A DNA stretch of 53,582 nucleotides from a virus: IMG/VR virus record IMGVR_UViG_3300024351_000034, positions 1-53,582 of that record; one strand, 5' to 3'. Of this stretch, positions 1 to 53,582 are shown one piece after another; within the stretch, counting starts at the first letter, position 1; every line of letters begins with the position of its first letter. The notes beneath the pieces were generated by a model. That model saw only the letters and a program-made list of their open reading frames with translations, ran no database searches and had not been told where the DNA came from. A program made the translations under genes and the position numbers.

Positions 1-2
1 TG

Positions 3-149
3 TTTGCTGGTGATATCTACGCAGGACCAAAAGGATACAGTCACGAACAGCGTTCAGATGATGACCTAACAGATGATGACCTCCATCTAATGGGTGCTGA
101 AACGTGTGTTCAATGTGAGAACTGGGAACACAAATGCACCTGTGAGTAG
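3..149 (+). CDS. C-terminal fragment of a small zinc-ribbon-like protein (5' end outside window)
   Basis: An open frame runs in from the left edge and stops with TAG at 147-149, leaving 48 residues. The fragment is acidic (a DDDLTDDD stretch) and ends with CVQCENWEHKCTC, a CxxC plus CxC arrangement typical of a short metal-binding knuckle. Its stop lies 9 bases before the next plus-strand start, so it belongs to the same transcription unit. The start codon lies beyond the window, so length and function are unknown. The metal-binding idea rests only on the cysteine spacing. Confidence 0.6.
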   Translation, partial: FAGDIYAGPKGYSHEQRSDDDLTDDDLHLMGAETCVQCENWEHKCTCE

Positions 150-158
150 GGTATACTC

Positions 159-587
159 ATGTATTACTTTAATGATCGAAAGGTTTTTATGTTACAAGAT
201 TTAATTAATTTGCTTAATGCAATGAAGAAGAATAGTGATTACAAAGATGGGTGGGATAAGTTAGAGCCACTAATTGGGTTAAATGGTGTAGTGTCGTTAT
301 CGTGGCCGCAATGGCGCCTTAAGATTGTTACATTTCGTATGCCTAAAGATTGGGACGGCAGTACCGAACAGGCAGAAGAAATACGCACCATTGACAATTT
401 GTATTGGCACAACGATCAAATCATATGGATTACCGACAAGAATAAGAATCAATACGATGAATCTACACTTGTGCGTGTAACTATTGCCGAGATCATTGAC
501 GAGTTTCTATCTGGTAAATGGACTCCACCTTGGAAATGCGGATATTGCGTCTCGCGCCACAAAGGTATGCTACAACCTAGATACTAA
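159..587 (+). CDS. hypothetical early protein, 142 aa
   Basis: I do not recognise this family. The ATG at 159 follows a purine-rich AGTAGGG about 8 bases upstream. The protein is soluble and Trp-rich (WDKLEP, WPQWRLK, WDGS, WHNDQIIW), has no membrane segment, and ends with a CGYC pair plus a basic tail that could bind metal. Its stop overlaps the next start as TAATG, implying translational coupling. Its place at the head of the visible early block, before nuclease and helicase genes, suggests a small host-takeover or accessory replication protein, but this is position-based inference only. Confidence 0.7.
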   Translation: MYYFNDRKVFMLQDLINLLNAMKKNSDYKDGWDKLEPLIGLNGVVSLSWPQWRLKIVTFRMPKDWDGSTEQAEEIRTIDNLYWHNDQIIWITDKNKNQYDESTLVRVTIAEIIDEFLSGKWTPPWKCGYCVSRHKGMLQPRY

Positions 588-1150
588 TGCCTACACGTAA
601 ACGTAGTAATTATCATCCTGTCTGCTATGTTGTGTCCGGTAACGGGCACAATGTAGCAGTCAGTAATCAATTTGTAGCAAAAATCATCTACCAATTATGG
701 ATACAGTTAAGTGTCAGTAAAAACATCGCCACAACAGTGACTATTGACGCATACATGTCTCCTAACTCGTGGTCTACGTGGAGTCGTAGACACATCATTG
801 CTTTATTGAATGGCACTTGGACCAAACGGCTAATCTGTAAAGCAACTGTTGCTAATGGTGAATACAAAGAACATATGTACAACACACAAATAAAAATCAC
901 AGGCGATGAATATGAATCATTTGCCAAACACACATACTCAAAACTATCCAGACCAGTAGCTCACGCATTACACAATGCATTGATGTATCCAAATATCTTG
1001 CAATTGATTCTGCGAGCGCCTACTGCACTATCTGCACGTGTTGCATTAAAGGTTGAGGGATACCTCAAATGGCAAGACGGAACAACAATTAACCATATCG
1101 ATAAAGTGTGGGAGTACCTGCACTTTGAAGTCAGACGAACCGGAACATGA
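587..1150 (+). CDS. hypothetical early protein, 187 aa
   Basis: Unknown family. The start overlaps the previous stop (TAATG at 585-589), and there is no obvious Shine-Dalgarno sequence, so it is probably translated by re-initiation. The protein is basic at the N-terminus (MPTRKRSNYH), rich in Ser, Thr and Ala, and has no clear membrane segment. Its 3' end overlaps a possible small membrane-protein frame (1125-1235). No catalytic motif is visible. Confidence 0.65.
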   Translation: MPTRKRSNYHPVCYVVSGNGHNVAVSNQFVAKIIYQLWIQLSVSKNIATTVTIDAYMSPNSWSTWSRRHIIALLNGTWTKRLICKATVANGEYKEHMYNTQIKITGDEYESFAKHTYSKLSRPVAHALHNALMYPNILQLILRAPTALSARVALKVEGYLKWQDGTTINHIDKVWEYLHFEVRRTGT

Positions 1151-1235
1151 CAGTGATCTAGGTTGGAAGCTTTTATTCTTCTGGATAAGTATGTTGATAA
1201 TGCTTCTTCATCGACGTATCTTTGATGGGAAATGA
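1125..1235 (+). CDS. possible small single-pass membrane protein (36 aa, TTG start)
   Basis: The frame ending at TGA 1233-1235 encodes an acidic N-terminal stretch (KSDEPEHDSDLG), one strongly hydrophobic segment (WKLLFFWISMLIMLL) and a basic tail (HRRIFDGK), which is the profile of a one-pass inner-membrane miniprotein. I prefer TTG at 1125 because GGGAG (1109-1113) lies about 11 bases upstream. A longer TTG start at 1053 would overlap the previous gene by about 100 bases. The stop overlaps the next gene's start (ATGA). This frame fills the only non-coding stretch between its neighbours, which supports it being real. Function unknown. Confidence 0.45.
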   Translation: MKSDEPEHDSDLGWKLLFFWISMLIMLLHRRIFDGK

Positions 1236-1621
1236 AAACTACACAATATTCAGAAGCTCTATTTCAAAAACAAGTGATTACACTGTTGACTGCTTGTGGC
1301 TACACAGTTATAGAAGTTGGTAAATCACGTGGCAAAACAAAATGTCCGTCGTGTAACAAATATCATTACTCAACTGGATGGCAAGGCAATACTGTAGGCG
1401 CACCTGATTTATACATACATAAACCAGAGTGGTTAGGCATTGCCATTGGTATAGAGCTTAAAACACCGAAAGGAGCCGTACGCAAAGAACAACAAGAACT
1501 AGCAAATAAAAGCGTGGTAACGATATGCAGAACACTAGAAGATGTAGTCAATGCTGTTACCGCGATAGACAGACGACTGAATGTAGAAAGTAAACTGGAG
1601 AAATTAAATTGGATTCTGTAA
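1232..1621 (+). CDS. VRR-NUC family nuclease
   Basis: A 129-aa protein with the VRR-NUC (PD-(D/E)XK superfamily) pattern. E8 and Q14 lie in the first helix. GAPDL carries D59, then IELK gives E75 and K77, and the R84-K85-E86-Q87-Q88 helix follows, as in stand-alone phage VRR-NUC proteins of 90-140 aa. An insertion at residues 38-45 (CPSCNKYH) looks like a small zinc knuckle. Such enzymes cut branched or flap DNA and are usually found in phage replication and recombination modules. That fits the next genes, which encode annealing-like and Gam/Gp157-like proteins. The start overlaps the previous stop (ATGA), and the 3' end overlaps the next gene by 13 bases. Confidence 0.85.
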   Translation: MKTTQYSEALFQKQVITLLTACGYTVIEVGKSRGKTKCPSCNKYHYSTGWQGNTVGAPDLYIHKPEWLGIAIGIELKTPKGAVRKEQQELANKSVVTICRTLEDVVNAVTAIDRRLNVESKLEKLNWIL

Positions 1622-2256
1622 TTAAATGCCCTGTAGCATTTACAAATCATGACGTATGGGTAGATACATCACAATACGACAGGATATATGTAGCAACTAA
1701 AAATGATGACAGAAACTCATTTTTAAGCGTAGATAAAGACGGTTGGTTTTTCATACCAGCATGGACTCTAAAAGAAAATGCTGAAAAGTACATTGAGTCA
1801 CATGATTTAGTTGGCGTACATGAAATTATCAACATTTCCGTTACTGAGTTGTGTTTACTTGCACGTGCAGTAATGATCAATGGCGTACCTATGTTGGTAT
1901 CTGGCACTAACATTGCTGAAAACATACTTAGCTCATATGCACCTACACCTACAATATATTCATGTATTACAAGTATGTGGCATTACGCTGAAATAAGTGG
2001 CGAAAAAGTTCGCACAGAGAATGGAGAACTATACGTACAGCTATCCGCATCAGTGCTGATGGCTAAACTCTACAATGACAAACCAGAACTATTTCAAGCC
2101 ATTATTGATGATGAGCTTGAGGTCAAAACAATGATGTTTAAACAGTTAGTACAACAGGAAGAATATGTGTATACAGACGGCGAATTACTCAATGTAAAGA
2201 AAGGTTTAGAGACCAGCAAGGTTTTACGAAAGGAAATAGAAGATAACAATGTTTAA
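1609..2256 (+). CDS. hypothetical protein, 215 aa (TTG start)
   Basis: No recognised family. It starts at TTG 1609, with GGAG at 1597-1600 eight bases upstream, and overlaps the end of the VRR-NUC gene. The protein is acidic and mixed alpha/beta, with no membrane segment and no obvious catalytic triad. A C-terminal helical region (about residues 165-215) is rich in Glu and Lys. It overlaps the next gene by 8 bases. Its position between a nuclease and a putative annealing protein suggests a role in recombination or replication, which is inference from neighbours only. Confidence 0.7.
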   Translation: MDSVIKCPVAFTNHDVWVDTSQYDRIYVATKNDDRNSFLSVDKDGWFFIPAWTLKENAEKYIESHDLVGVHEIINISVTELCLLARAVMINGVPMLVSGTNIAENILSSYAPTPTIYSCITSMWHYAEISGEKVRTENGELYVQLSASVLMAKLYNDKPELFQAIIDDELEVKTMMFKQLVQQEEYVYTDGELLNVKKGLETSKVLRKEIEDNNV

Positions 2257-2848
2257 TCCACGTGATCATTTTTTAAATCTGAAAGGTAAACAATATTTAC
2301 CTGTAGCACCACGTATTGCATGGTTCCGAGAGGAACATCCAGACTGGACAATTATGACGTATGCAGTGCCCGAACTTTCGGGTACTGACTACTGTACATT
2401 TGCTGCTGAGATTCATGATGCAACAGGCCGACTGATTGCAAAAGCACATAAAACTGAGCATGAGAAACACTTTGCCGATTACAGGGAAAAAGCAGAAACT
2501 GGTGCAATTGGTCGAGCACTTGCACTGTGTGGATACGGCACGTTGTTTGCTCAAGAGTTAGAGGAACCTGTTACGCCAGCTGGTGACATACGCATAGTTG
2601 ATGCACCACAGCAAGCTAAGGCCAATACGCTTACTGCTGGTAAACAGTTTGCATTTGAGTGCAAACGTATATGGGGTACAGACATCACACCATCAGATAT
2701 GAAACGTGTGTTTGCACGTCTTGCTGGACATACAAACACTACAGAAGAAAACTTGAAATTGGTTATAGAGGTATTACAGGGATTCAATAAACCAGAAGAA
2801 GCAGAAGCAGTATTTTTAGCAATAGAGGAAGAAGGACTCAATGGATAA
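2249..2848 (+). CDS. putative ssDNA-binding/annealing-type recombination protein, 199 aa
   Basis: The N-terminal half (residues about 10-105) carries the sequence ETGAIGRALALCGYGT near residue 90. I recall closely similar motifs in phage proteins of Gram-positive hosts that sit in recombination modules and are tentatively linked to Rad52/ERF-like annealing folds. A beta-rich stretch (TIMTYAVPELSGTDYCTFAAEI) precedes it. The C-terminal part (about 125-199) is helical. AGGAAA lies upstream of the ATG, and the gene overlaps both neighbours. Next to VRR-NUC and a Gam-like gene this makes a coherent recombination cassette. The family link is from memory; binding to ssDNA is inference. Confidence 0.55.
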   Translation: MFNPRDHFLNLKGKQYLPVAPRIAWFREEHPDWTIMTYAVPELSGTDYCTFAAEIHDATGRLIAKAHKTEHEKHFADYREKAETGAIGRALALCGYGTLFAQELEEPVTPAGDIRIVDAPQQAKANTLTAGKQFAFECKRIWGTDITPSDMKRVFARLAGHTNTTEENLKLVIEVLQGFNKPEEAEAVFLAIEEEGLNG

Positions 2849-3404
2849 ATCTAAGTTTGATATTATTGGTGACGCATATTACGATGTCGAGACAGGTGAA
2901 TACGCTGGCCCAGTAGACGGCTGGCTTGGCGAGGAACTGGTATCAGAGGATGACGTGCTACTTGCTATGCAGCGTTTACTTAAATACGAGACGGAGCTTA
3001 AAGCTGAGCAACTAGCAATGCAATCTGTTGTTGATCGATGCAAGCAAATGGTCAAAGACAAAGAACGTAAAGTTCAATGGTTGCAAGCACGATACGGTGC
3101 GCAGATTGCTGACTTTGCCAAGACACAACTCGTAGGTAAAGCCAAGACATGGAAATGTCCGTGGGGTCAAGTTGCATTTCGCAATACTCAACCGACGTTT
3201 ACTATTCACGATGAAGCAAGAGCTGCTCTGGTTATTCCTATAGGAACCGATGCTGTACAGATAAACTACAAGGTATACAAAAGCAAAATACCAAAAGAGG
3301 TTCAACTTACGCTTGTTGAGCAGTATCCTGACATATTTTCTGTGACAGAAGCCACAGAGAATGTATCTATCAAAGCATTGACAGCAAGCGACACTGAGGA
3401 GTAA
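2841..3404 (+). CDS. Gam / Gp157-like coiled-coil protein (putative host-nuclease inhibitor)
   Basis: 187 aa. An acidic N-terminus is followed by a long coiled coil (about residues 35-90, with ETELKAEQLAMQS and KQMVKDKERKVQWLQ). Then comes a beta segment (KTWKCPWGQVAFRNTQPTF) and a short C-terminal domain with KVYKSKIPKEVQ. This coiled coil plus beta-hairpin layout is shared by the Mu/lambda-type Gam proteins, which coat DNA ends against RecBCD-type nucleases, and by siphovirus Gp157 proteins. I cannot separate the two by eye. The gene ends the first part of the early block, immediately before a hairpin terminator. Confidence 0.55.
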   Translation: MDKSKFDIIGDAYYDVETGEYAGPVDGWLGEELVSEDDVLLAMQRLLKYETELKAEQLAMQSVVDRCKQMVKDKERKVQWLQARYGAQIADFAKTQLVGKAKTWKCPWGQVAFRNTQPTFTIHDEARAALVIPIGTDAVQINYKVYKSKIPKEVQLTLVEQYPDIFSVTEATENVSIKALTASDTEE

Positions 3405-3411
3405 GATTGCA

Positions 3412-3443
3412 TTGCCCCTGAAACTATATCAACACAGGGGTAA
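3412..3443 (+). other. hairpin in the gap after the Gam-like gene
   Basis: TTGCCCCTG (3412-3420) can pair with CAGGGGTAA (3435-3443), giving a 9-bp stem with one G-T pair and a 14-base loop. No T-tract follows, so it is not a terminator by itself. It sits 16 bases upstream of the strong terminator hairpin and could be a processing or antitermination element. Function unknown. Confidence 0.4.
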
Positions 3444-3458
3444 ACAACTACCAAATAG

Positions 3459-3488
3459 GGACCACGGCATAAACACCGTGGTCCTTTT
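3459..3488 (+). terminator. Rho-independent-type terminator inside the early block
   Basis: GGACCACGG (3459-3467) and CCGTGGTCC (3476-3484) form a perfect 9-bp GC-rich stem with an 8-base loop, followed by TTTT. It lies in the only sizeable gap of the plus-strand block, so it probably lowers expression of the downstream DNA-binding, initiator and helicase genes relative to the recombination genes, unless antiterminated. I saw no convincing -35/-10 pair between it and the next gene. Confidence 0.75.
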
Positions 3489-3508
3489 GTCCCACAGAAA
3501 GAAAGAGA

Positions 3509-4126
3509 ATGAGTGACGAATTAGTTTACATTGGCAGTATTCCAGATGCAGTAAGCGTTACTGATGTAGGTTTACAGTTTAATCACGACATTGAATATGA
3601 TCAGTGGTTGCGACTGATGGCTACACTGCAACAATTAACTACAGCGTTTCAGTTTGCAATCGGAGACGCACTTAACTATGGACAAAAACGTTATGGTGAA
3701 AAGTATGCACAGGCTATGGATGCTACTGGCTGCGCTTATCAGAGCCTTGCTAACTGGAGCTGGGTTTCTAATCATGTTCCTATTAGTAACCGCGTTGCAG
3801 GTCTTAGCTGGACTCACCATCGCTTGGTTGCAAATATGGGAACGGAACAGCAGAAGCAAATCCTAGAGTCTGCAAAAGCACGTGGAATATCTGTAACAGA
3901 GTTTGAACGTGAGTTGAAAGGCGAGAAAGAAGAAGAAAAGAAACCACTTAAAACAATAGAAATACCATCAGGCTGGTCAGTTGATGATGTCAACAAGGCA
4001 CTGTCTTTGATTAGTACTACACCAATACCACTACAAGAAATATATGACGCAGGTCTTACTAAGTTATCTGAAGATGATGACGTTCAACGAGTAAGGTATT
4101 GCGATCAATGTCCATATAACCAATAA
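3509..4126 (+). CDS. putative DNA-binding protein, 205 aa (phage HTH/ParB-like)
   Basis: Residues about 30-140 read like a helical DNA-binding domain common in phage early regions: a WLRLMATLQQL helix, then GDALNYGQKRYGEKYAQAMDATG, YQSLANWSWVSNHVP (an HTH-like 'tests each step then recognises' pattern), LSWTHHRLVANM and the AKARGISVTEFERELKG helix. The linker (about 140-150) is Lys/Glu-rich. The protein ends with CDQCPYN, a possible half metal site. It is the first gene after the internal terminator and precedes the initiator-like gene, so regulation or origin binding are the natural guesses. The Shine-Dalgarno is weak (AAAGAGA). Confidence 0.6.
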   Translation: MSDELVYIGSIPDAVSVTDVGLQFNHDIEYDQWLRLMATLQQLTTAFQFAIGDALNYGQKRYGEKYAQAMDATGCAYQSLANWSWVSNHVPISNRVAGLSWTHHRLVANMGTEQQKQILESAKARGISVTEFERELKGEKEEEKKPLKTIEIPSGWSVDDVNKALSLISTTPIPLQEIYDAGLTKLSEDDDVQRVRYCDQCPYNQ

Positions 4127-4135
4127 GGAATTCCA

Positions 4136-4843
4136 ATGATTACTGTATTTAACGGCAAGTCTTTTGGCTTGTCCGGTGCATCGTCGTCTGGCTTTGTGCA
4201 GATTGACAGACTCCTTGTCAATCACATTGCAAGCTTTACACCGTCTGGATTCATAACATTCATGGCTTTGGTTATGCATGTTGATAATGAGGGATACTGC
4301 TGGCCTAGCATTAAACGTTTATGTGAATGCACAGGCTTGTCGGAGACAACAGTAAAGACTGCACTACATCACCTGTCATCAATGAAAATCAATGACTGTC
4401 GATTGCTGGAAATCAATGGCAGAACTTCTCCTAATGGGAGAACAACAAGTAATGGATACAAACTGTTTCCAGATTCTGTACAGCACTCTGAAGATGTAAA
4501 GGTACAAGCAGTAAAGCAAGTACAGAAGGAGGTAGCTAAAGAAAATGATCCTGCATTTCCTTTAATGCAAGCATTTATGATCGAAAGATGGGGTCCATTT
4601 TCAAGCGAGAATATTACTGATAAGGATTGGAAAAATAATAGGTTAATCATTTGGCAAATGCATAAAGCTGGCGTCAAGCCGTGTGATGTTATTGAAAAAG
4701 TCAAGACACTCAAAAGCAAATGGCAATTAGAGATGATTACTGTTAGATCACTTTGGAAGCATTGGGATACATATGCTTCATCGACGTATGGGAAAGTTAC
4801 AAAAACTGCAAAGATAGAGGATTGGTTTAATGACAACGACTGA
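4136..4843 (+). CDS. helix-turn-helix replication initiator-like protein, 235 aa
   Basis: Residues about 25-85 form a winged-helix/HTH_36-type domain: SGFITFMALVMHVDNEG, then CWPSIKRLCECTGLSETTVKTALHHL, then a beta wing. Phage proteins with this domain directly upstream of a loader and DnaB are usually replication initiators (lambda O / DnaD-like role). A Lys-rich linker (about 120-140) leads to a C-terminal helical domain with two Trp-containing helices (LIIWQMHKAGVKP, LWKHWDTYA). AAGGA precedes the ATG. Lambda-type initiators often carry their origin inside the gene, but I saw no clear iterons here. The HTH call is well supported; the initiator role is inference from context. Confidence 0.7.
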   Translation: MITVFNGKSFGLSGASSSGFVQIDRLLVNHIASFTPSGFITFMALVMHVDNEGYCWPSIKRLCECTGLSETTVKTALHHLSSMKINDCRLLEINGRTSPNGRTTSNGYKLFPDSVQHSEDVKVQAVKQVQKEVAKENDPAFPLMQAFMIERWGPFSSENITDKDWKNNRLIIWQMHKAGVKPCDVIEKVKTLKSKWQLEMITVRSLWKHWDTYASSTYGKVTKTAKIEDWFNDND

Positions 4844-5258
4844 TAAATTACTGGCGATTCTTTCACAACTACCTAGCTCAATACCATGGACAGAGACGAG
4901 CGATACCGTGTATAGGGTTGCAGTCAAAGGTTTACCAGATGAAGATATCAAGCTTGGTATGCAACGCATTCTTACACGCACAAAATTTCGCCCTACTCCA
5001 TCTGAGGTTCTACTAAACGTAGCAATAGCAAAGTATGGCGATGCGCAACCACACATGGTTACTCAGGACATATCGGAAGCAATACGTCTTGGCCTTGACC
5101 CAAATAAACTTCATCCTACAGTTGTACTAGTGTTGCGTAAGACTGGTGGATTACGTGCATGGCGAGTAGAGCCACCACTTAAAGGGCAACAACTTGCCGA
5201 TGTTATTAGTGAAGTGTTATTGGTCAGATTAACGGATTACATTAATGAGCAACAGTAA
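4830..5258 (+). CDS. putative helicase loader (G39P-like position), 142 aa
   Basis: A small helical protein overlapping the initiator-like gene (14 bases) and dnaB (14 bases). Residues about 30-60 (DIKLGMQRILTRTKFRPTPSEVLL) resemble the pattern 'few-helix domain, then FxPTxxEL' found in phage loader/inhibitor proteins of the SPP1 G39P type, which sit between initiator and DnaB genes. There is no Walker A motif, so it is not an AAA+ DnaC-type loader. The assignment rests on gene order plus this weak motif; it could also be an unrelated replication accessory protein. Confidence 0.5.
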   Translation: MTTTDKLLAILSQLPSSIPWTETSDTVYRVAVKGLPDEDIKLGMQRILTRTKFRPTPSEVLLNVAIAKYGDAQPHMVTQDISEAIRLGLDPNKLHPTVVLVLRKTGGLRAWRVEPPLKGQQLADVISEVLLVRLTDYINEQQ

Positions 5259-6621
5259 GAGTCTTGGTTTTAACATAGAGATTCCATACGATGTTATGAG
5301 TGAGCAATCACTCATAGCATCTATCCTTCTCGGTGGCAATAAACTATTCAAGTCAATGCAACGCATTGATAAGTCTATGTTCTATCGTGTTGCCCACAGT
5401 TTGATATGGGATGCATATAAAGCTGTAGATGATGCCAACAAAGAAATAGACATTGTCACGATCAATGAGGAATTAGTAAAGCGTAATGCGCTAGAAGCAT
5501 GTGGTGGCCTTGCATATCTGATGCAGTGTGCAGAACTGCTACCAACTACAGGTCACTGTAATAGTTATGCTGACCTTGTATGGGAATACCATAAGAGGCG
5601 TGAGATTATATTTGCATCCGAACATGCAAGTAAGCGAGCATCTACTGGTGATGATCCTACTGAAAATATAATCGCCGATTTAAATAAATCTGTTACATTC
5701 ATTCAATCCGGAAAGGCTGTAGATGATTTATCTGTATTAATTTCTGACATTACAACAGAAGCTATCCACCGCACTGAAGACGCAATAGACTACAGTGTTT
5801 CTAGCGGATTTATGGACGTTGACAGTATTACTGGTGGATGGCGTGACGGTGAGTTGATAATTGTTGGTGGTCGTCCGTCGATGGGTAAGTCAAGTCTCGG
5901 TTTACAGTATGCATGGAATGCAGCTATTGCATTACGAAAGGAAGAAAAGCGTACCGGGGTTCTAATCGTTAGCGCAGAAATGTCTAAGGCTATGGTTACC
6001 GCTAGAATGCTTAGCATATACAGTGGAGTAGACAGCCAATCTATACAGTCAAAGAAACTATCTAGTTACGATAAAGACAGTCTCTCAGTTGTTGCTCGAA
6101 CAGCCAAGAGCCTAACAATACAAGTAGTTGCTGATCAAACAGTTACACTACAATCGATCAGGGAAGCAGCCAACAGCATGAAGAAAACTGCCGAGGTTGG
6201 GTTGATTGTAGTTGATTATCTACAGATGATAACGATGCCAGCAAATGTCAAGTCCGAAAATAGGACTAGAGATATTGGTGTGATTAGTCGTGGACTGAAA
6301 GACATTGCCCGTGAGTTTAACTGTCCTGTGATAGCACTATCATCATTATCTCGTGCAGTGGAGCAACGACAAGACAAGCGACCAATGATGTCAGACTTGC
6401 GTGAGTCTGGTGATATTGAATCAGATGCAGACGTGATTCAGTTTATTTACAGGGCTGGATACTATGAAAAGAAACAGGCAGATGATCACATAGATGATAT
6501 TGATAAAGCAGAAATCATAACGGCTAAGAACCGTAATGGTAGAACAGGCGTATCACTTCTCAACTTTGAGAGCAAATACGCCCGATTTACAGACTTTACG
6601 TTAGACGACCTGTTTCTTTAA
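5245..6621 (+). CDS. dnaB: replicative DnaB-type helicase, 458 aa
   Basis: Full-length DnaB family protein. The N-terminal helical domain begins PYDVMSEQSLIASILLGG. The RecA-like C-terminal domain has Walker A GGRPSMGKSS at residues 208-217 and a Walker B-type strand (VGLIVVDYLQM). It also has the downstream ALSSLSRAVEQRQDKRP arginine region and SDLRESGDIESDADVIQFIYR, the standard DnaB signature. Length (458) matches bacterial DnaB. It unwinds the phage fork as a hexamer, presumably loaded by the two preceding gene products. It is the last plus-strand gene of the left block, and its final 21 bases overlap the end of the convergent endolysin gene. Confidence 0.97.
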   Translation: MSNSKSLGFNIEIPYDVMSEQSLIASILLGGNKLFKSMQRIDKSMFYRVAHSLIWDAYKAVDDANKEIDIVTINEELVKRNALEACGGLAYLMQCAELLPTTGHCNSYADLVWEYHKRREIIFASEHASKRASTGDDPTENIIADLNKSVTFIQSGKAVDDLSVLISDITTEAIHRTEDAIDYSVSSGFMDVDSITGGWRDGELIIVGGRPSMGKSSLGLQYAWNAAIALRKEEKRTGVLIVSAEMSKAMVTARMLSIYSGVDSQSIQSKKLSSYDKDSLSVVARTAKSLTIQVVADQTVTLQSIREAANSMKKTAEVGLIVVDYLQMITMPANVKSENRTRDIGVISRGLKDIAREFNCPVIALSSLSRAVEQRQDKRPMMSDLRESGDIESDADVIQFIYRAGYYEKKQADDHIDDIDKAEIITAKNRNGRTGVSLLNFESKYARFTDFTLDDLFL

Positions 6622-7380
6622 ATAGACCTTTTTTTGGTCACTATTGACGATACAGTCAAAACCAAGATTACGGGCAATATCTCTGACAGGTGCATACGAT
6701 TTGCCATCACGTAAAATACACTGAATGGCCAGTGCTTCACCGTTGAGGACTGGCCCATCTTCCCAAGCCAATACAAAATCATCCCCAATGACAAGCCGAA
6801 CAAAATCACGGACAGGCGCGAATGTCCTTCCGTTTTGTACCAATGCAAAAATGTGTTTGTCTCCATTGACTATCTTCCAATCTTGTCCGTTTTGAACAAG
6901 AGACCACGGTCTAATAAAGTAAATAATGTCTTTATTTCGGTTTCTGTACAACGGACGGTGAGCTACTTCATATCCATTACGACTTCCATCGTTATTACTG
7001 TTCCCCTCAATTGAATACCAAACACCCGCTTCATCTTGACCTTCTACTATTCCAATATGAAATGCGTCTTGCTTGCCATTTGGTAATGTTTTAACTAGTA
7101 AAACAAGATCACCCGGCATGGGAGCACGATGAAGTACGCCATGTTTTTTAGCCACAGCTAACCAGACATCGCAGTCTGCACTAAAGCATAAAGGCCAATC
7201 CAAACCACTCTTACTTTCCCATTCCGATGCTACACCGCTTACAAATGACGCACACCAAAAGCTTCCAATAGGAGCGTTGACCAAAGTGTTCCATCGATCA
7301 ATCAATGGTCCGCAGTTACTACCAACAGGTTGTTCACTTACTCCGATGTATTTTCGTGCAATATCTACAAAGCTTTGCAT
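6601..7380 (-). CDS. endolysin: CHAP/NlpC-type cysteine peptidase or amidase with copper-amine-oxidase-N-like repeats
   Basis: 259 aa, no signal peptide. The N-terminal catalytic domain (about 1-150) has the cysteine nucleophile in FWCASFVSG (C43), PGDLVLLV, the histidine in DAFHIGIVEG (H108) and EGNSN (E125-N127), matching the Cys-His-polar layout of CHAP hydrolases that cut peptidoglycan. The C-terminal part has two copies of a G(R/K)xxAPVRDxxR motif (GRTFAPVRDFVR and GKSYAPVRDIAR), the signature of copper-amine-oxidase N-terminal-like domains. Here it is probably a wall-binding or stalk module. It is the last gene of the late operon; its ATG overlaps the stop of the giant gene (TAATG). It is 27 kb from the holin-like genes. 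Confidence 0.88.
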   Translation of the reverse strand: MQSFVDIARKYIGVSEQPVGSNCGPLIDRWNTLVNAPIGSFWCASFVSGVASEWESKSGLDWPLCFSADCDVWLAVAKKHGVLHRAPMPGDLVLLVKTLPNGKQDAFHIGIVEGQDEAGVWYSIEGNSNNDGSRNGYEVAHRPLYRNRNKDIIYFIRPWSLVQNGQDWKIVNGDKHIFALVQNGRTFAPVRDFVRLVIGDDFVLAWEDGPVLNGEALAIQCILRDGKSYAPVRDIARNLGFDCIVNSDQKKVYLKKQVV

Positions 7381-10300
7381 TACTGACCAACTTCCTCAAT
7401 AATTTTCTGAACATCTTCATTATTCAGTGGTTCAAAATTCTTTTTGTATCGACGTTTTTGTCGCGCACGTAATCGTTCAGTCCTATCCGTACTCTCAAAT
7501 ATAATAGGTGACGTAGGCATTCCCGGATATTTAATATCCTGCAAAGTAACATCCCCACTATCTGGAATACCTTCCCATAATCCAGCTAATCCATGCTTAT
7601 TAATCATGTCAATAGCATTGGGGTAATCGTATTGATACTCCATCATTTCTTTCAACGCTGCACCACCAGACGTTTTAAGTATCTTGAGTCCAGCTACATC
7701 ATCTACAAATGGACTTTGATAAGCATTTTCAATACCAATCAATCTTCCAAACATATTCATTCGTAAATTTGTAACCTTTGGATCATATTCCAAATTCAAT
7801 TCTGGGGAGCGATAAATCAATTGCTCTAGTTCACGTAGGAAGTTCTGTATAGGAATAATTTCATGATCTATCGCCATTCGACTTGCACCATTTGGGTATT
7901 GTGCCAACACTTTGCGCAACAATAGTTCGTAAGGATGTCCTCGCATTGATGACAAAATTTGATCTTTATTTGCGCGTAAATATTCTAATCCCGGATGCTT
8001 TTGGAATGATGGCTTACCATCAAATTCCTGCCCAGTAATCATACTCCTCATAGTGCCATACATTGGGTTTAATCGATCAATAAAATAAAGTTTAGTCATT
8101 TCCTTAGCAATAGCTGCTGGAGGTGCCATGCCATCATTAATGTTTTGCTCAATATTTAACGCTGGAGTTACTAAAAACTTCTGCCATCCCATAATTGCTG
8201 GAGGATAGTTAATCTGTACATCACCAATAGTACGTACGCGTCCAGCAGCCCTTAAATTATTTTTATCAATGATTGGCTTCGGTTTAACAGTCCACATCAT
8301 TGCATCGCCTTCGTCTTGTACTCCAGCAATGTGTGTCCAAATAGTGTCGCTTACTTGTTGCCCAGCTTTTTTAGCAATAGCAGACTTGCTTACTTGAGCA
8401 ATAACCTCATTATTAATCCAGTGTAATGTAGCCAAACCAATCAATGCTGTAGAAACACGTCGTAAATATTCAGCACCCGGAGTAAATACACGGGTACCTG
8501 CTTTTGGAGTATTAAACTGCAAAGCGTCAAAGAAACGAGCTTGTGGACCAACGTCTACAACGTTGTAACCAATACCTCCATCAAATTTCTTCAATATAGG
8601 TCGCATTGCATTATTAAGCATCATTCCACTAGCTAACTGCAATGCAGCTGGAACAAGAGTAATATTCCCAACCGCCTTAAACCAGTTTGGAGCAGTGTAC
8701 AACTGTGAAGCTGTGTAATACTTTTCTTGCAACTTAGGGTTTAATCCGGGATCTGTACCAGCAGGTACACCTGTAAGAGTGTTTAAAACACGGGCGTAAT
8801 TCTTTTTGTACTGCGTAGCCACGTATTCCATTTGCCCTCTACTTGCATTATCCCCTAATGCAAATGCTGGCAAATTGTTATCAATATATGCAGCATATTC
8901 AAGCATCATCTTGATACGCAAAATATCTGTACTCATAACACCAGCGCGTTCAGTAGCTCCAACTAATGGGTATCGTTGAGCAATAACGCCCTTTCCAATA
9001 AATTCACTTTGTGAAAGTTGAATAGGAATATCCTCCATAGCCATTGCTGGATTTAAAGCATTCATTGCCGATGCTGCTTCATACCACTCACCATATTGTG
9101 TTGATAATCCAAGTTCATTTAAATCAGCAATTGTATATGCACGTTCAGGCATGTTAACTCCTGAGATTACAGGTTTAACATATTTTCCACCTACAGTTCG
9201 CTGATGAATAAACGGTATACCTGCACCAATCCTACTTCCCGGAGTGCCGTATTTGTCGAATAATCCCTTAATGACTCCGTGATATGCCTTGTCTCCATAC
9301 GCAGTATCTTTTGAGTGGCCAAGGAAAAAGCTTGCCATTTTTTGCAATGGCGTAGTACCAAGCATTTTTTGAGCACCCGGCTTAGTAAAGTTTGGAGCAA
9401 GTCCCGCAAGCCCATAAAATTGCATCGCTGTATTTTTGGGATCCATAAATGTGACCATAAAGTTCTGAAGGAATGGTCGCGCAAAGTCTAAGCTTAATCT
9501 CTGAACAATGTTTGTAGCGTTAAGTTCAGTCCATGCACCATTTAAGAATTTATTTAAACGAGTCCGTCCCGGTATGACTCTGTATTGCAATGCACGTAAT
9601 TGACCCGGACTTAAACCAAACGATGGAGTAGTTGATCCAGAACTAAACAATGTATTCCCGACACTTTCAAAATCAGCTGATGGAATAGACATGTAAACAT
9701 CTTTTCCATCTACAGATATGCCAATTTGATTATTGTCAGGGTCATTCTTTAGAATTAAACGTTCTGGCTCACGCACTACAAACATTTTGTCAACAATATC
9801 TGTATAGCGCTGTTGCCTCCATTGATTAAATGCTTCTGGATCAGAATGTACATCCGGATCATATGGCTCAAGTCCATCTACTAAATTCATTTCTTCTTGC
9901 GTAAACGGATCGATGGCATCTTCAAAAATATCACCACTACTCAACCATGTACCCTTGCGAGCATTATTTACGATAGCCGATTGAGTAATGTCAATCTCAG
10001 CACCAGAATCTGGCTGCAATATCTTAGACACACGATAATCGGCGCCCATTTTTGTTCGCCACTCTTTAGGTATGATTGTTGGGTCGTTTTGCTCAGCTTC
10101 TGCTACCAACATTTTTGCTACAAAAATGTCATGTGGAACAATAGAGTTTTGAGCTAAATTGTCAAGGCGTTCATATGTTTCAGCAGAAGCGTCTGGCATG
10201 TATGCCTGTGCAGCAAGACGTATCAAATCTGATGCACTTTGTTGACGATACTCTTGAACACTTTGTAGTTGTGTAATAGTGCCGTTGTCGTCAGTAATAG

Positions 10301-13300
10301 ACCTGTAACTACGGAATGGGTTAGATAAAAGTTGAACAGTATATGGTACTGATGGGTCAACCTCAGCTTTTGGGTCAACAATCTTCATTCGCAACGGACT
10401 AGTTATTCGATATAAGTAGATTCCTCGCTCAAGAGAAGGATCATGAAATGGAACATTACGCATAATGACCACTGATCCATCACGTAAAAAATTTGTTTTT
10501 TCTACAGGAGATAACGTATTGATATCAAACAATCCCTCCGGAACACTTCCGTTGACGGCTGCTTGATACTTCATTCGATATCCGGGTGTAGTTATTGGAT
10601 ATCTATTACCAAGCACATCTCCTTTAAGTAATGTCAGTGGATTACTTGGGTCAACAACTACGGGGCGAGATTGATTTAAAGCAAAATCAACGTTGTACAA
10701 TCCGCCTGACCCATCTCTCATCAATAACTGTTTCTGCGTTTTAAACGAGTTAGGAACTAGCGTATACTTTTGACTCTTCCAATTGTAACGAGCAGATGAC
10801 ATTTCACGTTCTTGCAAATCAAGAATATGTGCAGTTGCATACAGCAATTGGCTTGCTTTCTCATTGACTGCTGGATTAGGGTCTGCTAGTTGTTTAAGAA
10901 AATTAGAATAACCAGCAACGTTATTGCGACCAAATACCACATCACGGACACGAGATAAGGCATATGCAGCACCAGTTGAACGATAGTAATTGTCTGCAAA
11001 TCGCAATTCTCTACCATTCATAACTGTATCCATTATGTCAATCATCTGTAATGGATAACCCTGTGTAAAGAAATCACCGACATTGTTTCCGCGTATAGGC
11101 ATTTCCATAGCTGACAATGCATCTATAGCAGTCGGTTGACCGTTGTAATCTTGCACGGATGTTGTAGCAAGTTTTAATTCGTCAGGTAAACCTTCATTGA
11201 ATGCTGCAACAAGATTTGCTATTCGGTCATGCATTGTCATGTTGCGATCTGCTCGCGTAGTACGACCAGTAAAAGGCTTTGCAAAAGCATAGTACATGTC
11301 ATAAGCAAACTGCTCTAACATATCCTGCCGAACAGTTGGATCATCTGTTTTGTGATCTAACGCATTATTTAATTGATCAAAAAACTGAACCAATCCCTTA
11401 TACTCTGGTGCATCAACATTTAAAAGGAACTCGTTGGAAGACTCGTCATATGCAAATCGTGAGTCATACATCATTTGATCCCGGCCAATAGACATACGGA
11501 ACAATCCATTATTGTAAATAAAATCACCTACTGGATTAATGGCATTATCATTCAGTCTATTTAAAAAGTCGGTTCCTTCAAGCGTAATACCGCCTTCGTC
11601 ATTAATTAATCCCTGCGTCATCATGTGGTCGAGAATGTCTGCCTCTACAGATGCACGTCCAACCTTCATCATTCCACGCATATCTACGCCAGCTGCTCGC
11701 ACATGCTTAAACTGATCAGCAAAATATGCGCCAATACGATCAGCAGCAGTTTCAGTTGAAGGACGATTACCTTGAAAATCTACTGATGTTCCAGTTAAAA
11801 TTTTCTTTTCCAAAGCAATTTGATCAGAATAATCTGTTAAGCCAACTAGTGTTTTTTGCACTTGCGACACACGTCGATTAATGTCGTACAACACTGCAGA
11901 GAACTTACTGTTGTACTCTCCTGAGTATCCGTGTAAACGTGGCTGCACTGTTCCATCTAGGTCTGCTAACGCTTCACTGCTAACTAACATACGTACAGTA
12001 GTGTTCCTAGATAAACCTTTCTTCCCAGTGCCAACACGCAATGTCACAGGCATTTCAACTACGTAATACGAATTCTTAAGTGGAACTGACTCGTATTCTC
12101 TGGTAATGCCTTTAGAAGAAGCCTTTACAAAACGACCTTCACTTACGTCTGTGTCGCGCAGATGTAAGTGATTTGGGAAGAATCCATCTTTATCAACACC
12201 ACCATCCTGCGAAACACTCACGTAAGTAATAGGTTCACCCATTGCATTGTCAACAAACGCGGTGCTGAATTTACCCTGATTAAATCTAGAGTCCATTGCA
12301 ACAATCTGATCAACAACACGTCCCTGCAAACGGAATCCATATCGTTGTTGCATAGAGTCATCTTCACCAAACAATCGCAACTTTCGATTAGATCCATGAA
12401 TTGGAGTAAACCAAAAATCGCGTGGATTGTATGTTCCATTGCGAACGTTATCTACAAACATTTGTGTTAACGTTTCATCTTTAAATGGAGAGTTAATCTT
12501 GCGACCATTGATTACGTGTTCGTAACCATATGTTTGACCAACGCCAGTACCAAATCCAGAATCCACCCAAATACGCACCATGTCTTTTGGAGAATACATG
12601 TGTACATATGCTCGACCCTCTAACCGACCTTTAGTTGGTATGTTTAGGCTGATGTAATCACCTTGCCGTAATTGAGGATATGAAACTGTTCGGCGCCCAG
12701 TGTTATATTTAGCAAATGGAATTGGAGATGTCCACTGCTGTTGAAATTTTCCATCTGCTGTTCTTAAGATGTCAGCAGGACTTGTACGGGCTAAACCCTT
12801 CCAAGCTGCACGTAACGGACCACCAACCTCTTGGAATATAGATGCGGCATCACGATCAATTGACATTGCAGCATTGTTTGCTATTGGTGCTTCAAAGTTA
12901 GAGATTGTTGTTAAGAAACCACTGACAAATGTTTCGTGTGCAAATGGATGCCAATCTTCTTTTAAAGATATTCCATCTACGTCAGCAAGATCAGCCCAAG
13001 CAGCTCGCAAGTCCAATGAACCAAATTTTCTTCTGTATTCACGTGCAGCTTCTAACTGAGTCATAACTGGATATAACGGATGAGTTTCATTGATGCGACT
13101 TAAAAAGTCAGCACCCATTGGTAACAATGATTCTAAAAGCCTCATCTGATTTCCATCAGAAACGCCATGGAATAAAACATGTCCAACTTCATGTGCAAGA
13201 GTTGCAGCATTTCTATCAGCACTCATATCACTAGCAATCATCATCAACTTATGTGTTGCTTTTGCTGCCTTATTCTGTAGGCTTAACGTAGCACCATAAA

Positions 13301-16300
13301 CTTGTTGTTTTGATTTTTCAGTACCAATGTGGTCACGCATACCAACGTTAGTTAGACTCATGATCTTCTTGGTAGTAAACAACACTCGACCGCTATTTAA
13401 ATAATAATCCTGTCTGCCACGAGCAATCATATATGCGCGGAAGGCATTGACCTGTTCTGGTGTTAAAGCCTTTGTTGTTGACATAAATTGAGCAAATGAC
13501 AATGCTGAATTTTGAATAAATGCTTGGACGATTTGCTCTCGTGTTCCAACCGCTCGTAATCCGTTAATAATTTCAGCGCGGTGTTGTGGTTGCTGGCTCC
13601 CAAGCAACATACTCAATTTGTCGTTTGCATGGCCAAACGCAAAATTGTCGTAGAGTTTTGCTAAACCAGTAGCTAACTGATTGACCATGTTTAAATCACC
13701 AGCCAACTTTTTTGCTGGTTGCAATGCAGCATCCGACATTATCTGACGATAAATGCCTTTAATTCTGTTGATGTCATCTGCTTGCTGTTGATTCGTGTAT
13801 TCAGATGTATCTATTTGGTTGTACATGTCATACAACAATTTAGCAGTGGCTGGTTTGATTGCTCTCAATTGACCTTCTGCAGGTTCAGAAAAAATACTAT
13901 GTCTACCAGATGCGTTTGTTGTAAATATAACAGCTTCATTGCCAGCTTCCGACAATGCCTTTAATGTTGTAGCAATCTGGTGCGGAACATCGTTATATCC
14001 AGCTCTAAATGAAGCATATGTTCCAGTTTTGTCTATACGTGACCACTGTGTTACAAAATCATCCGGTTTAGTTATGGACAATAACTCTTTTTGAAAATCT
14101 GTTTTACCAGTAAGTTCATCTTGAATTATCATGCGTACACTAACAGCTAATTCCTTTGCAGTAAACTTTGCATCATGACGAGCAAGTCCACCAAACAATT
14201 CGCTTATTCGCCTGTTAATTTTTTTGACTACGGATTCGTCTGCAGATGTAGGTATAACCTTAAGCCCACCTTCTGTAGGTATTCCATCTCTAACAGCTCG
14301 ATTTAAAGTCCTTACTGTCTCAGCACTCCATTTATTTTGTGCTGCATCCATAACACCAGAAGCTGTTAACGATACGTCACCAAGGTTTTTATTACGAACG
14401 GGTGACACAACTGTTAACGGGTTAATAGCCTGTACCTGCTTGTCACCAAACAGTTTTACTTGTTCTGACGGAACATCAGACGACGCTAACTCTAATTCAC
14501 TAGTCAATACTTTTGACAGTACTTCACGCATACCAGCATAGTTGCGAGCATGCATTGCCAGTAAATTAGCTCTCTCTGCTGCATTCTGATCGTGAACAAC
14601 CAATCCATCAAATCCAGTGTCACTACTAATTGCGTATGTAACAACTGATGGATTGTCATCCAGAAATTCAGGAAGCATTGGGTCAATTGCACTGCTAACA
14701 AACATAGCATCCGCAACACTAGTGTCAGGATTAATTTTTACAACGTCAGGGTTATCACGATCGATAGCCATGCCAATTTTTTCAATGTCTTGCACATTGC
14801 GTCTTTGCCCAAAGATATTGATTGAGACTTCACCATTAGCAACATCAATAGATACTTCTTGCGATTTAATTGCATCCGATAAAAATGTTAATTGCTCCTT
14901 AGCCATACGAGTTACTTGCCGTAACATGCGAACAGAGTTTTCTCCAAATGCAATTGATCTGGCAGTACCCATCTCACGTAACGGATCACTAATAAGTGAG
15001 TCATACATGTTTTGCATAATGTTTAACTGTATGGCTAAAACGTCTTGTGGCGCGTCTGCAAACTTTTCAAGTAACGGCTGCGGAACTTTAATAACAGCGT
15101 TATTAAAGTTGTTCAACGCCGTCATAAACTTATCTTGTATGCTGGATTCTTTTTGTTGGTTTTCAACCTTAGCTGAAAAAGTATTTATTGCCTTTTGTAA
15201 GATAGCAATCTGTTCTCGTTTTTCAGCTATTGGAATATTTACGTCAGCATTAATAGCGCGTATTTGATTCTGAAGAATTGTAATTTGGCCTTTATCAACT
15301 TCTTCGCTTAAATTCTGCGTTTCTGCAGCCGACCCTTCTTCACCCTGTGATACTAATTTGCCACCAGCAACATCACTGTCACCAAGAGCGGTAATAGATT
15401 TGTAAGACAGTCCAACTTGAGTATAGTAATTTTGTAACGTTTCGTATGCGTTCTCTAACTGACCTAATGCTGTTTCAAAGTTTTCATCGAGATGCACATC
15501 TCCATCCATGTAAAGCAGACTTAGTTGTTTAGAATTGCTTAAGATGTTGTCCAGATGCCTAAATGCTGCAAGGAACGTATTGCGACGTGGCTCTACCTCT
15601 GCGTCTCTTGCTTTGCCAATTGCCTGTTCATCTCCAGATTCTTCAGCTAACGCCAAAGCTTCTTTAGCAGCATCCCACCCATATAAATGTGCATACTTAT
15701 CAAGTAAAGTTTTTACGTCTGAGATTTTAAACGTACTGAGTGCATTAACAACCTGCGTAAAGTTCTTGATATTGGTTAAACGCTGTACGTTTAATTTACG
15801 TAATCCAGCAATGTCATTTTCTTCTAATGCAAGTTGTGCTTTTTCTGTTTCAGTTAAATCCTCATCGCCTGTACGCCTGCCATTAACTTTATCTGCAGAT
15901 ACAAATTCGTCAACAACTGCATGATCCATAATTTCATCAGCAGCTTTATTTACAGCTTGCATCGACTCAACAGCAGTTATATTAGTAACTGAGTTACCAT
16001 TTCGTAAAACGGTATCAACACCATTGCCAGTGTCACTTCCGTTATAAGTCGCTACGCGTTCAGCGATAGCAGGATTTTCTTCTACCTGCGCCAATAACTC
16101 AAACATAGCATTTACAATGGATTCTTTTTCCATTGCTGGTATTTCAGACCTGTCAATAACCTCGCCAATCTCACGTCCATATTTAGCCAATACAGCTAAA
16201 AAAGAAAGTTGATTTGTCTGGTCGGCTTTTCCTTCTTCAGTAAATCCTAAAAATTGACTGTTATTAACTGACTCACCAATAGCGTCAATAATAACTTTAG

Positions 16301-19300
16301 GTATCACTGAGTTTGCAATGTACATTCCAGATTCTTTCTGGAAAGCCTTAAATGCATCTAAATCTTTAGTTAATAAATTACGCTTATACGCTTGATCTCT
16401 GTCGCCAGCAGCGTAGTACAAGAAATCTAAACCAACATTGCGTAAGGCTTTTTCGGTTTGACCTATAGTTTCTGCTGTCTCGGCGCCTACGAGATTACGG
16501 ACTTGAGTCAATGCTTGATTGTAATAGTTTTCACCACGCCAGAAATCAACCAACATTAAAGGCAGTCCAACTTCTGTTAATGCTTTACGTGATGCAGTAA
16601 CGTCTGCTATTGAAGCAATAGCTCTGCCTAAACGAACCTGTGCGTCCAAATTTAATCCACTTAGACGTTTCATGTGCCACATTGTGTCAATGTGTGCTAC
16701 AGCCTGTGGTGCAATACCGCGCATGTATAAGGATTCAGCCTTTGCATCACGTTCGGTAGTACTATTACGTTCCGGTGTAATTCCAAGTGACTTAATAGCT
16801 TTTCGATATGCTTCTGCTGGACCAATTTTATTATTTGACCTCAACATAATTTGATTCATGCGACGAGATATAGCACGTGTTGTCGCTGCTTCCTGTATCG
16901 ATCTAGCAGAAAATAAACCAGCCTTTGGCAGAGTGTTGTTTAAATCATCAATTGTATAAAGAGTGTCTATAAATCGTGCATCACCATAAAGATTAGCAAC
17001 TTGATTAAGATAGTGAATGTTTGGTGTGCCTTCCGACATTGCGTCATCATAAACTGACACTAACGCATCAATGACTGCTTCTGTATTTTGATTAGTTGCT
17101 GCCCAAATAATTAATCCACTTTTTACAGCCTGTGGCATTGAACGTGCGTCACGTACGTAAGTTTTAATGATGTCAGGCAACTGCTCAGCAGATGCTTGTT
17201 TAATTTCTTTTTGAACTGAAACTGCATTTTTTGTTGCAACAAAAATAGCAAGTTCTTCTTCATCAGTAAATGATCGCTTGTATGGCCTGAGTGTAGGAGC
17301 GTCTTCCGATGGAACAAAATCGCTCAATCGTTTATTCATTTCAGCGCGATCGTGATGTGTGTCAACAACAACCTGATCAATTGGCGCCGTGTATCCTAAA
17401 CCCTCTGGATCTGACAGCAACTTCACAGTTACTAATCTTCCATCAGTTTTAATGACTACGCCTTTTTGCCCATCGTCTCCAATTTTCATTGGATCAAAAT
17501 GACCAATGACAACATCACCCGCCATTAACTCAGCATCTTGAGTCACCTCACCGTTGTCATTTAAACGGTATGCCTTACTGTTTGGGGGTGTATCCAATGC
17601 AAGTGATTCTGCTATGGCATTGCGTAACGCCATAGCTTTGTCGGCATCGGGTAAGTCGGAATCTAAAATTGTATTAGCTAATTCAATTTGCTCTGGGCTT
17701 AACATAATTCGTGTTGGTACACCAATGTTATGCACGTCGAGATCAATGTAACCTTCACTTGCTTCAACGCTACGTTTTGCTTGTGCTAATGTACGTGCGT
17801 TTAATGCTTCTGGACTACTATCAATTTGCCGTGATGTTAATGGAGCCTTTGTTCTAACTCCTTGATTACGAACTGGTTGCACATATATGCTTCCATCTTG
17901 CAGTTGAAATACGCCGATAGGATCCATTACACCAAACGTGGAAATCAATCGACCATTGACGTCACGCGTAGATCCATCTTTACTTGTGTATGCAACCTTA
18001 TCTGGAAAATCTACTGACTCATAAAAATCAGGAACGTCACCTAATTCCGTTTTAGTTGAGTTCATTGCTTCAAGATGACTACCAATAACAGCAGCAAGTT
18101 TAGGTGCTAATACTCCTATTTCACGCGCAACTTGCGTACTAGGTAAGACTTCTTCTGTGACATTTCCATCTACGGAATTGTAATTTTTGACAATAACTCC
18201 ACCATCTGGCCTAAACCCACCAATGGTTCTAGTAGACTCACCATCTTCGGATGTCCATCTATTTGTACCAAGAGGGTTCATAACATCCGGATTAGCCGCA
18301 ACAACACGCGCTAATGCTTCAGATGTGTGCAATCTATTTTTTGCCATATTGGCAGATGAGCTAATGTCTATAAGATCGCTTATATCTTGGTCACCTTTGA
18401 CTATTTCGGCTGACCTAAATGTGTGACCATAACCAGTCTTATGCGAGTTATACGCAATGTATTGTGGACTGCCATCTTCACCATCTTCAATGCGAACAGC
18501 GTAAAACTTGTTACCAGTTGATTCAAGTGGTTCTTCGGCAACAGTTTCTGGTTTTGCGTTTGTGTCGGACGGCGCCTGTGATTGCTCCACTTGTTTTTGC
18601 AATTCACCAGCAATGTGTTTTTGAAGTTCCGCTATTTGTGTTTTTCTGGCTGCTGGATTAGTTGCGTATAAGTTTGGATTCACACCATGTTTTAATAATG
18701 GGCTATCATCCGGTAGCGGATTTTTATCACCCTTCTTACGCATTGACCCAATAAGTTTATTTACTTCAGCTTGCGATACTTCACCAGATTCATGATCAAT
18801 ACCTTTGCCTTCAGCAAGACGTATAAACATGCCTTCAATTGCATGTTGTGGCAACATACGACCCTTGGTCATTTCCTCCATAGCTGGAGTTTTCACCATG
18901 TCGTAAATTGCAGACGCAACGCGTTTTACATCATCTGGATGTGCTTCTTTATTTCCAGTAACATCGGCAAATCGTTTATTAATGTAAGTTGATCGCCAAT
19001 CTCCACCGTCAACGTAATCACGAGCCATGTAATAGGCTTGAGCATTTACATCAACGCCACTCATCAAAGGCTTGCCACGCAACGTTGGCTGAATGACTGG
19101 AGCAAATTTGGCATGTGGTCTAGTTGCACCAAATGTCATTAACGTAGCCTTGGCTAAGTCAATCATTGTGGGTGCTTGATGAAGTAAGTTTCCTTCTTTA
19201 TCTGTAGTTTTATCCGTTGCAGCACGATATGTTTGCGCAGCTGGTTGAAGAATATTATTCATTGCAAACATTGCGTCAGGGCCAACTGCACCTATTAATT

Positions 19301-20789
19301 CAGCTTTTTGTCTAGCAAGACGTTGCCCTGCTTGCGCAAATTTTCCGGGTTGTTTTGCACCGACACGAGAAAGCATTCGACTGACTTGATATAACTTTTT
19401 TGCATCTTTGTAGAATCCGGCTGTACCACCACTAAACATTGCCATAGTGGTGCCTAAATCCGAAATTCCCATAGGATCTGTTTGTTGTTTTATTGCTCTT
19501 TCTTGCTCATTTAAATCAATGACATTTCCACTTGCATCACGTGCTGTCATAGGAATTGCATTGACTACGCCTTCAATAGGAGAGCCTAAAAAACTAGTGG
19601 CTTGATTAGCAAACTCACCCTGCTCTGCGGTGCCACCTAAACCACGTACGGCTTGTCCCGGTACACCAGACGTTCCTAATGCAGATGTAGCAGATGGTAA
19701 AAACATACCAGCTGTTTTTAATTTGTTAAAACCAATCATCGATCCAGCAACTGGACGTAATGCACGTGCAAAAATATTGCCAGCAACATTCATAGTTGCC
19801 ATGCCAGCACCAGCACTTAAAGAATTCACAACTGTGTCTTTAGCTGCTTGACGCCATACTTGACGTGTTAAATTTGTTTCATCACCAGTTTTCTCTCGGT
19901 ACCAGTCCATAATTCCAAGAGTGTCGTATACATCGTCGGATGTTTGCGCAGACTGCCCAGACAACATTCCAAGACCACGACCAACTGTGTATTTACCTGC
20001 TTGTCCGCCCCAGACAAATGGAGCTGCAAGAATCTGCTCAGTGCCAGCGCTAGACCCATACATAGACTCAAGAAATATGTTTTCTTTGCCAGTTTTTTCT
20101 GCACCAGCGTAATACTTCTGTTCGCCTTCATCAAAGAACTTTTTAGCATCGTCAAATAATTGAAAATCAGTAGCAATTGATCCAGCGTTTGCCACTGTAC
20201 GCATAGCACCAAGACCCAAACCCGCTATACCACCTGCAACGTTACTAACGTCACGCGCAATAATTGACGTAGCGCTCAATGGATTTTCTTGAGCAACTTT
20301 ATTTTGCAGTATTAATCCTTGGCGGTATCTTTCTTTGCGGGCGTATTTAATATCATTTGGATCTTGATATGGTACATATTGTCTTCCGGTGACTAACTTT
20401 GCGCCATCAATTGGTTCATCACCTTCTCGCTGGACAACTTTTAATTTTTTTGCTTCAAGCAATCGACGTGAAATTAACGTCGAACCTTTCTGATATTCTT
20501 TATAGTTGATATATCCTTTATCTAAGGCATCCCGCAGGTCTGCATCCTCGGTATATATTCCGTCCGTCTTCCATTTATTGGTCGATAACTTATTAATTAT
20601 CTCTGGATATTTTTTTTCACGAAATTCTTTTTTACCTTTTTCGTTTTCTTCGTCGGCTTTTGCTTGTACCCACTCTCCTAAATTGCGAGCATTTTTAGTT
20701 GTCAACTTGGGTGACTTCTCACCCATGTCTACTGCTTGCCGAAAATACCCACGATTCTTTGATGTTGTATTCACATTAGGTTTGCGCAT
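7380..20789 (-). CDS. giant virion/ejection protein candidate, 4469 aa, with HExxH metallopeptidase motif
   Basis: One uninterrupted 13.4-kb frame, about a quarter of the window. It follows a 251-aa and a 599-aa ejection-type gene and precedes the endolysin, the place of T7 gp16; Bcep22-like and N4-like phages also carry 3500-4600-aa virion proteins. A metallopeptidase motif HEVGHVLFHG lies at about 2533-2542, with a possible glutamate ligand in HETFVSGF (E2619). Glycine/alanine-rich hydrophobic segments occur near 175-210, 325-375, 4040-4060 and 4108-4125 and could insert into host membranes. A coiled coil lies near 1830-1890 and a basic patch (RARQKRRYKK) at the C-terminus. I found no RNA-polymerase motif and no lysozyme or transglycosylase motif. 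ATG at 20789; the Shine-Dalgarno is weak. Family identity beyond this is unknown. Confidence 0.8.
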   Translation of the reverse strand: MRKPNVNTTSKNRGYFRQAVDMGEKSPKLTTKNARNLGEWVQAKADEENEKGKKEFREKKYPEIINKLSTNKWKTDGIYTEDADLRDALDKGYINYKEYQKGSTLISRRLLEAKKLKVVQREGDEPIDGAKLVTGRQYVPYQDPNDIKYARKERYRQGLILQNKVAQENPLSATSIIARDVSNVAGGIAGLGLGAMRTVANAGSIATDFQLFDDAKKFFDEGEQKYYAGAEKTGKENIFLESMYGSSAGTEQILAAPFVWGGQAGKYTVGRGLGMLSGQSAQTSDDVYDTLGIMDWYREKTGDETNLTRQVWRQAAKDTVVNSLSAGAGMATMNVAGNIFARALRPVAGSMIGFNKLKTAGMFLPSATSALGTSGVPGQAVRGLGGTAEQGEFANQATSFLGSPIEGVVNAIPMTARDASGNVIDLNEQERAIKQQTDPMGISDLGTTMAMFSGGTAGFYKDAKKLYQVSRMLSRVGAKQPGKFAQAGQRLARQKAELIGAVGPDAMFAMNNILQPAAQTYRAATDKTTDKEGNLLHQAPTMIDLAKATLMTFGATRPHAKFAPVIQPTLRGKPLMSGVDVNAQAYYMARDYVDGGDWRSTYINKRFADVTGNKEAHPDDVKRVASAIYDMVKTPAMEEMTKGRMLPQHAIEGMFIRLAEGKGIDHESGEVSQAEVNKLIGSMRKKGDKNPLPDDSPLLKHGVNPNLYATNPAARKTQIAELQKHIAGELQKQVEQSQAPSDTNAKPETVAEEPLESTGNKFYAVRIEDGEDGSPQYIAYNSHKTGYGHTFRSAEIVKGDQDISDLIDISSSANMAKNRLHTSEALARVVAANPDVMNPLGTNRWTSEDGESTRTIGGFRPDGGVIVKNYNSVDGNVTEEVLPSTQVAREIGVLAPKLAAVIGSHLEAMNSTKTELGDVPDFYESVDFPDKVAYTSKDGSTRDVNGRLISTFGVMDPIGVFQLQDGSIYVQPVRNQGVRTKAPLTSRQIDSSPEALNARTLAQAKRSVEASEGYIDLDVHNIGVPTRIMLSPEQIELANTILDSDLPDADKAMALRNAIAESLALDTPPNSKAYRLNDNGEVTQDAELMAGDVVIGHFDPMKIGDDGQKGVVIKTDGRLVTVKLLSDPEGLGYTAPIDQVVVDTHHDRAEMNKRLSDFVPSEDAPTLRPYKRSFTDEEELAIFVATKNAVSVQKEIKQASAEQLPDIIKTYVRDARSMPQAVKSGLIIWAATNQNTEAVIDALVSVYDDAMSEGTPNIHYLNQVANLYGDARFIDTLYTIDDLNNTLPKAGLFSARSIQEAATTRAISRRMNQIMLRSNNKIGPAEAYRKAIKSLGITPERNSTTERDAKAESLYMRGIAPQAVAHIDTMWHMKRLSGLNLDAQVRLGRAIASIADVTASRKALTEVGLPLMLVDFWRGENYYNQALTQVRNLVGAETAETIGQTEKALRNVGLDFLYYAAGDRDQAYKRNLLTKDLDAFKAFQKESGMYIANSVIPKVIIDAIGESVNNSQFLGFTEEGKADQTNQLSFLAVLAKYGREIGEVIDRSEIPAMEKESIVNAMFELLAQVEENPAIAERVATYNGSDTGNGVDTVLRNGNSVTNITAVESMQAVNKAADEIMDHAVVDEFVSADKVNGRRTGDEDLTETEKAQLALEENDIAGLRKLNVQRLTNIKNFTQVVNALSTFKISDVKTLLDKYAHLYGWDAAKEALALAEESGDEQAIGKARDAEVEPRRNTFLAAFRHLDNILSNSKQLSLLYMDGDVHLDENFETALGQLENAYETLQNYYTQVGLSYKSITALGDSDVAGGKLVSQGEEGSAAETQNLSEEVDKGQITILQNQIRAINADVNIPIAEKREQIAILQKAINTFSAKVENQQKESSIQDKFMTALNNFNNAVIKVPQPLLEKFADAPQDVLAIQLNIMQNMYDSLISDPLREMGTARSIAFGENSVRMLRQVTRMAKEQLTFLSDAIKSQEVSIDVANGEVSINIFGQRRNVQDIEKIGMAIDRDNPDVVKINPDTSVADAMFVSSAIDPMLPEFLDDNPSVVTYAISSDTGFDGLVVHDQNAAERANLLAMHARNYAGMREVLSKVLTSELELASSDVPSEQVKLFGDKQVQAINPLTVVSPVRNKNLGDVSLTASGVMDAAQNKWSAETVRTLNRAVRDGIPTEGGLKVIPTSADESVVKKINRRISELFGGLARHDAKFTAKELAVSVRMIIQDELTGKTDFQKELLSITKPDDFVTQWSRIDKTGTYASFRAGYNDVPHQIATTLKALSEAGNEAVIFTTNASGRHSIFSEPAEGQLRAIKPATAKLLYDMYNQIDTSEYTNQQQADDINRIKGIYRQIMSDAALQPAKKLAGDLNMVNQLATGLAKLYDNFAFGHANDKLSMLLGSQQPQHRAEIINGLRAVGTREQIVQAFIQNSALSFAQFMSTTKALTPEQVNAFRAYMIARGRQDYYLNSGRVLFTTKKIMSLTNVGMRDHIGTEKSKQQVYGATLSLQNKAAKATHKLMMIASDMSADRNAATLAHEVGHVLFHGVSDGNQMRLLESLLPMGADFLSRINETHPLYPVMTQLEAAREYRRKFGSLDLRAAWADLADVDGISLKEDWHPFAHETFVSGFLTTISNFEAPIANNAAMSIDRDAASIFQEVGGPLRAAWKGLARTSPADILRTADGKFQQQWTSPIPFAKYNTGRRTVSYPQLRQGDYISLNIPTKGRLEGRAYVHMYSPKDMVRIWVDSGFGTGVGQTYGYEHVINGRKINSPFKDETLTQMFVDNVRNGTYNPRDFWFTPIHGSNRKLRLFGEDDSMQQRYGFRLQGRVVDQIVAMDSRFNQGKFSTAFVDNAMGEPITYVSVSQDGGVDKDGFFPNHLHLRDTDVSEGRFVKASSKGITREYESVPLKNSYYVVEMPVTLRVGTGKKGLSRNTTVRMLVSSEALADLDGTVQPRLHGYSGEYNSKFSAVLYDINRRVSQVQKTLVGLTDYSDQIALEKKILTGTSVDFQGNRPSTETAADRIGAYFADQFKHVRAAGVDMRGMMKVGRASVEADILDHMMTQGLINDEGGITLEGTDFLNRLNDNAINPVGDFIYNNGLFRMSIGRDQMMYDSRFAYDESSNEFLLNVDAPEYKGLVQFFDQLNNALDHKTDDPTVRQDMLEQFAYDMYYAFAKPFTGRTTRADRNMTMHDRIANLVAAFNEGLPDELKLATTSVQDYNGQPTAIDALSAMEMPIRGNNVGDFFTQGYPLQMIDIMDTVMNGRELRFADNYYRSTGAAYALSRVRDVVFGRNNVAGYSNFLKQLADPNPAVNEKASQLLYATAHILDLQEREMSSARYNWKSQKYTLVPNSFKTQKQLLMRDGSGGLYNVDFALNQSRPVVVDPSNPLTLLKGDVLGNRYPITTPGYRMKYQAAVNGSVPEGLFDINTLSPVEKTNFLRDGSVVIMRNVPFHDPSLERGIYLYRITSPLRMKIVDPKAEVDPSVPYTVQLLSNPFRSYRSITDDNGTITQLQSVQEYRQQSASDLIRLAAQAYMPDASAETYERLDNLAQNSIVPHDIFVAKMLVAEAEQNDPTIIPKEWRTKMGADYRVSKILQPDSGAEIDITQSAIVNNARKGTWLSSGDIFEDAIDPFTQEEMNLVDGLEPYDPDVHSDPEAFNQWRQQRYTDIVDKMFVVREPERLILKNDPDNNQIGISVDGKDVYMSIPSADFESVGNTLFSSGSTTPSFGLSPGQLRALQYRVIPGRTRLNKFLNGAWTELNATNIVQRLSLDFARPFLQNFMVTFMDPKNTAMQFYGLAGLAPNFTKPGAQKMLGTTPLQKMASFFLGHSKDTAYGDKAYHGVIKGLFDKYGTPGSRIGAGIPFIHQRTVGGKYVKPVISGVNMPERAYTIADLNELGLSTQYGEWYEAASAMNALNPAMAMEDIPIQLSQSEFIGKGVIAQRYPLVGATERAGVMSTDILRIKMMLEYAAYIDNNLPAFALGDNASRGQMEYVATQYKKNYARVLNTLTGVPAGTDPGLNPKLQEKYYTASQLYTAPNWFKAVGNITLVPAALQLASGMMLNNAMRPILKKFDGGIGYNVVDVGPQARFFDALQFNTPKAGTRVFTPGAEYLRRVSTALIGLATLHWINNEVIAQVSKSAIAKKAGQQVSDTIWTHIAGVQDEGDAMMWTVKPKPIIDKNNLRAAGRVRTIGDVQINYPPAIMGWQKFLVTPALNIEQNINDGMAPPAAIAKEMTKLYFIDRLNPMYGTMRSMITGQEFDGKPSFQKHPGLEYLRANKDQILSSMRGHPYELLLRKVLAQYPNGASRMAIDHEIIPIQNFLRELEQLIYRSPELNLEYDPKVTNLRMNMFGRLIGIENAYQSPFVDDVAGLKILKTSGGAALKEMMEYQYDYPNAIDMINKHGLAGLWEGIPDSGDVTLQDIKYPGMPTSPIIFESTDRTERLRARQKRRYKKNFEPLNNEDVQKIIEEVGQ

Positions 20790-20803
20790 GTATCATTATC
20801 TCA

Positions 20804-22603
20804 CTACTTTAGTGTGCTAAGCCAATCTTCAATAGCCTTCAGTTCCTTATCTACTGCCGCTGTATTTGGTCTACCACCGGGAACTGTACTTTGTCTTGGT
20901 GTTACAAATGTATTTCTAATGTATTTTATTGCATCGTTATTTGCTGCTGTTTTTATGCCATACATTTTTGAATTGCGTTTTGTGTAATCACCAATAGTGT
21001 TAGCTGGTTCTGAAACCATAATTGAATTTAAACGCCTACTCATGTTACTTGAGCGTTGTTGATAAAACGCACGAATAATATTAATGGGTACTTTTGTAGC
21101 AGCATTAACACTATCCATTCCGAGTAGTACTTCCTCAACTTTGGCAGTAGATTTACTTAATTCTGTAGCTATAGAAGCATCAGAAGCAATTGCATCAGAA
21201 ACTTCTGTTCTGATCGCATTTGAATCTGCTAATTTTTGAGCTACGGTTAATTGCTCAGGTCCCGTTTTTGCTGTTTGTGTTAATTTTGCTCGTTTATATG
21301 CTTCTGCTTGATCATATTGATCGGTTAATGTCTTAAATACTTGATCTCGATATTCAGTCATATCTTTTATTGTTGTATTTAGAGAATCAACTCTTTGTCT
21401 TCTAGCTTCTTTTACTTGTTCAATAATTGCATCATCTGGTTTTATTAATGGTGCTAGAACCGAGTTAAGACGCAATTTTTGTTCCGGCGTTAGACTTGCA
21501 TAAAAATTTGTTTTAGGTGTAACGTTATCATTTTCGTCAATATTGACAGGCCATATAGATTTATCGGAACCAAGTATTAATTTTAATGACTCTTCCGCTC
21601 CCAAATGCCGACCAACTCCTACAGCAGCACTTTGTTTTAACGCTTCTTGAATTTTAGGCATTTCAGCTTCTACAAACTTACTTGTATTAAGCCCAATATT
21701 TTCTGGATGTTTAATGTATCCGGCTCGCAATACACGATCCTTACCACCGGGTACGTAAACATTCTGATTTCTCACTCCCATTTCTGGCATGTCAAAATAA
21801 TTTAAACCAAGAGCGCCTAATCCATAAGATTTAGCAGCACCAGTAATGGCCTCAATATCTTCCGGTGTAGCAGCTGGCAATGGAAATTGATCTGTTCTTT
21901 GTACCTTTGACTTAGGTGCTGGAGCAACAACACCAGCAGTACCGGGAGCAGTAGTACCGGGAGCAGTAGTACCGGGAGCAGCAGTACCAGTACCAGTATT
22001 AGTACTAGTGCCAGCACTAGTACCAGTGCCTGTACCAATACCAGTATTAGTACCAGTGCCTGTACCTGTAAGCGGTAATGCGCGACTGCCTTTAAATCTA
22101 GTTATAAATTTATTAGGGTCCGAAAGTCCGGGAATAGTAGAAAGTCTTCCGGTTAACCGTGTTGGTAAATCAGCCAATTCACCATTAATAATGTCGTATT
22201 GACTAATTAATAGGTCTCTTGCTGGTCCACGAGTTGACGCAATTTTTGCTTGCAATTCTGCAAGTTGAGCCTGTTTTGCCGCGCGTTCTTTTTCTAACTC
22301 AGCCGTAATTTGATCAGCGGTAATTTCTGGTTGCCCCAGTGCTGTAGCTGTTTCTAATTTACGTACAGGTTCAGTTCTTTGTCGTTCACCAAGAAGGAAG
22401 TCATATTCACCAGCAGCTCGTTCTTCCGCAGCTCTTGCAAATTCAGCCTGTTGATCTTGTAATTTAAATTGTCGATCAGTATTTGCTTGTTGTTCTTGCT
22501 GCTGCAGATATTGCTGTCTTTCCTGATTTCTTTGTTCTTGGCCTTGCTGTAAAGCACTTAAAAAGCCAAGTAATGCAGATGCTCCTGTTTGACTTGCTTT
22601 CAT
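20804..22603 (-). CDS. putative internal virion/ejection protein, 599 aa (T7 gp15-like position)
   Basis: The N-terminal 100 residues are a Gln/Glu-rich coiled coil (QQGQEQRNQERQQYLQQQEQ). A second helical stretch (about 95-130, ELEKERAAKQAQLAELQAK) leads into a low-complexity linker at about 178-227 made of GT, NTGT and TTAPG units. The C-terminal two thirds are helical and charged, with no membrane segment or enzyme motif. The gene lies between the 251-aa Gly/Asn/Gln-rich gene and the giant gene, the same order as T7 genes 14-15-16, so a role in the internal core or ejection tunnel is inferred. AGGAAT lies upstream of ATG 22603. Confidence 0.65.
   Translation of the reverse strand: MKASQTGASALLGFLSALQQGQEQRNQERQQYLQQQEQQANTDRQFKLQDQQAEFARAAEERAAGEYDFLLGERQRTEPVRKLETATALGQPEITADQITAELEKERAAKQAQLAELQAKIASTRGPARDLLISQYDIINGELADLPTRLTGRLSTIPGLSDPNKFITRFKGSRALPLTGTGTGTNTGIGTGTGTSAGTSTNTGTGTAAPGTTAPGTTAPGTAGVVAPAPKSKVQRTDQFPLPAATPEDIEAITGAAKSYGLGALGLNYFDMPEMGVRNQNVYVPGGKDRVLRAGYIKHPENIGLNTSKFVEAEMPKIQEALKQSAAVGVGRHLGAEESLKLILGSDKSIWPVNIDENDNVTPKTNFYASLTPEQKLRLNSVLAPLIKPDDAIIEQVKEARRQRVDSLNTTIKDMTEYRDQVFKTLTDQYDQAEAYKRAKLTQTAKTGPEQLTVAQKLADSNAIRTEVSDAIASDASIATELSKSTAKVEEVLLGMDSVNAATKVPINIIRAFYQQRSSNMSRRLNSIMVSEPANTIGDYTKRNSKMYGIKTAANNDAIKYIRNTFVTPRQSTVPGGRPNTAAVDKELKAIEDWLSTLK
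21935..22070 (-). repeat. low-complexity tandem repeats inside the 599-aa protein gene
   Basis: The plus strand shows three near-perfect copies of a 15-base unit (GCAGTAGTACCGGGA, encoding TTAPG) followed by shorter irregular units (ACCAGTGCCTGTACC-type) encoding Gly-Thr/Asn-Thr runs. On the protein this is a 50-residue GT/PG linker. Such tracts change length by slippage, so this is a likely length-variable site between related phages. Confidence 0.8.
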
Positions 22604-22606
22604 ATC

Positions 22607-23362
22607 TTATTCCTGTGACATCCAACCCGGTTGACGATATTTAGCATTAAATTCTCTTTGACGTAATCCAAAATCACGATCCGCATTACGCTGATTTATA
22701 TACTGTCCACCAAGTGCTCCAAACTGACTTGCAATTGAATTAGCTTGGTTTTGAGCTGCATTTTGAGCTTCCATTTGCTGTTGCGCCTCACCCATGTACT
22801 GATTGTATAAATTGTTTGACATGTTGGAAGCATTACCAAACAAACTATTTGCACTGCCCTGATACTGATTATATGCTTGGTTGGCGTAACCTAATGCTCG
22901 CTCCATTTCCTGTGGACGATTTAACGCTTTTTGAACAGCAGCACCGGACATGGCCTGTGATATAGGATTATTATAGAAATTGTCCTGCATAATGTTGTTC
23001 GTCATACCGCCGCCAAGATTAATATTGTTACCCATTGCGTTATAACGTGCCTGTGCTTGAGCAGCCTGTCCTGTTATGTTACCCATTTGTGCTCCGGCTG
23101 CCCGTAACATCTCATTAGTAGCATCTGGATTACCAAGGCGTTCAATTTGATTCTGTACACCACGGCTGTACATATTTCCAAACTTATCAGCCTGTGCTTG
23201 ATTTTGTTGACCCAAAGCATATTGTTGATTTTGTATGTTCTGATTGAATAACCGTTGTTGGGACAATTGAGCCTGATACGGATTCTTTTGCCTACCAAAT
23301 AACGATCCAGCAGCTTGTCCCAAAAGTGTACTACCCAATCCAATAGCTAATTGTGGTGGCAT
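22607..23362 (-). CDS. putative internal virion protein, 251 aa (T7 gp14-like)
   Basis: Starts with a Gly/Ala-rich hydrophobic segment (PPQLAIGLGSTLLGQAAGSLFG), then an Asn/Gln-rich helical body with many QNQ and YNQY stretches. This is the same composition and layout as T7 gp14 and related DNA-transfer proteins, whose N-terminal hydrophobic helices form the outer-membrane part of the ejection channel. Strong AGGAGG Shine-Dalgarno upstream of ATG 23362. It is the first of the three consecutive ejection-type genes and lies 44 bases upstream of no other frame. Class assignment is by composition and position, not by a motif. Confidence 0.65.
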   Translation of the reverse strand: MPPQLAIGLGSTLLGQAAGSLFGRQKNPYQAQLSQQRLFNQNIQNQQYALGQQNQAQADKFGNMYSRGVQNQIERLGNPDATNEMLRAAGAQMGNITGQAAQAQARYNAMGNNINLGGGMTNNIMQDNFYNNPISQAMSGAAVQKALNRPQEMERALGYANQAYNQYQGSANSLFGNASNMSNNLYNQYMGEAQQQMEAQNAAQNQANSIASQFGALGGQYINQRNADRDFGLRQREFNAKYRQPGWMSQE

Positions 23363-23372
23363 TGTAATCCTC

Positions 23373-23810
23373 CTATTGTAATACGTACCATATTCCTGCT
23401 CCTGTAGAATCTACTTGTGCTACTAAAGTAACCGTCTCATACTGTGCTGCTGGCCATGCCTTAGCAGTTGCTTTACCTAATGTATCTCCACTTTGAACTG
23501 CAGCACTTACCTGATTTGTGCCACTATCTGTTTTGATTATATGTATAAATTGCCCATTAGCGTAATAAGCACGTGGCAATGTAACGACAACAGCTGCGCC
23601 TGTTGCATTTACACTAACAATTAACTGTCCTGTATCCATTGTTGTACTAGCGCTTATAGCAATAGATGTAAAATTTGCTGGCGGATATGCAGGTGGGAAT
23701 GCTCCAGATGATTGAACGTCCGATTTAATTATTGTACTGTTACCCGGACCGGAGATAGTTCCGGCCTTTGGGGCTGGTGGTTGTGGCGCACCGCTTCCAA
23801 ATACTGGCAT
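23373..23810 (-). CDS. small beta-rich fibre-cap/decoration-like protein, 145 aa
   Basis: A Pro/Gly-rich N-terminus (GSGAPQPPAPKAGTISGPGN) is followed by a domain with the pattern 'VVVTLPRAYYANGQFIHIIKTD...AAVQSGDTL...ETVTLVAQVD...WYVL'. This beta-sandwich/trimer-tip signature recurs at the ends of phage fibres and baseplate proteins (hydrophobic strands, an 'I.KTDSGTN.V' turn, terminal 'WYVL'). It may cap the neighbouring nozzle or ejection assembly, or be a short head/tail fibre. AGGAGGGG precedes the ATG, and its start abuts the nozzle stop. Confidence 0.55.
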   Translation of the reverse strand: MPVFGSGAPQPPAPKAGTISGPGNSTIIKSDVQSSGAFPPAYPPANFTSIAISASTTMDTGQLIVSVNATGAAVVVTLPRAYYANGQFIHIIKTDSGTNQVSAAVQSGDTLGKATAKAWPAAQYETVTLVAQVDSTGAGIWYVLQ

Positions 23811-26800
23811 TAACCCCTCCTTACTCCGGCTTCTGTTGACATAATAGATAAAGCATGAACTTCAACACGTGATGTTGCAGCAGTACCACTAAGTTGTAAT
23901 TCTAGCCACGTACCACGCAATTCATTTGGCATCTGCCTAAATCCAATTGCTTTATCTTGATTTGCTTGCGTAGTGTACTGACCAGAAGCTGTCACGTTTT
24001 TGTTATTTCGTAACTGCCACGTAAACGTTGTTGCTGTCGGTGAATAATAATGAACGTTTAATTGATGTGGCCTATTCAATCCGTAATAAGCTACACCTTC
24101 AGCGTACGTTTGGCCGTACTGGCGCGTAACTATTTTCCAGTCAATTCCCTGTGTTGCACCACTGTAAGTCTGTCTGTCTGTAAATCCTTCTAATCTGTAA
24201 ATTTGACCATCATGTGATCCAACATACATATCAGAGACATCATTAATAGACGTACATGACACGGCACTAGTAACATACATTTGTTGTGATGCAAACACAG
24301 GCATCTTCCATTTTACCCAACCACTAGTTCTTGAGTCGTAAATGTAGATAACACTGTTTGAATTTGCACTAGTCGCTCCAGCCACAGGAGCAAACGCATA
24401 CAACCGACGTTCATGAGGCAGGAGTATGATGTCTGCGTATGCTGGTGCGGCAATGTAATTAGATGAACCAGTCGGCCCATAATCCATTGATCGAGGATTC
24501 AAAACACCCTCCAGTGGGAGACTAATAGGCTCTATCTGTGGTCCATTCATTACACTTATACCAAAACTCGTAACGTGCATTGGATGACCAATTACAGATG
24601 CAATTCCTTTAGGTGCTAATAAACCTGTGCCGGGTTCCCTAACAAATTGTTGTGCTTCAAATGACGATGCGTCAAATCCAGTAATTGGAACAATGCTATT
24701 TTCGCGATAGGCAATTAAAATTGCAGATGTATTACCTCCAGCTGCTACAACGTTTTCGGCTGAATAGGACAACAGGTTTACAATTTTTTCATTATCATCC
24801 TGTGATCCAATGGTAATAAATGCACCCTTAATTGCCATAAATGGATCTTGCACGTCAGGAATATTAGTAGTGTAAATACCATATTCGTTATTTTTATCTA
24901 TTGGCCAACTTGCATATAAACCGTTGTCTTTAGATGTCCATAAGCGCTGCTTGTGATTTGCTATTGAAGATAAACCTACTGGCAGTTGATCACGTCCCGT
25001 ATGGTAAAACATTCCGGGTCTACCAACATTTGTTGGATACAAAATATCCGTATCTCTAACGTCATCGTAAATAGTGTATGTCGCTGTATTAGTAGACCAA
25101 GACACGTCAAATGTAACAGCATCACTATTAACTAATGTTCCAGTAACATAATCAAATACTTTTGCATTTTGTCCTGTGTACGACGCTCCAGTGCCAATGT
25201 TTGTTGGAATCATAGCAATCAGGCGAGGCATGCCATCCGTAAATATAGTGTCACATCGCCTATACACAAGAATGTAGTCATATGTATACGCACTTGTTGA
25301 AGTACGTAAACCATCATCCGTAAAAGAAACTTTACCGCTACTGTATGCTACAGACGATTCAATATTAGGACTAAATGCACTAGATAACGTTTCAATACCT
25401 TCTCCGGGTGGAGCAACTATATTGTAAGCAGATGTCGCCCTCCATGCTGCAGGAGCAGATTTCCAACGTGTATATATGTAGGTATAACGGTTGTCTGGAG
25501 TTAATCCACCTTGTCTAACAACATCACCCAATGAGATCAATACGGAATCATTGGTAACGTCTGCAATATCTTCGTCAAATCGTAAATACACAGCTGTTAC
25601 GGCATCACGCTGTGCAGCTGGTATTGGAAATAACTGAAATTCTAGAAACCGCGATTGTGGATTATATGCAGCTTGTCCGGTCCAACTTATACCTCCAGCT
25701 TCTTGTATACCTAAACTAATAGGTATTTCAACTGTACGAATGTTTTCATGCAACTCGGCACGTATACCTATAGCCCTGTCATTAGACATGTTAGGAGTGC
25801 CCGTAATAGCAAGTTTAATCAAGCGATTGGCAACGTATCCGCCGTACTTGCCTTTGATGTTAGTGTTTACCTGTGCAGCTTTAAAGCCAGCAAGACCGAT
25901 ATCAGTGGTTGTTGCATTGTCGTTTGCACTTGACAACATACTATATAAATACACGCCATCAACTAAAATACCGGGGTCATTATCTCTATTCCAACCACTA
26001 TTAGCTAATGACACCTGTAAAGATTGAAGAGTGTCTTCAAATCCACGAAAATCAATTACGTATTCAAATTGAACCCAGTCAGCTGTAGTTTGTTTTGGAG
26101 CTGGATCTGCTGTAGCTTGAAACAATGCTATTCTGTTTGCAGTGCCGGGTGTTGTTCCACTATGTCCAGTCACAGTAATGTTAAGGTATTGTCCATTAAA
26201 CGGCTTAGCATCATCGTAATTCATTAGATAAAACGACAATTTAAACAAACCATTCACTTTTGCAGTTGAACCATTTTGTGAATACGTCGGTAAACTGGAC
26301 ACGTTTTGCACAATGTAGTCTGTTGACTTGTCAATGTGAGCAATGTTTCCTGTTGTGCGACCATCAGCTCCTGCTGACACTGTGCCTTTTGATCCAGCCC
26401 AAGGTAAAGTTTTTATATTTACTAATTGCCCACCATTAGTACCAATAGATGGATCACCAGCTGTAGTGTTCCAGTTACTACATGTAGTAGTCGTGGCTGT
26501 GGCAAAAAGTGGATTTAAAATCCTGTTGTCACTAGGTAATGAAGATGAAAATGTGGCTTGTGCTGCGGAATCTCCATATGTGCCGGAAGTGTATGTTTTA
26601 ATTTGCTTGACAATGCCAACGGCTGAAGGTTTAGTTGATGTTGGACCAGATACACTTGGCATAGATGCAGCAATAGTTCCATTAGTACGAAATAGAGAAA
26701 ACGTAGATCCACTACCACCAACACCATAGATATATCTCCCATACTGCGTCATTCTGACATTTTTTCCAGACGATGGAAAAGCAAATGACAAGCCTGTTGT

Positions 26801-27124
26801 CTGGTCGGTAAGTTCGGTTTCTACAGAAGGTGTAACCGATGGGTCTGTAGCATACAATTTTCCATTTTTTGCGTAGATTAATTTACTTACTGTTGCAGAG
26901 CTTTTTAATGCAGTTAATTCATAAACTGGATTAGAGACATATGTATTCATGATGCCACGGAAACCATTCCTTAAAACAGGAGAGTTACCATCAATCATCA
27001 TGTTTTCGATATTTTGCGCATAACCATCTTTTAATTTATTTGGCTGTATACGCGTGTCCATACCTATCCACGTAACGTCACCTAGAACGTACGATTGCTG
27101 ATTATTCATTGCTCGTATAGCCAT
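23810..27124 (-). CDS. tail nozzle-like protein (T7 gp12-like), about 1104 aa, with carbohydrate-binding-like insertion
   Basis: The N-terminus (MDTRIQPNKLKDGYAQNIENMMIDGNSP...) fits the 'G...R..p..l..G.a..i.N......l..R.Gf' opening of podovirus nozzle/tubular-B proteins. The C-terminal part has propeller-like pieces (YIYDSRTSGWVKW, GSHDGQIYRLEGF) also typical of that family. Residues about 205-395 (ILNPLFATATTTTCSNWN... through ILVDGVYLYSM) look like a CBM4/9-type jelly roll inserted into the platform, which would give glycan contact at the tail tip. I choose ATG 27124, which overlaps the previous stop (TAATG); a GTG three codons upstream is possible. T7 gp12 is 794 aa, so this one is longer. 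Confidence 0.65.
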   Translation of the reverse strand: MAIRAMNNQQSYVLGDVTWIGMDTRIQPNKLKDGYAQNIENMMIDGNSPVLRNGFRGIMNTYVSNPVYELTALKSSATVSKLIYAKNGKLYATDPSVTPSVETELTDQTTGLSFAFPSSGKNVRMTQYGRYIYGVGGSGSTFSLFRTNGTIAASMPSVSGPTSTKPSAVGIVKQIKTYTSGTYGDSAAQATFSSSLPSDNRILNPLFATATTTTCSNWNTTAGDPSIGTNGGQLVNIKTLPWAGSKGTVSAGADGRTTGNIAHIDKSTDYIVQNVSSLPTYSQNGSTAKVNGLFKLSFYLMNYDDAKPFNGQYLNITVTGHSGTTPGTANRIALFQATADPAPKQTTADWVQFEYVIDFRGFEDTLQSLQVSLANSGWNRDNDPGILVDGVYLYSMLSSANDNATTTDIGLAGFKAAQVNTNIKGKYGGYVANRLIKLAITGTPNMSNDRAIGIRAELHENIRTVEIPISLGIQEAGGISWTGQAAYNPQSRFLEFQLFPIPAAQRDAVTAVYLRFDEDIADVTNDSVLISLGDVVRQGGLTPDNRYTYIYTRWKSAPAAWRATSAYNIVAPPGEGIETLSSAFSPNIESSVAYSSGKVSFTDDGLRTSTSAYTYDYILVYRRCDTIFTDGMPRLIAMIPTNIGTGASYTGQNAKVFDYVTGTLVNSDAVTFDVSWSTNTATYTIYDDVRDTDILYPTNVGRPGMFYHTGRDQLPVGLSSIANHKQRLWTSKDNGLYASWPIDKNNEYGIYTTNIPDVQDPFMAIKGAFITIGSQDDNEKIVNLLSYSAENVVAAGGNTSAILIAYRENSIVPITGFDASSFEAQQFVREPGTGLLAPKGIASVIGHPMHVTSFGISVMNGPQIEPISLPLEGVLNPRSMDYGPTGSSNYIAAPAYADIILLPHERRLYAFAPVAGATSANSNSVIYIYDSRTSGWVKWKMPVFASQQMYVTSAVSCTSINDVSDMYVGSHDGQIYRLEGFTDRQTYSGATQGIDWKIVTRQYGQTYAEGVAYYGLNRPHQLNVHYYSPTATTFTWQLRNNKNVTASGQYTTQANQDKAIGFRQMPNELRGTWLELQLSGTAATSRVEVHALSIMSTEAGVRRG

Positions 27125-29610
27125 TACATGCACCCCACTCGTTTAAACTGCCGAGACAACGTTTCTGTTTTTACAGCAGTTGGAACTATAGTTTGATCTC
27201 TTTCAAATTGACCATTAGTAATATCTACAACATCATACTCTGCATTACCCGGAAGTACTTCTGATAGATTTCGCAATCTAAAAATTGGTAACGTAAACGG
27301 TAAATCGTAACGTTCAGTACTTACTGCGCAAAACGGAGAAACCTCAGTGCCATTAATTAACGGCATAACGTTTTCGTATGCGTCATTTACACAAGTCTCA
27401 ACACCATATGCTCTGACTATAGATTGCGGTATTTCATAGGTGTCTACGTATGATGGAGCGTGTTCATAATTACCATTGATGATGTCTGCAACTTCATAGT
27501 CAATGTTTACAGGTGGTGTTTCAGTTAATAAATGAATTCTAAAAACAGGAAGTGTATATGGCAAGTCGTATGACCCAATAGTGTCAACGCACGGTGGTAT
27601 GACTTCCCAAGCACACGTCAAATCAAAAATATTTTCATACGATGGGCATTCACAAAACGGTGGGATGTAGTAACTAACTGCAATTGTAGCTATAGCAGTT
27701 ATAGTTGTTGTTAATAAATAACCCGGCTGAGATGGGTTTATATTAATAGACCCTAGTGTTGCAACACCACGTACCGTGACCGACGAGTTGTAAGTGATTT
27801 GCCCGTTTAGTGATGCACTTCCGTAAATTGGAGTAATAAAATATGTTGGATTTACAATAGAGTATTTACTATTTAGTGCAGCATTAATGCGTATAGAAAT
27901 ACTAACACCAAATGATGTAATTCTAAACGACAATGTTGCAACGCCACGCATTGCACATAAGGGTTCTATATTATTTTGTATTAAATATGTTGCAGTACAC
28001 ACTGCATAACATTCAATATGTATTTGAGCAAATTCAATTTGCAACAAACTGTCAAGAGTTGCATTGCCAATAATTAAACAGTTGGCATCATAACCAATTT
28101 CTTCATTAGGTTCTAACCTAGAACGACCATTTATTGCAGAACTTACTGGTATATCTGTTTGAACAGTTGGTGTTGTGTTTATTACAGCATAACCACTGAT
28201 TGATGATGAACTACTATACGTAACTATCGAGCTGACTATTGCGTATGCGTATAAGTCAGAATTTGATGGTCGTGTGAATGACGACTGTAAAGATGCGTTA
28301 CCATAGATATCACAGGTTAAAAATCGCGAATACGTTGAATCTAGTCTAGCAAATCCAGATAACTGCGTATTACTACCAATGCCACCGACACTATTAACAA
28401 CAGCATATGCGGAAATAGAACTACTATTAAATTGCGTAAATGTGCTATTAACTACGGCATAACCAATTACACCAACAGAGGATGGTCGATCAATGGTTAC
28501 GCTAACTGTTGATTTGCCAAGTATGTCAATTTGCACATTGACATTTGTAGGTGGTGCATTAGTTGTATATGCATATCCAGATATTTGTGCAGATACAGAA
28601 TACGAACCGGGAGCACTTAACGTGGATACTCCGCGTATGTCCGCAATACTGTTGTATGCATTATCAGCAATAAGTAATCCGCGCCCATTGATTGCAGCAG
28701 TGCGTTCGAATGTGGCAGAGCTATTTACTATTCCGTATCCAGTTATGTTAGCTGCTGCATCACGCGTTATGTTTGCACTGAGATTTGCCGTGCCAGTAAG
28801 TTGTGATGATGCAGACGATAACGATGATCCACTAGCTGTAACTAATGCATACGCAGAAATAGATGATGTTGATTGCCAGTTAATGCTTGCGCTAAGCAAA
28901 CCATAACTGCGAATATCAGAAGATAATAAGATGACCGCACTTGACGATGTAGTTGCAACACCACGAATATCAGAAGACCCAACGTAATTACCGCTTGACG
29001 TTACGACGCCATAACCAGTTAATGAAGAGGTGCCATTCCAGTTATATGCACCCGACATTGTGGCCACACCAAATATAGATGATGACCGTGGATTATCTAT
29101 TGTTGATGTTGCTGTTAGTTGAGCATAACCACTAAGCGTTGATGTTTTATCAAGTTGTATAGATCCTTGAAGGAGTCCATATCCAGATATAGAAGTAGTT
29201 GCCGCATATGATCCATCAGCTTGTAATGTTGATTTACCAAATAGATCTGCGGTGGCAACACGTGTAATGTCTGCTTGTAATCTTGCATACCCAGAAAATG
29301 AAGATGTTGAATTAAAAATTACACTAGATGAAAGAGTGCTGACAGCTCTTATGTCTGATGTTAACTGTATTACTGGTTGCGCTTGTAATAGCGCTTTTCC
29401 AACTGTCTGACTTTCTCCTACGCGGGTAAGTGTTCCAGATAAATTACCGTACGCAGAAATAGAGCAGGTACGCGGAAAACTGACATTAGCAGAAAGGGTG
29501 CTAATGCCATTAAGGCTTGCTGATACCGCATAGTTTCCTGTTAGCGGAGCAGCAAGCCTTGCAGCAATGAAGGCTATAGTTATATAGCCAGCACTATTGA
29601 ATGTAGGCAC
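27124..29610 (-). CDS. repeat-built tail fibre/adhesin-like protein, 828 aa
   Basis: Residues about 27-620 consist of about thirty degenerate repeats of 17-20 residues with the core S-S-(I/L)-(S/R)-G-Y-A-x-(V/L)-x-(S/T)-(S/A), for example TSISGYGLLQGS, SSDIRGVATTSSS and SSISAYAVVNS. The regular alternation of Ser/Thr and aliphatic residues suggests a solenoid or stacked beta fibre. The C-terminal 200 residues hold two copies of an ~87-residue unit (YDLPYTLPVFR at 681 and YDLPFTLPIFR at 768), each with conserved cysteines. It starts at GTG 29610 with only a poor Shine-Dalgarno. It is downstream of the other fibre genes and upstream of the nozzle. I do not recognise the family. Confidence 0.7.
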   Translation of the reverse strand: MPTFNSAGYITIAFIAARLAAPLTGNYAVSASLNGISTLSANVSFPRTCSISAYGNLSGTLTRVGESQTVGKALLQAQPVIQLTSDIRAVSTLSSSVIFNSTSSFSGYARLQADITRVATADLFGKSTLQADGSYAATTSISGYGLLQGSIQLDKTSTLSGYAQLTATSTIDNPRSSSIFGVATMSGAYNWNGTSSLTGYGVVTSSGNYVGSSDIRGVATTSSSAVILLSSDIRSYGLLSASINWQSTSSISAYALVTASGSSLSSASSQLTGTANLSANITRDAAANITGYGIVNSSATFERTAAINGRGLLIADNAYNSIADIRGVSTLSAPGSYSVSAQISGYAYTTNAPPTNVNVQIDILGKSTVSVTIDRPSSVGVIGYAVVNSTFTQFNSSSISAYAVVNSVGGIGSNTQLSGFARLDSTYSRFLTCDIYGNASLQSSFTRPSNSDLYAYAIVSSIVTYSSSSSISGYAVINTTPTVQTDIPVSSAINGRSRLEPNEEIGYDANCLIIGNATLDSLLQIEFAQIHIECYAVCTATYLIQNNIEPLCAMRGVATLSFRITSFGVSISIRINAALNSKYSIVNPTYFITPIYGSASLNGQITYNSSVTVRGVATLGSININPSQPGYLLTTTITAIATIAVSYYIPPFCECPSYENIFDLTCAWEVIPPCVDTIGSYDLPYTLPVFRIHLLTETPPVNIDYEVADIINGNYEHAPSYVDTYEIPQSIVRAYGVETCVNDAYENVMPLINGTEVSPFCAVSTERYDLPFTLPIFRLRNLSEVLPGNAEYDVVDITNGQFERDQTIVPTAVKTETLSRQFKRVGCM
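27750..29530 (-). repeat. array of ~51-60-bp degenerate coding repeats (fibre gene)
   Basis: The DNA encoding the SxSISGYAxV repeats shows a recurrent GCATA(A/T)CC...GAA(A/G)ATGATG-like pattern on the plus strand roughly every 51-60 bases, too diverged to be recent slippage but clearly built from one ancestral unit. About thirty units are readable at the protein level. Confidence 0.7.
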
Positions 29611-29614
29611 AGTA

Positions 29615-30079
29615 TTAGTCTAACTGTACAGTAATTGCTCCAGCTGCAAATGTAATAGACTGCCCACTATTAAGTGTGACCGATCCACCAGTCAATTCGC
29701 CGTAATACAGCAGACTAGTGTCAGATGAAATCGTTGCACTTAACGTAGCGCTAGTACAAATTGCAATTCCTGTAATGCCAGCAATAGTTCCTGTGGCACT
29801 AAAAGAGATTGCGTTAATGTTTGCTAACACCGGAGTGGCAGCGTCAGCATCACCAGTAGATCCCTGCTTTTGAAAGCATTGAGATGCTGTTGCTGTAAAT
29901 GCAATGCGTGATGTGTATCCAGATCCAGATGTAACCTCCGCCACTGAACTGTCAGTTAACGCGTTTGTTAATAACGCGAGATAAAGTGTTGCTCCACCAG
30001 TTGCTGTGAATGCAACACCACGTAGAGTTGAGTTTAAAACCTTTGCCTCTAAATGATTAGCGAATGCTGTATTTGCCAT
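29615..30079 (-). CDS. small tail/fibre-associated protein, 154 aa
   Basis: The pattern 'MANTAFANHLEAKVLN...LRGVAFT...ATLYLALLTN...EVTSGSGYTSR..FTAT' followed by 'ISFSATGTIAGITGIAICTSAT...LLYYGELTGG' is the hallmark of a widespread small phage structural protein of about 130-160 aa encoded beside tail fibres in podo- and siphoviruses. I recognise the pattern but not a function. It is beta-rich, with no enzyme motif or membrane segment. Five bases separate its stop from the next start. Confidence 0.7.
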   Translation of the reverse strand: MANTAFANHLEAKVLNSTLRGVAFTATGGATLYLALLTNALTDSSVAEVTSGSGYTSRIAFTATASQCFQKQGSTGDADAATPVLANINAISFSATGTIAGITGIAICTSATLSATISSDTSLLYYGELTGGSVTLNSGQSITFAAGAITVQLD

Positions 30080-30080
30080 G

Positions 30081-30899
30081 TTAACCTACCTTTACAATTG
30101 GAGCTGCTGATCCACTTGTTGTTATGGTGGCGGACCAGATTACAGTCGTGTCAGATTCATTATATACATCAACTTGTGCTCCAGATGATGCATCAATTTT
30201 ATTGCGTAAAATACGCAATGCGTTTCTAACCGTCCTGTCCGACGATGTAGTAGATGTCTCATTGCCTGAGCTATCTAACTTTCGAGCAAGAATACCATCT
30301 GCAATTTCAGCAACTGCCGAAGCAGATAATTCAGCGTTGGTAATAGCATCAGTTGCAATTGCATTTGCATCAATTGCTCCTGCTGCAAATGAGGTGTTAC
30401 TGATAGCTGAAGAACCAACAGTTCCAATTGTCTGACTAGACGAGATTGTAGTGCCAGTCAGTGCTAATGCTGTAGTTGGAGAACCAACGTTAGCCCAATC
30501 AATGCCAGCTTCTCCACCAGTAGTAACATCAAGTTTACGACCAGCTGTAGTTGGATATAAAGATGCTTGATTTCTAAGTGTAAACCTACCAACACATGAT
30601 CCAACTACACTTACAGAATCAACTGTGCCAGTAGTTATCACGCACTCAAATGATGAACCATCAGAATAAAATGTACCATCCAATGAGGTATCAATTTTTA
30701 CGTGATTCAAACCAGTGACAGAATCAAAGTCAACAGTTAATGTTACTCCGGTAGTCGATTGCGTAATACTGTCATCTTTGTATACAGAAATCGCAGGTGT
30801 TCCTGCTAATGTAAAACAAGCTCCTGTAGATGGCCTAAATGTTGTAAATTTAAAATTAATAACATTGGTTGTTGCGTAGTCGCCAAGATATTTACTCAT
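30081..30899 (-). CDS. fibre/baseplate-type protein with shared C-terminal module, 272 aa
   Basis: The N-terminal beta domain (about 1-110: TTNVINFKFTTFRPSTGACFTLAGTPAISVYKDDS) resembles the BppU/fibre N-terminal attachment domains of many phages. A central collagen-like/helical stretch (SSSQTIGTV, DAIATDAITNAELSASAVAEIADGI) follows. The last 75 residues (IADGILARKLDSSG, RTVRNALRILRNKI, VYNESDTTVIWSAT) are also found at the end of the 383-aa protein at 32223-33374. So the two genes carry a duplicated C-terminal module, perhaps a trimerisation or capping piece. Function is inferred from position in the fibre block. Confidence 0.65.
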   Translation of the reverse strand: MSKYLGDYATTNVINFKFTTFRPSTGACFTLAGTPAISVYKDDSITQSTTGVTLTVDFDSVTGLNHVKIDTSLDGTFYSDGSSFECVITTGTVDSVSVVGSCVGRFTLRNQASLYPTTAGRKLDVTTGGEAGIDWANVGSPTTALALTGTTISSSQTIGTVGSSAISNTSFAAGAIDANAIATDAITNAELSASAVAEIADGILARKLDSSGNETSTTSSDRTVRNALRILRNKIDASSGAQVDVYNESDTTVIWSATITTSGSAAPIVKVG

Positions 30900-32005
30900 C
30901 CTACATAACCTCCCAATGGACTTGCAGCTAATCCTGCATTAATAGGATTATCTTCAGCAGAACCTACGGCTGGTGGTGATGGTCGCGTATAGCCATACAT
31001 GTCGGTTGCTGGTGCGCCAGTTGCTGTACCATCGCCACTAACCACATTTGATACATATGGCATCCAGAACGGTCTATTAGGAGTATTAAATAACGTGTTA
31101 GCACTAAAACCAAGACATGCATTAACGTTTTGCAATGTGTTTAATCCTGTGGCTACATTAGATCTAGGACCTGTGTATCCAGATAACCTATTCCAATCCT
31201 CATCCATTTGACCAAGAGTGAATGCAACAAATGGAGTTGTTGCAAAAATAATATATGTATTACGCACAGTGACGGATGCAGTTGTTGATCTATAGGTAGA
31301 CGTATTTATCTGAATACTATTTGTGCCACCCCATAACGTGCAATTTGTTATAGTGATTCCACTTAATGTGCCTGTGGTGCCAGCAGAGTTCATGAATACG
31401 CATCTATTTGTCTGTGCTTGCATATAACAGTTCTGCACTGTTATATCCATATTTAAATCTCCAGATGTTGGAGCTGAACCTACAATAACTAAAGTGTCCG
31501 ATCTGCCAACTAAAATGCAATTTTTAATAATGTGGCTACCACTGTTGTTAGATGGAGATTCTAAACGACAACAGTTTGCACCAGTAGACACAAATACGCA
31601 TCTATCAATAACGTTGAAGCGTGATGTGGCTACACGCAAAGCATATCCAGAACCACTTTCAAATCGTATGCCATAAAAATTTAAATAATTGCGAGACGAT
31701 GTGTTGAGTGTGTCGGATGCTGACGGTGCTGAATCATCACCTGATGTAAATCCAGTTATCCTAACTTCACCTGCTGTACCAAATATAGCCCCATCAAAAT
31801 CACCTTTGATGTACGTATTGGCAGTAGGATTTGTCATTGCTACTGTTACAGTTTCACGATAAACACCAGCTGCTATCCATAACGTGTCACCACTAGCAAA
31901 ACCAGATGTTGCACCTAACGCGTACGCAATAGTAAGCCACGGAGCAGTTGTAGACGTCCCTGCATTAGCATTAGATCCTGTCGTACTAACGTAATATGTA
32001 GCCAC
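30896..32005 (-). CDS. right-handed beta-helix tail protein (tailspike/depolymerase candidate), 369 aa
   Basis: The opening YYVSTTGSNANAGTSTTAPWLTIAYAL..GDTLWIAAGVYRETV is the DUF1565-type N-terminal cap of pectate-lyase-like beta helices. The middle holds helix rungs (IIKNCILVG, ITVQNCYMQAQ, ITITNCTLWGG, VTVRNTYIIF) with asparagine-ladder 'NC' positions. This fold binds or cuts polysaccharide in tailspikes, but no catalytic carboxylate pair can be named by eye, so it may be only a receptor-binding helix. It overlaps the next gene by 4 bases. Confidence 0.75.
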   Translation of the reverse strand: MATYYVSTTGSNANAGTSTTAPWLTIAYALGATSGFASGDTLWIAAGVYRETVTVAMTNPTANTYIKGDFDGAIFGTAGEVRITGFTSGDDSAPSASDTLNTSSRNYLNFYGIRFESGSGYALRVATSRFNVIDRCVFVSTGANCCRLESPSNNSGSHIIKNCILVGRSDTLVIVGSAPTSGDLNMDITVQNCYMQAQTNRCVFMNSAGTTGTLSGITITNCTLWGGTNSIQINTSTYRSTTASVTVRNTYIIFATTPFVAFTLGQMDEDWNRLSGYTGPRSNVATGLNTLQNVNACLGFSANTLFNTPNRPFWMPYVSNVVSGDGTATGAPATDMYGYTRPSPPAVGSAEDNPINAGLAASPLGGYVG

Positions 32006-32223
32006 TAATCATTACCTACAATTTGTTTACCGATAACAGCAGAAAATAGTAATACGTATTCGCGCTGAAATTCTTCTGATTGACTATTCCACCACTGATT
32101 AACAGATAAACCATCTACGCCAAAATCATGTACAACATTTCCTGCGTCATCCTGTATTGTCCCTTTTATCAACCAATCAGGGACAGGAGATGCAATGTGT
32201 TCAAACGTAACCATCATATTCAT
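32005..32223 (-). CDS. hypothetical small protein in fibre block, 72 aa
   Basis: An acidic soluble protein with Trp residues (PDWLIKGT, NQWWNSQSEEF) and no recognised domain. It lies between two fibre-type genes, and its start abuts the next gene's end, so it is co-translated with them. It could be a fibre chaperone or small structural part; this is a guess from position. Confidence 0.6.
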   Translation of the reverse strand: MNMMVTFEHIASPVPDWLIKGTIQDDAGNVVHDFGVDGLSVNQWWNSQSEEFQREYVLLFSAVIGKQIVGND

Positions 32224-33374
32224 TAACTGCCACCTGTCGGATTAACTGTAACGTCTGCAGTATTTGATAATGTACCTGTCCATGCAGTAGTCGCATCATC
32301 CTCTTTATAAACAGTCATTGTGCCAGATCCGACACTAACTTTGTTTCGCATTGCGCGTAATGCGGACCGAACCGTTCTTTCGTCTGTTGTGTCAGTCCCG
32401 CTGCCACTACTATCTAAGTTGCGACTTAAAACAGCATCCGCAATTTGTACTGCGGTTGGTGGTGTTGCGCCACCAGTAAGTTCTGCAACATATGTGGCAT
32501 CCGTTGCAGCAGCAGTTAATACATCATTCTGAAATGCGTGTACATCAGCAGCAATGTGATTTGAACCCGTAACGGCACATGTAGACTGTGATGTAGTTGA
32601 CCGCAATAATCTCTGACCAAAACTGTTTGCAACAGTATAAGAACTAAGCAATGCATCCCAGACAGCAGACGCAGTTTGGCCAGCAGTTAAAGGCGCCGTA
32701 GTCAATGAGTATCCAGTCTTGTCATTATTTGTTGTAACAGTTACACCAGTAGTCACTGAATTGACAGCTCCTGTAACTGATCCTACACTTCCAGTTGTAC
32801 TAAATGTCTGTGACGTAGCAAGAGAAAATCCAGTCTTGTCACCAACAAGTACTGAAGCACCAATATCACGAGCAGTTTGTGCTGTACCGTTAATCTGCAA
32901 TACGTTCACAGCGCCAGAAGCATTAACCGATAGTGGAACACCACCTGATGCTCCTGCAGTTGCGTTTGGTAAAGCAGTCATACCCATACGCACAGAATCA
33001 TCTGGATTGAATTGAACTATCTGGTATTCCAATACAACTGGAGCCATGTTTGTAGCTCCTTTTAAAATTAAAATAGCTTTATCAGTACCTGCAACAGAAA
33101 ATAATCCATTTGGTACGTCAAATCTATAGATGCCCGGCATATTTGTATTATCTACAGCTACAAATCCACCGGATGAATATGCGGCCGTGGCAGACGCCAA
33201 AGTGACTAATGTAATGTTTGTACGAGCGCCACGCTCAACACAATAATCAGCAGTTAATCCAGCAGAGTTAAACAATAGGTTAGCAAGACCAGCTCCAGTT
33301 GTACTTGATGAATCCTGTATAAATATATATTCGGATCTTGACGTATTGTTAGCCTGTACAAAATGCTTAGCCAT
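32223..33374 (-). CDS. fibre/baseplate-type protein, 383 aa, paralogous C-terminal module
   Basis: The N-terminal domain (about 1-110: FVQANNTSRSEYIFIQDSSSTTGAGLANLLF) reads like a phage tail-attachment domain with a 'YRFDVPNGLFSVAGTDKAILILKGA' jelly-roll strand set. A long Thr/Ala-rich linker follows. The C-terminus (IADAVLSRNLDSSG, RTVRSALRAMRNKV, VYKEDDATTAWTGT) matches that of the 272-aa gene at 30081-30899. It overlaps the next gene by 8 bases. It is probably a homotrimeric fibre or adaptor for the fibre block; no enzyme motif. Confidence 0.65.
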   Translation of the reverse strand: MAKHFVQANNTSRSEYIFIQDSSSTTGAGLANLLFNSAGLTADYCVERGARTNITLVTLASATAAYSSGGFVAVDNTNMPGIYRFDVPNGLFSVAGTDKAILILKGATNMAPVVLEYQIVQFNPDDSVRMGMTALPNATAGASGGVPLSVNASGAVNVLQINGTAQTARDIGASVLVGDKTGFSLATSQTFSTTGSVGSVTGAVNSVTTGVTVTTNNDKTGYSLTTAPLTAGQTASAVWDALLSSYTVANSFGQRLLRSTTSQSTCAVTGSNHIAADVHAFQNDVLTAAATDATYVAELTGGATPPTAVQIADAVLSRNLDSSGSGTDTTDERTVRSALRAMRNKVSVGSGTMTVYKEDDATTAWTGTLSNTADVTVNPTGGS

Positions 33375-34512
33375 TTATCCCTCCACTTAATCCGGGATGT
33401 ACTTTCATACCTCCAGTTGATGTACCAGCATCTAAAGCGACAACAATTGCTTGCATTGCAAATAATTGGTTGGTGTTTTCAGTCCATGCGCCAGCATTAG
33501 TTCTAGACGTATATTGAACATCTGCAGCATTACCCAAAATTGCAGTTTTGTCCGCATCAGCCCTAAATGTAAAATATTGAACGTTTCCCATGGCTGTCGT
33601 TGTAGACGGACGTACAACTAACCTATAATACGAACCAGCCGTCAAGGTAGGAAGCGTTGCTCCTGTAAACAAATAATTATACGCACCATGAGTTGCTTGA
33701 TTCTGTTGGTCAACGTCAGCAGTGACTGACGCTAATACTGTAGTTCCGTTAGTGTCATACAATAACACGTCAAAGTTTGCAGCAACAAGGCAACCTAATC
33801 GCACACCAGATATTTGATATGTGCTACATGTACCGGTAGGCATTCTAAAATACATGCCGTATTCATCTGGAGTAGAGCCACTATTGTTATTAAGTGACGT
33901 AACCGTTTCATACGGTTGCCCATATGTTTTAGTAGATGATCTATATAAAAACGTTGGGCAGTCAACAGTATTGTCAGCATAAGAAGCCGACGTAATACCG
34001 CCACAGTAAGGAAAATTATATGATGGATACGTCGTTGTAAATCCTGTACGGATGTTTATAAAATTACTTGTATCCCATGTACCAGCTAATGGATCTGCAC
34101 ATATACCAAATACAGTTCCTCTGGAAATAGTAACTGCTGTTGTTAAGGTAGCAATTAAATTTTGGTTAGTTGTAATACCTGTTGTTGCATTAAAATCTTG
34201 ATATGCAGTTCCAGCAGCTCCACTAAACGTTGCATCAGCCCATGTAGGCGTTGGTGATGTTGTTGGAAAACCTGTTGTAGCGTCAATATACGTTATCCCG
34301 ACTCTTAAACCTGTTGCTGTATTTCCCGGTGATCCTGTTCTTGTTGTAACATGAAATCCAACGGCAGTAATTGTAATACTTTCTTCTGCCTGACATATCC
34401 ACACCTGCGCATCACTTGTTCCATTAATAGCAATGTTAGCTGCAGCAGTTATTAAGCCACCTTGTGGCATGATAATGCGAGGATATAAAAAATCGACTTC
34501 TGTTAGTGCCAT
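33367..34512 (-). CDS. beta-sandwich adhesin-like structural protein, 381 aa
   Basis: Predicted all-beta, rich in Thr, Ser and Gly, with repeated jelly-roll-like strands (ITITAVGFHVTTRTGSPGN, YQISGVRLGCLVAANFDVLLYDTNGTTVLASVTAD, GSYYRLVVRP). Such 'sandwich with Y-D-x-NG turns' domains occur in phage and bacterial carbohydrate-binding proteins. It is the first gene of the fibre block, directly after the holin-like genes. I do not recognise the exact family and see no catalytic motif. Confidence 0.6.
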   Translation of the reverse strand: MALTEVDFLYPRIIMPQGGLITAAANIAINGTSDAQVWICQAEESITITAVGFHVTTRTGSPGNTATGLRVGITYIDATTGFPTTSPTPTWADATFSGAAGTAYQDFNATTGITTNQNLIATLTTAVTISRGTVFGICADPLAGTWDTSNFINIRTGFTTTYPSYNFPYCGGITSASYADNTVDCPTFLYRSSTKTYGQPYETVTSLNNNSGSTPDEYGMYFRMPTGTCSTYQISGVRLGCLVAANFDVLLYDTNGTTVLASVTADVDQQNQATHGAYNYLFTGATLPTLTAGSYYRLVVRPSTTTAMGNVQYFTFRADADKTAILGNAADVQYTSRTNAGAWTENTNQLFAMQAIVVALDAGTSTGGMKVHPGLSGGING

Positions 34513-34794
34513 TTACATTGACCAGCGTTTCTTATGCCAAAACAACGCCCATGAAAATAAACCAGCAAGGCCAATGTGTACATACAATTCACTTATTTCC
34601 GCATGCGATAGTCTCAATGCACTCAATAACGATCCAGACGCAATCAAACACAAAGATAGTCGTATCCATGTTTTAATGATAAATGGCATGTGCTCAATAG
34701 GACTTTTTTCATGGCGCAATAAAGCCATAAATCCAGTTGTAGTTAAAGTTATAACCGAATGAGCAATAACATTAATCAGAACTTTGAGATCCAC
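34513..34794 (-). CDS. small membrane protein, 93 aa (holin candidate)
   Basis: Three hydrophobic segments are visible: LINVIAHSVITLTTTGFMALL, TWIRLSLCLIASGSLLSAL and VHIGLAGLFSWALFW. The tail is basic (HKKRWSM), a class I holin-like topology. The start is GTG 34794 with AAGGA 8 bases upstream. It is one of three consecutive small membrane genes placed between head-adaptor and fibre genes. Which of the three is the holin or antiholin cannot be decided from sequence. Confidence 0.65.
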   Translation of the reverse strand: MDLKVLINVIAHSVITLTTTGFMALLRHEKSPIEHMPFIIKTWIRLSLCLIASGSLLSALRLSHAEISELYVHIGLAGLFSWALFWHKKRWSM

Positions 34795-35086
34795 TTGATT
34801 TATCCTTTATTGCATATAAGTTTAATTTTGAAGCCACAGCTTCAACTCCACGTAAACCTAAAGTACCCATAAAGAATGAAAGCCCCAGCATATACTTAGG
34901 GTCTTTAATGTTTAACGGTGCAGCAATTATAGGCGTTAAATATGTAGCACTAGCAGTACCACTAATTACTGATAATACTAATGCGCCAAAATTTTGGTGG
35001 GACTGTTTGCTCACACCAACAATACTCCCAAAAAAGCCAGCTACAATTTGTTGAATATCGTCCACGGATAAACCTACTTTATTCAT
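34772..35086 (-). CDS. small membrane protein, about 104 aa (holin candidate)
   Basis: Hydrophobic stretches include IVAGFFGSIVG, GALVLSVISGTASATYLTPIIAA and YMLGLSFFMGTLGLRGVE, followed by a charged tail. This 'AGFFG.IVG ... ATYLTPII ... F..GTLGLRGVE' pattern resembles holins of podoviruses with three membrane passes. I use ATG 35086 because GAGGG lies 7 bases upstream; a GTG seven codons earlier is less likely. It overlaps the genes on both sides. Confidence 0.65.
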   Translation of the reverse strand: MNKVGLSVDDIQQIVAGFFGSIVGVSKQSHQNFGALVLSVISGTASATYLTPIIAAPLNIKDPKYMLGLSFFMGTLGLRGVEAVASKLNLYAIKDKSSGSQSSD

Positions 35087-35375
35087 TTGGATCCCTCGTT
35101 GCTTCACTCACCTTAGTCACCTCTGGTAATTTTAACGAAAAAACAGGAAGCGTACTATCTTGTCTCATAAAAAAAGCAATGAGGGCTGTAGCCGTTGCTG
35201 GAATACCAGCACGAATACCCTCAATGCTTGATAGTAATAACGCACGAGTTACTGTCCCAAATGATGCTGAGTCAACTACATGTTGCGCTTTCCACGCTGC
35301 GTCAAATTCTGGAGCAGCACTTGCAGTAAAAGCGCCTAATGCAATGAGGATTAATCGACCCCATGCAACATTCAT
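35079..35375 (-). CDS. small membrane protein, 98 aa (lysis-associated candidate)
   Basis: An N-terminal hydrophobic segment (WGRLILIALGAFTASAA) could be a signal or anchor. A second segment (IEGIRAGIPATATALIAFFM) lies in the middle, and the tail is charged (KLPEVTKVSEATRDPNE). It is the first of three overlapping membrane-protein genes, so an antiholin, holin or pinholin component is plausible. There is no lipobox, so it is not an outer-membrane spanin. Confidence 0.6.
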   Translation of the reverse strand: MNVAWGRLILIALGAFTASAAPEFDAAWKAQHVVDSASFGTVTRALLLSSIEGIRAGIPATATALIAFFMRQDSTLPVFSLKLPEVTKVSEATRDPNE

Positions 35376-36292
35376 TACTTACCACCAGCGCTTATAACAG
35401 GAGGAATACTAAAAATACCATTTGGCGATTTATATGACGCATCCAATCTAGTCCATAATTGCATGCGGATTTGATCGTACCAATCACCCCAAAATGCACG
35501 GCCAACTATTGACGGATCGTCGTAATTTTTTAATGCAATTTTTCGTGCTGCATACGCTGGTAACGCTTGCATTAAAAGATCATCACTAATAAATGAGTAC
35601 GTTCCACCATAAACTGTAAACGTACCACCTGTACCTCCCGTTGGAGTTATGGCAGTACCTCCTACAGTGTTTGAAATTTGAAATTGTGAAGAACTGAGAG
35701 ATGTTGCTAACACATAATAAGTCGCGCCAGCGGTTATATTTGTGACAGTAGAGCTATCAAAAATTATTTCTTGGCCAGCAGTAAATGTATTTGCTCCGCT
35801 AATAGTCGCATTAGTCAACGTGACTGTTGCAGACACACTTGTCAGTGGACTAGGCAATCCTGCACCACGAACGGTAAATGCTGTATTAGTTGATGGAACC
35901 GGGTAGAAACCAATATTGTTATATCCAGCCTCATACCAATGAGTAGGTGTTCCAGACGTATATGTATACGCCAAATCATAAGAACGTAACTCATTTTCTC
36001 CGCAATGCAGAATTGCAGATGTGCCAATATGTAAAGTTATTGGCGCTACTAGTGTTGAATTACTAAAGTCATAGGTTCGCCCAGTGTGAGTAGACACAGT
36101 TAATGTTGTAGGTAAATAAACACATGTGCGACACATGTCGTAAGCTGCGTCATTAAGGTACTGAAAAATACCAGCACTATTTGTAGATGTTGTTCCACCG
36201 ACTCCGTCTGGTATTTCTGCTACAACAGTATCGGCTGTTTCATTTAATAATCTTATTACTTCATTTTTTAAAGCAGCAAAATTTTTAGCCAT
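35375..36292 (-). CDS. head-tail adaptor/tubular-A-like protein, 305 aa
   Basis: The N-terminus (FAALKNEVIRLLNETADT...FQYLNDAAYDMCRTCVYLP) and 'YDLAYTYTSGTPTHWYEAGYNNIGFYPVPS' are typical of podovirus gp11-type adaptor proteins, with the C-terminal helices ALPAYAARKIALKNYDDPSIVGRAFWGDWYDQIRM. A beta insertion (about 150-225, TFTAGQEIIFDSSTVTNITAG) of the 'T-rich, ATYYVLA..., FQISNT' type splits the fold and may face outward. It precedes the fibre block, as expected for the complex that attaches tail to portal. Confidence 0.65.
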   Translation of the reverse strand: MAKNFAALKNEVIRLLNETADTVVAEIPDGVGGTTSTNSAGIFQYLNDAAYDMCRTCVYLPTTLTVSTHTGRTYDFSNSTLVAPITLHIGTSAILHCGENELRSYDLAYTYTSGTPTHWYEAGYNNIGFYPVPSTNTAFTVRGAGLPSPLTSVSATVTLTNATISGANTFTAGQEIIFDSSTVTNITAGATYYVLATSLSSSQFQISNTVGGTAITPTGGTGGTFTVYGGTYSFISDDLLMQALPAYAARKIALKNYDDPSIVGRAFWGDWYDQIRMQLWTRLDASYKSPNGIFSIPPVISAGGK

Positions 36293-36939
36293 TACTTTGC
36301 CCTTCGTCCATACGCACTAGCAAAATTATCAACCATTGATAATCTATCTAAATATTCTGCTTTAAATATTTGATATGCGTTCATATCATTCATTTGCATT
36401 GCACGAGCTTGTAACACAGCATAAACAAGACAATCGTGAGCAACTTCTGGTAAAGGGCAATCTGTAGCGTCTGTGTTTGGCAGTGCGTTACCAGCGCTGT
36501 CGTACGCCCAATTATCTCCGGGCTGTGCATAACCCTCTAAAAGTAATCCATTATTGATAGTTGCATTAGTTGCTGGATAAACACTTATATTGTTCATTCC
36601 ACGCAACACAACTATTTCTGGACGTAAATCTGCTGGCTTGTTTCGCCATATATCAACATATTGATCCTGATAATCAAATACGCGAACTTTTTGATATTCA
36701 CTGTTAGTGTCTAAAATTTTTATAACTTTAATTCGGTAAATATCTGGAGCACAATAATCATTTACAGAAACGGTTAAGTCCAAGTAACGACGACCAACCA
36801 GACAGTCAGTTTGCCTAGCTATCTGGTTGGCCTGTTCAATAATTAAGTAATCTAGACCAAATGGATCACGATCTGCGTCAGTGCCAAAGTAATTTCTACC
36901 TAGCATCCTTACATTTCGTTTAATTTGGCCTAGATTCAT
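36292..36939 (-). CDS. second head-tail adaptor-like protein, 215 aa
   Basis: Helical N-terminus (NLGQIKRNVRMLGRNYFG, DYLIIEQANQIARQTDCLVG) then a beta part with RYLDLTVSVNDYCAPDIYRIKVIKI and VVLRGMNNISVYPAT, then helices CPLPEVAHDCLVYAVLQARAMQ. This is the same architecture as the 305-aa neighbour and other adaptor proteins that plug below the portal. It overlaps the next gene's start (by one base). AGGTAAT upstream of ATG 36939. Distinguishing adaptor from head-completion (gp4/gp10-like) role is not possible by eye. Confidence 0.65.
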   Translation of the reverse strand: MNLGQIKRNVRMLGRNYFGTDADRDPFGLDYLIIEQANQIARQTDCLVGRRYLDLTVSVNDYCAPDIYRIKVIKILDTNSEYQKVRVFDYQDQYVDIWRNKPADLRPEIVVLRGMNNISVYPATNATINNGLLLEGYAQPGDNWAYDSAGNALPNTDATDCPLPEVAHDCLVYAVLQARAMQMNDMNAYQIFKAEYLDRLSMVDNFASAYGRRAK

Positions 36940-36941
36940 AA

Positions 36942-37487
36942 TTAGAGATTACCTTCGCGTCCGGTCTGCAAATGCATCTGAGTAATGTTTACAGCAGCTC
37001 CAGATCGGTTTGTTGTTGCTGTAATTACCATCTTTACAAACTTTGCGTAGGACTGCAATGGCACAATGACAATGCCAGCACCTGTTGCAGCAGCAGCTGT
37101 ATATACAGTAGATGCCAAAACAGTTGTAGTACTTGGCGTAAAGCCAGCAGTGTCCGATCCATGCAATGCAACTGTAAACGTATCAGCTGCCGTTACACCT
37201 GTGTGGTTTAAGCCAACACGTAAATATAACGGATTAAGAATCTGACCACGAACGTAATCTGCAGCTGTAACAGATCCATCCTGATTGTTATCCATCACTG
37301 CACCAGATACGCCGTTGGTTAATAAACCACCGTAGTTAAGGTCATTTGATGTAATTGCAGGAGAACCAGTTGTTGCTGCGGTCATAGTTGCAGCTACGGC
37401 ACCATTACTGGAAGCTGTAGCAACGGCCATTACACCAGCACCTGCTGTTTGAACTGGAACGGAAAATGTAAGTTTAGCGTCTCTCAT
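36942..37487 (-). CDS. capsid decoration-like protein, 181 aa
   Basis: A beta-rich, Ala/Thr-rich protein directly following the capsid gene, a common place for cement or decoration proteins. It shows strands (LTFSVPVQTAGAGVMAVATA, LNPLYLRVGLNHTGVTAADTFTVALHGSD, AGIVIVPLQSYAKFVKMVITATT), no membrane segment and no enzyme motif. A strong AAGGAGA lies before ATG 37487. Role inferred from position and composition. Confidence 0.65.
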   Translation of the reverse strand: MRDAKLTFSVPVQTAGAGVMAVATASSNGAVAATMTAATTGSPAITSNDLNYGGLLTNGVSGAVMDNNQDGSVTAADYVRGQILNPLYLRVGLNHTGVTAADTFTVALHGSDTAGFTPSTTTVLASTVYTAAAATGAGIVIVPLQSYAKFVKMVITATTNRSGAAVNITQMHLQTGREGNL

Positions 37488-37498
37488 TGTTTATCTCC

Positions 37499-38512
37499 TT
37501 AGTTGGTCGCAATTCGTAAGCGTCCAAGTGAACGAGTGTTTGGCATCCAGAGACCCATACCCCAGTCAAACAACACATTGTGCATGATGCCGTTTTCTTT
37601 TGATTTGCCTAAATATTCAGGCTTAAATGGGCCGGACTGCCAACCCTGCACATATCCTGTTCCATAACGTACAGCGTAAATATCTGCAAAGTTAGAAGGG
37701 GCGGAAATGACAGGAGTTGTACCATCAACTTTACGACCAACAGTACGGATTTTTGCTGACTTAAACATTTCAACCGATCGGTCAAATGCATCTCGGTTAG
37801 CATCAAAACCAGTACCGGATCCTAATGCGCGAATGACAAATTCAAAACGACGCTTCGTGTCTTCATTCATGTATAAAACAATGCCTGATCCGTCAGGAGA
37901 GTTTAAGTTATCAAACAATTCCTGTAATGCTGATAAAGCACCATTAGCCTCATAAGCATTAAATGAACCAGTATTGTCTAACGATGCAGACGTTGACGCA
38001 GGTGCAACTAAACAGTCGGATGGAATGTCGTACTGTGCGCGGTTTTCCAAACGATATTTTAATCCCGGAAAACAATCTGCACTGTTACCAGCCGACGATG
38101 AAGTTGGATCATTGTTAATGAATTTATCGTTAAAATCGTAAGCAAAACCTTCCATAAAAATCTTGATCTGTGCTTCTACAGGATCAATGATGTTATTTGG
38201 CTGGTCAAGCAAACGAGAGTCAACAGTAATCTTATTGCGAATAAGATACATCTGCTCTTCGTACGACTTTGGCTTTCCCTTAACAGCATTTGGTTCGCCG
38301 TTAATTGTGGACCACGTCGGTAGCGGAATAGTTCCTGCTTCGTTCGTGTACCGTACACCAACCTGTCGTAAAGACTGTGATGTATAGAATGGGATGTCCT
38401 TAATAGCATTCCACGTCTGGTGCAAAGACATGGTGATTTCTTTTACAAGAGGATCATTTGAAAGGACAGCTTGGTCTGCGAGTGTAAGTGCACCATTGAA
38501 ATCAATAGCCAT
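37499..38512 (-). CDS. major capsid protein, 337 aa
   Basis: Reads like an HK97-fold coat protein of the podovirus kind. It has a helical N-arm (DQAVLSNDPLVKEITMSLHQTWNAIKDIPF), the strand RYTNEAGTIPLPTW and the loop segment NGEPNAVKGKPKSYEEQMYLIRNKI. The C-terminus is GPFKPEYLGKSKENGIMHNVLFDWGMGLWMPNTRSLGRLRI, a pattern seen in other phage coat proteins. It follows the scaffold gene and precedes the decoration gene, the standard order. AGGAG before ATG 38512. The length is usual for this class; the family is recognised by pattern, not by alignment. Confidence 0.85.
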   Translation of the reverse strand: MAIDFNGALTLADQAVLSNDPLVKEITMSLHQTWNAIKDIPFYTSQSLRQVGVRYTNEAGTIPLPTWSTINGEPNAVKGKPKSYEEQMYLIRNKITVDSRLLDQPNNIIDPVEAQIKIFMEGFAYDFNDKFINNDPTSSSAGNSADCFPGLKYRLENRAQYDIPSDCLVAPASTSASLDNTGSFNAYEANGALSALQELFDNLNSPDGSGIVLYMNEDTKRRFEFVIRALGSGTGFDANRDAFDRSVEMFKSAKIRTVGRKVDGTTPVISAPSNFADIYAVRYGTGYVQGWQSGPFKPEYLGKSKENGIMHNVLFDWGMGLWMPNTRSLGRLRIATN

Positions 38513-38521
38513 TTTCTACTC

Positions 38522-39379
38522 CTACCGAATACCTAATAATCGTGAGATTCCGGATAAACGGTTTTGCGAATTTGTTTGTTGTGGTGGAACCATTGCATTA
38601 GCAGAGTCTCCACTTCCGATTGGCGTAGGTGCTGCTTGTTGATTATTAACCATGTCCACTAATTGTGGAACCAATGATTCAACAAGTCCTGTCACCTGTC
38701 GGTGTACGGCAGCTGCTGCATCCATCGGATTCATGCCCTGCTGAATAAGACTATCCATTACATCTTGAGCACGACTTGCGTAGGGAAATTGCTGCAATGC
38801 CTGTTCACGCTGTTGGGCCACCATATAAGAGTTCATCTGACCCACAACTTGGTCATAACGTAACTTCTGTATTTCGGCCTCGGCTTGTACGCGAGCTAAC
38901 TCAGGATCCATGTAGTTCGTGTGAACTTCATTTTCCCAGCGCTCGCGTATTTGAGATTCTTGATTTTGCCTCTGCTGTTCTTCATATGCTTTTTGCACTT
39001 CAGCAGCAGATTTAAAACCACTATCTTCAAATTGCCGAATAACATCAGCCCACTTTGAGTACGCTTCCTGCGCAGCTCTGAGCTGTTTTGCTTCATCATT
39101 AACTTCTTTGAAGCGCTCATATGGCACATTTCCCGGTTGTTTTTCCGGTAATGCACTATCTAATAGATGTTTCTTAACCCGTTCTTGTATAGAACTCTGA
39201 TCAAAGACACTATCTGTTTGCGGTTGATTGCTGTTGTCATTGGTGGAATCATTTAACGCCTGACTTCCACTTTCGTTAGGACTGGCGGATTCTCTAACGA
39301 AATCAACTAACGCTCCACCTACATTGCCCGTTGCCGCTGCTGGCGAATCAGCGGTTCGTGTCACCATCTCTTCGGACAT
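38522..39379 (-). CDS. scaffolding protein, 285 aa
   Basis: Acidic N-terminus rich in Asn, Gln, Ser and Glu, then long charged coiled-coil helices (NEEAKQLRAAQEAYSKWADVIRQ type, with EEQQRQNQESQIRERW). The C-terminal amphipathic tail (LSGISRLLGIR) would bind the capsid. It lies between portal and capsid genes. These are the usual properties of phage scaffold: disposable assembly core, helical, no enzyme motif. An internal protease domain is not visible. Confidence 0.8.
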   Translation of the reverse strand: MSEEMVTRTADSPAAATGNVGGALVDFVRESASPNESGSQALNDSTNDNSNQPQTDSVFDQSSIQERVKKHLLDSALPEKQPGNVPYERFKEVNDEAKQLRAAQEAYSKWADVIRQFEDSGFKSAAEVQKAYEEQQRQNQESQIRERWENEVHTNYMDPELARVQAEAEIQKLRYDQVVGQMNSYMVAQQREQALQQFPYASRAQDVMDSLIQQGMNPMDAAAAVHRQVTGLVESLVPQLVDMVNNQQAAPTPIGSGDSANAMVPPQQTNSQNRLSGISRLLGIR

Positions 39380-39400
39380 TTATACTATACCTTTACTTTT

Positions 39401-41689
39401 TTAAAACATGCCACCCATTGGTGACGATTGCTGCGCACCCGATTGTGGCAACATCTGTTGCGGTGACGGTTGAGCTGACGGTTGTTGTGGCTGGCCACCC
39501 ATCATATCCATTGGTTCCTCTGGTTCCATCATTTGTGATTTACCAAGTTCCGTCATCGCATATTCTTCATTTTGCTGTGCTTCAATACCAGCCTTTGCTG
39601 CAGCTAATGAAATATCTGCCTCTAATTTAGCCTGAATAATTGCTTGCTGTTTTTGAACTTCAAGTTGCATTTTGGCTTGTTCGACTTCTGGGTTGAACTG
39701 CTCTTGCTTTGACTGCGCTTCCATCATTGCTTGCTGTTGCATTAATTGCATCTGCTGTTGTTGCTGCATAGCCATTTTTTGCGCTTGTTGATCAAGGTGC
39801 TGATAAATGCGAGATGCGTGAGGTAGGTTAGCAAGTTCTATAAATAATCTATTTGTATCTGGATCCATTGGGTCACCAAACACACCCATCTGTCGCATCG
39901 CAGCTAATTTTTGCAATTTTTGATCTGGGCTATCATCCATAGATGATCCGGGTATATACACAATTCGATATTGTCCACCAGAACGTAACGCGTCAAATCG
40001 CATGACACCCTGTTGAATTTGATCTTGCGGTAACATCTTGCCTTGCACGTTACCGATGAATGGAACAATAGCAAACTGCTCTATTAACGACACTTCCCAT
40101 TCTTTAATTTTTGCAGCACTAATCTCAATGTCGGCTCGTATAAACGAATGTTGTGTGTTATCCGAACGTTGTAATAACCTTACAGATTCAGCAGGAGTGC
40201 CAGCACTTGCTTGCCCTTGACTTACGTCATGCAATCCAGCGACATCCATCATGTCTTTTTCAAGCATCTGTAAGAGTGGGAATAAATCGGACCCTATACC
40301 CGGAGCACGTTGAATTGCTGGAGGATGTGCTCCTCGCTTGTAATTAATTCTCCTGTAAATCCTGTTCTTGTCGTCAACTGAATCACTAGTGTTGTCGTAC
40401 GCATCCGCGCCTACACCACTTAAATTTTCAACAAGAATGTAGTCTTTTTGATTTTCAAACTGTTCAACCAACCTAGAATATATACGATTGTAAGTTAGTT
40501 GCAACGAACATAAATCAAATCCAAGACTATAACCATAAGGTGTACCAGATCTAGGTTGCCAACGTAATGGAATAAATGGAAACGAATCCTTCTTCTTGTA
40601 TGGCCATGGACCTGCATATAACAAGCAACTATTGGTACTTACAATGTACCTACCACTTGGATACAAAGCTGTTGGTTTTTCCCAATATTCATAAACAATA
40701 GCAGCTTGCTTCTTGGTGTCAGTATTACCTAAGTGACTAGGTGATGGTGGAACCCAGCCTCGACCATTACCATTTGTGCCGTCCAAATACGTATTAATGT
40801 AACCAGCATTAGCCCCTGTTTGACCATCTGGTTTTACTAATTTACCTTCTTCACCATACTTATCTACAAACCAAGACAGTGGTTTAACAGATGCGTGAAT
40901 CATCCATCTTAGATCCGCATCACGCTTAGCGGTTGGATCAAAATAAACATCAAATGCTGGAAGGATTTGTTCTACAACATCTCCCACGCGCATGCATGTA
41001 TGACCAATAACTTCTGATCCTGTTGCATCCATCTGCGGGACAACTTGTTCCTGACTTGCATCCCAGAAAATTTTTAAAAAAGAAGTACCGCAAACACAAG
41101 CCCACCGAACGCGTTCCTTAGTTTGCGTTTCCCTATCAAACTTGCGATTGTAGTGATTGACAATAAAGTTGGCTTCATCAGATGCCATGAGGTCAACTGG
41201 ATTTGGACTAATAGGGACAGCACTTGCATCCGGACTGCATTGCGTTAATTTTCCAACAACACCATCAATCAAAGGACGCATTTTATTAACAGTCATATAC
41301 CTATTAGGCTCATGCTCATTTTGTAAACTTTCTAAGTTACGAGCATTACTGTTAATCCGAAACCACTGTCGTCCCTCGAAAAAAGCTGTAGCCATGACCC
41401 ATTCAAGTTCAAGTTCCTGCCTTGATCGATAAGCTAAATCGAATTGTTGTTTAATAAATGTCGTTATGCGTTTTGCTTCATCAGGCTGTTCTTTTGGTAT
41501 AACGCGCCAGTCTTTAGGTGCAAGATCTAATTTTAAATTTTCTGGATTGTCTTTTGTTGGATTTTTTAATTCAAAACTTCCGGGCATGCCAACTGCTGGC
41601 TTTTGTTCGTAAGCAGATACTTTTGGCTGCTGCTTCATTAACGTTTTTGATAATGCGCCACGCATGAGATTACTTATATCTACTGACAT
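39401..41689 (-). CDS. portal protein, about 762 aa
   Basis: A long portal of the podovirus type: KPLIDGVVGKLTQ, VRWACVCGTSFLKIFWD, a helical stem (DVAGLHDVSQGQASAGTPAESVRLLQRSDN) and AAKIKEWEVSLIEQFA. The C-terminus is a Gln/Met-rich coiled stretch (about 640-760: QQQQQMQLMQQQAMMEAQSKQEQ), as in long P22-like portals that form a barrel extending into the head. I prefer ATG 41689 because AGGTGG lies 8 bases upstream; a GTG four codons earlier is possible. It is followed by scaffold and capsid genes. Confidence 0.88.
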   Translation of the reverse strand: MSVDISNLMRGALSKTLMKQQPKVSAYEQKPAVGMPGSFELKNPTKDNPENLKLDLAPKDWRVIPKEQPDEAKRITTFIKQQFDLAYRSRQELELEWVMATAFFEGRQWFRINSNARNLESLQNEHEPNRYMTVNKMRPLIDGVVGKLTQCSPDASAVPISPNPVDLMASDEANFIVNHYNRKFDRETQTKERVRWACVCGTSFLKIFWDASQEQVVPQMDATGSEVIGHTCMRVGDVVEQILPAFDVYFDPTAKRDADLRWMIHASVKPLSWFVDKYGEEGKLVKPDGQTGANAGYINTYLDGTNGNGRGWVPPSPSHLGNTDTKKQAAIVYEYWEKPTALYPSGRYIVSTNSCLLYAGPWPYKKKDSFPFIPLRWQPRSGTPYGYSLGFDLCSLQLTYNRIYSRLVEQFENQKDYILVENLSGVGADAYDNTSDSVDDKNRIYRRINYKRGAHPPAIQRAPGIGSDLFPLLQMLEKDMMDVAGLHDVSQGQASAGTPAESVRLLQRSDNTQHSFIRADIEISAAKIKEWEVSLIEQFAIVPFIGNVQGKMLPQDQIQQGVMRFDALRSGGQYRIVYIPGSSMDDSPDQKLQKLAAMRQMGVFGDPMDPDTNRLFIELANLPHASRIYQHLDQQAQKMAMQQQQQMQLMQQQAMMEAQSKQEQFNPEVEQAKMQLEVQKQQAIIQAKLEADISLAAAKAGIEAQQNEEYAMTELGKSQMMEPEEPMDMMGGQPQQPSAQPSPQQMLPQSGAQQSSPMGGMF

Positions 41690-41691
41690 AA

Positions 41692-41844
41692 TTAAATCCA
41701 CCTTTCATTTGACACAAGTTTTTGTATCAAAAGCCGTTCTTCTCTGATTAATCGCAAGTTATTTACTATCCCGTATAGAAATAATGTTTGCGCAATTACA
41801 CACAACGTAATTAGTACACCACAGATAGTCAGCAAAATACTCAT
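41692..41844 (-). CDS. small single-pass membrane protein, 50 aa, between terminase and portal
   Basis: The 139-base stretch between terL and portal codes for a 50-residue protein: an N-terminal membrane segment (ILLTICGVLITLCVIAQTLFLYGIV) and a basic, amphipathic tail (NNLRLIREERLLIQKLVSNERW). Its ATG overlaps the terL stop (ATGA, 41841-41844), so translation is coupled. Its TAA lies just before the preferred portal ATG. The layout (short N-anchor, charged coil) resembles i-spanins or tiny holins, but there is no family evidence. Too short for many gene finders. Confidence 0.6.
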   Translation of the reverse strand: MSILLTICGVLITLCVIAQTLFLYGIVNNLRLIREERLLIQKLVSNERWI

Positions 41845-43586
41845 AACCAATTGTTATTATCCTTCTTCTTCAACCATGTTGGTATATATTTTTCGGCAGA
41901 TGGCATCTTATCCTCCAATTCGGGACACTTAACCGGATATTCGCGCCACATAACACCATATCTAAAACTATCAATAGCGTGGTCATTTTTAGTTCCGCTA
42001 TCAATGTCTTCAGGATCGCGTGGATGTGACATTGTGTTTGCTAACTGTTTGATCAGGTTTGGGCATGCACCACGAACAATCTGTAATTTTGGTTTAGGAA
42101 CCCCGTTTACAATGTCTGTTGCACTTATCCATTCTTTAACTCTTCGCCAACCAGCTTTTCTATCTTTCACGGCGCGTACAGCTGGCAATCCTCGTTTCCA
42201 CCAAACCTCAACTGGATACTCACCAATACGTTCTTCAGCCTTCATCGGTGGAAATGTATTTGCCCAGTCAAATGCAACAGCTTCTAATTTTGTGTTCCAC
42301 AAGCCGTCACGTACTTTTGTGTTTACTGGTGAAGCCAATTGTCGCTGTTCAAGCATTTCTAAACACTTCTCAGCTTGCTTACTACTGACTAATCCAGCCT
42401 CATACATCTCTCCAATAACGTATATATTTTCCCTATCGTCACTTGCATACAGTAGAAAACAAGCTGGTGCCCCTGTACCAAAGTCATGACTAGCCCACAT
42501 GCGCCACCACGGTTGCACGTCTACATGGTCAACAACATGCCAAGGCTTTCCGTCGGAGTTATATTCTCTAAAATCAGGAAAGAATAATCCACCTACACCA
42601 ACCTCGTGTTGGCATTCTCGCAAAAATGATAAGAGACCATATGTGTCAATTTCATGTTGGCATACTTCTAGTGTTTTATGTTGCCATGTTGGTGTGCCAC
42701 CAGTAATCCTGTATCCCATGCGTCCGTCGTCACGTTCATACGTTGTATATTCCAGATCTTGTATAGCTGGAACAATTGGAGATTGAATACGGTCTTGTAA
42801 CATATCCAAATCACCACTTAGTACTTGTGACATCACCGAGTTAGCATGAATTCTGTTTTGCACAAAAACAACAGCACAGTCTGTACTTTTGGCTGGCAAA
42901 ATAGTTTGTGTGATTGTGCGTATTTTTTTATCTACACCGTTAACAGAATCATCCAGTTCATCAATGTCGTCAAGAATAATCATGTCAGGGCGCAAATGAT
43001 CTAATTTAACACCACGAGCACCAGTGTCCAATCCAAATGCTAACACATTAAAACCATTAGCCGTGCGCAATTTTGACGCGCTCCAGCCTTTTGAGAAACC
43101 ATATTTGTTAACGGCTCGCTCTATACCGCAACGCTCCATAGCGGTAGCAATATCTTGCACGTGTCTATCGGCCATGTCTTGTGTAGCGCACACATAAACA
43201 GCAAAACGACGCGTAGCTTTTACTGCAAGACGGCTAACAATAAGTTCCATTGTTGTCGATTTACCGCCACCACGAAACCAACATTCAATTAATGCTGGTC
43301 CAAATTTACCCGGCGCAATATCTTCCGCCCATTGCCATGCACGATGATGGTGTTCTGCCAATGTGGATGACGCAGCATGTGGAGCATACACACGCAACCA
43401 GTCCTCATAATGCATTTCATGTCCGGGAAGTGCTGTTGCTAAACCGCTGTCAAAATCGCCTAATTCAATAGCTTGATCTATTTCGGACTGCAATGCCTCC
43501 AGTAATGCAACAGTTAATGGCTTAGTAGGTTTGACAAATTTTCTAAATGCTCTCGGTGTTGACCGTGTCGATATTTGATTCTTCAT
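41841..43586 (-). CDS. terL: terminase large subunit, 581 aa
   Basis: ATPase Walker A RGGGKST at residues 105-111 (K109), Walker B with acidic residues MIILDDIDE (D206-D207), and a coupling motif region (VFVQNRIHANSV). The RNase H-like nuclease domain has MWASHDFGTGAPACFLL, a central AVAFDWANTFPP aspartate and the C-terminal KNDHAIDSFRYGV aspartate. It packages DNA through the portal. Its start lies inside the 3' end of the small-subunit candidate gene (44-base overlap). Length is in the usual 450-650 range. Confidence 0.93.
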   Translation of the reverse strand: MKNQISTRSTPRAFRKFVKPTKPLTVALLEALQSEIDQAIELGDFDSGLATALPGHEMHYEDWLRVYAPHAASSTLAEHHHRAWQWAEDIAPGKFGPALIECWFRGGGKSTTMELIVSRLAVKATRRFAVYVCATQDMADRHVQDIATAMERCGIERAVNKYGFSKGWSASKLRTANGFNVLAFGLDTGARGVKLDHLRPDMIILDDIDELDDSVNGVDKKIRTITQTILPAKSTDCAVVFVQNRIHANSVMSQVLSGDLDMLQDRIQSPIVPAIQDLEYTTYERDDGRMGYRITGGTPTWQHKTLEVCQHEIDTYGLLSFLRECQHEVGVGGLFFPDFREYNSDGKPWHVVDHVDVQPWWRMWASHDFGTGAPACFLLYASDDRENIYVIGEMYEAGLVSSKQAEKCLEMLEQRQLASPVNTKVRDGLWNTKLEAVAFDWANTFPPMKAEERIGEYPVEVWWKRGLPAVRAVKDRKAGWRRVKEWISATDIVNGVPKPKLQIVRGACPNLIKQLANTMSHPRDPEDIDSGTKNDHAIDSFRYGVMWREYPVKCPELEDKMPSAEKYIPTWLKKKDNNNWL

Positions 43587-44301
43587 TTATTATTTCTGCA
43601 TCCTGTATGTCGTCATCTTGCTGATATTGTCGTAGCAACTTTCCAAAACCCAACTTAATAGCTTGTAATTGCCCTGCGTCATGCACAGTATCCTTAACTA
43701 TCTTTAAGATTTGCATTGCCAAACTATAAGCTTGATCTACCTCTAACGTATATGCCTTTGTATGCAACATACGTGCTTCGGCTTCTACTATGTCGGTTCG
43801 TTTGTCAATTAACGCAACAACATCTTGACTTGCACGATATGTGTCAATACCTTCATCGACCATTTTTCCGAGTGTTTTAAATGCTTTGCCAAATTCATCA
43901 GTGCCTACTGTTGCTTTACATACATTCATTTGGTCTTTGATTGCTTCGTAATGTTCGACAGATATTCCGTGACTTGCTGCTTCTGCACGTTGATCCATCA
44001 ACGCTGTTAAATACGCAGCGTCGTCTTTTAAGCTAAATAGATCTGGATCTTCTCTTAATTCATCAATTCGTTGCAACAATTTTGGTGCAACTGATGCAAA
44101 TCTACGTCGTTGTTTTGACCATAATCCAGTTTTAAATGCTGGAGAATCAACACCTTCCAACGATTTACCACCATGATGTTTACAATAATCACGTCCTTTT
44201 ACAACCGTAACGCCACAACGTTTACCACTAGCATTTTTACCCTGACACAATTTTACTATTGCACCATTAGGTAATTTTCGTACATGTTCATCTGTCATCA
44301 T
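43543..44301 (-). CDS. terminase small subunit candidate with zinc knuckle, 252 aa
   Basis: The N-terminus has C19, C29, C40 and H43 (LCQGKNASGKRCG, GRDYCKHHGGK), the 'HGGK' signature of a common phage protein that precedes terL and is often annotated as small terminase or HNH-adjacent protein. The body is helical with a KDQMNVCKATVGTDEFGKAF segment. It overlaps terL by 44 bases. The lack of a clear Shine-Dalgarno and the ATGATGA overlap with the previous gene suggest coupled translation. Function inferred from position. Confidence 0.6.
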   Translation of the reverse strand: MMTDEHVRKLPNGAIVKLCQGKNASGKRCGVTVVKGRDYCKHHGGKSLEGVDSPAFKTGLWSKQRRRFASVAPKLLQRIDELREDPDLFSLKDDAAYLTALMDQRAEAASHGISVEHYEAIKDQMNVCKATVGTDEFGKAFKTLGKMVDEGIDTYRASQDVVALIDKRTDIVEAEARMLHTKAYTLEVDQAYSLAMQILKIVKDTVHDAGQLQAIKLGFGKLLRQYQQDDDIQDAEIINEESNIDTVNTESI

Positions 44302-45284
44302 TTTAAAGGAGTTGCCTTACCACCTGTTCCACGTCCTTTACTGCCAGCTAATGGGTCAGCCTGATATTCTGTTTTTGGCATCATTGCGTTCGTGTATACC
44401 ATACGAGCATATTGCTCTGGATCTGTAACAGCACTCATCATATTATTTGAAAAAGGCAAAATGGTTTTATTGCCAAAAGTGACAGTTTTTGACACTGCAT
44501 TTAATATATCTGCTTTTGTTTTTTGATCTTTTGATTTACTTGTTGGATGATAAACATATTTGTCATCTGGTACAGGTGTGTTTTTATCACGCAGTCTCAT
44601 TAATTGATACAACACTTCATCTTCAGTTAACGTATCATCTATTCTATCTGTTTGTGTTTTTAAACCTTTTACAAAAGGTGTACGTGCAATATTATGTTGT
44701 GCACCCATTTCCATTAATTGTGGTATTGAAGGTAGTCCAAGAAATGTTGGTGGTAATATTTTTCCTGCTTGATACATTATTTCTGCTAGACTGACATTTC
44801 CAAGTGCTTCATACGGCTTTGTGTAATACTTACCAACTAATGACGAAATTACAGGATTTAAATTATCGGTAATTGCGTTGACGCCACCCGACATCTTTCC
44901 GCCTTTAGATCCCCTTGCAATTAAATAATCTTTTAATGCATTAGTTCCTAATAATGCAGTGGCATGCCCCAAAGCTATTGCTCGGTCTTTTTCATCTACA
45001 TCTTTATCCATTAATCTAAGCAATGGAATTATTTGATCAATATATAGAGGCGCTTCACCAACAACACGTCCGGCACCTCTAACGCCAGCATGTTTACTTC
45101 GCCCCATTGTCTCTTGAACTGCCGGATTAACTACGTATGCCGCTGGCGAATTACCAAAAGCTTTTGCACCTTCTACAAGCGAGGTAACAGGGTCGCGTTG
45201 AATACGTTCGTAAGCACGTGCCCTGCGTGTACCTGCAGTCATTTGCTGTTGTATTTCTTGAGGCGTTAATTTTCTATCTGGCAT
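44298..45284 (-). CDS. hypothetical structural-region protein, 328 aa
   Basis: Not recognised. Basic N-terminus (RKLTPQEIQQQMTAGTRRARAYERI), helical body with Gly/Ala stretches (VRGAGRVVGEAPLYIDQIIPLLRL, GGKMSGGVNAITDNLN), charged C-terminus ending GSKGRGTGGKATPLK. The helical, membrane-free, Gly/Arg-containing composition is like the 1373-aa upstream gene, so it may be a partner in the same internal-virion assembly. Strong GGAGG before ATG 45284, overlapping the 1373-aa gene's stop. Confidence 0.6.
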   Translation of the reverse strand: MPDRKLTPQEIQQQMTAGTRRARAYERIQRDPVTSLVEGAKAFGNSPAAYVVNPAVQETMGRSKHAGVRGAGRVVGEAPLYIDQIIPLLRLMDKDVDEKDRAIALGHATALLGTNALKDYLIARGSKGGKMSGGVNAITDNLNPVISSLVGKYYTKPYEALGNVSLAEIMYQAGKILPPTFLGLPSIPQLMEMGAQHNIARTPFVKGLKTQTDRIDDTLTEDEVLYQLMRLRDKNTPVPDDKYVYHPTSKSKDQKTKADILNAVSKTVTFGNKTILPFSNNMMSAVTDPEQYARMVYTNAMMPKTEYQADPLAGSKGRGTGGKATPLK

Positions 45285-48200
45285 TATTGTCCTCCACGAC
45301 GTTGAGTAATTCCATAGAATCCTAGTACGCCTAATCCAGCACCTCCAAGTCGTCTAGCTGCAGCTGAACCCTTGCGAGGTTTTGGTGCTTGTGCTGCTGG
45401 CGTTGGTGGTTCTGGTTGTTGTGGTCTTAAAGCTGGTGGCCTTGGAAGTAATGTGCTATGTTCTGAACTTACAGTACGACTCGTAGGTGCTTTGCTTGGT
45501 TGATTAATTTTAGTTCCACCAGCAACTTTAACTACACCACTTGCACGTTGTACTCTTTGTACATCACTTGACCTAGCAGGTTTTTGTGTAATACTGTCCG
45601 GAACGTTTTCAAAATCTTTGGAATTTTGAAGAGCGCGTATAGCTGATCTTGGTCCTGAAAAATCAACCCATCCTTTACCTTTAACATATGCAACAAAATA
45701 TGCTCTAGCTGATGCATCTCGTTTTGCTTTAGCTTCTGCTTGACGTGCCGCATTTGCCTCAATGGCTGCTTTACGCCTAGCTTCATCTTTAGCCTTTTTC
45801 TCCTCTGGGGTAATTGTTGCAGCATTACCTCGTTTAATGTTTTGTCTAATATTTTCTTCAGCTATATCTGGTGCAGCTTCTTTAGCGTATGCAGAAATAT
45901 TAGCCTTGGCTTGCTTGTGTACAGTAACCTGTGTTTCCATATCGTCGCGTATATACGCATCTAGCCACTGGTCAAGATTGCGTAAAACAATTTGTCCTTC
46001 AGGCGTAGATTCATCTATGTATGGGTATTGTTTTAATATCTGCTTTGTAACAATATTTTTTGTTGCCGTTAAATCAGCTTCTGGATCTAATATTGCATTT
46101 TTTGCTTCCATGTCATTGATTATTGCTCGTCCAGTTGCTGTGACACCATGCCAAGTTGTATCAAAGTCTTTGTAGATTAATCCCTTTACATTTTCTACCT
46201 CACTTCGTTCTACATTTGTAATTGCTCTGTCTTCAATGCCAGTGGCTCTACCACGAGATGACGACGCATTCATTGCCCATGCAACTCGTGGTGATGGAGC
46301 GGTAGCAGCGTTAGATGAGTATGTATTAAGCCACCCTAATAATTGTTTGCCTTTATATGGCGTCATTGTTGTGAGATAACGTTCAAAATCAGCAAATGTA
46401 AATCTGCCATTTTCTTCAACTGGAATACCCGTAATTTCTGAAAATGATGACCCGCGTTCATCCATGTCTGGAGCATCTTTAATTAATCCCATAATGTCAC
46501 GTGCAAACCCATTCATCTGTAATCGCACGTAATTGTCATCTACACCAATAGACGTTGTGTCCGCATTTGCCGATTGAAGCGCACCTTGTTCTGCAACAAC
46601 TTGAGCACTAATGGATTTACGTCGTGTTACTGCTCTTCCAGCAACATCTGTTACTGGAACCCATGATCCGGCCTCATCTTTTTGAAAAACAGGAGTTGTA
46701 ACTACACCATTTTTTTGTACATAAATTGGCTTTGATCGAATTGGATTTCCATCTACGTCTTCCGCAAATCCAACTATACGACTTCCACGTTGCACAACAG
46801 ATCGATTTTGCGCAGAAAAATAATGTGGAATATCCACACCAGATTTACCAGCAACCCACGCACCGATCATATCTACAGCCTGTGCTGTACGACCCTGACC
46901 TGTAAGTGCTTTGATTGGTTGACCGTAATCTACTTCACCACCCTTGCTTCGGAATAATATTCCTCTGTTTGTGCCAACTTCAATTCCAGATTCAAGTTCT
47001 GCACGTGCGGTATCCCTAGCATCTGTCAGCGTTGTTAAAAGTAATTTAGCATTTTCAATATTGTCATTTGACACAACACCTGAGTCTATATTTTTCTTTA
47101 GTTCATGTATTGCTACATCCAATGACCTAACAGACTCATCCCATGAATCGTCAGGCACAAAATTCATTTTGTCGTCAACATTTGGCGTAATAAAATGAAT
47201 TAGGTCATCTGAATATCGTTGAGCTTCTCCTAAACGCAAATCTTCTGGTGCATTTACAAACGCGTTGTACGTTGATTTAACATCTTCCGCACTCATAGGC
47301 AATCCAAGCAATGATGGATTGATTCCGTGTAATCCTGCTAGTCCAGCAATTACAGGGCGACCCGACGACAAACCACTGTTAGATTCTTGTTGTCTTTTTG
47401 TTGCATACAGCGTTTTAATTTGTCGTGCGCGGTAGGCCTCAATGCGCTGACGACGAGCACCGCCAAAACCTGTCATTTCATAAATAGGAGCTGTATACGG
47501 ATCTTTAAATGTACTAGATTGTTCTCCATATATACCGACGTCAGATGTGTTTTCAGGGCCAAAAATTAATCGTAACTGATCATCACTAGCATATGGTGCT
47601 AATGCACGTGCAGCTCCTTGAGGGTCATTGGCAGTCAAACGACTATCTATAATGTTACTTGCTGCAGCAAATTCTGTTTCACGTCCTTTGTAATTAAAGT
47701 CAAACAGGTTGGTTATAAAACTTTTTCCAGAATAACTAGCAGCTAAAGTTTTCATCATTGCGTCACGCGCAACGCCGGGTGCCATATTAACAATTGTCCC
47801 AATATTGTCATCTGCTACTGGAATAAGACTAGCAATATTCCTCTGCATATGCCTAATCCACGGAGCTGATGTAGTTGATAAATCACCACTAGACATTAAT
47901 GGTTCTAAAAACCGCATGGTTAAAGTATTTTTTGCTGACACAGCAGGTGCTAAATTTTTGCCGGATTGCAAATCTTTCATGACTGCAGCACCACTAGTTT
48001 TAATTAATTCACCTGCAGCAAAATCACGTGCTTGCAAACGTTCAGCCTGTTTTGCAACTCCAGCATCATTTCCACGTTTAAAGTATTTTTCAAAACCCGG
48101 CGTACTGCCAAGCATGTCTTCAAAATCGATATCAGTTTGCACTTTAATAGGCATTCCAACACCAGCCATACGCTGATTTGAAAAATAGCGTTGTGCTTGC

Positions 48201-49405
48201 TGCTGTTGCAAAGATCCATCACCAGACCTAACGCCCAACATAAATGCTAGTCCACCACGAGCAACCTTTTGCTGGTTACTGCCAGTTGACTCTTCAGCAA
48301 GTTGAATAGTATTTTCAAGTGCTTTAAACGCTGTTGAATTTGTTATGTCTTCAATCTGGCTAGTTAAACGATCATATTCCGACCTAACATAGCCACTGAT
48401 GCCTTTAATGTTTTTGCCTTGAGCTTTTAATTGTTCTCCAACTACATCCATTGTTGCGCCAGTCGTACCTCGCAACGCTTGTGCAACGGGATCACTTTCA
48501 ATTAATGGTAATGTTTCCATTACAGCGTTTACATCACCGCGAACTAATGCATTTTGCTGTTGTCGTAATGCATTAATTTCTCGTGTTATAGATGTGTAAA
48601 TTTGCTTAAGTGGTGCTAATGGATTAACACCAGAGAACTTTCCTGTTGCAGCTGCAATTACACGATCTGCAATTTCTAATGATCGATTTACTTGATTTTC
48701 ATTTTGATCAGCAAAAATTGGGTCAACTGGATTAAATTTACCTAACAGTGTAGATGCTCTACTTGGTTCTTTAGATTGTTCTGTAGAACTAAATCCTTGG
48801 TTTAACTGATAATCACTTGTAAAGTCTTCTGGCCTAACTGGTGTGCTTGGTGCATTTGGATTTATCACTCCACGCAAATTACGTGGTTTTGGCATCGGGC
48901 GTTCTTTTTCTAATGGAACACCTGCATCTGATGGTTGAGCTGCAATACGTGCTCGATATTCTTCTGGCGTTAAATTAGTTGGAATATCTAGATCGCCAGC
49001 AGCATCTGACATATTACGAGGATCCGAATAAGATCCAGTTGCCACAGGAGGTATAGAAACCGGAGTTGGAGTTGCAGTAGAAGCTGATGCACGAGGTGGT
49101 AAAGATCGCCCTCTAGGTGGCATTGCTCTTCCACGCGGTGCGCGTTCTGGATTAATTGGCCCCTGCCCCAACGCTAATAATGCCATAGGGTCTTGTGCTG
49201 TTGGTGCTGTTGGTTCAGCATCAGGTTGCACTGGCCCCTGTCCGGCATTACTAGCTTGCGCTGGTGTTCCCGGTACAGGAGGAGGTGGCATCTGCGGTAA
49301 CGTACCACCTTGTGTTTGTCCTGCTTGCGCAGGTGCAGGAGAAGATGTAGGCGCAGCCTTTTTCTTTTCCTCATCCATCATCATGTTCATTAACGCAGAT
49401 GCCAT
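45284..49405 (-). CDS. large unknown (internal virion candidate) protein, 1373 aa
   Basis: The first ~200 residues are a Pro/Ala/Gln-rich, disordered-looking segment with PPRGR-type repeats (GRAMPPRGRSLPPR). The middle is helical and of mixed charge, without any enzyme motif I can name. The last 200 residues hold a Lys/Arg/Ala coiled coil (EEKKAKDEARRKAAIEANA), a Pro-rich linker and an Arg-ending hydrophobic tail (LGVLGFYGITQRRGGQ). It lies upstream of terminase with the small basic proteins, an unusual place. By size and composition it could be a second virion-packaged protein. AGGTA before ATG 49405. Confidence 0.65.
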   Translation of the reverse strand: MASALMNMMMDEEKKKAAPTSSPAPAQAGQTQGGTLPQMPPPPVPGTPAQASNAGQGPVQPDAEPTAPTAQDPMALLALGQGPINPERAPRGRAMPPRGRSLPPRASASTATPTPVSIPPVATGSYSDPRNMSDAAGDLDIPTNLTPEEYRARIAAQPSDAGVPLEKERPMPKPRNLRGVINPNAPSTPVRPEDFTSDYQLNQGFSSTEQSKEPSRASTLLGKFNPVDPIFADQNENQVNRSLEIADRVIAAATGKFSGVNPLAPLKQIYTSITREINALRQQQNALVRGDVNAVMETLPLIESDPVAQALRGTTGATMDVVGEQLKAQGKNIKGISGYVRSEYDRLTSQIEDITNSTAFKALENTIQLAEESTGSNQQKVARGGLAFMLGVRSGDGSLQQQQAQRYFSNQRMAGVGMPIKVQTDIDFEDMLGSTPGFEKYFKRGNDAGVAKQAERLQARDFAAGELIKTSGAAVMKDLQSGKNLAPAVSAKNTLTMRFLEPLMSSGDLSTTSAPWIRHMQRNIASLIPVADDNIGTIVNMAPGVARDAMMKTLAASYSGKSFITNLFDFNYKGRETEFAAASNIIDSRLTANDPQGAARALAPYASDDQLRLIFGPENTSDVGIYGEQSSTFKDPYTAPIYEMTGFGGARRQRIEAYRARQIKTLYATKRQQESNSGLSSGRPVIAGLAGLHGINPSLLGLPMSAEDVKSTYNAFVNAPEDLRLGEAQRYSDDLIHFITPNVDDKMNFVPDDSWDESVRSLDVAIHELKKNIDSGVVSNDNIENAKLLLTTLTDARDTARAELESGIEVGTNRGILFRSKGGEVDYGQPIKALTGQGRTAQAVDMIGAWVAGKSGVDIPHYFSAQNRSVVQRGSRIVGFAEDVDGNPIRSKPIYVQKNGVVTTPVFQKDEAGSWVPVTDVAGRAVTRRKSISAQVVAEQGALQSANADTTSIGVDDNYVRLQMNGFARDIMGLIKDAPDMDERGSSFSEITGIPVEENGRFTFADFERYLTTMTPYKGKQLLGWLNTYSSNAATAPSPRVAWAMNASSSRGRATGIEDRAITNVERSEVENVKGLIYKDFDTTWHGVTATGRAIINDMEAKNAILDPEADLTATKNIVTKQILKQYPYIDESTPEGQIVLRNLDQWLDAYIRDDMETQVTVHKQAKANISAYAKEAAPDIAEENIRQNIKRGNAATITPEEKKAKDEARRKAAIEANAARQAEAKAKRDASARAYFVAYVKGKGWVDFSGPRSAIRALQNSKDFENVPDSITQKPARSSDVQRVQRASGVVKVAGGTKINQPSKAPTSRTVSSEHSTLLPRPPALRPQQPEPPTPAAQAPKPRKGSAAARRLGGAGLGVLGFYGITQRRGGQ

Positions 49406-49413
49406 ATTTGTAC

Positions 49414-50532
49414 CTATCTACCCATTAACTTCTTACGCATTGGTGATACGTATGAACCATTGGATCGCTTTACTTCGGTTCGCGGACCAGTTGATGCTTT
49501 TCCTAATGGCCTATTAACAGCTGGAGTTGTTGCTTTGCCACGAGGAACATTGGTTGAAGCTCCAGTAGACGTTGTTTGTCGTCCTGCAACTTTTCCCTTT
49601 TGAAATCCATTGTATTCTGCATCTCCAACATCGCGAGCACGACGTGCTGCCATTGCTCCAACACCAAGTGCAAATCCAGCACCAAATCGCGCAACTGGAC
49701 TTTTAGCTGCAGCTTTACCTTGTCGTGCCACAGTATTTGCTGCATTTTTACCACGGTTAACAGCTTGACTGACAACAGCTTTTGCACGAGCTTGCGGAGA
49801 ATTTTTTTCTGCATTTATACGTGCTTGTTGTGCAGCTGCTGCTGCGTTTGCGCGACGTCGAGCCATCATGTCGCGCATTTCTTGGGATTGTGCTAATTGA
49901 CGCGCATTTGCTTGTCGGCCTGATATTTCGTCACCACGTTGTCTAGTAAAACGCCCAGCTTGAATATCTTGCTTTAAAACTTGACGAAATGGCTCTGTTA
50001 ATGGACGACCTGCGGCAGCAGCTGCTTTTTCTGCAGCTTGTGCTTTACGAGCAGCGTTAATGCCAGCTTTTTGCACTGCTAAACCACCTGCAGTTTGTGT
50101 GCGTCCATTAACTTCACGTTCACCATATCGTTCACGGTGATACGGTTTTGCTGTCTTGTCATAACTTCCAGACGCCTTTACAGGTGACTGGAGATCAGGA
50201 CGTTTGTATCCAGCAGCGCGTTGCCCCATTGGCTTAGGTAGTGGCGCTTCTTTTTCTTTTGCCCGTGGTAAACCGTCTGTAATACTGTACCCCTTACCTA
50301 GTGCTGATCCCGGTTGACTTGTTTCGGATCTAGCGTCAGTTCGATGCAATGCACCAATTGGATACGGCTGTACTGGTATTCCGTTAGGTTTGTAACGTTT
50401 TTCCGTTGCTGGTTTTGATGGAGGTGTTGCCTCACGTTTTCCAGCGGTTACTTCGCGTGTATTTGCCGCTTTTGCTTGCGACATTTTCTTTTTGTTTGCG
50501 TCATCTGCGCCCGATGCAACTGTTTGTGGCAT
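49414..50532 (-). CDS. basic, low-complexity DNA-binding-type protein, 372 aa
   Basis: Extremely Lys/Arg/Ala-rich and poor in hydrophobic residues, with PKPxxxKRYKPN, a long basic helical region (EKAAAAAGRPL, ARRRANAAAAAQQARINAEK) and a hydrophobic-basic segment (FGAGFALGVGAMAARRARD) before a Ser/Thr/Lys tail. This resembles histone H1-like or protamine-like nucleoid proteins; in a phage late operon, DNA condensation or internal-head roles are plausible. Strong GGAGGTG before ATG 50532. Function not proven. Confidence 0.55.
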   Translation of the reverse strand: MPQTVASGADDANKKKMSQAKAANTREVTAGKREATPPSKPATEKRYKPNGIPVQPYPIGALHRTDARSETSQPGSALGKGYSITDGLPRAKEKEAPLPKPMGQRAAGYKRPDLQSPVKASGSYDKTAKPYHRERYGEREVNGRTQTAGGLAVQKAGINAARKAQAAEKAAAAAGRPLTEPFRQVLKQDIQAGRFTRQRGDEISGRQANARQLAQSQEMRDMMARRRANAAAAAQQARINAEKNSPQARAKAVVSQAVNRGKNAANTVARQGKAAAKSPVARFGAGFALGVGAMAARRARDVGDAEYNGFQKGKVAGRQTTSTGASTNVPRGKATTPAVNRPLGKASTGPRTEVKRSNGSYVSPMRKKLMGR

Positions 50533-50543
50533 AGTGGCACCTC

Positions 50544-50939
50544 CTATTTATTAGCACGTCTGGCAGCTATTGCTTGACTGCCAATCATGAGTGCAAGCAT
50601 TCCGCTTGCTGGTCTGGAACCCCTGCCACGCAGTTGAACCATATTGTGACCTACAGAACGTCCACGAGCATCGTTTTTGATAGCTTGCTTAGATCTCGGT
50701 GCATTATCACGTGGGTCTATTCGACCGTATGTTTGTTGTTCTTCGCCACCATAATAACCACGTTTACGGTTTTCTAATTGATTCGCAATACGCAACATAT
50801 AACCTTGCTGCGTTTCATTAGGCCGTACGGGAGGAGGTTCTATGCCATGCGCCCGCCATTTGTCAATATGTGCTTGTGTTTGCACAGATATTTTTTGCGG
50901 TCGCCCAGATGGAGATATAAAACGAAATTCTTCTTCCAT
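50544..50939 (-). CDS. small basic protein with shared C-terminal tail, 131 aa
   Basis: Helical, Arg/Gln-rich (ETQQGYMLRIANQLENRKRGYYGG), ending in a hydrophobic-basic tail ASGMLAxMxxSQAIAxRR that is also at the end of the 115-aa gene 51436-51783. The Shine-Dalgarno is weak. It belongs to the cluster of small late genes upstream of the 1373-aa gene. Function unknown; the common tail suggests a shared targeting or assembly signal. Confidence 0.65.
   Translation of the reverse strand: MEEEFRFISPSGRPQKISVQTQAHIDKWRAHGIEPPPVRPNETQQGYMLRIANQLENRKRGYYGGEEQQTYGRIDPRDNAPRSKQAIKNDARGRSVGHNMVQLRGRGSRPASGMLALMIGSQAIAARRANK
50547..50609 (-). repeat. tail repeat copy 1 (21-codon C-terminal module)
   Basis: Codons for ASGMLALMIGSQAIAARRAN and a final Lys. 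The copy at 51439-51501 is nearly identical at protein level and clearly similar in DNA (CTATTGCTTGACT...AGCAAGCATTCC on the plus strand), so it was probably duplicated rather than converged. Confidence 0.8.
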
Positions 50940-50944
50940 CGTTA

Positions 50945-51424
50945 CTACTTCTTTTTGTTGCCAGCTTTTACCATTTTGGATAATGTCGGCGTCGTTCTTG
51001 CATTTGGTGAATTAAAATCATTCTTTCCAACTTGCTGACGAACATAATGCTGCCGTGCTTGTTGCCCAATGATGTCGTTTTGTCGCTGACCACGATCCAT
51101 CGCAATCTCGTGGCGTTTATTATCAGCACGTTCTAAAGCATCTTGATATTTACTTTCGCTATAGAATCCACGACGTTCATTCATTGACGCACCAACTGCT
51201 TTAGCACGTGCACGATCTCGCATACTCGGAAGAACGCCATTATCCAACATCATCGTCATGCGTTCTTCTTGGCGTCGAGAATCATTAATTCTCTTTACAG
51301 GATCCATACCTTGAAGTCGCATTGTGCGAGCATTACGCACGGGGTTACCCTGAGCATCAGTTGTGTAATATTCTGTTGCGTAATCTGACGATCCAGCCAT
51401 ACCTACATCACGTTTACGTGGCAT
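50945..51424 (-). CDS. small basic protein, 159 aa
   Basis: Lys/Arg/Asp/Gln-rich helical protein without hydrophobic core stretches (VKRINDSRRQEERM, ERADNKRHEIAMDRGQRQ), N-terminal MPRKRD and C-terminal KKK. No recognised domain. GGAGA before ATG 51424. Composition and location in the early part of the late operon match its neighbours in this small-protein cluster. Confidence 0.6.
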   Translation of the reverse strand: MPRKRDVGMAGSSDYATEYYTTDAQGNPVRNARTMRLQGMDPVKRINDSRRQEERMTMMLDNGVLPSMRDRARAKAVGASMNERRGFYSESKYQDALERADNKRHEIAMDRGQRQNDIIGQQARQHYVRQQVGKNDFNSPNARTTPTLSKMVKAGNKKK

Positions 51425-51435
51425 AATTGTTCTCC

Positions 51436-51783
51436 TTATTTTCCTGCTCGCCTGTTCGCTATTGCTTGACTAGCCATCATCATAGCAAGCATTCCACTTG
51501 CAGCTTTACCTCTTGTTGCGGACTGTTTTCTTGCACTTAATTTTGCTCGCATTTTTGCGGTATCTTCTGCCATATGACGTGTTTGTGTACGACTATCAGC
51601 TAATCGTCCATCTCCTCCACGCTCACGATCAACTTGTCCACTCCATGAACCTAAATCTTGTGTTCCGGGATGTACAAATGAACCACCTTTTTGTTTCCCA
51701 TTATTCTTTTTTGCCAATGCATCAAACGATGCTCTGCTATTATATTTAGGGACTGGATTACGATTATCTAAATTCTGAGGCAT
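51436..51783 (-). CDS. small basic protein with shared C-terminal tail, 115 aa
   Basis: Gly/Arg/Asn/Lys-rich and disordered-looking first 80 residues (KKNNGKQKGGSF, GSWSGQVDRERGGDG), then ASGMLAMMMASQAIANRRAG and a terminal Lys, the same tail as the 131-aa protein. GGAGA before ATG 51783. No known family. Acts most likely in the particle or its assembly, by position. Confidence 0.65.
   Translation of the reverse strand: MPQNLDNRNPVPKYNSRASFDALAKKNNGKQKGGSFVHPGTQDLGSWSGQVDRERGGDGRLADSRTQTRHMAEDTAKMRAKLSARKQSATRGKAASGMLAMMMASQAIANRRAGK
51439..51501 (-). repeat. tail repeat copy 2 (21-codon C-terminal module)
   Basis: Second copy of the tail found at 50547-50609. 16 of 21 residues are identical (ASGMLA, SQAIA and RRA blocks), and the other changes are mostly conservative (L/M, I/M, G/A). 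Confidence 0.8.
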
Positions 51784-51794
51784 AACGGTTCTCC

Positions 51795-52100
51795 TTATTT
51801 CACGCGACGTAAGTTAGGATTACGTCGTTTTGCACTAGCAGAGGCTTTACGCGATGATGCTGCTAATATTGCACCCGCTGCGCGATTACTAATCCCCTGT
51901 TTTGAAGCAATCTTAGATTGAACAGCTTTAAATCCGGGATGCTTATCTTCTCCACCCGGACCATATTCAGCACGTTCGTGTTGAGCTTGCGCACGAGGAG
52001 AAAGTCCTTTTTTGCTATACTCACGTTTTTCCGTTTTTTGCATAGCTTTACTCATGCCCATTAAGTGTGACATCATTGATGATTTCATTTGCAGTTCCAT
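51795..52100 (-). CDS. small basic phage protein with GFKAV..KIA..QGIS motif, 101 aa
   Basis: The C-terminal half reads HPGFKAVQSKIASKQGIS, then RAAGAILAASSRKASASAKRR, ending NPNLRRVK. This is a compact helical motif that recurs in small proteins of many tailed phages, encoded near the head genes; I recall no assigned function. The N-terminus is Met/Lys-rich (MELQMKSSMMSHLMG). GAGGG before ATG 52100; it overlaps the next gene by 16 bases. Confidence 0.65.
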   Translation of the reverse strand: MELQMKSSMMSHLMGMSKAMQKTEKREYSKKGLSPRAQAQHERAEYGPGGEDKHPGFKAVQSKIASKQGISNRAAGAILAASSRKASASAKRRNPNLRRVK

Positions 52101-52336
52101 GCCCTCAAAGATTTATTAATCCTGCTATTTGGATCATTAGCTGTTTTTGACGAGGTTCGTTTGGCTTTCATGCCGGACATTCTGGCACAAAAAGAGGCAC
52201 GACGTCCTGCGTCTGCCTTAGTTGTTGGGTGTGGAGCTGGCGGTTTTAAATTTGCGCCTGTTGTACGCTTAAAATGTGCTCTACCAGCAGCGTTAAGACC
52301 ACCAGAAGGGTCTTGATATTTTTTTACTACTCCCAT
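52085..52336 (-). CDS. small conserved phage protein (DUF6321-like), 83 aa; first late-operon gene
   Basis: The pattern GGLNAAGRAHFKRTTGANLKPP, then RRASFCARMSGMK, then DPNSRINKSLRAWNC is the conserved signature of a small phage protein family that I recall as DUF6321, commonly encoded in structural regions. No function is known. Two cysteines sit at conserved places (SFCAR and WNC). AGGTG precedes ATG 52336, and a TATAAT box lies upstream, so it leads the long late operon. Confidence 0.7.
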   Translation of the reverse strand: MGVVKKYQDPSGGLNAAGRAHFKRTTGANLKPPAPHPTTKADAGRRASFCARMSGMKAKRTSSKTANDPNSRINKSLRAWNCK

Positions 52337-52351
52337 TGTTCACCTCTATGC

Positions 52352-52357
52352 ATTATA
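52352..52357 (-). promoter_or_regulatory. probable late-operon -10 box (TATAAT)
   Basis: Reading on the minus strand, a perfect TATAAT lies 15 bases before the ATG of the first late gene, just after the ssb terminator. No good TTGACA is found 16-18 bases upstream, since that place is the terminator stem, so the -35 may be replaced by an activator or a phage factor. TG directly precedes TATAAT (not the TGn spacing). Confidence 0.45.
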
Positions 52358-52360
52358 CAT

Positions 52361-52385
52361 AAAAAAGACCCGCTATATGCGGGTC
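52361..52385 (-). terminator. Rho-independent terminator after ssb
   Basis: On the minus strand GACCCGC and GCGGGTC form a perfect 7-bp stem with a 5-base loop, followed by TTTTTT. It lies 8 bases after the ssb stop codon and directly before the late -10 box, so it insulates ssb from the structural operon. Confidence 0.85.
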
Positions 52386-52392
52386 GTAATGT

Positions 52393-52782
52393 TTAGTCTG
52401 CAAATGGATCATCAATATCACTCGTGTCTATTGCACCTGCTAGCTTTGGATTTGGCGGTTGATTATCACTATCACGCCTAGAATCGAGCAGTTGCCAGTT
52501 GTCAATAATAATCTTAACGGTTTGTTGCTTAGCTCCTTCTTTATTTACAAATTGCTCTAATTGAATCTTTCCAACAATACCAATCAAACGTCCCTTTTGT
52601 GCATACTCAGCTAACGCATCTCCTTGTTGCCCAAATGCAGTACAACTGAAAAAATCTGTTTCTTTTTCTCGTCCTTTACGGTCAACTGCAACACGAATAT
52701 TGCATACAGACTTACCGTTAGGTGTTTGACGTGACTCTGGATCGGCAACTAATCGACCGACAATTGTGCATTGATTAATCAT
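52393..52782 (-). CDS. ssb: single-stranded DNA-binding protein, 129 aa
   Basis: A classic OB-fold SSB: MINQCTIVGRLVADPESRQTPNGKSVCNIRVAVDRKGREKETDFFSC..., the aromatic and strand positions of the fold, then an acidic C-terminal tip DIDDPFAD, close to the DDIPF-type tail that recruits replication proteins. Length is a little short of bacterial SSB, as usual in phages. It is transcribed alone from an extended -10 promoter next to its ATG and closed by its own terminator. It should act with the left-block DnaB and recombination proteins, despite lying at the other end of the window. Confidence 0.95.
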   Translation of the reverse strand: MINQCTIVGRLVADPESRQTPNGKSVCNIRVAVDRKGREKETDFFSCTAFGQQGDALAEYAQKGRLIGIVGKIQLEQFVNKEGAKQQTVKIIIDNWQLLDSRRDSDNQPPNPKLAGAIDTSDIDDPFAD

Positions 52783-52795
52783 GATACTATGATTA
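52776..52795. promoter_or_regulatory. inverted repeat over the ssb start (operator candidate)
   Basis: TAATCAT (52776-52782) and ATGATTA (52789-52795) form a perfect 7-bp inverted repeat with a 6-base spacer. It covers the ssb start codon (52780-52782) and part of its -10 box, so a bound protein would block ssb transcription. It could be an autoregulatory operator. AT-rich composition makes chance a real alternative. Confidence 0.45.
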
Positions 52796-52800
52796 TATCA
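52792..52800 (-). promoter_or_regulatory. extended -10 promoter of ssb (TGATATAAT)
   Basis: On the minus strand TGATATAAT is an exact extended -10 element (TGnTATAAT). It ends only 9 bases before the ssb ATG, so a start 6-8 bases downstream gives a leaderless or nearly leaderless mRNA; no Shine-Dalgarno is present. There is no good -35, as expected for the extended type. Confidence 0.6.
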
Positions 52801-52831
52801 GATGTATTACATGAAAACGGAGGTTTGAAAT

Positions 52832-53026
52832 ATGAGTTGGTTTAGCAAGACATTAAAAAAACTTAGTGGTAATCGCGTTCCAGAAATTGATTTTTCGGAA
52901 TCATTTATTGCTAAAAATGTAACAATTATGACCGTGCAACGATTACTATTAGAGTTAGATGACGACGATCTTCGCAGACTCTGGCACATGATTGGAAATG
53001 AGCTGGCGAAACGTAAGAACCAATAA
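52832..53026 (+). CDS. small hypothetical protein, 64 aa (plus strand)
   Basis: A charged helical protein (MSWFSKTLKKLSGNR..., LLLELDDDDLRRLWHMIGNELAKRK) with a strong GGAGGT seven bases before the ATG. It is divergent from ssb and convergent with thyX, ending just before a bidirectional hairpin. Unknown family; the acidic DDDD and basic ends suggest a small interaction protein. Confidence 0.65.
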   Translation: MSWFSKTLKKLSGNRVPEIDFSESFIAKNVTIMTVQRLLLELDDDDLRRLWHMIGNELAKRKNQ

Positions 53027-53032
53027 AAACTA

Positions 53033-53057
53033 AGAGCACTGATTTATTCAGTGCTCT
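53033..53057. terminator. bidirectional hairpin terminator between small gene and thyX
   Basis: AGAGCACTGA (53033-53042) and TCAGTGCTCT (53048-53057) form a perfect 10-bp stem with loop TTTAT. For the minus strand the stem is followed by TAGTTTTTATT, a good T-tract; on the plus strand CTTCTTCTTTC is weaker. The thyX stop codon lies across the loop (53044-53046). Confidence 0.8.
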
Positions 53058-53582
53058 CTTCTTCTTTCATCCAGTACTTTTTAAAAGCTTCTGTTGTGCT
53101 TGGAAGTACTTGAGTAAGTACATTCCAACAATCTGTTGCCACTTCTCTATGTTCTTGTTGCGTATGGCTATCCATGCGCACTTTACAGTAGTGTAACCAG
53201 TCTCTAACAGTGCCTTTCATGTACAAACGAGTGCCTACGCACAATGGAAGAACCATTCTAGCTGATTCTAAAGCTACACCAGATTCTACGAGATTGTTAT
53301 AAGCTCGTATAGCAACCAAAATTGGAGCAAGCGCTTTATTATCCATCTCAAATTGGGTTTCTTGATCTTCAAAATTAACACTCCCTTGTCGATTTGAGCT
53401 TCCTTTGCGCCTCATTTTTGGTAAATCTAGCTCAATTTTACTTACATCAGCATATCGTTGGCTAAATTCTTGAAAATGAAAGCTCCTGTGCCTAAGAATT
53501 TGCGCTGAAACAGCCCTAGAAGTGTAAATTTCCATGACAACATCAACCATTTCAAACACAGACCAGTGCCCATCTCGCATAC
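53044..53582 (-). CDS. thyX: flavin-dependent thymidylate synthase ThyX, C-terminal part (N-terminus beyond window)
   Basis: Carries the ThyX signature RHRX7S as RHRSFHFQEFSQRYADVS, preceded by GHWSVFEMVDVVMEIYTSRAVSAQIL, and the C-terminal substrate region GTVRDWLHYCKVRMD...HREVATDCW. ThyX makes dTMP from dUMP using FAD and methylene-THF, giving the phage its own thymidine supply. The first ~60 residues normally seen before GHWSVFE are missing because the frame continues past the right edge; the ATG at 53580 is therefore probably internal. Terminated by the hairpin its stop codon sits in. Confidence 0.92.
   Translation of the reverse strand, partial: MRDGHWSVFEMVDVVMEIYTSRAVSAQILRHRSFHFQEFSQRYADVSKIELDLPKMRRKGSSNRQGSVNFEDQETQFEMDNKALAPILVAIRAYNNLVESGVALESARMVLPLCVGTRLYMKGTVRDWLHYCKVRMDSHTQQEHREVATDCWNVLTQVLPSTTEAFKKYWMKEEESTE

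Follow-up and report, generated by a model that had tools for sequence, protein, structure and literature searches.

A repeat protein of variable length paired with a Gp80-family gene in uncultured podoviruses

Related systems and the 828-aa gene

According to the GP4 structure study by Zheng et al. in 2023, there are five fibres I, and in each an elongated rope protein is said to join five dimers of gp80. Fibre I of GP4 (PDB 8jou) is the described system nearest to the locus reported here. Both phages are podoviruses and both carry an adjacent gene of the Gp80 family (PF23140); the likeness lies in gene neighbourhood and in the elongated rope described for GP4. The protein studied here has 828 aa, with about 30 repeats of 18 residues and with CxCP/LPFTLP ends. 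Unlike GP4 fibre I, the relatives of this locus swap to a form that has neither repeats nor Gp80.

A second counterpart is a gene pair of Zobellviridae and similar phages, exemplified by gp60 and gp59 of Methylophilales phage MEP401, which are annotated as "hypothetical" and "tail protein". The gene order is the same, and the partner of Gp80 likewise has repeats of alternating small and hydrophobic residues with even spacings. However, its period is 20 residues instead of 18, it has roughly 2 to 13 repeats (median about 7) in a protein of mostly 209-320 aa, and its N- and C-terminal domains differ from those of the 828-aa protein. Cyanophage A-1(L) has a neck fibre (gp82-gp81-gp80) whose beads are trimers of gp81, each joined head to tail with the next (PMC10966104). 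This also gives a long chain of small beads at the neck, but no repeat backbone is reported, and the name "gp80" is a coincidence. Tandem-repeat evolution in a phage protein is likewise described for the BACON repeats of crAssphage, although those repeats are domain-sized, of another fold and in other genes (PMC6949934). Full-text literature searches on rope proteins and on tail fibres that vary in their number of repeats turned up nothing useful.

The window, meaning the whole 53,582-nucleotide IMG/VR viral sequence analysed, comes from a podovirus whose portal is of the P22 type and whose adaptors are of the SU10 type. A preliminary description had placed an 828-aa fibre protein at its positions 27,124 to 29,610, and an ORF of 828 codons is found there (Table 1). 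The plus strand across this interval is full of stops, and the ORF runs on the minus strand. That description had therefore recognised a real object, but left the strand unstated and gave a literal motif that is wrong.

The window gene is under purifying selection: compared with its relative L017 (85% identical), dN/dS is about 0.13 in the repeats. The two proteins match at about 95% up to residue 540 or so and at about 65% beyond, with the greatest divergence in residues 541-828, and a mosaic breakpoint lies near residue 540. As was first supposed, the repeat is not of a recognised family, at least for Pfam, in which the protein matches 0 families at E<=10. Searches with the repeat proteins against cultured phages by tblastn, possibly with a low-complexity filter on, gave 0 matches at E<=1e-3, and a search of 85,000 bacterial and archaeal genomes found no relative.

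Table 1. Positions of the repeat gene, its segments and its neighbours in the window
Feature	Positions	Strand	Basis
828-aa repeat protein, GTG start; proposed rope/backbone of a Gp80-type chain fibre	27124..29610	-	ORF, relatives, dN/dS 0.13
N-terminal segment that is conserved (residues 1-26, AGYITIAFIAARLAAP), with a core that does not vary among the long forms	29533..29610	-	alignment
Regular 18(/20)-residue repeats, residues 31-486	28153..29520	-	autocorrelation, core-motif scan
Degenerate repeats, residues 487-650, containing the mosaic breakpoint with L017	27661..28152	-	
CxCP motif (C653, C655), also present in repeat-free homologues	27643..27654	-	
C-terminal region: two LPFTLP units (681-691, 768-778) and conserved R-x-G-C end	27127..27660	-	
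154-aa Gp80-family protein, proposed partner	29615..30079	-	PF23140 "Podophage GP4 fiber I protein gp80", E 8.7e-16
1107-aa tail/hub-like protein on which the tree is built; a conserved neighbour downstream	23810..27133	-	phrog_3287 virion structural (weak)

Elsewhere in the window, a single ORF of 4469 aa (7380-20789, minus strand) fills a quarter of the genome. An endolysin-like protein (6601-7380, minus strand) combines a CHAP-like domain with a Cu_amine_oxidN1 domain. Tandem repeats of 15 bp and 6 bp at 21932-22070 encode a Gly-Thr/Pro-Gly-Thr-Thr linker in a 599-aa protein. The product of the gene at 30896-32005 (minus strand) matches a baseplate-wedge PHROG with its N-terminal part and also shows weak similarity to a beta-helix; in L154 and L155, two larger genes similar to it precede the slot that corresponds to the repeat gene.

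Repeat unit and structure models

Autocorrelation of residues 1-640 gives a strong peak at a lag of 18 (z=11.7). Harmonics appear at 36, 54, 72, 90 and 92, and the 25 strongest lags of the window protein are all even. The periodicity is taken from autocorrelation; the matrix of a PWM shuffle control was derived in part from the window, which makes that control circular. In a core-motif scan, 28-29 units were found, at spacings of 18 residues (22 times) or 20 (3 times), which agrees with the original count of about thirty repeats of some 18 residues. However, the motif S-x-GYA by which these were introduced occurs 0 times, and GYA is present 5 times. The window unit is instead S-[SD]-[IL]-x-[GA]-x-[AS]-x-[LV]-x-[AS]-x-..., with small and hydrophobic residues at alternate positions, and the family consensus from 80 clean units is S-[SD]-[IL]-x-[GA]-x-[AS]-x-[LV]-[ST]-[AS]-x-[PVI]-x-[FIY]-x-x-[TS]. 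Spacings other than 18 in twelve proteins are mostly 20, 22, 24 or 16, and 41 are even and 4 odd (n=45), in a count that pools homologous and thus non-independent proteins. This suggests that the in/out alternation of beta structure is kept across the joints. Within the window gene, a search for tandem DNA repeats with TRF found none; its repeats are old.

Structure prediction, proposed earlier as a check, gave no confident model of any kind. Of the two results that would have spoken against the preliminary description, a lack of periodicity is contradicted by the autocorrelation, and a confident globular model did not arise. AlphaFold models have a pLDDT of 37.6 for the full length (12 homologues) and 57.1 for eight repeats, and Foldseek against PDB and viral models returned nothing at E<=0.001. 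Right-handed beta-helices can be superposed on the eight-repeat model, with 3jx8 giving the best fit (Z 12.5, rmsd 2.4, 143 residues). Left-handed beta-helices fit this weak model less well (VIA-align rmsd about 9, against 2.4-3 for right-handed ones). Independently, a PDB search with a profile of the 20-residue proteins gave just four matching chains, 3jx8, 4opw, 3lyc and 3ljy, at E 0.002-0.036; of these, 3jx8, 3ljy and 4opw are GIN/DUF2807 beta-solenoid adhesins. The window protein gave no Pfam match to the GIN domain (PF10988, DUF2807) at E<=10, and PDB sequence searches found no rope-like chain. A GIN-like solenoid is a lead for the fold of the repeats, not an established one.

These superpositions, with the repetitive, Ser/Thr-rich and alternating sequence, could also fit a self-standing fibre. 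Its repeats would form a beta-solenoid shaft, alone or as a homotrimer, and its LPFTLP/Cys units a receptor-binding tip; Gp80 would then be either a cap or a neighbour with no relation to the fibre. However, the models from which a shaft would be read are of low confidence (pLDDT 57 and 38).

Repeat number and conserved ends among relatives

Using the 1107-aa downstream protein, 18 related loci were gathered, and more distant ones were reached via the portal. In these uncultured podoviruses, a slot between an upstream block and the tail protein of about 1107 aa holds proteins of very different size: 828 (the window and L017), 696, 579, 561, 460, 448, 447, 422, 421, 332, 282, 260, 250, 249 and 228 aa, and 837 aa in a distant clade. 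The repeat-bearing versions have a conserved C-terminal block and, in most, a similar N-terminal segment. In other contigs, the slot protein has 69-96 aa and no repeats, with an N-terminus of M-A-[AS]-G-[FY], a C-x-C-P motif and a basic-Cys end. The comparison across related phages that had been proposed thus gives a range of 0 to about 33 repeats at the same locus, and the supposition that repeat number could vary is borne out. Searched against cultured phages, the repeat-free short form had no match at E<=10, and HTVC104P, RHph_N3_13 and CRP-9, which were found through their terminases, have no such repeats.

Repeats grow via tandem duplication of DNA. The slot gene of L016 has 3.2 tandem copies of 54 bp at 100%, and that of L021 has 4.0 copies of 60 bp at 95%, each being exactly one unit. 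Repeat-rich and repeat-free forms also occur side by side in close relatives, according to a tree of the adjacent hub protein on which the repeat numbers are estimates. The distance, in substitutions per site, is 0.057 between L015 (22 repeats) and L008 (0), 0.067 between L021 (30) and L009/L019 (0), and 0.30 between L158 (33) and L159 (0). The hub of another repeat-free contig, L420, shares 85% identity with the hub of the L158 genome. The slot protein of L118 is nearly the same as that of L020, yet its hub is strongly diverged, which indicates module exchange; together with the breakpoint between the window and L017, this mismatch implies that modules recombine.

Tandem duplications and such great differences in length among closely related contigs are what would be seen if the repeats were selfish or neutral low-complexity expansions, with no structural role, in a small conserved virion protein. 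We regard this as very improbable, because dN/dS is about 0.13 over old, diverged repeats, spacings follow the even rule, and the repeats are coupled to Gp80, as detailed below.

The C-terminal units YDLPYTLPVFR and YDLPFTLPIFR are, as originally described, exactly 87 residues apart and have cysteines nearby. Among relatives, the LPFTLP unit is present in 0, 1 or 2 copies, a variation that would suit the tip of a self-standing fibre. Receptor tips are normally the variable part of a fibre. However, the C-terminal block, with its CxCP motif and basic-Cys end, is common to the long and repeat-free versions, even those of 69-96 aa, and by sequence the former "tip" appears to be among the most conserved parts of the family protein. 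The interpretation of the C-terminal pair as a tip in the usual receptor-binding sense is therefore not supported by this pattern, although residues 541-828 are where the window protein and L017 differ most.

Pairing with Gp80 and a candidate chain fibre

The gene directly upstream of the window repeat gene encodes the Gp80-family protein. A profile of its homologues gave a marginal match (E 0.03) to GP4 chain 8jou_a, from an entry with 10 chains. By iterative profile search, Gp80 is immediately upstream in 22 of 22 repeat-bearing loci and in 0 of 9 repeat-free loci, the short form of G018 included. With the Pfam model applied to whole records, it occurs anywhere in the record in 11/11 repeat-bearing and 0/9 repeat-free cases. 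Beyond the 22 and 9, one further repeat-bearing locus has Gp80 and one further repeat-free locus lacks it. These counts within the window clade are not phylogenetically independent, and represent at least three independent contrasts.

Because Gp80 is found only alongside repeats, this coupling points to a backbone for another protein. The earlier idea of a fibre holds in that the protein is an extended repeat protein, but not as a self-sufficient fibre with a tip. A self-standing fibre would also leave the strict coupling unexplained, as well as the general pairing described next, and its conserved C-terminal end exists without repeats; we consider it unlikely.

The gene pair extends well beyond this clade. 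With three Gp80 queries, 240 Gp80 loci were gathered from phage records, and the next gene was scored for periodicity. Among 75 non-redundant proteins encoded by that gene, 70 have a periodicity peak whose lag is exactly 20 residues (z>4; for 55, z>6). As controls, the same period was seen in 1/47 proteins from the second gene downstream and 0/47 from the upstream gene. A Gp80 gene is thus usually followed by a gene for a repeat protein, and the window, with its lag of 18, has this pairing with a period of about 18-20 residues. Exceptions are two Gp80-bearing phages, Venkman and ctXG6705, whose next tail gene is non-repetitive; the loci with a non-periodic tail gene of this kind are L170 (Venkman gp58) and L172, where that gene comes after an HNH gene. 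Profile comparison of the 18- and 20-residue repeat proteins shows a weak link (hhalign probability 38%). The two are alike in pattern, and share their place and partner.

We consider it probable that the 828-aa protein is the backbone, or "rope", of a fibre that is built as a chain, like fibre I of GP4, and whose length would be set by repeat number. The conserved N-terminal segment and the C-terminal CxCP/LPFTLP/RxGC block would dock or cap the protein on the virion, and the roughly 30 intervening repeats would form an extended beta structure. Copies of the adjacent 154-aa Gp80-family protein would be strung along these repeats, so that fibre length and Gp80 copy number would follow repeat number. 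Repeat number itself changes when units of 54 or 60 bp are duplicated in tandem, and when the whole cassette of Gp80 and repeats is exchanged for the repeat-free short form. We infer the binding of Gp80 to the repeats, the location on the virion and the setting of length by repeat number.

Alternately, the pair might form a collar or neck whisker or a filament on the head surface, with a generic adhesive role toward host glycans or particles, and Gp80 might coat the repeat protein incidentally. The Gp80 of MEP401 belongs to PHROG 240, which is annotated as "head protein", the tip of the bead-chain neck fibres of A-1(L) did not bind the host (PMC10966104), and the speed with which the pair comes and goes suggests an appendage that the phage can do without. 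However, the anatomy of such a whisker overlaps with that of the proposed backbone, and the A-1(L) chain is built from gp81 trimers joined head to tail, without a repeat backbone. We judge an incidental coating of this kind to be quite improbable.

For the backbone reading, a stronger form is possible but doubtful: the repeat protein may be a molecular ruler, with a fixed number of Gp80 subunits, possibly a single one, on each repeat. The window phage would then have about 30 Gp80 copies per chain, compared with the 10 chains in the GP4 entry, and cassette swap or duplication would take whole lineages from no chain to very long chains and back.

A fibre of this kind is known from GP4, whereas novelty appears to lie in the 18-residue form, in a repeat number that ranges from 0 to about 33, and in the gain or loss of repeats and Gp80 together. 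The Gp80 family is very common in phages, with 331 to 591 confirmed matching stretches in each of three scans, and its partner gene is mostly unannotated. Identity as a periodic backbone is therefore a likely function for many unnamed genes. Moreover, a clade with 0 to about 33 repeats at one locus makes the setting and variation of fibre length directly testable.
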